64,000 bases of DNA from Lineus longissimus. Lineage: Eukaryota; Nemertea; Pilidiophora; Heteronemertea; Lineidae. Within the stretch, counting starts at the first letter, position 1. Every line of letters begins with the position of its first letter. The notes under the pieces are model-generated. The model was not told the origin of the DNA. It made no database searches and saw only the letters and a program-made list of their open reading frames with translations. Shown here piece after piece: positions 1 to 64,000 of the stretch. Location: contig NC_088308.1 of the NCBI RefSeq assembly GCF_910592395.1, forward strand, positions 5,084,001 to 5,148,000, written 5' to 3'. Made by a program: the position numbers and the translations under genes.

Positions 1-135
1 AGCCATCATTCTTCATGTGCAAACGAAGCTCCAATGAGGTGAGGATGATTAAGGCCGGAATAAAAAGATTATCACTTGCTTTTTTAAAGATTCTGATTTT
101 CAGACATGTGCAAGTCCATGTTGGGAAATTTTGTA

Positions 136-315
136 ATGAGCTACATTTTACAAGACAACCAGCAATTGCTCTTCAGAGAAACGAGTGAAATGAAACTGGC
201 TGGCTTGGACAGTGTGGGAATTTCAATGAGCTACATTTTACAAGACAGCCAGAAAGTGCTCTCCAGAGAAACCAATAAAGTGAAATTGGCTGGCTTGGAC
301 AGCGTGGGAATTTCT
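136..315 (+). repeat. 90-bp tandem duplication, two copies, frame-preserving
   Basis: Two adjacent 90-bp units, each starting with ATGAGCTACATTTTACAAGA, differ at only a few bases. Ninety is a multiple of three, so an 88-codon plus-strand frame (106-372) reads through both and repeats a 30-residue segment beginning MSYILQD and ending LAGLDSVGIS. A splice-acceptor-like TTCTGATTTTCAG lies just upstream (ends near 103). I do not recognise the peptide. It may be a spliced exon or a simple non-coding duplication. Confidence 0.7.
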
Positions 316-1180
316 CATTATCATTGTTATCCACCGTTACTTATTGCACTCCTGATTGGGTTTAGGAGATAATAACCAGATCTATCTTACTTTTCCAAAT
401 GACACCTCAATTATTTCAGAGACAATTAGAACAAATGGATATCATTAGCGTGAAGTTAAATCAGGAGTATGATATCCGAACATCAACCAACATGAGTAGT
501 GAGCCTTTGAAATCTCAAGCCTTAGACTAAACTTTATATCTGTACAAAAACAAATTGTTCTCACTAAAGTATAGAATCTAGATTAAAAGGAAATGCACCA
601 AGTAGATTTAGAATCGATTTTCAAAATTAGTGTAGGTGGGTTGGGTAGCATGCTTTATACATGGAAGAATATGCACTTTTACAGCAATTTGGTAATGTCT
701 AGTTTATACTGAGCTAACACTTGAGTCTTGGCTGCATAAGTGGTGTCTGTGAATGAGGAAGACTAGCACAACAGATTGTAGACTGCACACATTATCGATC
801 CATTGCGTTGGCTCCAGACAGACATCGAGACTGAGATCAAACTCTCCCTCTACATGGTCCTCAACCTACATGAATGTATTTATAACATGAAATACAATGT
901 ACCCATAAAATCAATGAACTCTGCAACAGACAATGCAATCAGATATCAATTTCAATGCATAAACCGGTAGACTGGTGAGGATTCACTGTTGAAATTGGCA
1001 CCCGACTACCAAGTCATATACTTCGAAGCCAGAATCATGTACATATGGCCATCTTATTTATTAATGTACGAATGGAAACTCACTGTTTTCAAACAAATGG
1101 ATAACACTATAACAACAACAGTCTGCTAGTGCAAAGACTGGACAATTTATTTTATCAATTGATCCTGTTTCAAAAACAGT

Positions 1181-1240
1181 GGCACCTTACCGCTAGAGCT
1201 ATGAAAAAGGGGCACGTTACCGCTAGAGCTATGAAGTTAG
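1181..1240. repeat. 30-bp tandem duplication
   Basis: Two copies of a unit reading GGCAC[C/G]TTACCGCTAGAGCT stand 30 bp apart (starting 1181 and 1211). Confidence 0.7.
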
Positions 1241-2653
1241 AACAAGGAATGAACAAGTTCCTTCAAATATCAAATTCTGATCATTACGGACAAACCCATC
1301 TTTGAAAATGAAAACTCACGCAATGTTCTCACTTGCGGCAATGACCATTGCTACAGTTGTTCAGTTGGTTCTCTGGTTCATCCATGCCACAACAAAGTGA
1401 TACGGACAAGACTAGCATGTGTCAACCCCACATCACAAACCATGCTCAAAGTAGTGAGCTCAGACACCACCATTCTCCAAACTAGATTACCATGGAAACT
1501 AAGTGAGATTTTTTTTGCTGGTTAGGTATTATCATCACATGTCAGAGGGGAAATACAGCAAGTGTAATAGGTTTGGGGAATATGTTTGGAAAACCAATAT
1601 TGGTTCTCTCAGTGCTCGAGGGAGACCAATACTGAGCAGCGACTAACATTCTCCCTCTTGAAAAATGCTGTCCTGACTATCCTGGCCTGGTCAGTACATA
1701 CTATACACACATGTACATGTAGCTATGGAAGTGATTGGCAGAAACCCCGATGGTTTCTGGTTGGCTATCTCAAACATCATAAGGGAGGAGGAAGAGTCTT
1801 TCTTTTATCACTGTCCTTGTCACCCTTTTGACAGTCATCAATGCAATCTATACTATCAGGTCTACATGTACATGGACATGTACTTCCATGATCCAACAGG
1901 TTCTTTGAACAGCCTACCTACATGTAGCACATGAAAACAAAGCAAGGAATGTAAGTTCAGGACCTCTCTTTAACCAACTTTTTGTCTACAATAATATAAT
2001 GACCTTGATACAAGAAAGTATAAACAGAAGTCAATGCTTGAATTAAAATTGAAAGCCTACTCACCCACAGTGCCTGTAGGTTCGTATGGCACAGCAAGCA
2101 CTGTGAAAAAAAGGACACTTGCCAGTTTTGAGAAGAACGGCACACTACTTCAAATGGAAATACAAAATTAATATATGCAAAAGAGCTGCCTTTGTGAAGG
2201 AAGGCATTTCATAACAATATTTTTTCAGGGGACCAAGGGAAAAAAAGTAAAATAAAGTAAAGTAAAAAGGGAAGGCACAAAGGCAGCCTCTGTCACCTCC
2301 ATGACACACACACATACATGATGATTGGTGTACATGTGCATACAATATTATTGTGCTATCAGGCATTTAACTGTAGACACACATGGTGACAGTATAGGAA
2401 GTCTGCCAGATCACTGTCTATTTTTGGTAGGCATTTGTATGTCTTATTGTCTGCACTGAATAGGCCAAGTATTGTGTACTACACCACGTGCAATGGTTAT
2501 GTACTTATGACCATGTCTAGAAATGTTCCAAAATACCAAGAGGATATAATTCCTCCTGTCATATTTTAGGGGATTTGAATCAAAATACTGGAAGAGCGCA
2601 TATCCCCCAGCATTGGCAGGAGATGTCCATCTGTTGATCTGTAAAAAGGATAC

Positions 2654-3417
2654 ACTTTGACAGCACCAGACTTGGTTCCAAGAGCTAGCAGTTTAAGCTT
2701 GGGGTCATGTGCTACTGCGGATGGCTTGTGAGGAAAACCATGCTCCACGCACTGAAATATAGAATGATATATTATTCAATTAATATTGGTGCGACAAATA
2801 TTTGTAAGTCTGCCATTGCATGGGATGGGTCACTTAAAGTTTTTCTAAAAAGCCTGTAAAATACCATTACGGGTACAGGGTTAATAGGGAACCGGTACTG
2901 CTCTATTTCTAGGCCCTCGGGCTAGGTTGAGATAGTACTAGTAGGCCTCAGAGTCCGAGCACAACTGTTCAACAAAGAAAGAAAGAACATCAAGGCAAAT
3001 ATTGCTCCAAAAGCCAAAAAATATCAAAATGACAAGTCAAAAGAGGCAACCAAGTCAAATAACCATCGAGATTGACCAGTGATTGAGTCATTGTGTATTC
3101 TATTGTCTTGAAGTCAGACACATTCGCCTAATACACATAAAACCCCGGACAGAGTCAGAATACACATCGGGCCAGACTGCACCCGCACACAAAGCGGATA
3201 CAATGTATACAGATAACGCGCTGTTGCACCATGCACGGAGACCGGCGACTGTCACTCGTCACGCCCAGCGCAGCGGCACTGTGATCACTGATCTTACCTT
3301 CTGAAAGTTCAGCAAATCGTGTGCTAATTTAGCCTTTCTGGAGCTATCCTTATGAATCCCAAATCGCCGTTGAACCTTTTTCACAAATCCACTCATTCTG
3401 GCGGTATTCCTTAGTCC
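2654..3417 (-). CDS. LLGL: Lethal giant larvae (Lgl/LLGL) homologue, N-terminal exons (partial)
   Basis: Lgl proteins are cytoskeletal WD40-repeat scaffolds that bind aPKC/Par6 and act in cell polarity and basolateral membrane traffic. Two minus-strand exons are visible. The first spans 3417-3298; its start codon is at 3396-3394, after the acceptor TTCTCTACAG, and it encodes 33 residues ending LLNFQK before GTAAGA. The second starts at 2751 after ATATTTCAG in phase 0 and reads [20 protein letters not shown], then [13 protein letters not shown]. This closely matches the conserved start of the first beta-propeller in Lgl (HGFP-x-KPSA, then GT-x-SGA-x-K). The donor near 2653 (GTATCC) is weak, so the right end of exon 2 is uncertain. 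Later exons are presumably beyond the left edge. The acceptor before the ATG implies at least one non-coding upstream exon. Tomosyn is a related alternative, but the HGFPHKPSA wording favours Lgl. Confidence 0.8.
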
Positions 3418-4519
3418 CTGTAGAGAAGAAATAAACCAGTTGCAGAGTGCAGGAAGAGGGGTTAATCCAGCTTCACCAGGCTCGAACAAAGGTAGAGAGC
3501 CGGCTAGAATGAAGTAGAATAAAGCCGGGTTATCGTTGAAAGTACGCACTGAATTACATGAAATTTGACCTCAAAATGATCTTGGGACTATACCTGATGT
3601 ACACTCCAAGTGGTATCCGACAGGGGTTAAAATTAGGTGTGTGAAGGGGCGTTGGAACTGACCTACTCCAACCCGAATTCGAATACGCGCCAAATACACA
3701 ACCTCAAGAACAAATGCTTGAAAGGACACATCACTCACACCCAGCGTCGTTATCCTTCCGCGGAGCTCTCGCATGTAATAATCAAATTTTTACTCGAGTA
3801 TAAAATGACAATATTTTCAAATCCATTTATGAATAGTATCCTTGTGTATTCACAGAATACAATAGAGTCACTTTTACTCAGTAAATCATTTCCCCGTTGT
3901 GATAGTTTTTAAGCACTATTTTGTCTGGCGCAACCGCTTCGCTGCATTAAAAGTTTGTAATCCTCCACGCCCGAATCTTGATAAACGGCAGTCATAATTT
4001 GACATCTCGTGATGCTATCGTGGGTTATCACCTAAGGCGTGGCAGTGTCCTCAAAGAGTGTTAATTCAAATGATTGAGACATTTTGAAGGATCCCGTAGC
4101 AGTCAACAATGTCCCCGACCCCCCCCCGGGCCCCCCCTGGAAAAGATGTCTTGCCCTAGGTATAATGTTGTATATAGAGACCATGGCCGTCAATAGCCCC
4201 ACCTGAGAGATTAAAAGCGCATAATGGAATTCGTGTTTCTCGGGCATACATTACAAAATATTTATCCTTTGACATTTCAAACTGCACCGGTGTGGCAGTC
4301 GAAAATAAACCCTCTAGAAAATGTGTCCCACCTTGTATTCTGACGGACAGTATTTGGTTCTATTGAAGACAATACCTCTTAGGCCCGTATTAAAAGGGCA
4401 TAGTAGATTTCTTTGTTCCCCGAACATTATTACTACCAGAGGACCTTTCAACATTTTTACACCGGCATCTGTTGCGACATCTGGCTGGCAGAAGGCTAAA
4501 ACAGTGTTAGCCGTGCCCG

Positions 4520-4541
4520 CCCCCCCCCCCCCCCCCCCCCC
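4520..4541. repeat. Poly-C tract, 22 bases
   Basis: Uninterrupted run of about 22 C residues. Such tracts are prone to length error in assembly. Confidence 0.9.
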
Positions 4542-5202
4542 ATTCTATCCCCGTCTCCACAAATCTGCTAAACACGATGCCCGGGCCCGCTTGCTAAACT
4601 TCCAGGCCAACCTGCTACTCTTCAAAAGAGCCCACTGAGCTGAAATTTGAATTCAACAATCCCGCGGCGAAAATATTGCCTATACTGTAAAATCGAGCAG
4701 GAGCCTTCCCAAATTCCTAGACGGTTTCACCTGACCGCGACAGCTTACCTTCCGTGTGTCCAACTGGCAGTTAAATAGAAGATTGATCCACGTGTTATAT
4801 ACCAGGCCTTTTTGCCCCTAGAGCATCATAAACTACACTAAGTAAAAATATGCCTTTCAGACTATGTATAAAATATGCTTCCAGCCTTGCTGCTATTGCT
4901 CAAGAATGAAAGAAAAATCCCGGATGCGGCTCAAAACAATGAAAATTTCAATCTGCTACCTGCGTCCACAGGTGACTCAGGATGAGGCCATGACTAATCG
5001 TCCCGGAGACGCGATGACAAAGAGATCGATTATCAATCAAGCCTCGATAATACAATGCTATAAGGGTTGCCGTATATATATATCGCCACAAATATGAATC
5101 ACACACAAAACATGGTTTGGCATACTGCCTGACTAACATTGTTTTAGGGATATAGAAAGTTATGTTTTTTATAGATTTTTTATAACCCACGTGCGATCGG
5201 TC

Positions 5203-5338
5203 ATTAAGGAGTTTTCGCAAAGCCCCCGAAACGTCCACGTTTACACCTATCGCATTTGTTCGACTTCGTTATCAGGAGGTCAAACAATGAGATAGGCGTT
5301 CGCATTGGCGTTTCGGGGATTTACGAAAACTCCCTAAT
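5203..5338. mobile_element. Palindromic foldback element (MITE-like)
   Basis: The left arm begins ATTAAGGAGTTTTCGCAAAG. The right arm ends with its imperfect complement (ATTTACGAAAACTCCCTAAT). Pairing continues inward through CCCGAAACG/CGTTTCGGGG and CCTATCGC/GAGATAGG, so most of the 136 bp can fold on itself. This is typical of short non-autonomous inverted-repeat DNA transposons. No coding capacity. Confidence 0.6.
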
Positions 5339-8300
5339 ATCCAATCGCGAAACGCTGAAGGGGTCCTAGCAAGCAAACTAAGTCAATGTATTAACCAGTT
5401 TGACTTCTGTAGTTTTGCCGCCTTTGCAGCCTTCGGTGACCCAATTCTCATTGACAAGGCCAGCTTTCACGCCCGCCACACCAACAACCAATGAATCGGA
5501 GCCGAGTTCCCAAAATTCAGCAGCATGGCTTGGCCAATAGTCACATCGTTCCAATTACTGCTGTTGCAAGTCACTAGTTGCTTCATGTGCATCATTTGGA
5601 AATAGAGGAAAGGGCCGTCCGGCCGGCGTCAATGCCTGATTCCACCCTGGAGTTTTTTCGAGGCTGTGCAGCCCCCGCCCCCCGAGCGCGCCGGAACTGC
5701 GGTTGATTCTCCCCGTCCTGGGCACCGGCAACGACCTGTGGTTACCTTCAGTTATCTTCATCTTTTGTTCGTGTCCTCATCTCCGACAGGGGTCCACATT
5801 CCATGAATACTTGTTTTGTGCAATTCAAAGACTTGGTGAAATCACCACTAATTGTTGTTGCTGTGCTACATCAGTGCTATATCATTTCCCCCCAGATTTT
5901 CCCATCATTATATTGTATGTATATGTAGCAAATTGCGTTTACTCTGCTGTTGGAGAAGACTTCTCACGATTCTCAATTGGCACGATATTGAGACAAGCTG
6001 GCGTCCTGCAAAGCAGATAAGTTTCATGCATGACCGCCTTATCACATTTTTTTGCGCACGGGGACCAGGGACACTCCGGGCGCATGCAATGGACTCCCCG
6101 GGTAGCCAGAGTAGGCATGGTGTCCTGATGACCACACCTACTTACATGCATATATGCAGATCAATATCCGCCAAGCATCCTTTCAACTGGATGTGACATT
6201 ACTATATAGCTCCAGCAGCCACGGTAACGACTTCGTTGATTTACGAGGAAAGGAATAAGAGGCCATCTGAGAGCAATTCTATTATTTCTCTCACCAGCCT
6301 TCAAAAACATGTTAATGCCTCGGTTCATCCTGAGCTGAAAACGACACTGAAGAGCGGCCGCAAGCAATATATTGCCTGCAGCCGATCGGAAAATTAGATT
6401 TCTCTTAATTGGCCGTTTGCTGGTGGCGAGGTGATTGTGTAAATATATTGGGATAGGAAAGGTCGGTGATAAGGTGTCATTGGGTGATAAGAGCCGGTCA
6501 GATCAAGCCAGGAAGGGTCCGTACACCAGTGATGTTTCAGGCCCGCTCATATCGATCTGACGACACAAGTCATGGTTAACCATCCTGACCTCAAAACGGA
6601 ACCAATAACCTTTCTCAGGCTTTTTTTGCAGGCGGTTCAGACTGAAGAATGCTTTCCAATTCCCCAGTAAATCGTATCCAGAAAGTTGTCACAACCACTG
6701 AGACCACTGAGACGAAAGACATTACCCGGGGACATTACACGTGTTGGCTCCCAGCGGGTACATCAGCACTCTCCATGCAGAAGCTAATATATTCATTAGG
6801 GTCATATATCAACATTTAGGCTAATCATTTTAATGGTTTCATCATAGAAAAATTGCTGTCATTACACCGCCATTATTGGTTGATGAGGTCAGGGATTGGG
6901 TCGTCTGCGTCGGCGGAAGTGTCCGCACTCCATGCACTCGGGTCGAATTCATGGGCCATTTATTAAACATCATATATCTGTTTATTCTGCGATAAAGGTG
7001 TTTATGACCAGCTAATATTGATGCTATCTATTTGTAACTGAAACTGGCCTTCTCAGCAGTGCCATTGTCATGATTGTGGATTGATGACCCGGCCGGGCTT
7101 GAGGACCTTGGACTCCAGGAGTCAATTTGACGAAGAAAGTAGTCCGGGTTCCCGTGGGTAATATTATTCTAGCTCCTCAATTGTGTTTGTGATGATTGAA
7201 ACTGACAACGTTTTGTTTTACAAAGAACTTTGTGGCGTATCAGGTTGAGAACACGCTTTCATAACTTCATGAATTCTAGCTAGGTTTCGGTTTATCGGCG
7301 AATCATACTTTGACTTGCGGAATGCATTGGTATGGCAATGGTATCCAAAATCGCTGTGTTCAATGCAATGAATCATTAATACAATTAGATAATATTATAA
7401 CAATCATCATTGTGTTTGCAATAAAAATTATTTCGCAAATGTTTTTGTGAATAATTGATTAATATATATAATCCATGCGGCATCAACCAAATTTGATGCC
7501 TACTTTGTGTCCAATAATAACTGACTTATACTCCACTAATGTAAACGCCTTGTTCTGAATCCCCATCCGGCCCCCTCTGCATTCGTGCAATGAACATGAT
7601 TGATCAAAATGAATAAACAGAGCAATATCGATGAATTATAGATGCCCCGCCAATTGACAAATTTGGCACCATTGTGAATTGGTGGTTTAGCAATAATGTA
7701 TTATTCAATGTACATGTATTACGTGACTTGCCCGTGGGACCGGACAGGGTGTGATTGGAATCAGGCTCTGAATCCCTTTGTCCAGGTTGGTGTTCCAACG
7801 CGTAAGATTCAGTGCCTATTACGAAACGGTAAACCATCAACTGCGGTAATACTAAAAACAAGCACTGTGAACAAACGTACGATGTAAGTCCATGTATTGT
7901 TCACGTCATGTCATGTCATGTCGTAGCCCATTGAAGTAGGGTCCGGTGAAGTAGGCTCTGGACCGCTATGCTATACATCTTGCATGGAGGGACGGGCCAG
8001 GCTGGTCTATAGCCTAGTCATGTGGACGCCTTTCGCTATTTTACCAATAACCTCAGCTTAATCTCCCACTGCCACCAGGTCACTGCCACCAGTTCGAGAA
8101 TAAAAACGCCATTTCCAATAAGTAATCAATGCTGTCTTCCGATCAATGATTTGTGGAACCAGACAAGCAGGCACGGGCAATGCAGCTATATTGACATGCT
8201 ATTAATCATGAAAGTGATGATACAGTGGCATGAATATAATCACGGTCGAGCCAACTTCTGTTGCGCTGCTGTTGAGCTCGCCAAACTGGATGTGCCTGTC

Positions 8301-8383
8301 CACCCGACGTTCGAGGACAAAGACACAATCTTATCGCGTCAGAAGGGGGGTGTTTGTCGACGAAGATGTTACCCCATCTGGGT

Positions 8384-8419
8384 ACACTCCGGACGCAGTA
8401 GACCGGCCTCGCCCCTCCC
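8384..8419. repeat. Dispersed repeat A, copy 1
   Basis: About 36 bp (ACACTCCGGACGCAGT, then GACCGGCCTCG) recurs at 16658-16693 with only a few differences. Family unknown. Confidence 0.6.
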
Positions 8420-8830
8420 CTACATTCCGGGGCCCGAACATATAGAAAATAGGAGTACATGTACTTCATAGGATTGGCAGTACTTCTGGGTGGTCAGCGT
8501 GAGTGACCAATATTGACCTGCCGCCCTCCTGTCAAGTGTCAATAAAGATGTCTCGTTGTCCCTTTTTACACCTCCGCCCATACCACCAACCATGAAGGCG
8601 TATATCACATGCGGACACGGCACCCGTCACCACAATATCCAGACTTGTATTATCGACTGGATTATGCAATTACCTCCGCTTCTAAATGAATCTGTTTGCG
8701 AGCGATTTTCATTGCCGCAATCTGCGATTATTATCGCTGCTCTCGTCTGTCTGCAGGTCTGATCCGGCCTCGCTGGGTTTGGTATTGATCACTGGTCGGT
8801 GCGATCACCAATCACCAATTCGCCGCACCT

Positions 8831-8900
8831 GCAATGGCCACCGCAAACGAGCATTTTTTGTGGCATGCGATCATGATTGCAGGTCGCAGCGACAAAAATC
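8831..8900. repeat. Dispersed repeat B, copy 1
   Basis: About 70 bp containing GCATGCGATCATGATTG recurs at 41706-41773 inside the ACSL gene, at roughly 80 percent identity by eye. Confidence 0.65.
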
Positions 8901-9421
8901 TAACGTTAGTGGTGCTCTTCACTCAGACATTACAGGTGGAGCTATAGATCGAAAAATATATCCTCCGTGAATCAATACCACCCTTGGGTACACCGACACG
9001 CACAATAACTGGTAACCCTGGTAACCGATGGGGCAACAGAGCCGGTCTGTCTAGGTCAGGTTAGGGCAAATCATTCAGGATAGGAGGAAAGGTCGATCTG
9101 GTGAGAGAGAAAAATGCCATAAAGGTTTATATCTGGAATTATAGATTTTCCGTGCATTCATGTAGTTACAGAGTTGAATGACCACAAATTGGGTTGACTC
9201 GATCTTGGGAATATACATGTACATGGGAACAAACACAGCTACCTGCTGCGCAGGAATCATATAACATTGTATTCGTAGTCCCTGCTATCTTTAATAACTG
9301 CTGATATGTTATTTGACGTTAATCGATCAAAATTTCAATTGAACTCCCCAAGTTCATCAAAGAAATAGGTGGCAAAAATCTGCATTCATCACAGAAAATA
9401 CAAAAAAATAGAAAAATTAAA

Positions 9422-9428
9422 CGTCCCT

Positions 9429-9489
<61 letters not shown>

Positions 9490-9495
9490 AGAGAC
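9422..9495 (-). tRNA. tRNA-Asn (GTT)
   Basis: A 74-nt minus-strand tRNA starting GTCTCTGTGGCGCAATCGG and ending CCAGGGACG. The acceptor stem GTCTCTG pairs with CAGGGAC, the anticodon loop reads CTGTTAACC (anticodon GTT), and the T arm is GTTCAAGC. It matches animal cytosolic tRNA-Asn and is identical to the copy at 10287-10360. A T-rich pol III terminator (TTTAATTTTTC in sense) follows. No intron. Confidence 0.97.
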
Positions 9496-10286
9496 AGCTT
9501 GACAAATACATTTGTACTTCTACTTTTGACCAAAACGAGTCCTAACACAATTACCAGTAATCTGCAATATTAGGTAATAACGGATAATTAAAGACGTATT
9601 TTAATGTCACAATCATATTGAGCGCGTAATTTGATTCGGCCCACAATATTATTGCATATTATTGTTTGTGATAATTTGGCCTAAACAGCATATAAATCAG
9701 GACCGTTTCCTCATTACGGTATACTGGTCAGAAGTAACCGGATCTTCATCGAACGCAGCGATCTCATACGTGCAGAAACTAACATTGCACTTGTAGCCGC
9801 ATAGCTCAGCGCAAATGTTGATCAAAAGCCAATACTGTGTATACTGTACTTCCCCTACTTAGGTATACTCTTAGTTCAAAAACGACAGTTCACCTTTAAT
9901 TAATTACTCATGTGATCTTCCCAAATGGACATTGGATGCGCATAATTAAGCTTTCTACTTTTTAAAAGTTAGCCAACATAATTATCACCATATAGAGCTG
10001 TGTCCAAGTATGCATGTGACTTTCCCATCTGTCTGGCCCAAACGCCTAGTGAATCATGATTGGCTGTCACAATGGTGTCAATGATGATACTCAATTAATA
10101 CTGGTATTAACTAGTTTGTGCCAGTATCGGAACGATCCTGTGAACGGTCGCAATCGTGAAAATCCCCCCCCCCCCCCCCCCACACACACACACATACACG
10201 CATGACACAACAAAAGTGATCTCATCACGGTGTTAAAGTTTGAACTGTCTTTCAAAGGCTGACTAATACCGCATTGAATACCGTCT
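9496..10286. other. Spacer between divergent tRNA-Asn genes
   Basis: A 791-bp non-coding spacer, AT-rich, with an 18-C run followed by an (AC)n tract at 10164-10195. No gene seen. Confidence 0.6.
10164..10195. repeat. Poly-C (18) plus (AC)n microsatellite
   Basis: A run of 18 C residues is followed directly by a short AC dinucleotide tract. Confidence 0.9.
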
Positions 10287-10292
10287 GTCTCT

Positions 10293-10353
<61 letters not shown>

Positions 10354-10360
10354 AGGGACG
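10287..10360 (+). tRNA. tRNA-Asn (GTT)
   Basis: A 74-nt plus-strand tRNA with anticodon GTT, identical base for base to the minus-strand copy at 9422-9495. Internal A and B boxes are intact (GGCGCAATCGG and GGTTCAAGCC), and a TTTT terminator begins 6 nt after the end. The two genes form a divergent pair. Confidence 0.97.
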
Positions 10361-11906
10361 AATACACTTTTATCACATCAATTTTTTTTCACCGATATTA
10401 AAAAATACCACTCCCTTGTTTTGTTGTCAACGAAATCTGCTTTTATACTTGTAGGTATGTGAGAGGTGGTTTCGGTTTCGGTTTCATAAGAATTTCTTGC
10501 CGAGCTTTTGGTGATAGGAGAAAACACAAAACTGCCAAGTGTAGTAAATGTTCCGTGTCAGCCTCATCATTATACTAGCAACATGTTGTGGCATCATAAC
10601 ACTGGCTAACACTCTCATGCAGTGGCTATTTTTGGTAAAATATACCCAATCATGGTATAATGGGACGATTAGTGCTTGTTTATGTCGTTGACTGATGATA
10701 ATTGGGTCCGTAGTTCGTCCGTCGAGATAGGCAGTTTATGGATTCTGGATCGATGTGCACACGTGATAGGTGCGGGGATACGGGGGTGGCTAATCAGCTG
10801 TGATAGATTGACAAATTGGTTATGTACTTATTCATAAATGTCACCAGTTTCTCTAAAAAACAAACACACAAAACCCCCGAATAAAAGCATTACAGACCGT
10901 GCCATGAAATACATGTACTGTACCGTCGGGGAGAAGCCATCCTTTCAGAACGACACGTATGCTACGTTTCGTCACGAATATTTGTAGTTTGAGACTATAC
11001 ATGTATTCTAGAATTATGCATTTTAACTCATTTTTATTTTAGCCCGGTTACCCACTGGACACTATTCCAGGAGGACATCTTTGACTGCTACACCTTGTTG
11101 TATTTCTTTCTCTGGATACTGAATAGACGGCCTTGTGAGGACGGATCTATGATATGAAGGAAGGGAGACGATAGACCAGCCCTGGGCCGTCCCGCTTTCT
11201 ACAGCGAAGCGGATCGAAGCCTATTTTAAGGTTACAGAGACGATCAGGCCGATCCAGCTGCGTCCCGAATGTAGGGTTGAGACGATATCGACTATGGTTG
11301 TGATGGCAACACAAGAATGACAACGTAGACCCTGTCTGGCCACGTTCCCGATGATGTGACTGATGTCGTCGCCTGTAAGAGAAAAGGATCATTCAATTTA
11401 AATGTGTCAGGAAAGTTTACGACGAATTGATGTCTCAATGATAACAATAATACTTGTACATCAATATCAATGATGAAGCGGGGGTACGGCAGCCGAACAG
11501 CCGAAATACCGGATACGGAAATAACGTTACTTTTTCAAACAGCCCGCCAAAAAACAAAAGGCAATCGTCAAGATCAGTAGCGCCTTCCCGGGATAGAAAG
11601 TTGTACCACTAAACCTAATTGGAAGAGTTCATTAATTTATTAGGGTAGTATGATGAGATTCCCAATGAATTATCCCGTCGTGTTGTATTTCAATGAGTTA
11701 AAAAAAACGTCCATGCATATTTTTGAAAATATAAAAGCACTTACTCTCCTAATGCCCTCGATTTTAATCTAAACATATACCATCATTTAAGTTCTGCATT
11801 GGGTGGAGCATAAGCTATCGCCTCTCTGGCTTAGTGAAATCGTCTAGACTTGAGTCAGCGACATTTTGTTGCGGTTTCCGAATATTTACATTCAATTTTA
11901 CCCAAA
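10361..11906. other. Intergenic, no gene supported
   Basis: No recognisable coding sequence. A minus-strand open stretch at about 11370-11215 follows an acceptor-like TTTTCTCTTACAG, but no partner exon or family could be identified. Confidence 0.4.
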
Positions 11907-13703
11907 ATGAAGCTTGATATTGGGTTAATTTTGTGCACCACGGTGTTTCTTACTCTTTTAAAGAAGGGTAGGTTCTTATTTTCTACCATTTACTGCTTTG
12001 TGTTGGTTCAAATGTACTGTAATTTGTGTTTTTGGAAGTAGGTCACCAACTCAGAACTGCCATGGCTCATCTGCGTACATCAATGTACATGAATGTATAC
12101 ATTGTTTTCTCTTATTGTGATACTAACTTACTTTGTATTATATTTGGTGCCAACTTTCAAAATTACATGATTCGATGATGTTTAGACGTCTTTATCGCTG
12201 CACAGTATACTCTCTGCAATATATGTTCCTAAATTATGATTGTATAGGAACCTACCACCTTACAGCAATACAGGGTGATTTTGAAGCAGTTGTTTGCCAT
12301 GCACCAGTGGCAGTGTGAGTGTCGTTGATCGGTCTCCACGCTGAGAGTAGCCCCTCATTCATGACCAATTCTTAATTCCAAAAATACCTCTTCTTCAGGT
12401 TACACCATCCAGTGTTATCAGTGTGATAGCAATGAGGATGAGACATGCCCGGCTGATCGGCCATTTGATAAGAATATCAACGCCATGGTTAACTGTGGAG
12501 GGTTCGAGGCGAAGGTTCCTGGAACGTTTTGCTTGAAAGTGTATCAAGAATCACCTGGATGTAAGTTTTCCCTGAAAGGGATACAGAATACAAGACCTCC
12601 ACTCTTTAAGTCCACTGCCCAAATTGACAAAACATCCATCCCTGAGCAACTTACCAACCAAATAAAAACTAAACCGATTTTCGTGTTTAACATAGCCCAA
12701 AAAATCTTTATTGCCAGAAAGAAGATTCTTATAATGTTAAGATCTGACAGCGGTGACAAAACTCACTCGGTGTCAATAAAACCTGTAGCATAAACATTCA
12801 GGGCCGAGTTTACAAAGGGTGTTTAGCTTAAAACAGCGTTTAATGTCTGAATAGACAGAGTCAGGGCCTTGCAGGGTTTCTTCATGAAAACCGCATTAGG
12901 CCCTGAAACTGATTATGTAGAATTTACACGCGTCTAACTCTTAAACACCCTTCGTAAATTCGGCCCTCAGTCTATCTTGTTCTGTCTTCACATGAGACAT
13001 TTGGGATCCTTTGGAAGCATTTTATCATTCATTGAAACTTTGGAAACTAATGTTTTTATGGCTTTTATTTTCAGGGTTTGGCTGGGTGAAGATCACGAGA
13101 AGGTGTGGCTCGATCTCGGAAACAGGTAAGTCAAGAGAGTTCAGCTATTATACCCCTGGGACTGCCAGGGTTGTCTCACTCTGTGTGATTCCAACTAATT
13201 TCATCTTCATGGATGATGAAAGTACTAATCTAGACGAAATAACAGGCCATCTCTATTGAAAGCTAGAAATAGACTGTGGACAGGTTGTGCTGGTCGACCA
13301 TGTGACTACAGTATTTACAGGAGTCTAGCTTAGTTCAGGCTCTTTTGAAATCACAACAAAATTTCCGAGGAAACATGAAACGACCAGTGTTGACCATGTT
13401 ATGTGCTTATATGAAAGGAAACTCTCCTGACAAAAGTAAAAAGTCTTGTTACGTTGGTAAGTAGCACTTATTTTTACCAGCAAATAACAAAGCAATTTTT
13501 AATTGTCGTGCTAATCTCCTTTATGTCTTTCAGGCGTTGCTGTGGGTTGTCGTTGGGAATACATCGACAGTGGCGTCTTCAAGGAGACGTGTTTCTGTTA
13601 CACTTCAGATGGCTGCAACGGTTCTTCGACGATATCCACAAATTCCGTCCTCATCATTGTGTCAATAATAGCAGCTTTTCTAATGAAATACTTTTCTCAC
13701 TAA
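11907..13703 (+). CDS. Ly6/uPAR-domain protein, probably GPI-anchored
   Basis: Four exons (11907-11967, 12399-12560, 13075-13125, 13534-13703) join in consistent phase 1 to a 147-residue protein. Residues 1-20 form a signal peptide (MKLDIGLILCTTVFLTLL). The mature part opens with the Ly6 hallmark YTIQCYQC (Cys26 and Cys29). It ends with CFCYTSDGCN (Cys111-Asn120), the closing cysteines and invariant CN of the three-finger Ly6 fold. A G-S-S omega-site-like stretch (121-123) and a hydrophobic tail (about 129-145) follow, as expected for GPI attachment. Invertebrate relatives include the quiver/sleepless-type proteins, which sit at the cell surface and modulate channels or receptors. Which subfamily this is, and its partner, cannot be told. 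Intron 2 carries an inverted-repeat element. Confidence 0.88.
12800..12967. mobile_element. Inverted-repeat element (MITE-like) in Ly6 intron 2
   Basis: The element opens with AGGGCCGAGTTTACAAAGGG and closes with the near-complement CCCTTCGTAAATTCGGCCCT. The terminal inverted repeats run about 35 bp, within an element of about 168 bp. No open frame. This structure fits a non-autonomous DNA transposon inserted in the intron. Confidence 0.7.
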
Positions 13704-14333
13704 TGGTTTGAAACCGAACTGCAAATATATCAATTTTGAATTGTATTTCGGATTAATTTCTATTTGTTGGTTGAAAGATGCCATTTTCCCAACTGAAGGC
13801 ACCTGTGTGGCATCTTGCTATCCACCTAAGTGAAACTTTGCTGTCAACACTTTTGCCATAGCTAATACTTTCTGTACAACATGGCCAATGTAAATATTAG
13901 TGGCTTCAAGCACTACAAGATGCTGTACAGTTTCAGTTAGGTTCAAGGCATATAACCAAAAAGAGCGGTACTTTAAACAGCCTTGAATCACTATCTATTG
14001 GTGTCTTGTTCCAATACGTGTAGTTGGGTCGGGAAGGGAAATTAGAAAAGAGGGAGTACTAGAAGTCTTGTACATTTATGCAAGGCTTGATTTATGAAGA
14101 ACATTCCATTTGTAATAGACATCAATATTTCAGCTTATTCAGTTGGTAGATACACTCAACTGTCGAAGTGTTTGGTTAGACAACCAATTCCTTTTATTTG
14201 CTATGAATTCCTTATCAAGTTATGTATATTGCAAACCTGGAAATATTTGGGTGCCTTTTGGTTTTATTTTTGTGTAGATAATCGCAAAAATATTCATCTG
14301 CAAAAAAATCCAAGTTAACTTGTCAAAGCACGA

Positions 14334-14339
14334 AATAAA
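14334..14339 (+). terminator. Candidate polyadenylation signal, Ly6 gene
   Basis: Canonical AATAAA 631 bp past the stop codon; further copies occur near 14918-14936. Which one is used is unknown. Confidence 0.4.
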
Positions 14340-15219
14340 AGTTATTGTTTGCCAAAATTGCAATTTCAGTATTTCCAGGGTTACAATAAACTTTTGTTTC
14401 ATAGCTTCAGCTTGTATATCCCATCATATCATATGCTTATAGCTCTGTTGTACATTCCATCTCTTTTAAAGGTGCAGATATAGCCTTTAGTTGATCACGT
14501 ATTGGACTCAAATTTAGATATTTTAGTGAGTATCCTTTTCCTGCCATTTTACCCATTTTAACATTCCAGTGTTTTCTGAAATTGTTCAACCGTCCTCTCC
14601 ATCCTAATCAGAACCACAGAAAACTGTTGCGTGTGCAAAAGTGATGGTTTACCTCAAAACTAAACCAAGGGTCTGGTCTGTACAAAAAAGCACAGAACCA
14701 CTCTCTGAAAATATCTACCAGTAAACTATATGTAGTTATCTTCTGACTTATTATCATCTTACAATAAGGGATGTCAAATGGTAGAATGTTTTGTATTATA
14801 TGTAAAGCATTTATATATTCACAATGTAAATATTATGCATCTGAAGTGTATGTATGGTTTGACCAGATCATTTTATAATGCTATATAATAAGTAAAAATA
14901 ACATTTTATACAATGATAAATAAATTGCAAATAAAGATGATTTACATACATTCTACAAAAGAACTTTTGGTTGTGTCTCCCAAATCTGTAGAAACTGAAA
15001 TGAATCTTCCAGAACCCTGGAAGGAGAGTTGCCATTGGTTCCGAATTGCAGCATTGTGAGGAACTTAGGGTCATCCAAATCTGATTGTTTCCGAACAAGG
15101 GGCATCCAACATTCCTAGGCAGTGCTGGAAGTTTATATAGATGACAGAATCATTGAGAGCTTTATGCGTGTCGGGGCACCAACTGAGACGTATTGTCTTT
15201 CCTAGAATAGGCCGGGTGT

Positions 15220-15640
15220 CTTGTCCCCCCAAATGGCCATCTCAGTTTCGTCCCTCAACGAGATGTTTTTTCATGTATAGCCCAGAATAGGGTGTCAGTA
15301 ATGTCTCCCAACAAATGAGACTTTTTTTATGCTTCCTGAATGTAGGGTGACAAATTTGTCCAAGAAGCAAGGCATCTTTCATGTGTCTCCCAGACTAGGC
15401 CAGGTGGCAATTTTGTCTCCAAACAAACGAAACATCTTTCATGTCTCCCCCAGAATAGGGTGACAGTTTTGTCTCAAAACAAGTCAGACGCCTTTCATGT
15501 TTCTCCCAGACTAGGGTGGCAGTAGTTGTGTCTCCCAACGAATGAGACATCTTTCATGTCGCTGCCAAGGGTAGAAGTTCTGTCACCCAACAAGTGAGAT
15601 ATATTTTACGTCTGTCCCAGAAGAGGGTGATCGTTCATCC
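15220..15640. repeat. Degenerate minisatellite, about 57-bp unit, about 7 copies
   Basis: The unit approximates GTCTCCCAACAAATGAGACA, then TCTTTCATGTCTCCCAGAAT, then AGGGTGACAGTTTT. The TTTCATG anchor recurs near 15271, 15328, 15379, 15439, 15495, 15553 and 15606. Copies are clearly diverged, so the array is old. Confidence 0.8.
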
Positions 15641-16468
15641 CAAATGCAGCCAGGACCAGCTTTCATGCTCGTACTATCTTTGGAGGAAGGTACAATTATA
15701 ATTACTGTATCATTAGTCTCCTTGACCTAATTTTCAACGATTATGAGTCTTTCCTTGAGTAACCGGGATTCGTCATTTCCCTCCGTTTCCAATGACATTG
15801 GGTAATCCCTTATATGACTATGTTTCATTAATTAATATCGTGGTTTATTAATTGATGATAGCATCCAAAGAATTCTTTACTAAGCCACCCACCAGTAAAA
15901 TGATATTGAAAATGATAAAACGTCTTCCCACACACCACCCCACCTGATATCGGACATTGACTTAATCGTGTGCTGTAAACTCGACCAAGAGCTGTCTCGA
16001 CTTTCAAGGCTTTGAATCAAGCCATGGATTGATACGAAAAAAAGCCGCTTGATATGGGTTGCCATTCTCGCATTTTACATTCAGTTGGCCATATATTAGG
16101 TCACAACCAACTTTTCTACATGCTTTGCCATGTCTCATATATCTCACAATGACACTATTTCGAGCCGTTCGATAAGCTTATTGTGTCACGCTATCGTATC
16201 TGGGTTAGATCAAGCTATTCGAACTACACTATTTTGCGTCCGGTATCTATTCATATCTTACAATGCAATGTAAATAGCAAAGTGCTATGCCTATTTGAAA
16301 CATGGGAATTCCCGGCTTCGTCAAACGAGGCCCTTTGTTATGACCAAGAGATTTTCGTGAAAAAGTTCTAATGAGCCATTCCTGTGAGTGACTCAGGCGT
16401 CCTAGTATATCTTGTCCCCTTCTCCAGCATTTTCAATCATTTTGGTCAAATTTCATCACTGGTAGAGG

Positions 16469-19224
16469 ATGTCGTCTGCTGATTGTAACATCGTCTGTTT
16501 ATTCATAGTCTTGACGTTAGCGTTCGTCGTCTGCTCGGGAGCGACTTGCAGGTAAGAATATGAAATGAAATGAAACGATTATATGCTGTACAACTCTACT
16601 GTATTGTACAACTTCGCAACTGTACTTCGTCGCCAATTGAGGACAACTCCCGACATTACACTCCGGACGCAGTTGACCGGCCTCGTCCCTCCCTCTCAAA
16701 CTTGAGACGAGACGAACAAATGGAATGCCCCGGGGTTTACCAGTTATAGGCCTTATTCTTGGAGTTGAGCTCACCATCTTCGGTTCTGAGCAAGGTCTTT
16801 CATCCTCACCTAAAGCTCCCTCAATCAAACGCATTTGGGTCAATTCTAACTCGGTTTCACATCCCCTTTGTTGTTGGAGACGGTGAAACATTTCACACAA
16901 TTTGGTGTCTTTGTGTTCAGGTGCCATCTTTTAAAACTAACTACAAATTGAACTTGTGTGGGGTATGGTAAAAAGCAGGGCCACTTTGGAGGATGCCCCA
17001 CCAACATCGTATATCAGTGCAGTGTAGGTCACACGTATGAGGCACATCGATTTATCGGCGTTGTGCGTAGGAGATCCCTCCTTCAGAAGGAGACTCTAGA
17101 GGATTGACGCACGACACTGATTATTCGGCATGGGAGTTGGGTGTCTTATACTAAATTAATCACATCATATACATGAAACGAAATCTAGGTCGAACACGAG
17201 TCTCCGTGGGTGATATATTCAGGTTAAGGATTTGTGTGCAAAGCGTGATTAAACTCGTTAAACGAAAAAGAGGCCCACACCATTATACCCGATGACTGGT
17301 GAGTACCTCTCCAATAAACGACGTTGTTATTATCGGTACTATCGGTCGTTCACCCGTTTTAGTTTACGCCTGTGTTAGTAAAAAACACTGTCGAAGACAA
17401 ACGCACCCCTGTCTCGATCAATGCCAGGCTCCCAGCCGCTAATATCCCAGTTTGGTGGGTCATTCATGATGCCGAGCCCTGTCCCTGGTTGAGAAAGACT
17501 TGTCCTCACTGAATCATCCTGTCCCTTGTAAATACGAAATAACCATGTCCTTTAAGGAAGGAATCACCTCTATTAAAGACATAATGTAATCACCCGATCT
17601 CTATGAAGACGAATTTATCACGTCTCCGGTGAACACAGAATCACCCGGTCTCTGATAGTAGAGATAGAAGTGCCCTGCTTCTGGTAAAGATGCTCTATCA
17701 AGACAAAATCGCGCTGACCCTGGCACAGCCGAACTGATCGCCCTGTTTCTCGTAAACACTGAATCTTCTTGTCTTTGGTAAGGCCGGAATCGCCATGTCT
17801 CTCGCAAAGACGGAAACAGCCACTGTCTTTGATCATTATATATAGACGGAGGTGCTGCATGTCTCTGGTATTAAAAGACGAACAGACGCTTTCTCTGTGA
17901 GATAAATGGTTTAATCATTTCTCTGGTAAAGGCAGAATCGCCCTGTCGCCGGTGGGTGCTAGAGCACCCTGTCTCAAGTAAAGACAGATTCGCCCTGTCC
18001 CAGGTAAAAACGAAACTGCCCTGTCTTTAGTAAAGATCATCACACGGTCTCTCGTAACAACGAATTCGTCCTGGCTGGAAATGATTGCAATGAAGACAGA
18101 ATCGCCCTGTCTCTAACGCCGTCATGGTAGAAACAGCTCTAGTATCATTCAGTTGCGACAGGCAAGAACTGGTCGTCGTTTCGGCGGTGCTGTGGTCTTT
18201 AGCCGAATGATATGTATGCACTTATGTGGAACTGGCAGAGGCATGTGATCTAGTCACTAACATCCATGGTTCAGAACGAATGGCCATAATTCGATCTGAA
18301 GCAGATTATGTATTAGAAGTCCATAATCTCCAGATTGTTCAAATCAAATTTTAAAATATCTTCATGCCCGTGTTCTCATTCTTTCCAGCTACGACTGTAC
18401 CGTGGATGACGCCGATCTATCCTGCTGGAGAGAGAACATCGATGTCTTCTCTAACATTATCCTAGACGCCGTCAACCAGCGGGTAATTGTAGCTAACCAT
18501 ATCGGGGAATGGAAGAGGAAACGTGCGCTACCCATATTCGACCCGAGCAGAGCCAACGCAGTGCTTGATGGAATAGTCGCCCGCAACCAGGGTCCCATGC
18601 CTGACGAGTCCATGAGAATCATCTTTGACAACATCGTGAACCAGGTAGGGTTTTATATCATCTAATTGAATGCGGCCTTGAGTCACTGCGTCAAGCTATC
18701 TACCAACTATCTACCAATGAAACTATCTACCAACTTTTATCACCACTTTTTAAGTCGATATGTGGTGCTTCAGAATGGTTGATTGGTTAACAAGAGGTAC
18801 TGGAGCCTGTTACTCAGCTGGGATTAGTCGTTGATGGCTTGACGCCTTCTGGTACAACCTATGGCATTGTTCTTTATTCTGCCATGTAACATGTCCGTGC
18901 AATCATTTTGGCGGAAGGGAGTAAACCCAGAATTGCATATGTTATTGGCGCCAGCATGAAACAAATGATGTGACGTTGAAGAGAAATGATCACATCTCTA
19001 ATTTTATATTTCAGACAACAATATACGAAGAGAATTTCAAAGGAACGCCCGCGAAATACGCATGTCCAGTGCCATGTCTTTACGACGGAATGCAGCCCAT
19101 GTTGGTGGCTGTGATAATCATCCAGACTGTGATGCTAGTTGTCCTTTTAGGAGTTGCGATATTTTTGATCACCTATTTCAAGAGACACAAAGTCACAACT
19201 GAACCTAACCTAATGGAAAAATGA
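16469..19224 (+). CDS. Membrane-anchored chorismate-mutase-like (AroQ-type) protein
   Basis: Three exons (16469-16551, 18389-18644, 19015-19224; phases 2 and 0) encode 182 residues. Residues 1-25 are a signal peptide (core CLFIVLTLAFVVC). Residues 38-121 form an all-helical domain with the AroQ chorismate mutase signature: WRENID, then NQRVIVANHIGEWK, then PIFDPSRANAVL, then NQGPMPDESMRIIFDNIVNQ. Aligned without gaps to the E. coli enzyme, Arg42, Arg59, Lys70, Asp79 and Arg82 match Arg11, Arg28, Lys39, Asp48 and Arg51. Ala83 replaces Glu52; Thr115 and Glu119 stand near Ser84 and Gln88. Cysteines 27, 31, 40, 130 and 134 flank the domain outside the membrane. Residues 143-168 are a transmembrane helix, followed by a 14-residue basic tail. 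The enzyme family converts chorismate to prephenate, but whether this protein catalyses anything is unknown. Animals lack the shikimate pathway, so its ligand may come from microbes or differ. An ATTAAA lies about 25 bp past the stop. Confidence 0.85.
16658..16693. repeat. Dispersed repeat A, copy 2
   Basis: Matches 8384-8419 (ACACTCCGGACGCAGT, then GACCGGCCTCG). Lies in intron 1 of the chorismate-mutase-like gene. Confidence 0.6.
17455..18120. repeat. Degenerate minisatellite, about 30-bp unit, in intron 1
   Basis: About 20 diverged copies of a unit resembling AGACAGAATCGCCCTGTCTC then TGGTAA fill about 660 bp of intron 1 of the chorismate-mutase-like gene. The clearest copies are at 17930-18115. 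Confidence 0.8.
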
Positions 19225-20521
19225 CAATGCGCTGAGAAACAGAAGACGAATTAAATACATTTTCAAAAACCTTTATATGCAAGATTCATTGTCATGTCAG
19301 AATAACTTTTTATAGCTCAGGTCAGCGGAAAACTACTCCAGGGAACTCTCACGCGAAGTTACACGTTCGTTTTGGCTAGACTCCTCTGCAGTCCATGATC
19401 CATTTCGTAATACTGATCGTCATGACGACGCTTGTCCACTGCCTCGGGAGTGTAGTTTTGGCCGGTGCGCCGAATAGTTGCCTGGCTAGACTGGCCTGGT
19501 GATTAAGGATTCTAATGTACCCTTTTAATCTGAGGTCTTCGATCTCTATATCCCTACACCTTAATTGTTCATTGTACCGCGTTGTCATCTGATCATGATT
19601 CAATTTTCAATTCATACATGGTTATCATTTTTCCAGTACTGTAAAATGCCCAGGGGCCGTTGAAGTTGACAGCGATTTTGCACTGATATGTCTGTCACAG
19701 GGTGTTGTTATTCTGTGGGTATTTTTACTCTGAAGCACAACAAAGCAATGATGTGACCAGAGTCAGCACTTACAATACATGCGGCATGCTACATCTACAT
19801 GCATATATCAGGTTCGTTTTCTGACTCTACAAGCGATGTTTTTACCGGTATTTTATACATTTTTGTGCCGAGTGGCTATTTTTCGTATATAGATAACGGT
19901 ATGTGAATCATGTTGTCTTTGATGAAAACCTTGAGATATTCATGTCACATAATATATTACAGACTTATCTAAATGCATCTGTGTTATGATTCATTATCGG
20001 CGACAAAGATTTGAAAGGACAATTTAGAGGGAGGGGGCCTCTCTCCATGAACATAGTTCCAAGCTATACACAAGGACGGACGACAAAGGAACAACCAACC
20101 ACTGCCAGCTGGTTATCTGACTCTCACGAGACTGGTAGTACCCAATATCTACCTGACGACAACTCTTTAAGCACAACCACCACCCGAGTCTTCTCGCTCA
20201 CCAGCCCTATTAACGAAGAGCTCCCTATCAAGGCCCGAGCCTCTCCATGATGCCACTTGTTGCTCTCTGTGAACTGATGACTGACACGTGAGACCAACTT
20301 TCTTTCACGGGAAAATGGTCACTGTAAGAATTATATGGGAAGAAATGTATAATATTTGGGGTTTTCCGGTTTATCCGGCCCAATTGGCAATATTTCCCGA
20401 ATAGATGTTACGTCCTGTTAATGGGGCTGGTCATCATCGCGTACATTCGGGAAAAACTCCCAAACGAGACCCAAATTCTACCGGCGCAGTCGGATGCGCA
20501 GTTGAACGGGAAAGTATCAAA
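19225..20521. other. Intergenic between chorismate-mutase-like gene and GET4
   Basis: Contains a 35-codon frame with a signal-peptide-like sequence (19395-19502) and an unrecognised 79-codon frame (20011-20250). The last 150 bp are probably GET4 promoter and 5' UTR. Confidence 0.4.
19395..19502 (+). CDS. Small ORF with signal-peptide-like sequence (uncertain)
   Basis: A 35-codon frame begins MIHFVILIVMTTLVHCLGSV, a convincing hydrophobic signal sequence, and ends CLARLAW-stop. It lies 170 bp after the chorismate-mutase-like gene on the same strand, just after a CTGCAG acceptor-like site. It could be a tiny secreted peptide, a leftover first exon from a local duplication, or chance. Confidence 0.2.
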   Translation: MIHFVILIVMTTLVHCLGSVVLAGAPNSCLARLAW

Positions 20522-20530
20522 ATGGCGGAT
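20500..20530 (+). promoter_or_regulatory. NRF1-like and YY1-like elements around the GET4 start
   Basis: The words GATGCGCAGT (NRF1-like) and CAAAATGGCGG (matching the YY1 core AANATGGCGG) lie within 35 bp. The GET4 start codon sits inside the YY1-like word. This arrangement is known from housekeeping promoters in animals; function here is inferred. Confidence 0.4.
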
Positions 20531-23500
20531 CCAGAGAGTCGACGCGGCGGTGGTGCACGGCGAGTTTTGGCCAAATTAAAAGCCAGTGTGGCGGCCGGTG
20601 AATATTATGAAGCACACCAGATGTACCGGTCATTGTATTTTAGGTAATAATCCCACTTTTAAGGCAGGGTCGATGTTTTTCACCTGTGACTACATGATTA
20701 TTGATCGTGGGTTTCCCGAAGATTCCAGTGTATTGCGTGTATATTAATATTTGTACAAGTGGGTAGTTTAAGATTCTGCCACCAGGGCCGGTGTGAAATT
20801 GGTTAGTCTGGTTAGATGGGAAATAAGAGTTACCCTATTAAGTCATTGATTATTCATTCATTGGATATCTCAGACGACAGAGATTCAATCATGGTAAGAA
20901 AGGCCAGCCGTGACCAGTGAGTGCGACGAGCGTGGAGTGAGAAGTTGGAAGACTTGTGAATGTGAGTTGTTCTAACAACAAATACTAGCTTTGATTCAAT
21001 GATTGAGTAACAGTGATTTGAACTCATTGCAGGTACAATGCCCAGAAGAAGTATGCAGAGGCAATTGATTTACTTTACTCGGGTGCTATGGATTTTCTGA
21101 AACATGATCAGGTGAGCTGGCTTATTGCTGTTGTAGGGACAGGTTTTGCTTGACTTTGTCCCTGACTGTGACTGATCTAATGCTGAAAAATGATATAGGC
21201 CCTTTTCCAGATATGCCGGAACCACCTCGGGTCGAACCAACCATCTGTTTGTTGGTCCGACTCCAGGTTGTACCGGCGTATCTGGAAAAGGGCCTATTGC
21301 TGCCAGGTAGTCTTTTACACTGACATTTGTGACCTGCATCATACATTACAGTTACTTATCCAGTGATTCGGTGGGTCGAAGTGCAGGTAAAAGTGCATTA
21401 CTGTTATCAACATTTCTTTTGATTTTTTTCAGCATGAGAGTGGTGCAGACCTAGCCATGCTTTTACTAGAAATCATGAAAAATGCCTCCTCGGCAGTTGA
21501 TAATGATTCTGTAGGTAAGTGTCAGAAGAAAGCTGTAATTATGCGTTGAGACAGAGACAATGCTAGTGGTCGCTACGAGTTGGATTTCTCATTTGAATTG
21601 AAGTCTGTTGTGATTCTGTTTTCACCTGCTTCATCAACGTTCATTTCAAGTGAGTTGTTGTACAGCAGAGAAAGTACATGTATGCCATATTGCAGCAGGT
21701 AGTGATACAGGCTCATCTGCCTTTCTTTAAAATAGAAAATGGAATGGGGGAGTGGGGTTACAGGCCATAAAAATCAAGTTTTTAAGCTAACTCTGCAATT
21801 TTGATAAGAACGCTCAAGCAACTCGAGCAACTCCAAACAAACATGTCATAAAACAAATGTTGGTCATTCATTTCTCTCTTTAGGTAAACTTGTCAATATC
21901 CATAAATCTTTCCAAAATTCCCAAGATAGGATAGCGTTCACAAGTTCAGCCATCAAATGGGCATCGATGGGCGAAAATCAGAAATATCATTCTGGTCATC
22001 CAGACTTACATCAACAGTTAGCACTTAATCTATGGCAAGGTAAGTATAAAATGATGCCAACCTTTTAAGGGCAGGTCTCTCGGGGGCACTGTGAGTTTGG
22101 TCTGTTTGTATGGTGGTCAGTCTTGCTGGAGTAAATCGTCCACTTGCTATGCATGTGAAGTGCAAATTGTTTTTAGAGAAAGGTCATAAGCCCTGTCATG
22201 AAGAAACTTCCTCAATTAATGTTGTCATGTTTCTAAAGTGGTTTTGGGTTGATATGAAAATGAAATTTAAGTTCTTGTGTAAAGCACTATATTATACTGC
22301 ACATAATGTACAAAAAGTGCAACTGTACTGCCTCAAAGCACTTTACATTCACTTCCCAGCCTTATCCAGATAAACTTCTGTAGAAAACTGTGTGGCGTGT
22401 TTTCTTAGCCATTTTGGGCCAGTTTTGTATTTCACGCTCTCTGTTTCTATTTCAGAAAAGAATTATGCAGAAGCACGGTATCACTTCTTGCATTCAACAG
22501 CCGGGGAAGAGTGTGCTAATATGTTGATAGAGTACCACAATACAAAAGGTTATCCTTCTGAAGTGGACTTATTTGTAGCACAAGCAGTTCTACAGTAAGT
22601 ACTATTCAAACATTCAATTGAAATAACTGATTGGTGCTTGTACACTTGATAGAAATCGGTCAATGGTAAATCACTGTTGCCATCATCAGTTGAATAAATG
22701 CTGCTACCAATGTATTGTCTCCCAGGTCAATTGTCCAGATTCTATTAAAACTGTGGGAGAGATTACTGTAAACCCCAAGTTTGTCAACCGAAACTTTCTT
22801 CCATCTACTACATTGTGTTGTAAACAAGCCGCTTTTTCAAAAACTCAAGAGTCAAAGTATCTCGTGTTCTAATGTGCTAAAAATTTGAAATATCTCGTCT
22901 TTGAAAATAATGTGTGAATTTGGGAAAATTCCTGCAGTGGATGATACTTATCTAATCTCACAACATTCATTTTCAGATATTTATGTCGGAAAAATAAACA
23001 GTCAGCTAATGTTGTATTTTTTACGTATACAAGAAGTCACCCTCTCATAAAAGATGGCCCGCCATTCATGAAGCCGCTGCTGAACTTTTGCTGGTTTCTC
23101 CTTTTAGCTGTTGAAGAGTAAGTTTATCTAAAAGACTACAAATTCGTTAGCCAGTTGAGATATTTGGGAACCGCTAAATGTAGTGTTCTCTTGCAATGAT
23201 AAATGTGGCCATTGGACTTCTTTCTGACTATAGCGTCTGACTGTATAGCACTGTCTGTGGAGAGTTCACGACTCAACAGTCCTAGAAACTAAATGGAGTG
23301 TTCGAGGGAGAATACTATTAACATAACCCCAGATTTTGATTTTACTGTACAACCTCTGCATTTAAAAGAAAGTACAAAATTTAGTCTTGATTTTTCTTCA
23401 ATAAGTTCAATTCAAGTTAGTTTCATTTCCTTATTTGCTTCCCATTTCAGTGGTAAACTGACAGTATTTACTATTCTTTGTGAGCAGTATCAAACATCTA

Positions 23501-24348
23501 TCAAAAGAGATCCAATGTATACAGAGGTAAGTTCTCCATCGCTGATTTGGCTCAACTCTGTGTTACAAGAGTTGTTGTTACATCCTGATTTCCTGTCATA
23601 GTACATCATTTGTATGTGCAGATCATTTATCGCTTGGACTTGTGACTTGTAAACTTGAAAACTGATAATGTGTTATATTATATAGTCACATTGAACATCA
23701 CAAACTTCTGACTATTTTACTTTTGTCTGTACAACCCGACCTATCATGCAGACTAGAAATCAAAGGTCAAACCTTGTTTGGATTTAGGAATATTTTTCAA
23801 TCAGGCGATGGCATTAAGACGTTGTCCATGTATGAATAGGATTTTATGGTTGTCGCCTTCTGGACCATTATAATCTTTCTTCCTGAACGAATCTAATTTG
23901 TTACAAATTGTGGAATCAGTGCATGAAGTGTCAGTGTCTCCTCGCTTGAACTTTAAAAAAGTATTGCTTTATTGTTTCAGTACTTGGATAGGATTGGACA
24001 GATATTCTTTGGTGTGCCTCCACCCCAGACTGGTGGGGGTGGTTTATTCGGTAAGTTAGTCATATGCTGTCTGTAATTCAGAGGTGTCCTGATCATAGAG
24101 GATGTAATAAATGGAATTTAGGACCAGATGCAGTGTCCTACAGAGAAAGAAATTTCAAAATCTGTCAAAAAAAGGAAAATTTGTTATGTTTTCCTCATAT
24201 TTTGCTTGTTGTTTCAGGTAATTTATTCCAGAGTTTATTCAATTTTGAGGATGATGATGAGGAGATGCCAAACCCAGGACCACAGGAACCCCGTCCAGGA
24301 CCCTCAACGACACCAGCCCGGCCTGTACAACAGGAGGATCTTGATTGA
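20522..24348 (+). CDS. GET4: GET4 / TRC35, Golgi-to-ER traffic protein 4
   Basis: Get4 is the alpha-solenoid scaffold of the cytosolic BAG6-UBL4A-GET4 complex, which hands tail-anchored proteins to TRC40/GET3 for insertion into the ER membrane. Nine exons (20522-20643, 21033-21111, 21433-21514, 21884-22039, 22456-22594, 22977-23117, 23451-23526, 23981-24050, 24218-24348) join in frame to 331 residues, close to the 327 of human GET4. Recognisable blocks include [15 protein letters not shown] near the N terminus, [47 protein letters not shown] and [15 protein letters not shown]. The C terminus is acidic and proline-rich ([20 protein letters not shown]), typically disordered in this family. Start chosen at [11 protein letters not shown] because it begins the first conserved exon. 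Intron 2 carries a long hairpin. Nothing looks broken. Confidence 0.97.
21195..21297. mobile_element. Near-perfect 45-bp-arm hairpin in GET4 intron 2
   Basis: The left arm starts ATAGGCCCTTTTCCAGATAT. The right arm ends with its complement (GTATCTGGAAAAGGGCCTAT). Arms of about 46 bp with a few mismatches surround a loop of about 9 nt (CATCTGTTT). Likely a foldback MITE with T/A-rich borders. A hairpin RNA source is an alternative. Confidence 0.75.
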
Positions 24349-27045
24349 GAACGATGGCCATGAGATTCCAACTCATCAGAGACTCCCTGCGATTACAGTT
24401 ATCAATAGAACATTCTAGAAATATGGTTGTGGGCAGGTTTGAACTCTAGCTGATCTTAGATGTCCAGCTCGGTTGTATCAATCACTAAAAGTGTAATGGG
24501 TCACCTTGGATGCAGCTATCATGTGTGATCCTTCTCCCTTTTACTTGACTGGCAGGCCTATTGTAGTATCTAGAGGTGGTGGGCTGAATTCACACCAGCG
24601 CTTCTGCCTGAAAAGCATTCATCTGTTGATTGGATCAGTTCATGGGTCTTCAGTTTGATATCATAAATTTCGAAATTTACACTGTTTAGGCAGAAATTTG
24701 CCCAGCTGTGTCAAAAATTTGTAAATATGAACTCCCTTTTATTTTCTGAAGCGAGAAAGTGTTTACTCCTTTAACTTAATCGAGCAATCAAAACTTTGAC
24801 AATCTAGGTCACCTGGTGACTTTTATAGTCCTATGATATATCACAAATGCAGTCAATTTTCTCTCTACACTCATTGAAATAAGTGTTTTGGGTTACATTG
24901 TACACCTCACAGAACAAGTACTAATCTGGCCAGTTCTATTCAATGCATTAGCATTCGAGATTTGTCAAGATCTGGCCGCTTTCTGGAACTTGGTTAGGTT
25001 GATGTATAGAGGAGGCATATGGGTGTAAGAAAGAAGGGTCTTGGCATGACGATCTGTCGTCGTTGTGCGTATGAGACTTCAGGACTGATGTTCACCGCCG
25101 ATAAGTCAGCATGACTCTTGGTGAACCCTCTATGAACTGTCAGGTGTTTGCTCTATAACTGTGATTGTGTGACATTATCGGGCACATGTGTGATACATGT
25201 ACAATTGAATGATTTGCACCTCTAGATGTCTCACAAGAGTGTTTTGATGATCATTATGCCTGTGGTCAATTTCTTGATGTGTTAATATATACGTGACAAT
25301 TACTGCATCTTAAACTCTGTTCTCAAAACACCTGATAATATATCTAGAAACACTTGCAACAGACTTGGTGACACAGTTCAATGTATCACTATCAGCTGTT
25401 TGATGAACATTTCACTTGCCCATCCTGATCTAAAACTGGTTTGGGCAATTTATGAAATAATTAAATGGATATCACTGGAAAATTAAATTTGTAGTCTAGG
25501 CTTAGGAGGAAACTATGTGCCACTGCTAGGTATAACGGTTGGCACTTTAGGGGTATTTATGTCATCTGAGAATATTGGAAGATATGTTGGCAGGAGTTGG
25601 TGGGGTCTCCTGACTGTGGGGTGTAGAATATGTGCGCTAAAAGAACCCACTAATGTATTTGAATAAGCCTCCCTGATAATTTCTACTTGCATAATGTACG
25701 CCAAGGGGCAATAATGTCCGGCAAATTTGAACCCATGAATTAAACTTGTCTACTGTTTTGAATTAGCTCAAAGTAAAATGTATATAATGTGTGACACAGC
25801 ACCAAATAAATTTGTAGCTGATGGTTGTAGAAAAATGGGAATTTATGGGTTGAATTTTGCCTGTATGAAAGTACCTTGGCGGACCTGATCTGGTATTGGT
25901 GCTCAGGGAATTTGCAGCAGCTGTCTTGGAGACATTCACAAATTATATGCTGTATAACTGCAGCTGTAGCCAATTCCTCAAGTGAACACCAGGTTCAATT
26001 TAAGTTACTGGGTATTGCATTTATTCATACTTTTGTTCTGTTCATCGATTATGAGTCTTATACGAATTATTTTCTGTGGGGTTTGAAAGTTGTAGATTAA
26101 ATGCGCACCCACAAAATATATGAATAAAATATGTTATACTTCATTCCAGTCCTATTTATTAATCACAGCTTATAACGATGCTGGATGAGTTGTGCTTGTT
26201 ATATGGGTCTCTCCCTGACTGACAGTTTTCCAATACGAGAAAGAAATAGTCTAATAACATTGGTCAGGTAGGCTGACTGAATGATAGATCATCACCATCA
26301 TCATATCCCTCAGCCTTATGGCCATCGGAGCAACACGGCAGTGTCAACAAGCATTTTCTACTGAGGGTCGTTTTCAGTGACCACAATTAGTTGGTTTGGA
26401 CCAGTCCAGTACAGTGATCGGTGCAATCGTGTAAAGTGCCTAGTGGCATTTTCTCTCGTGCAACCATAAGAAAACCAAGAGGTAGAGGTCCCTTTATCAA
26501 GGGGTAAAAGAATGAGAACACTCCTTACATGGTGGGGTTAAAAAGTTTAATAAAATTGGTTGATGGATTCAGTTATTGTTGAGTGTCGCACAGGTAGCTC
26601 GATAATATTGATGAATTAATACCTTATGTAACTACTAATATCATCGGCAATGTCGCAGCCTGGCTTACAGTCTCGATACGGTCTGATTTGGCGAGTGACG
26701 TCTACGGTCCTCTCACCTCCTGTGTGGGGGCGGTGCAGTGTGCTTGTACTTGCATTGGCAATGGTGGACCAGGGGAAACTGGTATGACTGACATCTCGAA
26801 CTCCACTCAAACAGCACCCTGCGTTGTGACTGCCTACACCTTCACAGAACTGAAATTAATATTTTCACAATATGGTAGTGGACTTTTGATAAATCACTAG
26901 AAAGTGACAACTTTCCTTTTGCCATCATCTGCACCCACTATCGCCCTAGATAAGAATGAGTGTGGAATAGTCTTGTAAATTCTATGCTGCACAGGAAAGG
27001 AGACATTTGATTGTGATTCGAAAATCCCAAGAATCCACCCCAAAG
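24349..27045. other. GET4 3' UTR and intergenic DNA
   Basis: AATAAA at 25805-25810 and 26123-26128 suggests a long GET4 3' UTR (about 1.5-1.8 kb). The rest, to about 27.05 kb, has no recognised gene. Confidence 0.45.
26123..26128 (+). terminator. GET4: Candidate polyadenylation signal, GET4
   Basis: AATAAA in an A/T-rich setting; an earlier candidate lies at 25805-25810. Confidence 0.35.
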
Positions 27046-27049
27046 ACCA

Positions 27050-27440
27050 CCAAGGACATCCTTCGAATAAGGTTCCATGTGTCTTGCCTGGATGTATTGT
27101 CCCTTCCGACTGTCCTACCTCAAGACCAGCACATTTTGTCCTTCAAAAAGCTGCTTTCCCTGGACATACTCTCTCTTTGAGAGGCCCAACTGCCCAACTG
27201 CCCATCTGAGACATCTTTATCTCTTGAGACGCCCAAACATCCTGTCCTAAAGTATTCTCTCTTTGACACCCTCAACTGTCTCACCAGGACATTTTGTCCC
27301 TTTGTAAGACCCAGAGCTGTCATGCATGTCCAGGTGTTTTGTCTGTCTAGTCAGTTGAATTGTCCCCGATAATTTTTCTCCCATTGAGCATATGCATAGT
27401 CTTTCCCACCACAAGAATGTGCTCTCCCATGCCACACCCA
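27050..27440. repeat. Degenerate C/T-rich minisatellite
   Basis: Diverged units containing GACATTTTGTCC, CTCTCTTTGA and CCCAACTG-type words repeat over about 390 bp (for example GCACATTTTGTCCTT at 27129 and GGACATTTTGTCCCTTT at 27287). The right part overlaps the 3' end of the minus-strand coiled-coil frame, so the last codons of that gene lie inside repeat sequence. Confidence 0.6.
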
Positions 27441-29014
27441 TTGTGTCCTTCGAATGATCCCATAACTTAAACGTGCTTTACCCAATGCAGTACGCACCCT
27501 CCTTATGTTGGCATGATGGATGTCGCATCTCAGTGCCCTGTTATCCTTCTCGAGATCAAACACCTGCCATTTGAGGCGTTGGTTCTCATTGAAATAACGC
27601 TCACTTTCATTTCGGTAATGATTTCTTGAGGCTTTGGCTTTCAGTAATTCTACCTGGGCGATGGACATGTCTGTCTGTAGAAGCTGAAAAGGGAAGGAAG
27701 GAAAAAAGGAGACGGAATACGGAAGAGGACGGAAGAGCACGGAACCGCTGTTAAAGAATGTGGAAATGGAAGGAGGCGCATGTGGGTTCTGTTGGGGGTT
27801 AGGAGGACGAAATTTTAGTTGAGACCACCAGGGCAAATCAGCTCCCAAGGAAGTATTCCTCAGTAAAATTCCCCGGCAAAACTCGTCTATAGTGATGAGA
27901 TGGAAGAAGGCAGTAGCCCTGCATCCTGCAAATGTCCGCTGACATAGTTTAATGAGTTTGTCATCGGCCAAGATATGTCATTCAGTTAAAACTGGCACCA
28001 CTTCAAGACTGAGCTAGAAGGCCGGAGACTTGCCGCTATCGTGGGGGTCTTTTCAACAATTCAACAATGAGTTGGAATATACTGGCTTCTCAACTGGATA
28101 TGGGAATGCATAATATAATGTCGGCATCGGAGCTACGGCGTCTTCTCTTATTCCATATGACCAATTTCTAAAGATACCGTCTATTTCATGGCCGAAATGC
28201 TCAGAAATATCTTACCTTGGATTTAGCCTCCAGCTCGCCTATTTGTGCTCGAAGTTTGACCATGTCCTATAAAAATTGGATTCTCTAAACTGATGCACAA
28301 TACCTACATATGCCGAAACAAAAAGTGTCTGTGACTCAAGGACATTATTCTATGAGGTGAGATATACTTTGTGATAGGGGCAATGAAATTAGTCAATTCA
28401 CTGCATGTGGCATAATAGCCTATGCGACGTTTCTTGGCGGGGCACGAGGTATATATCGCCCTCCGATCAGTTGTGCAGCCTGAATTTCTCTTTTTCTCGA
28501 ACTGTCGTTATGTACTGTAAAATCGGTCAGAACCGTCCATTCATTTGTCGTCTCTGGCGAGACACCGCCAATATGATATAAACCCAACGGCCGAGCTGCA
28601 GAAGCATTCCAGAATACAACTGTTTTTGCGCATTGCTTCCTCTAATGTAATTTTGATCATTGAAATATCATATACCAGTAAGTGATTGATTTTGAAAATT
28701 TGATTGATTGCGCCAAACATGTTCCGTGCTGCTGGGACGCTGTATCGCTGATCGGACGTGTGGTGGCTCGCACCAACGAAGGAGAAGGCAAGGAAAACAA
28801 CCGAAGTTTTTATTGCGAGAGAACGCTAAACCAAAACCAATATTAATTGCGGGACTAATTACCTCAAGGTCTCACTTACCCTCGACATTCTATCATTGTT
28901 ATCCTGCTCTAGAATTCGAGACAGAAACATTCTATCATCCAACTCTGCCACCCTGTCTCTTATTGATGCACGAGGGAAATAATATGATGTGTTTAATTGC
29001 ATGGATTTGGACAT
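27351..29014 (-). CDS. Coiled-coil protein of unknown function
   Basis: Three minus-strand exons (29014-28880, 28266-28216, 27683-27351), all phase 0 with good GT-AG borders (GTAAGT and GTAAGA donors; TTTTTATAG and CTTTTCAG acceptors), encode about 172 residues. I do not recognise the family. Residues 16-130 are rich in Leu, Glu, Arg and Lys with heptad spacing (RDRVAELDDRMFLSRILEQD, then DMVKLRAQIGELEAKSK, then YFNENQRLKWQVFDLEKDNR), predicting a continuous coiled coil unbroken across both exon junctions. The final 40 residues (GIIRRTQWVWHGRAHSCGG and on) overlap the minisatellite and look less protein-like, so the true terminus may differ. The start MSKSMQLN is the first in-frame ATG after an upstream stop. 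Confidence 0.55.
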
Positions 29015-31212
29015 TGCAAGGACCTCTTGTAACCAAGCATGAGTTGCTACGGTGGTGACGTCATCGCCTTATGACGTCTTCCCGTAAATGACGTCGTGAT
29101 GTCAAAGGTGGCGATTTAATTTGTTGTTTATATTTATTGTTTGCAAAGTGTTTTTAAGAAGATAATTAATCTTAAAGACACCTTCGCGTTGTCAAGTCCT
29201 CCGAAAGGTCACAACTTAGTCCTCAGATGACTCATAAAAGAAGACACACAGCACAACACCGAGTTCAGTAAAACCGTCCCATATAAAACTTAGGTAGATC
29301 CAGGCTGATTTTACAGTATTCATACCAGTATCGGTCAGTGACCGAGGCTAATGTTAGGTCTGATGAAATCTATGTCGTCGCCGTGTTGCCAGCACGGTGC
29401 ATCTCTCTAGATCCTGAAATTAAGGCAACACGCGACCGAGCTTCATGTGTGCGAGGGGAGGAGGATACGACTGACTCTGGTTTTTCGAGGATGTCTCACT
29501 CGGTCTCTGGTTGTGACTGTCTTATCTTTGTCGCCGTTTATTCGGCCATTGTTGTGACAGTATCTTTCTCACTGTGTTGGTGATAGGAAAGTTCGCATAC
29601 TGATTGAATGGTTTGGATTTCTCTTTAAAGTAAAGGCTGTATACGCTGGGCTGCCACATTCTACCCAGGCGTGTCTTCCAGTTGTTCGTCCACCAATTTT
29701 CCCATGTTTCTGCGTGAAAACGGCCAGGGGACAGCTGACAGAAACCTAGCAGCCCAAAGTATACTATAGGAAGGGATCCAAAACAACATCAATATAGAAA
29801 TTCATGACAATTCAAGCTGTCTAACCCAACCAAGGGTTACTTTCCCTTGCTATGTATGCTATGCTTCCTGATTGTGACACGGTGTGAAGACACGGAGTGC
29901 GGACTGCGACGAATCCCATCTTGCAGTGTGTGTCTGCTTATTTTATTCAGGCAGGTTTGGGGCAATGATTTCCTAAAGCAAAAAAAACACACACCTTTTT
30001 CAAAATGACAAATTTTTCTTCACAAGAATACCACCTCACTATGGTAATACATGTTGTAGATGGGAATGGTTTATCTCCTGTGTGAATACATTCCCATCCA
30101 TAATATTTCGCTCAAGCCCTCATTCTTCCATGAATGGTTTATTTTCTGTATATGTGAATATACCCACCCACATTCACAGGATACTATCAACTTTGATTTT
30201 TCTCCTATGCAATGGATTTAGATCCAAATGATTATTCCCCGCCGGAATGTTCACTCTTTGTGATAACAAACGGCCCCCGAGCAGCATGCCACTGACCACA
30301 CCCTCTGATCGTCTGCATCTCCAGTTCAAGAAATCAACACGAGGAGGCGTGTGATGAAAAGCATGGCGGACTCAGTAGCCGGAGCCAGGTCACATTAGAT
30401 GATTAATTCCGCCGCCTGCTTCTTAACGGCCGACAGTGTCATCTGACCTCATCAGTAACACGTGTTCACAGAGCTCACTGATCGTCGTCAATCGCATACG
30501 GTCCAAGTTTCCGTATTTTCCTTCTGGTAATCACGTATTTTGACATCTTTTTTCCCGGTGGCTGTTTCAATGTTGCATTGCATTCATCAGTGCAAGCCTA
30601 GTATCAGTGTAGGCCTAAGTGTAGTGTGTAGATAGAACCCATCTGTGTATCTAGATATGGAGGCTGTGCCACGCTTTGATTTGTTTGCTATCATGGACTT
30701 AAAAGCAGAATTGGAAGTTGACAATGATAGGGGGGCTGGATGGGGAGACGGGGGACTGGCTTGACTTGAATTAATTTATGATTGATTATTTATAGTAGGG
30801 CTAGCCAAGGTTTGTCTTTTATAAATTCCTACATGTAATTGTAACTCTTTTCCTTTATTGTGGTATAGAAGGAGCTGTCATTTCATCAGTTACACTAACA
30901 GTCCAACAGAAGCCTAGTTTTCTACTGGTACATGAGTATTTCAGTCATGCTGCTTGTGCTAGTGCACGGGTAACCTGCGGCCAGTAAAACTGGATGCGGT
31001 AGCGGGGGTCCCTGTGGTAGCCATTGGTTGTTGCAGTCGGCAGTCATTGGTTGTTCCAGTGGGCAGCCAGTGGTTGTTCCAGCGGTAGCCATGCAATATG
31101 TGCCAGAGGAAGCTGTTGTTGACCAGTGTTAACTAGGCCTAGTGTTGTTCCAGAGTTCAATTTGGATGAGGCCATTAACAACAGTTCTTTTGTTAGGCCT
31201 TACAAAGCTGTC
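29015..31212. other. Intergenic, no gene recognised
   Basis: No supported coding sequence. A short imperfect repeat of about 26-30 bp (GGTTGTTCCAG and GGTAGCCA words) occurs three times at about 31010-31092. Confidence 0.5.
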
Positions 31213-31629
31213 TCAATGTTGCTGAGTTGCATCTGCTGTAAGGGCCTTGGTGACAGCTGTGGCTGATGGGTTTTGCCATTTCTTCTCTTCAATTGCATTA
31301 TCAATTGACTGTAACATTAGTTGACTGTAGTTGTCATGTAATGTCATGTAGACTACATTGTAGTTGTCATGTCTGTAAAACTGTAATGGTAGAACCGTGC
31401 TAAGGTCTGCTTCATCAAGGTCAGATTTTATGATTTTCACAATTGCAGTTGTAATCAAGTCAACAACTGGCAAAATAAAGAGAAATCTACCAGGCCAAGG
31501 TTTAGACATTTCCGATTTTTGCTGGATTTCCGTCATTGCCCTCTTGAAAAGCGGTTTTAAAATGTGACAGTAGAAATGTGAAGGTCTATGTTTAAGCTCT
31601 CTGTAGGAAGTCGAGCCAAAAATAAGCAT
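31213..31629 (-). CDS. Orphan 138-codon open frame (uncertain)
   Basis: An intact minus-strand frame with a start and no recognised domain. Its composition is fairly protein-like (for example RFLFILPVVDLITTAIVKII and SDLDEADLSTVLPLQFYRHD). A TAA stands immediately before the ATG in the same frame. It lies 0.7 kb upstream of, and divergent from, the ACSL first exon. It may be a real single-exon gene, a transposon-derived fragment or chance. Confidence 0.25.
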   Translation of the reverse strand: MLIFGSTSYRELKHRPSHFYCHILKPLFKRAMTEIQQKSEMSKPWPGRFLFILPVVDLITTAIVKIIKSDLDEADLSTVLPLQFYRHDNYNVVYMTLHDNYSQLMLQSIDNAIEEKKWQNPSATAVTKALTADATQQH

Positions 31630-32019
31630 TTTAGAATATGTTTGAAAGTAAGCCCAGTTATTAGGACAACATTTTCACTTGGTAAATGTTTGAGTTTTTT
31701 TGCTCTGACCACTGTCATGTCCACCCCTGATCTAAGGTTTTGGAATACAGGTTAGATCAAGATAGGGCCTTTGCTTGATTAAGTTTGGTCTTATCTCGCA
31801 ACACCTGGTCTATCATGGAGAAACCTGATATTCCCTGATTCAAATGATTACAATTAGCAAAATTGAAACGCACAGTCATGACAGAGTGGCCTGCATCATC
31901 TTGGCTGAAAATTGAAATGTCATGATTTTCATTCAGTGACAATGGATGTGAACATGTGAACCAGTTGTAATTATGCCACAGCATCTGTACAGATGCATGA
32001 GCATAAAACACGACATCAG

Positions 32020-32195
32020 GACTCTTTATCAAGGACACCCTCGGGACTGACAAATGCTGTCCCTAATTGAGAGGTATCCTGATAGAGGTCAAATTCAATA
32101 GAAGTGACCAAGTTGGGACCAAATGTACTGTCCTTTGATTGAAAGGGTGTCCTAAATAAAGAGGTGTCCCCTAAACGCAATTTCAGTGTATCATT
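32020..32195. repeat. Relic of AGGACACCTCTC-type interspersed repeat
   Basis: Contains words such as TTTATCAAGGACACCCTC, GAGAGGTATCCTGATAGAGG and AAATAAAGAGGTGTCC, shared with the better-preserved element at 55501-55660. Related scraps occur near 32700-32765, 32860-32900 and 40270-40330. Confidence 0.5.
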
Positions 32196-32337
32196 ATGAT
32201 GATGATGAATTGATCCTCATTCATTGCTTAACTCGCATGCCAGTAGAACTGGCATTGTAGCATCTGTCCCATTGTCCTGTGGGCAATAAGATTCAAACTT
32301 TATGGTATCAATTTCAGATACGTTTATACGCTCCGCT

Positions 32338-32484
32338 ATGAATATTGATCAGAGGACGGCGATTCGAATTGGTGCTGCAGTCACGGCAACCGCAATCGCG
32401 ACGGGAGCATACATGTATAACAGGAGAAGACGGGATGATCTGAAATTTGAAGTGGACACCAGGAACCAAACAGTCGAAATAAGT
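32338..32484 (+). CDS. ACSL: ACSL alternative first coding exon A (membrane-anchor form)
   Basis: Encodes 49 residues starting [20 protein letters not shown] and ending TRNQTVEIS before GTAAGT (phase 0). Residues 8-26 form a short hydrophobic segment followed by RRRR, a typical N-terminal ACSL membrane anchor. An acceptor-like AATTTCAG stands 19 bp before the ATG, so a non-coding exon probably precedes it. Confidence 0.8.
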
Positions 32485-35400
32485 GTAAGTACCGGTACAT
32501 TCTTATTTCACAGCAGAAACCTTTTAGTTAAACCAGATTGAGAAAAGAAACCTGATCGATTCCACTATGTGCCCAATCGACACGAAAGATCGGGCTTGTC
32601 TATTAGTGTTTCCGGAAATCTGCACAACGGTCATATTGATGAGGAACCATGATAGATATTATTAGTATCATAAGAGTAAGACTGCAGACAGATTTGTCAG
32701 CAGAACCTCTCGATAAGGTCACCCTTGACACTGAAGTGCTGTCCTGCTTTGGGAGCTGTCCTGGTTGCAGGGTGTTTTAATTGATGAACAGTTTTAGAAA
32801 AAGAATTTTGATATATTTTTTCTGTCTCAAACCTCTCCATTAGTACAGTACATGTATTCAGGGCACCCTCAAACTCTCATTTAAAGAGGTGTCTCGCCAA
32901 ATAGCGGCTGACTTGAGATTATGTTTACTCTCATTGGAATGGAGTCACTGGTCAGTATGTCATTGTCAGCTCAACCTTCATGTTGGGTCATTCAGTGACT
33001 GTCTTGTTCAAGTGTGCACGTTTCAGACATAGTCTGAGCATCATTAGGACTCTCTCAATTAGGACACTGGTCGCCTGTCACAAAGTCATCATCCATTTAA
33101 TTCGGACACTTCTCTATCACCAAGTATACATTATGCATACTTGCTATCACTTTACCTCAGACAGCCATTAGTCCAGTCAATCTAGGCCAGATTTGTGAGT
33201 CTTGAGGTTGCTATTTTCAATTTCAAGGCCTATACTGTTTTTGACATGTTTGAAAAAAACGGTTTGCTTGAACAGTCCATTATGTTTACATTGAGACACA
33301 TTTAAGGCATACTATCCTATGCTCACAATTACATTTCATGATATTCATGGGTACAAAGGAAATTTATTCTTTGGCATTAACAACAAGTTCAGAGATTTTG
33401 TCCTACTTTTCCAGCAGTTTTGCTCTGAGCTTGTTTAGGTTTTCTGGACAGGAATCAAGTCTGATAGGACATGTAGGATTGAATATGATAAGACGTCACT
33501 GTTGACTTTCCACTCAAATAGCTCGAGATAAAATAGTTTTCAAGAAACTATCTACCAATACGTCAAGTTCACGGGTTGAAGTTCAGTTGATGACCTCAGA
33601 TTTGGTAGTGGTCACTAGTTTGTACCCACTCGAAGAATTTCTTTGCGATTGGGCCACTACAGGATTTACTCGTTTTCAAGATGTTCTCGTGGTTGTTTGG
33701 TGAAGACCAAGTCACACCCATTGTGGTGGACCGGGAGAAACAAAGTGTGGAAATTGAGGTAATGTGATAGTGTGGGAAACCCTCATGCCCTTGTTTCCAA
33801 ACTTGACACAATTTTTTGTAGGTTTTCTAGTGCTGTTGCCATGAAAATGTATGAGCCTGTAGTTTCTTTATCTTATTTTTTGCAGAAACGTTAAGCTGTC
33901 CCGTTCATGAAATGAATCACACTGATATCGGGCTCTTTTTAAAACTCTTGCTCTATTCTATAAGATCAGAAATAGTTTTCTGCTTGTAACCTTTGTTGCA
34001 TATGAAATGTCAGAACACCTGAGCTAAACTTTTAAATGAATCATTTCGGCATCATGTGCTCCACCAAGATGATGCGAATATTCCACAGAAGTCTACAGAG
34101 GCCTGCATTAATATGCATTGTTCGTTGTGAAAATGATACCTGCAGATGGTTTCTTTTAATAATAAGATAGCCTACTTAGTGATGAGCTCAACATGACCAT
34201 ATGCGCCCAACATTATCCTGGTTGTGACAGGAACACACAATAAATCACCTTTATAATGAGGACAAAGTCGCAACCAAAAGAGTGGGATAAGATCACTTTA
34301 AAATGAAATATGTCTGTGGAATGCAAAATGCAAGTTGTAACTACAAGTCTCTTTGGGTTTGCTTCTTTCGGAAGAGTAGGCCTAATTGTATTGGCCGCTC
34401 AAGCCTTGACCCTGCATGATTGAGATGGATCTGACTTCCTTCTAGGCAGATCATGATTTTGGGATGATTGATAGGGTACAATTTAATGGTTCTATAGCAT
34501 CTCTATACTCATTTGAAGATTTAAAAAAACAACAATTGGCGGTAGCTGGAACAGAATTTCCAGACCGTCTGATTGTAGTAAAATAATAAAAAACATAACC
34601 ACTTCAGTCGCTAATCAGCACAGAACTACCTATTTGAACCATTATTGTGAATGAGGACAGCTTTGTTCGGTAGTAGGCCTACTTCAGTCAAAAGCAAACA
34701 TGATGTATGACTTGGAATTATTCATGACACAATTTTTTCAATGAATGAATGATATGGAGTAAAAATTCTTATACCAGTTATATAACTATCATTTTCCAGC
34801 TTAGTCCAGAAACATTTCTGTAGAAACCAAGTGGGCCGAATCCACACTCTTGGCCATTTCTAACAAGTTGAAAGCAGCGAGTGTGGCACTCTGGCTGAGT
34901 CTCCAACCCACAAACTTCGGACCACAAGTTGGCACTCATCCACTGTCCCACTGCACTACGCACTATAAAAACAAAAGTTACACTGAGACTGCAAGGAGAG
35001 GGCAGCTGATCTTATTGGTTGAAATATGATTTATTTTTCTTTCTGACGGTTAGCACCATCATGTTTTCTCGTTTCCATGACCATGTGTAAACTGATTAGT
35101 CGAGTGTGACAAAGTGATTCAGGCTTGATTAATTCATTAAATATCCTACTTCAAGTTGATGCATCTGGCTACATTAGATAGTACCAGGAGCTTCTTGCTA
35201 AGAATGGATTAGCAGAGGTGCAATTAGTATTTTATTGACATTTTAGCTGCACGTAGGCTACAGATTCATAAGAAATCTTGGTCTTGCACCTGGGAGATTC
35301 TTATGTTGACGCACAGGCTTTGAGATCTCAACAAATCCTGTGATGGTGATCCCCAACTGTCTTTTAAAGCCAGAACACACTTATTGGAAATCTTTGATTG

Positions 35401-38400
35401 ATAAGTTGTTGTTGTGCCCAACAGAGCTGCACGTGCACGCTGAAATTGCCTTCAAAATCATTATTTTGGAATTTCGAAAACTACAAAACAACCAGCCATT
35501 CAGTACTGATGCATCCTATCCAAAGGCTGGGATGGCTGGGTGTTGCCTTTCATGCTTGACCAAGATGGCAGTTGAGGTCACTATGCGGATGACCCTGGTA
35601 TTTTAGGATGGATTATCTAGGGACCCCCACATCTCAATCTTACCCATTTGATATTGTTTAAAGACCAACATGCGGTATCTGCTCCACTGCTCGGAATGCT
35701 CTCAGTTTGTCTTTAAACAAGCCAATTCTGGATGATTGGGAAAACATGAATTTGTCAAAAAATGTTTCTGAATGCTTTTGCCACGGTGATTAATAGCTAG
35801 CTATTCTTGCCTATTGGCTACTTCTAAACTATTTTTAGCTTAGTTCAACTATCAATTATAGGAAATTCCACAAAAACATCTAATTTACCTGATACTTGAA
35901 TAAGACTGGACGTGAGTTTGAGTTACTGATAGTGAGGCATGTTTCAACAAGGTACTAGATCGTTCTTTGACTATCGAACTGTGTTAACTGTATATTGGAA
36001 TCCCGTGCCTATCTGTTTTCATGATTTATTGTCTCAATTCATAATTAATACATTGAATCATTTCATTCGTTGAAATTAAAATCCATCTCCATGTACTGTT
36101 TTAAAATTTGGTGAACTTTAACACGTCTTTCCTTATTCTTGCAGCCTGGTGTCCGTGCCTGTCCACTAACGAAGGAAGAAATTCTTAATTACTATTATGA
36201 AGATGCGCAGACTTTGTATGAGAGCTTCCAGAGGGGCATCAAGGCTTCCAGTAAGTGCTTTAGACAAGCAAACTACTTAAACCTTGACCAACTTGGACTA
36301 TTTCGAGACAATAGGGGGGAAGCATAATGTCTCCTGAAGTAAATGTATCTATCATTTCCTTGTCTGTGCAGGTAATGGACCATGCTTGGGGACACGGGCT
36401 CCTGATGGTGGACCGTACAAGTGGAGTTCATACCAGGAGGTAAGAAAAACAATAGCATCAATGCCATTTATAATGAAAAAGTTTTCTGAATAGCCAAGGC
36501 AACCTGGGGGGTATTGGCCTACAGTGACATAGAGTTGTTGACAGTTCTCAACGGATTGTCTGTTTGTTTGCCCTGACCTTGAATATTTCACCTAGATTTG
36601 ATAAATCTCCAAAATCTTATCTTGTTTGTTATCTATTTATTTTGGCAGATATGTAAGGTTATGGCATTGTTGTTTTCATGAAACCATTGAAAAGTAATTT
36701 CTTTAGGTTTAAAATTGTTTTTCGACACCATTTGAGCTAGATGCGTGTTCATGCAATTCAAACCATTGTTCATGCAATTCAAACCATTGTTGAGTATTTA
36801 CCAGTTAGCTGGCCATGACTATTGACGGTCCAAGCTGCAGCTCCTCAGCACTTAGATTAACCTAGCCTGGGTTGAGAGAAGCAAGGTGGGACAAGGGTTA
36901 AGTGTCTGGCTCAAGGATTCAGATGAAACTGTTCTGCTACTTCCAAGAGTTGACCCTTGACCACCAGAGTATGAGCCAAATGATCTGCCATGGATCTCTC
37001 ACAGATATCTTGATATCAAAATTTTAGCCTGAAGCTCTAAGCACTATGCCATGGATCTCTCACAAATATTCTAATCAAAGTTGTTTATATCAATTTGAGT
37101 GTGGAACACATGTACAACACATTGAAATCACACACAACTTTTAATGGCCAACGTAGTGTATGTCTCGTCTGCTGCGTATAAAGCAACTAACAGGTGTTCT
37201 GATTTGAGAGTACTCAAAGATGCCACGTGCGTGTTCTGTAATGGGGTTTTCACTAGAATCAATAATGATAACCTAGCGAATGATTGGTACTGCCATCTGA
37301 GCGTAATAGTCTGTGGCTATAATAGTTGTTATCTGGCTGCAATTTCCCACTGACATGGGAAGTTGGTGATTCCAAATTACTTGTTAGTGTCTTGGTGGAC
37401 TTCACACCGAAGACAGTTTATGGTCATTCTGAAGCAAGCCCCCTGACAGGGATTAATGGCTTTACATGAGGATATCATAAACCTTCTAGCTGACTTGTAT
37501 TATTCATTAATTGTCAAAAGGCGACATTTACGAATCTAAAAAATGAATGACGAATTCTTTGATTTAATTTCCAGATAGCAGATCGGGTGCATGCGTTCGG
37601 ATCAGGTTTACTGGAGAAGGGGCTGTCAGCTAACACAGAGTCCCTTATTGGTTTATACTCCATCAATAGGGAAGAGGTCAGTGTTATCTTGTAACTGTTC
37701 TCTTCATAGAGATGTGCCAAATTCCTTGATTCTACATAGAAACTTTGAATTTTATAACTGATTCAAATGTTCAATATCTCAATCTGTCCAAGAGTTGAGT
37801 TTAGCTTCTGGAGTAACTCTTTTACTAGGAATCCCTGAATTCTCAAAGCGCTTCAGCATCCTGTAGTATTCAAGGTGAAGGAGGGTGGTCATACAGGTAC
37901 AGACTGCATCACTTTAACCCTTCAAATCTAACTCGGACAGCACAGGAATAGCACTCTAACTACAATGCCGCTTTAAATTATTTCAAATAAGAAATTCGAT
38001 TTGCAAAGTACGTTGCCTGTCTGTTTCAGTGGGTGGTGGCTGAACAAGCCTGCAACAGGTATTCCATGGTGGTCGTCCCCCTTTATGACACACTCGGAAA
38101 TGATGCCTGCGCTTACATCATCAACCAAAGTAAGTACTGTCTTGAGCAAAAATCAAAACCAGTAGGTCTGTGACCAGTTAATTTGACTATCCTGCCTAAG
38201 TAGGTGATATAATTTGGCCACGGCAGCAGCCCTCAGAAGTGGTGCGTATGCCTTGGATCACTCTCAGTGATAAGGTTTTGCTACTGCAAGGACCTCTCTG
38301 TGGAATAAGCTGCCCTGTTATACCTGGACAGCCGTAAATTATCCTAGCTTAAAAACCATTCTAAAACAACATCTTCCAGAAGATTAATTATGGCTTATTG

Positions 38401-41400
38401 TAAAACTCCCTAGAATAGTCATTCCTTTCTAATTTGGGCACTATACACGTTCTTGATAGATTGATACCCATTTTTAATCTGACATCAGTTCTTTCATATG
38501 ACACCAAATGAAGTGATATCTAGTATAATTAAGTAGGATCCCCTAATGCTGATAATCAAATGTCACCTGTTTAGAGTTATGATTATTTGATGGCCTTTTC
38601 AGCTGAAATGACAACTGTCGTCTGCGACAAAGCAGCAAAGGCCCAACTGCTTTTGGATGGCGCTGAAAAAATGCCATCTCTGAAACGCATCATCATTATG
38701 GACGACATCTCGAATAATAACCAGGAGACAGCCAGTAAACATGGCATCGAAGTGGTGTCATTTACACAGATAGAGGAGGTCGGGAAGGAGAACCTGAAGG
38801 AAGCTGTGGTGAGTGCACCTGCCATTTCATCAATTATATTTTCACTCCATAGAGGTTTTGGTGAGATAACGATAACCTCTTGGGTTGGTAAAAATGAGTT
38901 GAAAGCAGAGTCTCGGAGGACAATGCCTAGATATGTCAAGTTACAGGTGCCTCTCTGTCAGCATTATCTCTCGCCAAACACTGTACGATAGGAGCTGTCA
39001 TTTCACCCAAAACCTAACTTGACTGCTACCTCGGTTTTGCCTACATTTTAGCTCCACTTCCGTGTTGTTAGGTTAGACAACAAATACCTCAAGTTTGGTA
39101 TCAGTTCCTTAAACCAGGCAAGTCACATAATTCTCAGTGATCTGGGCAAAGAGATCTATGCAATAAAGGTTAGGTGGAGATCTTTGAAGCAGTTGTTGGT
39201 AAGTTTCATGGTTAAATACACGTTTGATTTCTATTTCAGCCACCCAAACCAGAGGACCTCTGCACCATATCATACACAAGTGGAACAACCGGAGATCCAA
39301 AGGGGGTCATGCTAAGTCATCGTGCCATGGTTGCCAATGTATCCTCCATATTCAAAATCTGTGGGGTAGGTTTATTTGAGTCTCTAAACTGGATAGTGAA
39401 AACCACCAAAGGGCATTCCGGGAAGTGTAACCCTGGTCCATTTTCAATAGTCCACCAGACACAATTTTAAAAGATTTCAGTTTTTCACAGTTATTCATTG
39501 ATCTGTTAAACGTTTGTGTTGGACGGAATTCACTTTTTGAAACACACCCTTATCAGGTTTCTTTCCTTCTTTCAGGTGTTATTTGATTGCACCCCAGACC
39601 AGACCCATATATCATACCTGCCATTAGCCCACATGTTTGAAAGGTGTTGCGAGGTATGTTTCACTTCTGCTATACTCCTTTGAGAAATTTGAATCGGTGC
39701 TGCTGTCAACCGAACAAAATGTTCAAATTTTGTATTTAGCATCAATACTTCATTACTGTTCAGTGTAATACCTCAGTTGCTTATCAGCACATGTGCGTAA
39801 CCGAATACGAAATCTGGAAATTGTGTTCCGACTTCTGTGGACTCTGTTGATTCAAAGTCCTCAAAGAAGTATTGCATAAAGTTTTGATGACTCGATTTTC
39901 AAATGAAAACTGGTTCTTAAATTACCGAATTCGGCCGAGGTTTGTGCATTCGGGTGGTCAGTTGGACAGCGTCTTCTTAATCTTTCTGCTTCAGAGAATC
40001 TAAGAAAGGTTTGGCTGCTAAACTCTCTGTTTTGTTTTCAGACCTTTATGTTAATGAGTGGATGCCGGATAGGGTTCTTCCGAGGAGATGTCAGAAAGTT
40101 GCCAGATGACATAATGGCGCTGAAACCGACCATGTTTGTGACCGTACCGAGGCTGCTGAACAGACTGTATGATAAGGTGTGTGGAGTGTACTGCGGACTG
40201 ATCATGGTGTTCATCTCTCAGTGCGAGGGTTGTGGCTTCATACGGGTCCAGATCACTGATCAGTAGAGTACAGAACCTCCCAAAGTAGATGCATCTCTAT
40301 TAAAGACAACCTCTCTATTAACATTTTGTTCATAGGGCTGGTCATGTTCCTGTATGTGTCTGCATCATGCCAGTACCTCTTTAGATGGATAAACCAATGA
40401 TACTTTCTGTTGAACACATCTGTGTGATGGGTCTCTTGCCTTGGCTTAGATGAGTTGTAATGTGAAATAAACCACCAAATTCACAAAGTTATTAGATATC
40501 ATGGAGCATTTATTTGTTTTCCTACAGGCAATGCATACTGCTGCTTCAAGTTGGATCAAGAGAAATGTATTAAATTTGGCAATCAGTCGAAAGGAAGCTG
40601 AATTAAAAAGGTAAAGAAACGATTTCATATGATCAGACTCCCGAGTCTAGACCTTTTGGTGTTAGTCAGTTATTCAAATGTAGGCAAGTAGATTGGATTA
40701 GCTTATCAGTGACAGATAGGGATGGACTTTCTGGATTGACGGAATTGGTAAGAAAATCAGAGACACTTTGTATACTCTACTATAGTTATTTTTCTTCCTT
40801 TTAGGGGTATAAGTAGGCGTGACAGTATATGGGACAAATTAGTATTCGGCAAAATCCAGGAGAGCATGGGAGGCAACGTGAAACTTGTCCTGACGGGTTC
40901 AGCGCCGCTGTCGGATAAAGTGCTAACATTCTGTCGTGTTGCCTTTGGTTGTCCAGTGAGTATACATGAACACTTTGACTTATGCTACATTTACTCTTGC
41001 GTGAATGAATAAAGGGATTTTCCGATCATGACTTGTGAGCATTTTGCCTGTCGCTTTGGTTCTGCGCAAGTTGAGCTCATTGGCCTGGTGACAACACTGT
41101 CTAAAATAGGTGTCTCTTGGCCTAATGCCTAAATCAGTCACAAACTGCATTACTTGTTAGAAATGTTAGAACCACCAGAGCTTTTTGCTCAATGAGACAT
41201 ATCTCAGCTTAAGACAACTTGATGTCATGCAGATATGACACCACAGTTGCCAAGACATGAATTTGTTCATAACAATCAACATTACCCACAAGCTGGCCCT
41301 CAGGTGTAGGCTCTATGAAATATACTGCAACTAAAACGACATTCTTGGGCATTTATCATTGTCATTGAAGCTAACTGTTCTGTCAGGTATAAGAATTCTT

Positions 41401-44400
41401 TGCTGCTTTTTGCAGGTTATGGAAGGCTATGGGCAGACAGAGTGTACTGCTGGTGTCTCGTGTACTATCCCTGGTGAATCAGAACCAGGTAGGTCCAACC
41501 AAACCTTAAAGGGATACCCCTTTGGTGTTCATTGTATTCTTAGTGGCTCAGGAAAATAGAAATCGACAATGGCCTAGTGCAGTTATTATGCAGGAAAATG
41601 GTATTTATTGGTTTACCTAGCTGCCTACCCATGGCATTGTTGAAATGTGCAACAAACTGATCTCTTGGGGTAAAGCATTTTATCCAATGCTTGTTGCAGG
41701 CATCTGCAATGACCACTACAAACAAGTGATTTTTGTTGCATGCGATCATGATTGGAGGTCACAGCGATAACAATTGCTCGTTTGCAGGGAACTTTAGTGC
41801 TGTAGTTAATGCTTCTTCCCATCTTATTCTTATTCAGGTCATGTTGGTTGTCCTCTTCCATGCTGTCACATCAAGTTGATAGATGTACCCGAGATGGAAT
41901 ATTTTGCCAAGGATGACAAAGGCGAAGTAAGAACAGACGTTTGGGGGTGATGTATTGTTGGCTCCTATTCCGAACATTGTAGGGTTAATACCCAACAAGA
42001 TAACAGACTCAAAGGGTGATGTGGACTCTCAACCCAAATGTTGTAGTTTTCACACCTGACAAAGACACATCACTTGTATGTGACCGTGGGCAGGTCACTT
42101 TACTCGAGTGAACAAAATGAGTTTTGAGTATCTTGTGATGGACTCCACTGCCCAGGCTGTGAGGTTGCCAATCTCCAGGCTGTAGTTGCCCTCATTGGGA
42201 TCCACCCATAATCTTACTTGATTCTGAAAACTCTTGTTTTGTAGATATGTGTGAAGGGCAGCAGTAATTTTATGGGGTACTACAAGGATCCAGAACGTAC
42301 TGCAGAAGCCTTTGATGAAGATGGTTGGATTCGCACTGGGGACATAGGAACCTGGCTTTGGGTAAGAGATGTAATTGCTGACATAAGTGTTAGATTACAA
42401 AAAGGGGTAACCGAATTCAAGCTGATGAGAATCTTGCATTGTGCCAGCATCACATTGAATAATCTCTTCCATGAATCATAGCCACTATATGCATGGTGTA
42501 TATCTTCTTTTGGGTCATCAAACTAGGGTGTTAATGAGAGAGCTCCTGTTCTTGAAGGAACCACTTGCATCAGACTTTTAGAAATGGTCCTAGGGAGACC
42601 AGTGGTGTAGTGGTTACAGTGACGGGCTCGGAATCAATGGTCGTGGGTTTTTAGTCTTGGAAGAATCCGTGCTGTATTGTCTTACTGTCCTTGAGCAAGA
42701 TCAACATCTACACAGAATCTGAATGAGTATTTTAACGCCCTTCACACTTCCAACCATTCACACAATCTCTCAACACATAATCGTTTGACTTCTATTAAAG
42801 CTGTTTCATGCTCTTTTATTTATCTCATTTACACTTCTCAGCAGAGGTAAGGCAAAATTATAAAGACTCGTGATATTGTCACTTGAAACAATTTTCATCA
42901 ATTCAAGTTTTAACAAATCCAGCTCATCAATTCAGTCAATGGAAATAATGAACAGATTTTTTATTACGAATAACATATCATCTGAATGGTGAAGCTTCAT
43001 ATTTAATGCTAACGTGATAGATAGTATTCTTGTGTCTTTTATGCATGTTATCTTGAAGTCTTTCGTTGTCATGTTAATTTCTCAAATACATGGTTGGTAG
43101 AGTTGTATACAAGTATTATTGCACTCTGGATGCATGATGTTTTCACACCATTACCCTGTAACAATTGTTTCAGACATCATTGGCTCACCTGTGAGCCTTT
43201 ACATAATCACGCAGTGTCCGTCATCGTCGTCGTTGTTAGACATGGGTGGCACGTTTTGTAACTCTAACTTGGTACACATGTACCCCTAGGTGACCGCTAC
43301 TCAGAGACCGAATCGCGGCCTCATATGATACACGGTTTTGCCACCAGGGTGCCAGAGGTCAAAAATGGAAAAATTGTGATCCTTGATGCTCGCATTATTG
43401 CATTTCCTTATTTAACTATGATAATGATAATAATAATGATAATAATAATAATAATATAATAATAATAATAATAAACTTTTATTAATGATTAAGGCCATCG
43501 GCCCCTTACGATAATACAAATTATTATATCAAACAATACAACTCAAGATGACAAAACAAAGTAATACAATTAGAATTCGAGTCTCCTATCCCTACTCTTG
43601 TATAGAAAAACTGACAAATTACACAAGGTTTCTGCACACTAACTATTCATTGAGGAGACAAAGGAATACATCCTTGGCACGGAGAAAGGTAACAATCTGG
43701 TACGAAAATATTGCAAAAATACACATACATTCAAAACATGAACTCGCTCTCGGCAAGAGCTTGCGGCGGTGAAGTGCAGGAAGTAAAAATGACAAGTTGG
43801 TGAAATGGGGAGGGTTTTTATGCACAGATTGAAAATGCATTGACTTGGTGAATGTTCAATGGAGTATGGCATTTAATAGGAGAAGCTTCCCGTTCACTTT
43901 TACAGTAGAAACCATGAAATCAAAAAAGGAATGTTTGTGGAAATGAGCTGTTTTTGATAAAAAACATTTGATGTTGGGAAAATAGATGTGTTTACATGGT
44001 TGAAGGGAAGTGAAGGAGCAGACTGCTCTACAGTGGAGTCTGTCATTCACAATAATCACTGGCACCCTGGCTACTGAACGATTGGAAGCTCATGTTGCTA
44101 CCAAGTGTGACATGACTGCGTATTCTAACTGTGAAGATGCTCCACCATAGATCTCATCTTTCTGATGAGACGTCCAGAAATAGAGCCAGGATCCTCACTG
44201 TCCATGTCATCTGTATCAGGTTTAAAAAAAGTGGTATGCTTCTTAACTGCTAGGACTCTCCAGGTCAGGTGACCTCAGACACTGATTTCGGTCCGATCTG
44301 ATTCTTGACTTAGCCATCAGCAGGCCAAAAGTGAAAACCTAAAAAGTGTGATATCTCTCATAAGTGAATCGTTTTCAATAATATTTTTATGGTATGTATT

Positions 44401-47400
44401 CCGAGGTGTAAATGGTGTAAATTGGCTGTGAGTGTAAGTATGGCACATTTCTTAACCGCAAAAGCTATTAACCTAAAATTTGGTACACATGACTCCCTAC
44501 GTCAGATAACCTCTGACAACGAATTCCAGTCCGATCTAATTCTCGACTTCAAAACTGAAAAGGTAAAAAGTGCAATATCTTATCAATTACTCGTTTTCAT
44601 AGTAAAGGTTACGGTAGGTACTCCTTCTTGCAACTGCGTAGCAAATAATTCATGTCTAGGTCCCACAGTCTGTACAATACCGCAGTGTCCGGCGTCTGTC
44701 GCTCCTGTCATCATAGTCGCCGTAGTCGTCAGTCGTCAGTCATCCGTCATCGTCTGTCGTCGTTCGTTGTCATCTGTATCCTGTTTCAAAAGCCGTGGCA
44801 CATTTCTTAACTGCTAATGTAGTAAGTCTATGAACTTGAAACCTTGTACACAGGCCCCTCCAGATCAGATGACCTCAGACACTTATTTCGGTCCAATCTA
44901 ATTCTTGACTTAGCCATCAGCAGGCAAAAAGTGAAAACCTAAAAAGTTGTGATATCTCTCTTATAAGTGAATCATTTTCGATAATATTTCCTAGCAAGGA
45001 TACATCACATATCATATGGGTTATTAATTTGACCTACTTTTCAAGGTCACGTAGGTCAAATGGTGTAAATTGGCTGTTTGAGTGTAAATATGGCACATTT
45101 CTTAACCGCTAAAGCTATGAACCTGAAATTTGGTGCACATGACTCCCCACGTCAGAAAACCACGGACAATGAATTCCGGTCCGATCTAATTCTTGACTTC
45201 AAAACTGAAAAGGTAAAAAGTGCAATATCTCTGCATGAATTCTTAACCACCAAATATCTAGCGAAATACAACTACTTGTGATGCATTACTGAAAAATGTG
45301 AAAAAGATTGAAAGAATCTCACTGAAAAGCTTTTGTTATAGTTTATTAATCGAGTTTAGAAAAGGGTCTAAAGTTTGATATGAGGCAACGCTACTGATCC
45401 ACCTACATGTATCAAATTGGCTCCAATGTCATCATCATTGTGTGGCATTGATTCCTCTCTCTTCACTGATGTAGTTCTATGGGGTCCTGAACTCTTGCGA
45501 AATGTAGAGACTGGACCTGATCAACACTTCAGGAGTATAAATCAGTAAGTACAACTTTCAAACGGACTAAAACACTGGAAGATAAAAAAAGAAGAATTAT
45601 AATTTTTTACCAATTTGGTGGGAAAAGTGCATAATTCTACCAAAAAGAACAAAAGAAACATTCGTCCGAACTTTACAATCCCCGATTGACGTAACCCTGC
45701 AGAACAACTCAACATGTAGTAACAATAAACAAGCCTGCCAACCCCATTGGTTGATAGGTGACATGACACTGAAACTCGTTTTAGTCCTTCTGTTGTCCCT
45801 CGTGGCTAGTTTTGAAGTGCCTATGTCTTACGGTTACAAAACGTGCACCAGGTTGACGGATGGAAGGACAGACACCATTCTGTGGTGATGGATGGAAGGA
45901 CAGACACCATTCTGTGTTGACGGATGGAAGGACAGACACCATTCTGAATAGTTATCGTGCAAAATTTTTTGTCAAGGTCATTTCTTTTGCTGTTCTTCCT
46001 CATTGCCAGATTTGCTGTGCCTGTGTCTTACAGTTTCAGAATGTGCACCATGTTGACAGATGGAAAGACAGACGCCATTGTGTGTTGACGGGATTCTGCG
46101 TTGACGGATGGAAGGACTGACACCATTCTGAAAAGATATTGTGCTAAAGAGAAACATGCACCATGATGACGGATGGAAGGACAGACACCATTCTGAATAG
46201 TTATCGTGCTAAAATTTTTGTCAGGGTCGTTTCCTTGGCTGTTCCTCCTCATGGCCAGATATGAAGTGCCTAGGCCCATTGGTTGATAGATGATTTCTTG
46301 CTTAATCAACACCTGAACTCATTTTAGTCCCTCTGACGTCACAATCCCGATTGCGGCCATACTGCGAATAACTGGGACAATGGGCGATCAAGTGGGACAT
46401 GGAATTCCATTCCCAAAATTAGCAAGTCCTGACAAGCTTATAGACAAAACGTATAAAGTGCAAAATACCAAGACAAGGGTTTCCTCAAGAAACATGCAGT
46501 AAGACTCACATCGATCTTAAGTCAACAACGACAAGAGAGTCCTTCCTCTCCTGGAATACGCTCCAATACCTTGGTATCCCTACCACAAGAAAGACCTGGG
46601 CTGTCCTGTGTCAGGACGTTATGCAGTGGACATAATCTGTTCTGATCAGAGGATTGCGGCTGCGTTTCCTGTGTCAGACAGTGAAACCACATTCGACTCA
46701 CTATCTGCTCTATTAGAGAACTGCTCTGGTTGCCAGACTGGCCCAGAGGATTGCGGCTGGGTTTCCTGTGTCAGACAGCGGAACCACATTCGACTCACTA
46801 TCTGCTCTGTTAGAGAACTACTCTGATCAGACAATTAAAACCTGATCACTTGTGTCAGATGGCCAACCAAAGCATAGCATACATATTCTGATAAGAATAC
46901 TGACCATTAAAAACATTGATAAAGATTCGAAGTGCCTAGGCCTGTCAAAGACCTCCAAGACAAGGATCAAGGTCTTGTGTTTATAAGTTACCATTGTATG
47001 CCTTAGAGGTGGCGAAATGATACTGTTTAGACAAGAAGTCTCTCCAAATGCCTCATAGAAGCCGAGGGATTAAAATCTTGTCTTTATTGGCTAACGAGTG
47101 CTTACCCTTTCCAAAGACATCCTTTCGGGAATCGTAATTCCCACGGGGGTGACTGGCTCTTCCACCCTTCCCCCACTCCCCCCGTGCGAACGTATCATTG
47201 GATAAAGCCAGGTCCTTGAGATCGTGGTGGAATGTCAAAAAAAATTGCAAGCAAATGCCAGGGAGACCACTATCTGACATCCATAACAGCTTACCTCCCT
47301 CTTTAGCTAGTTACAGTTGGTGTGACACAACAGGCGAGTATAGTGGTTGCCATATTGATTGATTTATAACATCATTTGAAATATATCCCATCAAGAAAAT

Positions 47401-50400
47401 ATGAGAAAATTTATGTCATATTACACACCGATGAAGGATGAGGCCGATAAAAACCATAGAGTGGGAACGAATCACTTTTGGCAGTTCATAAAAAGTTAAA
47501 GATAGGATGTATAAGGTATATCCCAAAATTACCAAGACCACGGGTTTCCTCTGCAGAAACATACAGTAAGACTCACATCGATTTTAAGTCAACAACAAGA
47601 AGAGAGTCCTTCCTCTCCTGGAATATGCTCCAATACCTTGGTATCCCTACCACAAGAAAGACCTAGGCTGTCCTGTGTCTGGACGTTATGCAGTGGACAA
47701 AAACATAATCTGTTCTGATCAGAGGATTGCGGCTGCGTTTCCTGTATCAGACGGTGAAACCACATTCGACTCACTATCTGCTCTATTAGAGAACTACTCT
47801 GGTTGCCAGACTGGCCCAGAGGATTGCGGCTGGGTTTCCTGTGTCAGACAGCGGAACCACATTCGACTCACTATCTGCTCTGTTAGAGAACTACTCTGAT
47901 CAGACAATTAAAACCTGATAACTCGTGTCAAATGGCAAACCAAAGCATAGCATACACATTCTGACAAGAATATTGACCATTAAAAACATTGATAAAGATT
48001 CGAAGTGCCTAGGCCCGTCAAAGACCTCCAAGACAAGGATCAAAGTCTTGTGTTTATAAGTTACCATTGTATGCCTTAGAGGTGGCGAAATGATACTGTT
48101 TAGACAAGAAGTCTCTCCAAATGCCTCATAGAAGCCGAGGGATTAAAATCTTGTCTTTATTGGCTAACAAGTGCTTACCCTTTCCAAAGACATCCTTTCG
48201 GGAATCGTAATTCCCACGGGGGTGACTGGCTCTTCCACCCTTCCCCCACTCCCCCCGTGCGAACGTATCATTGGATAAAGCCAGGTCCTTGAGATCGTGG
48301 TGGAATGTCAAAAAAAATTGCAAGCAAATGCCAGGGAGACCACTATCTGACATCCATAACAGCTTACCTCCCTCTTTAGCTAGTTACAGTTGGTGTGACA
48401 CAACAGGCGAGTATAGTGGTTGCCATATTGATTGATTTATAACATCATTTGAAATATATCCCATCAAGAAAATATGAGAAAATTTATGTCATATTACACA
48501 CCGATGAAGGATGAGGCCGATAAAAACCATAGAGTGGGAACGAATCACTTTTGGCAGTTCATAAAACGTTAAAGATAGGATGTATAAGGTTTATCCCAAA
48601 ATTACCAAGACCACGGGTTTCCTCTGCAGAAACATACAGTAAGACTCACATCGATCTTAAGTCAACAACAACAAGAGAGTCCTTCCTCTCCTGGAATACG
48701 CTCCAACACCTTGGTATCCCTACCACAAGAAAAACCTAGGCTGTCCTGTGTCTGGACGTTATGCAGTGGACAAAAACATAATCTGTTCTGATCAGAGGAT
48801 TGCGGCTGCGTTTCCTGTATCAGACGGTGAAACCACATTCGACTCACTATCTGCTCTATTAGAGAACTGCTCTGGTTGCCAGACTGGCCCAGAGGATTGC
48901 GGCTGGGTTTCCTGTGTCAGACAGCGGAACCACATTCGACTCACTATCTGCTCTGTTAGAGAACTACTCTGATCAGACAATTAAAACCTGATAACTCGTG
49001 TCAAATGGCAAACCAAAGCATAGCATACACATTCTGACAAGAATATTGACCATTGAAAACATTGATAAAGATTCGAAGTGCTTAGGCCCGTCAAAGACCT
49101 CCAAGACAAGGATCAAAGTCTTGTGTTTATAAGTTACCATTGCCTTAGAGGTGGCGAAATGATACTGTTTAGACAAGAAGTCTCTCCAAATGCCTCATAG
49201 AAGCCGAGGGATTAAAATCTTGTCTTTATTGGCTAACGAGTGCTTACCCTTTCCAAAGACATCCTTTCGGGAATCGTAATTCCCACGGGGGTGACTGGCT
49301 CTTCCACCCTTCCCCCACTCCCCCCGTGCGAACGTATCATTGGATAAAGCCAGGTCCTTGAGATCGTGGTGGAATGTCAAAAAAAATTGCAAGCAAATGC
49401 CAGGGAGACCACTATCTGACATCCATAACAGCTTACCTCCCTCTTTAGCTAGTTACAGTTGGTGTGACACAACAGGCGAGTATAGTGGTTGCCATATTGA
49501 TTGATTTATAACATCATTTGAAATATATCCCATCAAGAAAATATGAGAAAATTTATGTCATATTACACACCGATGAAGGATGAGGCCGATAAAAACCATA
49601 GAGTGGGAACGAATCACTTTTGGCAGTTCATAAAACGTTAAAGATAGGATGTATAAGGTTTATCCCAAAATTACCAAGACCACGGGTTTCCTCTGCAGAA
49701 ACATACAGTAAGACTCACATCGATCTTAAGTCAACAACAACAAGAGAGTCCTTCCTCTCCTGGAATATGCCCCAACACCTTGGTATCCCTACCACAAGAA
49801 AGACCTAGGCTGTCCTGTGTGAGGACGTTATGCAGTGGACAAAAGCATAATCTGTTCTGATCAGAGGATTGCGGCTGTATTTCCTGTGTCAGACGGTGAA
49901 ACCACATTCGACTCACTATCTGCTCTATTAGAGAACTGCTCTGGTTGCCAGACTGGCACAGAGGATTGCGGCTGGGTTACCTGTGTCAGACAGCGGAACC
50001 ACATTCGACTCACTATCTGCTCTGTTAGAGAACTACTCTGATCAGACAATTAAAACCTGATCACTTGTGTCAGATGGCAAACCAAAGCATAGTATACATT
50101 TTGTGACCAGAATACTGACCATTAAAAACATTGATATTGACTGTATTAAATCATGCTCTAGCAGAGACCAGGCAACTATTATGTCTTGAAATTTGAAAAT
50201 CAGGAAAAAGGTTTCCAAATAAGGAAGTTACTAGACTTGGAACTTGGTGTTTGCTTGGCCATATGATCGCTGTCGACTATCACTTCAACTACCACTTCAG
50301 ACTTCATGGAAATATAGTAAACAGGCATCTTGGTTTGTTGTATGCAGTTTTAGCTCAATCAGTAAGTGGCAGAATAGACTGAAAGACACCTTGATAGAAG

Positions 50401-53261
50401 AGAAATTATACTTGCTCCTCTTGTACAGCTGACCAGTGGACTGACATCTCTCTAGTCGATGATCAACTGAAAGTAAAAATTAGAGAAGGGAACAGAAATA
50501 TTCAAGTGTTGAAATGCAGTTTGGGTTCCTGGCAATGCTGATTACACTTCAACTTCAAATAAATCTCAAATGTTTGACATAAATGTGGTCTTGTAGCTCA
50601 TAAATGTGAGACACTCACCTTTTTACACACACCTCAGCCCAGGCACAAGCTGTGTTCTGTCTGATTCCAAATGCACAGAGCAGTTAGAAGTGGTTCTGCT
50701 AATTAAGTCATGAGCCTGTGACCAAATATGCTAATAAGGTCATTTGACCATCTTAGTCATTTCATTCGTCGAGGCATGTCCTGATGACTGTATTGTTGAA
50801 TCTAATCTAATCCCTTGTCCATTGTCCAGTGTCCATTGTCCTGGGGTCCAGCCAGCCATGCCACTATTCTAATTCTTGTCCTTACAATGCCTTTCCTCTT
50901 TAAATAAAACTTCTTGTCATGGATGATGATTAGATTAGTTTTCTTAAAGGGGGAATATGTCATCATTATTGCATCTTGACCATCAAGATTTTTGCATCTT
51001 GCTCTTTTTGCATTTGGCTCTATACTATAGAGCATGAATTCTTAACCACCAAATATCTATATGGTGAGCGCAATGGCCCCTGGCCTTGGCTGGTATCAAA
51101 CTTCATATCACTTTGCACTTCAGTTGTGCAAATGCATTGCAATGGCACAAAATTGTCAAAAAAACGTATTGTGTTTCAAAATACTGCTTTAATTCTCTGA
51201 TTTCTGTTGTGCAGTAAACGTCTGGTTCAATCAGCTTGCATATAAAGGCAGTGAATTCTCAATAGGGCTATGCATGTACATAGATATCTCGCTCGGCAGT
51301 GCCCAACTCTACCCTCTATCAAGGACGTCTCTTTTGAGGTTATGTCATCTGCATGACTATAGTAGGTTTATATACACAAATTTCCTGCTAAGAAGTGTGA
51401 TGTACATGTGAAACTCCTGTGACTTGTACGTTCGACAAATAGATTGATAATGCTGTTCTTTCTTTGCAGAATGGGGCGCTCAAAGTCATTGACAGAAGGA
51501 AGCATATCTTTAAACTAGCTCAGGTAGGAAGCTCACCCAGAATGATCCATTCCACTAGGACCTATGAGTAGATGTCCTGAGCAGAACTACTTTCCCTAGT
51601 GAAAGAACAAAGAGTATCAAGAGACAAGAACACAAAAGTGTCAGACTCTAAGCATTTCCTGCCTTGAATGCCGGAGAAACCCAAGTGCCCATGCAATCAC
51701 AGTCAAGATAAAAAGGATTGGTGTGTAACAGATGTTCATTAAAGTGAGAATAAGGCAGGCTTCGATACAAAAGTCAGACGTTCTTTGGAAGACACTATTT
51801 ATTGTTACTTTCCTTTGTCTTGCCCAATCCAAGAGTTTTTGTCTCCATTAGTCACAACATTCATTTGCATTAAGAAGCACACCCCGAGACGATGTCAGAA
51901 ATGTGTTATCAATGTTAGCCTCATGGCTCAACAGTACTCATTTTCCCCCAGTTTGATCAACTTGTCATTGTTTTCAGGGTGAATACATTGCTCCTGAGAA
52001 ATTGGAAAACATTTACACAAGGAGTGGCTATGTCCAGCAAGTCTTTGTGGATGGAAACAGCTTGAGGGTAGGACATGGTAGTTGATTCTCTTCCGTAAGA
52101 GCACTTGACAGGTCCAGCAGCTCCAGACAGAGGATAGTGGTTTCAGAAGTCATGCGCCATGGACCATTCCAATCGCTTGATTCATTCACCGGCCTAATTT
52201 CATATTTCCTTACAAAGACAATGAAAATATTGGTCCACCTTAAAAAATGCCCTTGTTTTATGGAATTCCTCTTTAATTCGTGGTCCTTAAACATTTAGAA
52301 GACCCTTTTCTGTACTTGAAAATCGGTACAATTTGATGCACAGTTCTTTCTTTGAAACATCATTATTTGTCCTTTGCAGCCATGTACAGTTGGAGTTGTT
52401 GTCCCTGATAACGTTTCGTGCAAGAAATGGGCAGCTGAGAATGGCGTGGAACCAACTATCCAGGAATATTGTAAAAGTGAGGTGTGTATCCGGAAATGGC
52501 TGTTATTTTGAAAATTACAACATGAGACTCTCAGTGGAAGTCAGGATAATATAAGGATGTTTTGTAATACTTGATAAGGGAAGATTGTTTATGTCTATGT
52601 CTGTCTGTGATCAAATTTGGAAGGTTCTTCCTCCTGTCTAGGATTTCTTGCAAGAATTCTGCTACATAAATGATATAAACCAGTTTCATTTTATCCGCTT
52701 GCGGTAGATAGATTTTGGAAATGTACAGAAAGTTACATTCTAGAAAAGACCAAAAAATAAAAGAATGGACCATACCATGTGAAAACAGCACTAATTTAAT
52801 TTTTGTGTCCTCCGCAGAATCTTAAAGAACTTATCCTGAAGGACATCACAGAATTGGGCAAGGAGTCTGGACTTAGATCATTTGAGCAGGTACTGAATTT
52901 TATCTTTGACCTGATTTGTTCCAGTGACCGACTCTCCCCTATACTCATACCTCACTTAGGCCGCCCCCTCTCCTGGTTCAATGCGTCATCCATCAAGCAA
53001 CATTGATATACAGTCTGCAGTCGCTAAAACTGTAACTGTCAGACAGAGGAAAAGACTTCGATTCTGTCCCGCTGTTTTCAATCGGCCTGAGTTCATAAAG
53101 TGACTTGTGTTGTTTTTCAGGTAAAAGCCATTCATCTCCATCCAGAGTTGTTCTCAGCTGAAAATGGACTGCTGACACCGACCTTTAAATCCAAACGTCC
53201 AGCTCTCAGGAAGTATTTCCACGATGTCACTGAAGGGTTGTACGAGAGCATGAAGTTATAG
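32338..53261 (+). CDS. ACSL: Long-chain fatty-acid-CoA ligase (ACSL1/5/6-type)
   Basis: Activates long-chain fatty acids to acyl-CoA using ATP at ER, mitochondrial or peroxisomal membranes. Coding exons: 32338-32484 (or alternative 33681-33758), 36145-36250, 36372-36439, 37575-37676, 38030-38129, 38603-38808, 39240-39365, 39576-39653, 40042-40176, 40528-40610, 40805-40955, 41416-41488, 41838-41926, 42245-42361, 51470-51523, 51978-52067, 52380-52481, 52818-52889, 53121-53261. All phases agree and give 679 residues, the usual ACSL length. In the long form, the AMP-binding P-loop is [11 protein letters not shown] (255-265), the adenylate motif is GYGQTE (438-443), and the FACS signature [13 protein letters not shown] continues across the 9.1-kb intron into [30 protein letters not shown] and LTGSAPLS are also conserved. 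The C terminus is [17 protein letters not shown]. All catalytic motifs look intact. I place it in the ACSL1/5/6 rather than the ACSL3/4 branch from overall wording. Confidence 0.97.
33681..33758 (+). CDS. ACSL: ACSL alternative first coding exon B (anchor-less form)
   Basis: Encodes 26 residues, [20 protein letters not shown] then QSVEIE, before the donor GTAATG in phase 0. The end ([11 protein letters not shown]) parallels the end of exon A ([11 protein letters not shown]), so both can splice to the exon at 36145. This form lacks the hydrophobic anchor, implying a different membrane location. Upstream of the ATG there is no obvious acceptor, which suggests its own promoter. Confidence 0.75.
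34800..34966 (-). mobile_element. tRNA-derived SINE remnant
   Basis: Read on the minus strand, TAGTGCAGTGGGACAGTGG resembles a pol III A box, and GTGGGTTGGAGACTCAGCC, about 30 nt on, resembles a B box. Spacing fits a tRNA-derived SINE head. Confidence 0.4.
36747..36790. repeat. 22-bp perfect tandem duplication
   Basis: GTTCATGCAATTCAAACCAT plus TG occurs twice in direct succession within an ACSL intron. Confidence 0.9.
41706..41773. repeat. Dispersed repeat B, copy 2
   Basis: Matches 8831-8900 around TGCATGCGATCATGATTGG. Lies in the ACSL intron between exons 41416-41488 and 41838-41926. Confidence 0.65.
42598..42840 (+). mobile_element. tRNA-derived SINE
   Basis: Starts TGGTGTAGTGGTTACAGTGA (A-box-like), then GGTCGTGGGTTTTTAGTCTT (B-box-like, slightly decayed), then a body containing GTCCTTGAGCAAGATCAACA, similar to the core of many tRNA-SINEs. 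Inside the large ACSL intron. Confidence 0.6.
43420..43475. repeat. (AAT)n microsatellite
   Basis: Imperfect ATA/AAT trinucleotide tract of about 55 bp. Confidence 0.9.
45233..45260. repeat. 28-bp direct repeat, left copy
   Basis: Identical to 51032-51059 (starts GCATGAATTCTTAACCACC). The two copies bracket the macrosatellite region. Confidence 0.85.
45670..46380. repeat. Composite repeat with 30-bp minisatellite core
   Basis: A unit GATGGAAGGACAGACACCAT then TCTG recurs three times at 45858-45945 and again near 46056, 46104 and 46167. Flanking segments (GTTTTAGTCCTTCTG and CATTTTAGTCCCTCTG; CCATTGGTTGATAG) are also duplicated about 530-660 bp apart. Confidence 0.7.
46450..50134. repeat. 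Macrosatellite: about 1.07-kb unit, about 3.5 copies
   Basis: The anchor AAGACTCACATCGAT recurs at 46501, 47568, 48641 and 49710, giving units of 1067, 1073 and 1069 bp with near identity. The first copy begins diverged and the last ends abruptly at about 50134. Each unit holds a 97-bp internal duplication (GGATTGCGGCTG, for example at 46651 and 46748). Near-identical short open frames in each unit reflect recent duplication, not coding. The array sits in the ACSL intron between 42361 and 51470. Confidence 0.95.
51032..51059. repeat. 28-bp direct repeat, right copy
   Basis: Identical to 45233-45260. Confidence 0.85.
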
Positions 53262-53378
53262 GAGGTGCTACAATAGGGTGCCGAATTTCTCCTGGCTGTC
53301 AAGAACTCAAACCTTTGAGCGAGTGGTTGGTGATTTCGAGGCTGTATGTTTCTGTTAGCATTCATCTCATCAAGAATT

Positions 53379-53384
53379 AATAAA
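53379..53384 (+). terminator. ACSL: Polyadenylation signal, ACSL
   Basis: AATAAA 118 bp past the stop codon, giving a short 3' UTR; another AATAAA at about 54998 could serve a longer form. Confidence 0.55.
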
Positions 53385-55500
53385 GACTACTCTTTCTTAA
53401 TTCTTGATCTTATCCATATGTATTGGAGCCCAGCAGCTTGATACACCAACTGTTACTTGGTCTTATTATGTTATTCTTGTCGGCTTGTCATTTAATTGTA
53501 ACTGAACATGTATGTGCTTCCAAAAGTTTTCTTTACCATAATATATGATAGGTGACACTGAAATTGAAGAAGATATATTTTTAAGGTAAAATCTGTAGGC
53601 CCACTGTATGGGATGTGGCACAAAATGCACCAGTAGATTTTAGTTTTACCCTTTAACAGAAGTTTACAAATTGTAATAGTATATTTTTACAAGACTGGCT
53701 GCTGTATCCCTGGTGTTATTAATACCACTTGAAATACTGTTAAAACAATTTTTAATGATTCTCTTATCTGCACAAATGTCTTCAAGGTGTCATACTAAAG
53801 GTAGTTTCTATCATTATTTTAGCAATTTTAGTGCATACTAGAGTGAATCTTTTCAAGTATACTTTTACGTATATAATCTACAGGGCAGAACAACCTCAAA
53901 TGATTCCTGAAATGATTCAGTGCTGTCACTGGCTGATGCTCTCTGGTTGTTTATGATGTATTTTTTGGACACCTGTGTCACTTTATAGTTTAACTCGCAT
54001 CTGCTGTATTCTCCGGCCGACCTCTAGTTTATCCGGCCAAGGCAACAAGAACCATAATTGAACACTTGAACTCGGACTCATGCCTTTAATCGCATGCAGA
54101 CCAGAATACAATCATACAATTTTCTCTGGATCCATTGTTGATGTTAATCGTGTTCCATCTTAACTTTTGGATTGACTTGAGGTTGGCCGTATTACATGTA
54201 TATGTGCAATATTGACAGTTATGTGATCCTCTCTTCTGTTAACCTTAGATTGTGATTTCAGACAAATTTTACTGCATTTGCTTCAAACAAATCGAGATTG
54301 CCATATAACTTTGTTGCTATTTTCTGTTTGATAAATCTGAAATTTATTTACCTGTTGCTTTGATGTTTTATTTGCACTTATTAATTGTATCACTTGAGGA
54401 TTAATCCAGCTTAATTTAAAGTAAGTCTTTAGGGACTGAGCAAAACTAATATGAGGAAAAAAACCCTGATATTTCATTTGGGGGAGGGGTCTCGGAGCCA
54501 TTTTTTACAATTAAAGAACTTGGCTCATCCAAACCTGAGGCCAAATTCCCTTGATCTAGTTTCCATAATTTCATTTCTTTTGGCTTCACATACTTTTGGT
54601 GCAGAAGATTTTACATTGTGCTTGGTGTGTGTAACAAGATTTTACCTTGGTGTGCATGCAGTAGGCACAGGCCTACCAGCTATACTTATAGCAACTTAGT
54701 ACTGGTACTTAGAACTTGGTGCTTAGCTGACCTATCTGGCAACTGCCTAAAGACTCCCTCTAACCTTTGTCTGCCCTCGTATGAGAAACCTAACTATAAC
54801 ATTGCTGTTGGGCAGACAGCCATGCCACCATAATTGGGAGGGTGTCAGTTCGACTCCCAGGATTTTGATTTTTAAACGTACAATTATAAACTTTAGGCCT
54901 TCTTTGTACTGGGTACCGGATACATCAGAAAATTCAAATCGTACAATCAGATGTTGTAATGAATTGATATAGTGTTTGGGTGTGCCTTAGATTTTGAAAT
55001 AAAAGATTGATTAAAATGGTGACATGAAACATATATTTTGTTTGCTCAATTCATACCACTAGCACTGTCTGCTTCTTCATGATTATCTTTATGGACGGTG
55101 TGGGAAAAAAGCATATTGAAATTCATGGACTGTGAATTAGTGAAAGTGACCGAGCGACCCATCAAGTTATGGCCAGGACTTGTGGGTTGTCCCCTCGGTA
55201 GATCAGCGTTTGTTCTTCCTGATGACTGGAGCTGCACGATGACCTTTCCTTGGATGGTTGGTGCTCTTCTCATAAACCAACTGTTGAATATCATCCTGAG
55301 ACTCTGGGTTTCTCACTCCAACATCGTGTATAATATATTTTAGGGCATGGAGCCTGGATATGGAGACATCATGGGGGGGGAGGGTTAATGTAACCTTGAG
55401 CCTCGTTAGGTCATGTGGAAGCTTAGATAGAGACCAACACCAAACAGAAATTGAATAATAGTCAACAGAAGTTGAGCAACATTACATGAATTGATAAAAA

Positions 55501-55660
55501 TACAGTGGAACCTCTCTTAGAGGACACCTCTCTATTAAGGATACCCTCTCTATTAAGGACACTAGTTTTGGCCCCAAACTGGTTGTTTCCAATCAAATTT
55601 ATCTCTAATGAGGACACCTCTCTCAAAGACGGCAATAGTCAGCCCTGAGGGTCTACTGTA
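55501..55660. mobile_element. Short TIR element with TA borders (MITE)
   Basis: Begins TACAGTGGAACCTCTCTTAG and ends GAGGGTCTACTGTA. The termini CAGTGGAACC and GGGTCTACTG are near inverted complements flanked by TA, as in Tc1/mariner or pogo-type insertions. The interior has repeated AGGACACCTCTCTATTAAGG words shared with relics near 32.1, 32.7 and 40.3 kb. Confidence 0.7.
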
Positions 55661-55699
55661 GTCCTTCAACAAATACAGAATAGAAAATTTGGACATCCC

Positions 55700-55870
55700 T
55701 CTATACGTTGAATGGTTTATCATCCACCACTGAATCCACATCTCTCAGATGACCGCAATCACTTGAGTTTACATTGTTTATCACCAGTATGAATCTATAT
55801 CAGATTCCTCGGATGATCACTCACATTCACCTGAGTTTCCATTGAATGGTTTATCACCAGTATGAATCCT
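55700..55870 (-). pseudogene. Decayed C2H2 zinc-finger-like relic
   Basis: On the minus strand, AGGATTCATACTGGTGATAA then ACCATTC reads RIHTGDKPF, very close to the HTGEKPF linker of tandem C2H2 fingers. A second copy, ATTCATACTGGTGATAAACA, lies 73 bp further on, and a third, more decayed copy follows about 62 bp after that. The Cys/His finger residues are not preserved and stops occur, so this is a relic at best, or a repeat with chance similarity. Confidence 0.35.
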
Positions 55871-55899
55871 GGCTTACAGAAGCCCAAGGCTTGGAACAC

Positions 55900-55927
55900 G
55901 CCCCCCCCCCAACACGCCCCCGCCCCC
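55900..55927. repeat. C-rich tract
   Basis: CGCCCCCCCCCCAACACGCC-type low-complexity sequence. Confidence 0.8.
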
Positions 55928-56487
55928 CTGCGGACCCCCTTCACAAATCCTACAGGGGGCCATCTTAAACATGTTCAAGTATAAACCAAGTCCACATGTG
56001 CGCATTCGTATTTCCCGCGTATAGACATTCATGAACTAATGGTGGCGTCACCTACCTGTTATTACTAGAAGAACTTCGAAATCCCTCTGCAATGTGTTAA
56101 TCGAGGATGTAACAAATCGCGTTTCGATCAGCTGTCAGTTTCCACGTGTGTTGTGGGAGATTTCGCTGCGATTTTCTGCAACATTCAAAGTAAAAAATTG
56201 ATCAATAAAGGTAAATAACATACTTTGACAGTTGCTTTGCATTTTTATATAAGCACCATTTTTCAGATGAGTTACTTTGTCAACACTTTAGTGGTAGCAT
56301 TTGTTTCAATTCGGCAATCAAAGTTAGGTGATGTTTCTGGCTGAACGGTACAGTCGTGTAAGGATGTTTGTCTTGCACACACTATGCAGTTCCGTACATT
56401 ATGTACATGCATAAATGAATAAATTTTTCATTTCAGTTTGCCTGACTGTGGATTTTGTCCCCATTCTGCTGGGCCAGAGTATTCACC

Positions 56488-59400
56488 ATGCCACGGGCGA
56501 AGCCGAAGAAGGAGAAATTACAAGGTATCTTATTGTCAATATTGACATAAATTCAGGACTGTTCCAAATTTCACAGTTCTCATCCTTCCATCTGTAGACT
56601 AGTGTTCAAGGACTTAAGTAGAAAGTGTAAAATAGAGTAGAAAGTGTAAAATTGTGGGAATACTTAAGTGCTTTTGATGGAAATGAAAGGGCTGACAAAA
56701 CAGGAAAGGATGATGATGTTTTATTTCTTAATATCTTTTTAAATCAGTCTTGTTTTGACTTAAAATGTTTTCTAGATCTGAGGTGTTCATCTTGTTTATT
56801 TTCAGAGACAGTACCTGAGGTGAAGCCGGTTTCAAGAACAGGAAATATTGCGAATGAGCAAGCTACTGCCATTGTGGAGAAACAACAGCAGAAATACACA
56901 AGTCGAAGGACAGGGAAGAAATTTGAGGAACCTGAAGGTGTTGTAGAAAGTGTTGTCATCGATGAGGAAATTAGCTTCAGAAGAGCGAGCCTTGGAGTTT
57001 ACGGGTTTAGTGAGGAGATAGAACGGAATAGTCCTGAAACGGTGGTGGAGAAGGAAACAAGTGCTGAGCCAGATGTTGCAAAGGTAGTTGGTGCAAAAGC
57101 GAGGGGTAGGTCGGTTAGGAAAAGCAGAAAGAAAGGACTGGAGGATTTGGAGGTTGGTGATGGAGGGGTGACGAGGTCAACAGGTGCTAAAAAGATGAAA
57201 AAGGATGTGACTATGGTTCAGAATGACATTGATAATGAGGAAAACGTAGAAGTTGATGAGATTGAAAAGTGTATTGTGAAGTCAGGGTCCAATACGAATA
57301 AACTATCCAGGATTGGAAATCTCAGGGCAAAGGTTAAAAAAAGTGCTCTGGGCCAGAATTTCTTTGAGGTTGATGCAGAATGTGATATTGAAGACTCGGA
57401 GGGTGTTGGAAAAGAGGGTACGACCAATGGAAATGTCTGTGTTTCTCCAGACATTGATCAAGCTTGTGAACCAAGTGCAGCCAGTCATTCTCAGAAAACT
57501 GGACAAGGAGTGAAGGATGTTTGGGAGAGTATCGTAAAAACCACTCGCAAGGACCCTCGCGCTCAGAAACTCAGTTATAAAAAGATAAAGATTGATCAAA
57601 AAGGCAGTAAAAACACTGGCACAGGCTCACAACCGGGGGAGTCAGGCAAGTCTCTCGCATCTCCTCTGAGTCTGAGTGAGGACACTAATGGACTCTTCAC
57701 TGGCATCCGAACGTACAGTAGAAAGAACTTGTCTGAGTGGAAGAAGAACAGTACTGGCAATGATGAAAGTGTGGAAGAAATATTAAGTCTACAGGGCCAA
57801 AATTTGACAGAATCTAACAAAGCAGAAGAATCTGAGGTTGGTGATGTTGTTGAGAAAACTTCAGAGGAGGTTGTGGGTAAACAAGGTGTTAAATCAAGAA
57901 GAAAGGGTGGTCCTAAGTCGAAGGAAGTTGTAGATCATAATGACATTGACGGCCTTGGGAATCTAGCGGTTGTGAGAGAAGCTGCTGTTTGCAACTCTGA
58001 CATAATCGAAAATAGTGATGAGTTGGCAAAGATTGTAGATGGTCCTGAAGTTGAAACATTGTCCCCCAAAGTGCGCAAGACTGCCAGGAAGGGCGCAAAC
58101 GCAAGAAAAAACACAAGAAAGATTGATGCAGAACCGGAAGATGAAAATGAAAACCAAGTGGAAGCTGTTGAATCTCTGGATCCAGATCTGAAAGAATCTT
58201 CATCTCATTCAGGTGAGACATCTAGAAAAGGTGTTAAAGGAAGTATGGCTGGTACTCTTAAAAAGGAGTCTGCAGAAGCGACTGAGACTGAGGGTAAACA
58301 GAGTGGGCCCACGAGAAAAAGTGGTAGGCTTAGGAAGACTGGTAGAAAGGCTGAAACTAAACCTGAGGTGTGTTTAGACCAAGTGGATGACTCTTCTGAG
58401 GGAGCTCAGATAGAAGGTCGTCCAAAGCATCTGAGTGAAGCCATGAAGAAAAATGGTAGATCAAATAAAGCTGTTTGCAAGGCAGAGATTGAACTGAAGG
58501 ACACCCCATCAGTAGACAATGCATCCATTGACAAAATGGATGGTGAGGAGTCGTGCGAGGTTGTCAAGACGGAGAGTCTGCATCTGCATCTGCAGACCAC
58601 GAAGAAAAGTGGTAGAATGAAGAGGACCAGCAAAACGGTGGAAGCAGAACAAAGCGAGGCTCCCCCAATAGAGGATGCATGCTTGGACAAGATGGACATT
58701 GAGGAGTCTGCGGGAGGAACAGTGTCTGAGGATAAACATCAGAGTGATGCCACGAGGAAAGGTGGTAGATCTAGAAAGACTGGTAGAAAGGCTGCAACTA
58801 GCCTAGAAGACACCCCATCGGTTCAAGCTGTAGATGAAATGAATGTGCAAGAGTTGGTGAAGGCAGCAGAGACTGAGAGCTCTCTTTCTCTTGGGATTGA
58901 GAACACAAGGGAGGGTGGTAGATCCAGGAAGGGCGGGAAAAAGCCAGAAACCAAATTGAAAATTGTACAACCGATAGATGATGCTTGCATGGACGGAATG
59001 GATGTTCAGAAGGCAGCAGCCACAGAAGAGGTAACAGTGATAAAGATGCCTCATCCGAATGGAGTTGATGCCAAAAGCGAGAGTGGTAATCCAGTCACAA
59101 GTAATGGTTGTGGAGAGGTTGTTGCAGGACTAGTGGATTATCTGGAATCTGCTGATAAAATGCTTGAGAAAGTTGATTTATCATTGACTGTTGAGACATC
59201 AATTTCGTCTGGGAAGAGTGGCCCTTGCCGAAAGAGTGATGGTACAGTTGATGCTGAACCCAAAGTTACTGTACATGAAGACTCTAAGGAGAAGGATGAT
59301 ACTTTTGAAAGACTTGCTGAAGACGAATGGATTGCAGAGGTTGGTGCACTGCCTGCATTGTCAGCAGAAGCAGCTGGTCCTGACAATTCTTCTCCTTGTG

Positions 59401-62400
59401 AACCAATGACTGAAGATAAGAGTGGCTGCTCTGAAGAGAATGATCAAGATGACAGTAAGTTAGGAGATCTAGATGATACCCTGCCACTCAGAGTGCCAGT
59501 TCCTGATAATCTAAATGATGATGATGGTATTCCGGAGTCTAGTGCAGTAGTTCTTAAGAGAAGTTGTGCAAATGGTGAGGGCAATGAGGAAGAGAGTGGT
59601 CAACCTAGAAGGAAAACTGCTAAAAAGACAAACACAGATTCAGACAGTACTAAAGTAATGAAGGATGCCTCACCCAGGGTGGAAGAACAGACTGCAGAAA
59701 TGGATACGGTGGTGTCTGAGGTGAAGACTGGTCAATCTGATTGTGCAGAGACTGCTGAAAAAAGTGGAAGGTCCAGAAGAAAGGGTAAAAATGCTGCCAG
59801 AGAAATTGTGGATGCCCCACCGGTTAAGAACGACCAAGAGAGGTCAGAGTGGAAAAGTACCCCAGCTGATTCTGCAGGTATCACGAGGAAAGGTGTAAGA
59901 TCCACAAGGAAAGGTAGAAAGACAGACAAGGAAATTGAGGATGGTTGTCTCGAGCCGGTGGATGAGAGAGCAGAAATAGGTTCACATGAACCAGAGGTGA
60001 AAAGCAGTCCAACTGATAGCCCTGAGAACAAAAGCAAAGATGCTGAATCAAGACGGAATGAAAGAAAGTGTGATGGAGAAGTAGAAGCCACCCCACTGGT
60101 ATCGGAGGAACTGGGTGAGGTGAATGTTTCTCAACAACCAGATAAGGAAAGTAAAGAGAATACAATATCTATGGAAAATGCTTCACCCACACTTGAGGAA
60201 CAGATGGAAGGAATGGCTATGCAAGTTTCAGAGGTGGCGGTGGCTGTGATGAACTGTGGTCCTTCAGCGGATGAAAGGATTGTGAGAAAGAGTGGAAGAC
60301 GTGGAAAAAAGGGAAAAAAGACTGACAATTTGAAAGATGCTGACAACGTTCCAGGTGAACAGATGGAAAGTATGGATACAGAGTCAGTTGAGCAAGCTAT
60401 TACTGTACAAACTGAAGTGACTGCTGCAGTGACGGCAACTGGGGAAACGGGCGGTAGGTCCAGAAAGAGTACTAGACAATCTGCTAAGAAACCAGTGACA
60501 AACAATAATCAAGAGGTGGGTGACCTGAAAAGTAATGCATCGGATGAGATTATTGACAAGGTGGAAGATGCTGTGAGCGGACAAGGTGAAGAAATTGAAC
60601 CCACTATTGGCCAAGAGATGGCTGTGGAAGCTGAAGTGGATTGTACCCCATTGACTGGTAAAGAGAGTGTGAAAAAGAGTGGTCGAGTAAGGAAGAAACC
60701 AAAGAAGAATCTTGAAGAACAAGCTGATGTGGTTACTTCACCACTTAAGGAATTAGACGAGCAGGAAAAAGCTTTGGCGAAAAGTTGTCCTCCTGGAGAA
60801 GAAGTAAGAAGAAGTGGTAGATCAAGAAAGAATGATGAAAAGGTGAAAGAAATTGTTGAAGAGAGATCACAAGTACGGGATGAACATGATAAAGAAGCAT
60901 GTCACCAAGAGACAGTAGATGTGGTCGCATCGGAAACGACTCCACCAAAGAGTGATGAGGATGTCCAGAGGAGTCGTAGAACAAGAAAAAATGGTGGTGA
61001 AGCCAAATATGCATTGCCTGGTGAGGCAAAAATGGAGGATCAGGACAAGACTGCTGGCGTTGATGCTGACCAGATCCAGAAGATACGAAAGAGTGGTCGA
61101 TCGAGGAAGAAAGATGGCAAACAGGAGGGTTTATCAGTGCCAGCTGACTTAGTTGAGAACCCAAAAGAAGGGAAAGATATCCAAGAGGCTGCTGAAGTTG
61201 ATCAGTCTGAAGTCATTGCAGTAGGAAGAGGTAAAAGATTGCAGAAAAACAGTGTTGAAGCCAAGGAAAAGACGAATGGCATTGAAACTCCTGAGGTTCT
61301 GGAGACCGATGTGAAGGGCCCTCTGGAGGCTGCCGAAATAGAAATCGCGAAGTCTCTCTGCCAAGTTGTTGATGATAACAATAATGAGACTTTGAAGCAT
61401 GTGGCCATGGATGTTGTGGAAACGGTTGAAAAAGCTGTGCAGGAGGACATACATTGTGTTGATAGTAAACGAAAAGGACGAAAAAACATCAGACGGCAAG
61501 ATCTTAAGGAGCAGAGTCAACTGGCAAGTGCAGCAGATGACTTGTCACTGGGTGTTGAGAAAATGGTGGCTGTAACTGCACAGAGCACAGTTAGTAACAG
61601 TGGCTTTTGCAATGACATCCAGACAATAAAAAAGAGTAGCCGGTCAAGGAAGAAAGGTGGAAAGGCAGCCAGAGAACCACCTAGATCTGAGCTTCCCATC
61701 ATTGATGAAACAGAAAGGACAATGTCTGCTGGAGATGCAGAGGAAGATGGCAGAACAGGTGTTGCATCAGATGCTTCTGAAGTTGGACTTCGTGAAGTCG
61801 TGCCTGGTAAACAGGATTTCCCTCAAGACCAAGTACCATCATTAGTTGAAAATCTCACATCGGATTTGAACAAACGTGAAAGTGTTGCTTTAGAAGCTGA
61901 ATGTCAAATACAAAATGTCCAGGGTGGTACAATAGAGGACCAATGTCAGCCAGCAGAGGTCAAGTCATCAGGTATTCAAAGCAAGTCTGAAGTATTGCAC
62001 TTGCAGGGGCCACCAGTTGTTCAAAGCTCAAATCTGGTCACCAAGGTTTCATCAGCAGGAGTTGCAACTTATTTCCCAACAATAGTGAACATATCATCAT
62101 GTGATCTCCAAACTCCCTTGTCTGATGTTCACAGTGTTACTGAAGGTGTTACTGAAGTTAAACTGCCTGACGTTCCAAGTGAAGAGGCAGTAAAGCTTCG
62201 GCATGAAGGGCCAGTTGCCTCACCATTTATGATGGCACGGAAACAACACATCAAGACGCAGCCAATCACACCTCTAGTTCAAGTACCAATTCTGACTATA
62301 AAGAACGAACCTATCACCCCAGTCATCCCTATCGGAATTAACGTCATGGGTACTGTTCAAAATGTCAAGAAAGAACCTATTACTCCAAGTTTTCCTGCCC

Positions 62401-64000
62401 AGCAACAAAGTGTTTTCAGTGCAGGAGAAAATCTCAAGAAGGAAGCCATACTCCCAAATGTTGCTGCCCAGCAGCTGAGACAAGAACTATTTTCTTCTGA
62501 TCATGTTTGTGACAAAGAGGTGGAAGGATTGAATGATGTCGGACTTGCATTGCATGGCAACGGGAAGAGGCGATTGATGTCTGAAGATGACATGTCACCT
62601 GCTGAGTCTTTGAAAGAGTATCAAAGTGGCTTCTGGGACGTTGTCGATGGTAACAGTGAACGAGTCGAAAGCTCGACTTTGGATGTGACTGTTGATGAGT
62701 TGGATTTGAATGGGAATAATGTTACTGATCTTAAAGATGCAGTGGAAGTAGAAGCTGATGTCCATGCTGAAGTTGATGGGACTACTGCTACGGTTGTGCC
62801 TCCTAGTGATGGGTTGGACAGTTCGAAGAGTTGTGATAGGTTAAGGAAAGTCATTGGGTCGATGGCGACAACAGATCGTGACGCCGTTGATGAGATCATG
62901 GAGGAAGACCTTCCAGTTCAAGCTGGTGGGAGGAAACGTGGTGGCAATCGTGGCAAGGCGACAAAAAGAAAACCTAATGAAGAGGAAGTGAAGGAGGTCC
63001 GGAAGTCCAAGCGTAATAAGAAGTTTGAAGAGGAGGATGCAGAGCCTGGTGGAAGTGGCTCAATTGAGGCAAAGCCAACAAGATGTTACAAGATTGGTCC
63101 CAGTCGGAAGGAGGATATGTACGTTGGAGCCCATGTTTCAATATCTGGTAAGTGTCTGTAAGTTTTGTCTAGCTTCACTACTTAAGTCTTGATGGTTATG
63201 GTTGATGATTCTGAGTTCAAACCTCAGAGACAGGGTCATTTCAGCCTTAACTCCCTGCCACCTGAACCTTGTCACAGAAGTCAATGAGACCAAATTTATA
63301 ATCATTGTATACATCCAATTTTGGCACTTTTGTTTTCTCAGATCAGGTATCCAATTCCAAGTTGTAAATTACCAATCAATTAATTTTCAGGTGGTCTCCA
63401 CAAAGCAGTTGCAAATGCTGTTGAAGTTGGTGCTCGGTCGTTTGGGTTATTTCTACGAAGTCAAAGGCAGTGGTCCGTGAAACCAATCCTGGATGAAACC
63501 GCACAGAAATTCAGGAAGGCTTGCAAGGTATTACTGCACGTTTCCCCTTGGCTTTGAATACCCTTGAAATGCATCAGATTGGTTGTGAGGGCTTTTCCTT
63601 GTAATGCAAGGTCATTGAGCTAACGGAAATGAGAATGCTTCAACAAACAGTGTCCCTGATGTTGTGACACCAGGTCATTGAGCTCGCCATAGAATATTCT
63701 CATTAAAGAGCCAAATGATCTTTGATTGGCGACTTTCTATTCAGATATAGGATTATTCAACGGATTCTGTTCCAGGACCATCATTTCCCGCCTCATTTGA
63801 TCCTTCCTCATGGCTCCTACCTCATGAACCTCGGATCACCCAAACCAGATCTCCTGCAGAAGAGTCGAGATCTCCTGGTTGAAGAACTCTCAAGGTGTGA
63901 ACAGTTGGGACTGGAGCTCTTCAACTTTCACCCAGGTAAAAGCTCAAGTTTTAAAGTGAACACATACCATACTCATGAGGCTATTCTGTCAAGCACCAAA
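56488..64000 (+). CDS. APN1: Endonuclease IV (APN1/Nfo) with giant repetitive N terminus (partial)
   Basis: The conserved domain belongs to the zinc-dependent AP endonuclease IV family, which cuts DNA at abasic sites and trims blocked 3' ends in base excision repair. Exons: 56488-56524 ([12 protein letters not shown]), 56806-63147, 63391-63527 and 63776-63935; phases 1, 1, 0, then 1 into a GTAAAA donor. Later exons are off the right edge. The catalytic domain starts near residue 2117: [11 protein letters not shown], then [12 protein letters not shown], then [20 protein letters not shown], then [14 protein letters not shown]. The His of LPHGSY and of NFHPG match zinc ligands His69 and His109 of E. 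coli Nfo. The preceding 2,100 residues are Lys/Glu/Ser/Val-rich and apparently disordered, with over 20 copies of a basic motif like [10 protein letters not shown] and tandem KxEPITP motifs near 1845-1895. Typical Nfo proteins are 280-400 residues, so the extension is exceptional. One open exon reads straight from the repeats into the nuclease domain, so it is not two genes. Confidence 0.93.

Follow-up and report, generated by a model that had tools for sequence, protein, structure and literature searches.

The closest match to the protein domain described here is the chorismate mutase domain of DAHP synthase/chorismate mutase proteins (AroA(G), 5gmu/5go2; Thermus, 2d8d/2d8e), a cytosolic bacterial domain that stands ahead of DAHP synthase. 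The worm domain has the same three-helix order and shares the places of R11, R28, D48 and R51. However, Glu52 is kept in five of five rows of the bacterial domain, which has none of the three elements predicted for the worm protein, namely a signal peptide, a cysteine frame and a membrane anchor. The AroQ-gamma proteins of bacteria are exported, as is predicted for the worm protein, and share with it the AroQ helices and, in *MtCM, the lack of the Glu; they differ from it in a rearranged helix order and a longer chain. The chorismate mutases of plant-parasitic nematodes, which are effectors of these parasites, are not known to carry a membrane anchor. Like the worm protein they belong to an animal, and they are reported to be secreted and to have been acquired from bacteria (PMC4828791).

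No publication pairing chorismate mutase with Nemertea or Lophotrochozoa was found in a search outside which most subscription journals lay. Judged by title and abstract, none of the chorismate mutase publications that involved an annelid or a marine invertebrate was about such a gene. The publications on horizontal transfer to metazoans, among the matches listed and in the text available for them, dealt with plant-parasitic nematodes, insect symbionts and other matters. As far as we know, animals lack the shikimate pathway, and chorismate and its relatives would therefore mark microbes, algae or plants. Detection or degradation of chorismate-type compounds at the surface of a free-living animal was not found described in the literature searched; either role could be considered for a protein of this kind, conserved, displayed at the surface and equipped with a chorismate-type pocket.

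The window, the whole stretch of 64,000 nucleotides that was analysed, lies at C1:5084001-5148000 in the genome of the heteronemertean Lineus longissimus, on a contig of 29.4 Mb; the published bootlace worm assembly is given as 391 Mb (PMC8593623). Splicing of the window at 16469-16551, 18389-18644 and 19015-19224 (forward strand, as are all features of the gene) gave a frame of 549 bases that encodes 182 amino acids without a break. Exon 1 carries the start codon, the predicted signal peptide (hydrophobic residues 1-30) and Cys27 and ends in phase 2. Most of the AroQ domain lies in exon 2 (residues 29-113), together with Cys31 and Cys40; this exon ends in phase 0. Exon 3 completes the last AroQ helix, with Glu118 in this final part, and continues with Cys130, Cys134, the predicted membrane helix, a short basic tail and the stop codon. 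Intron 1 (16552..18388, phase 2) and intron 2 (18645..19014, phase 0) both have a GT donor, an AG acceptor and a pyrimidine-rich tract before the acceptor, and a candidate poly(A) signal, ATTAAA, is found at 19250..19255, 26 bases past the stop codon. All 182 residues of the product agree with the NCBI model LOC135498284 from L. longissimus (100% identity), annotated as an uncharacterized protein, and both junctions (16551/18389 and 18644/19015) therefore match the public annotation. Thus, the animal gene with three exons in matching phases that had been proposed in the preliminary description was borne out.

Pfam CM_2 (PF01817) matched residues 41-118 far beyond chance (50.9 bits, cut-off 27; E 1.9e-13), and exon 2 was the only CM_2 place detected in the entire genome (391,118,348 bases, 30 contigs). 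From the residue table and the predicted helices, the AroQ domain was placed at 18417..18644 (residues 38-113) and 19015..19032 (residues 114-119, with Thr114 and Glu118). Helices were predicted at residues 39-72, 80-93 and 100-119, which corresponds in a single-chain model to the three-helix AroQ fold with its long first helix; a good model was built when bacterial sequences were included in the alignment, and the two worm sequences alone gave none. PDB matches were found both by sequence and by fold. The helical AroQ domain and the PIFDPSR and NQGPMPDES signatures that had been read from the sequence were all present in the spliced protein.

By profile, sequence and fold, the best matches were the AroQ domains of the DAHP synthase/chorismate mutase and PheA type. 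The equivalog cut-offs for DAHP synthase/chorismate mutase were missed (PRK12595, 46.6 against 279 bits; CM_A, 45.6 against 106.35 bits), and no further domain, and so no fused DAHP synthase domain, was found in the 182 residues. The protein had earlier been compared with AroQ-gamma; the outline of that reading stood, but the subclass did not, since the protein scored 21.8 bits on the AroQ-gamma equivalog TIGR01806, whose cut-off is 74.15. The NCBI isochorismate lyase model (PchB, PRK07075) did not appear among the 17 models with a match to the worm at E 1 or better, and the cut-off of the CM-like subfamily TIGR01803 was also missed (23.4 against 73.35 bits). Two rows of the latter subfamily, L003 and L004, resemble the worm protein in an aliphatic residue instead of Glu52 (Val in L003, Ile in L004) and in the Glu that they have at Q88; they differ in having Gln at D48, where the worm has Asp, and the worm joins them at just 28/76. 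This subfamily may be akin to the 4-amino-4-deoxychorismate mutases. The L004 frame (365-727), which has Ile at the Glu52 place, encodes a CM-like protein of a Streptomyces plasmid and adjoins a gene of the prephenate dehydrogenase family, an arrangement that may resemble 4-amino-4-deoxychorismate mutase clusters.

Relatives were gathered by three protein searches that work through shared words, one of which missed the Lineus protein itself; for this reason, the lack of a match in other animals does not mean absence there. The named relative was LOC141903785 (P0002) of the palaeonemertean Tubulanus polymorphus, with 46% identity in the alignment, and among named eukaryotes these word-based, incomplete searches returned the two nemerteans only. 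Three relatives were derived from contigs: P0004 (ENA, 1,562 bases), P0003 (JGI, 1,516 bases) and P0005 (lgn, 1,128 bases). Eight PheA-type proteins were also returned by one search. The CM_2 cut-off was passed by the Lineus protein (P0001), P0002, P0003, P0004 and P0005. P0003 and P0005 contain two AroQ domains each, and the second domain of P0003 taken alone, with 16.0 bits, was under the cut-off of 27; a tandem-domain relative was searched for in the Lineus genome and none was found. The seven family domains formed one clade against 17 bacterial rows (support 95/87). Identity between the Lineus and Tubulanus proteins was 51/82 in the domain, 6/22 in the signal peptide, 9/21 in the linker and 12/41 in the membrane helix and tail. 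The frame of P0004 leaves the family sequence where the Lineus introns lie, which suggests that P0004 is an exon from a different animal whose gene is interrupted at the same positions. Conservation thus spans two nemertean classes, Palaeonemertea and Pilidiophora, with the same layout in the Tubulanus homologue, and the locus is an intron-bearing, conserved animal gene for a predicted cell-surface protein with a bacterial-type AroQ fold.

Hydropathy revealed N- and C-terminal segments in Lineus (residues 1-30 and 137-171), Tubulanus and P0005; in P0003 and P0004, no segment passed the threshold. The structure model placed a C-terminal helix at residues 140-174 (19093..19197), which includes the putative membrane-spanning stretch and is followed by a short basic tail, YFKRHK. 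From these features we infer a type I topology with a signal peptide and a single C-terminal membrane helix, as had been suggested in the preliminary description; here, the agreement is one of hydropathy. The flanking cysteines noted there were located at positions 27, 31 and 40 ahead of the domain and 130 and 134 behind it. P0001, P0002, P0003 and P0005 together contain six modules, and in these five cysteines recur, in the frame C-x(2-3)-C-x(7-8)-C ahead of the domain and C-x(3 or 5)-C behind it. Because five is an odd number, a disulfide between modules may be formed. A putative glycosylation site, N-Q-T at Asn112 (18639..18641), is split by intron 2, and P0002, P0003 and P0005 have N-x-T at the corresponding position.

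Alignment to E. coli chorismate mutase equated Lineus Arg42, Arg59, Lys70, Asp79 and Arg82 with R11, R28, K39, D48 and R51, and these five residues were retained in Lineus, Tubulanus and P0004. Both worms have Thr at the S84 place (Lineus Thr114) and Glu at the Q88 place (Lineus Glu118). Therefore, the residue set of functional AroQ proteins (R11, R28, K39, D48, R51 and Gln or Glu at 88) is complete in Lineus. The Glu52 place is occupied in Lineus by Ala83 (codon GCC, 18552..18554). None of the seven family domains has Glu there (Ala in both worms, Val in the other five), and Glu is present in 15 of the 18 bacterial rows; the remaining three have Gln (P0008), Val (L003) or Ile (L004). According to PMC12329711, 81% of 238 family sequences have Glu at the equivalent place, where it touches the 4-hydroxyl of chorismate; the isochorismate lyase PchB has Val there, and so does *MtCM, a secreted mycobacterial chorismate mutase that remains fast because Glu106 substitutes. 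Since *MtCM is fast with Val and a stand-in glutamate, Ala or Val alone does not rule out chorismate as the substrate. PchB shares with the worm family an aliphatic residue at the Glu52 place, but it is a bacterial siderophore enzyme with Ala51 where the worms keep Asp. The loss of Glu52 hints, without proving it, that the ligand is not chorismate itself.

The tandem relatives were compared on the same places. In domain 1 of P0003 and P0005, R28, K39, D48, R51 and E88 are kept and R11 is replaced by Ser or Lys (Lys, a mild change, in P0005); in domain 2, R11 is kept and R28, K39, R51 and E88 are lost. In BsCM_2, one chain contributes R27, K38, D47, R50, E51 and Q86 to a site, and the partner chain contributes R10 (PMC5526877). 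If the worm sites are shared in this manner, each tandem chain retains one whole site, E52 aside, and the pattern is the best indication of a used pocket. It counts once because P0003 and P0005 share ancestry. A count of 2 in 252 was rejected as a probability, since a one-chain site scores alike and both tandems have a common ancestry; it indicates only that the tandem losses follow one of the few patterns by which a whole site is left.

The retained anion pocket and the loss of Glu52 led us to propose a chorismate-like ligand rather than a housekeeping chorismate mutase. In the reading we favour, to which an even chance is given, the proteins would be a nemertean secreted family with a single membrane pass, whose AroQ ectodomain, of bacterial origin, would bind or slowly convert a chorismate-like dicarboxylate. 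The AroQ gene would most likely be a bacterial acquisition older than the divergence of Palaeonemertea and Pilidiophora, to which introns, a signal peptide, a membrane anchor and the cysteines on either side of the domain would later have been added. The ectodomain would most likely form the usual antiparallel AroQ dimer, in which one chain would contribute R28, K39, D48, R51 and E88 to each pocket and its partner would contribute R11. The pocket for anions would be kept, with Ala or Val in place of the glutamate that contacts the 4-hydroxyl, and the protein might bind or slowly convert, at the cell surface, microbial or dietary isochorismate, 4-amino-4-deoxychorismate or a related compound. 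A wider proposal, made tentatively as possible rather than probable, is that nemerteans, and perhaps other animals from which the tandem proteins come, turned a bacterial shikimate enzyme into a disulfide-linked surface dimer with a retuned pocket that senses or clears microbial chorismate-derived metabolites, and that one branch merged this dimer into a single chain in which one pocket works and the other is dead. The family would then be a case of a bacterial-type enzyme rebuilt as a membrane protein, and the tandem relatives seem to show the passage from a dimer with two shared pockets to one chain with one pocket. The question of the ligand can be addressed with ordinary recombinant protein.

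An unlikely alternative is that the AroQ dimer serves as a structural or receptor scaffold that binds another protein and has no small-molecule ligand. The membrane anchor with its short tail, the disappearance of Glu52 from all seven domains and the absence of R28, K39 and R51 from the tandem second domains would suit such a role. However, both worms have retained the charged residues of the pocket, and one full site persists in the tandems, which a scaffold would not need.

It is also quite unlikely that the protein is a working chorismate mutase anchored at the surface, which would convert chorismate from microbes, algae or prey to prephenate. Glu52 is missing in seven of seven family domains, and in our alignment, there is probably no Glu at the place of the stand-in Glu106 of *MtCM. 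Moreover, chorismate synthase was not found in the Lineus genome by a search that was positive in 14 of 14 control genomes, although a heavily split gene could escape it because the controls were prokaryotes without split genes. The retention of R11, R28, K39, D48 and R51 would nevertheless be expected of such an enzyme, Glu at the Q88 place is also found in bacterial rows, and the fast secreted enzyme with Val at the Glu52 place is a precedent (PMC12329711).

As to origin, the domain is of bacterial type and the closest named families are bacterial. A family-motif scan of 84,980 prokaryote species returned one relative, a stand-alone acidobacterial mutase with 32% identity, and the same kind of scan of viral contigs returned none. 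The closest bacterial rows join the family at only 28/76, and the tree names no donor. Vertical descent of an old eukaryotic AroQ gene that was lost elsewhere, instead of horizontal gain, would agree with the deep presence in two nemertean classes, the tandem relatives and the lack of an identified donor; it is nonetheless improbable, given that the nearest named families are bacterial and that, in incomplete searches, two nemerteans alone were returned among named eukaryotes. Bacterial transfer before the split between Palaeonemertea and Pilidiophora appears to be the simplest account.

The neighbours of the gene in the window are of animal type: a QVR (Ly-6/uPAR-like) exon at 12365-12790 (+; E 4.8e-6, barely above the cut-off) and a GET4 exon at 22374-22595 (+; E 3.2e-10). 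Bacterial contamination or an annotation artefact, for which the bacterial type of the domain might speak, has a negligible probability, as had been argued earlier from the exon structure, in view of two GT-AG introns, a 29.4-Mb contig, the QVR and GET4 exons nearby, a homologue of the same layout in Tubulanus, a member of a second nemertean class, and a motif scan that gave only one distant, ordinary bacterial relative.

Several other features of the window were recorded. Two opposed tRNA-Asn genes (anticodon GTT) lie at 9421-9496 (-) and 10286-10361 (+), each with 68.4 bits (Rfam). A match to AMP-binding enzymes at 39907-40263 (+; E 2.4e-5, under the cut-off) is perhaps an exon of an acyl-CoA synthetase. 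A tandem array with units of about 1.07 kb occupies 46521-50040; according to Tandem Repeats Finder, the same 97-base duplet occurs in it at 46647, 47720, 48793 and 49862, and open frames of about 101 amino acids recur at 46521, 47588 and 48661. An open frame of 2,176 amino acids at 56631-63158 (+) is rich in KSGRSRK-like repeats and lies in a region of strong GC and AT skew; its end may resemble the start of endonuclease IV.
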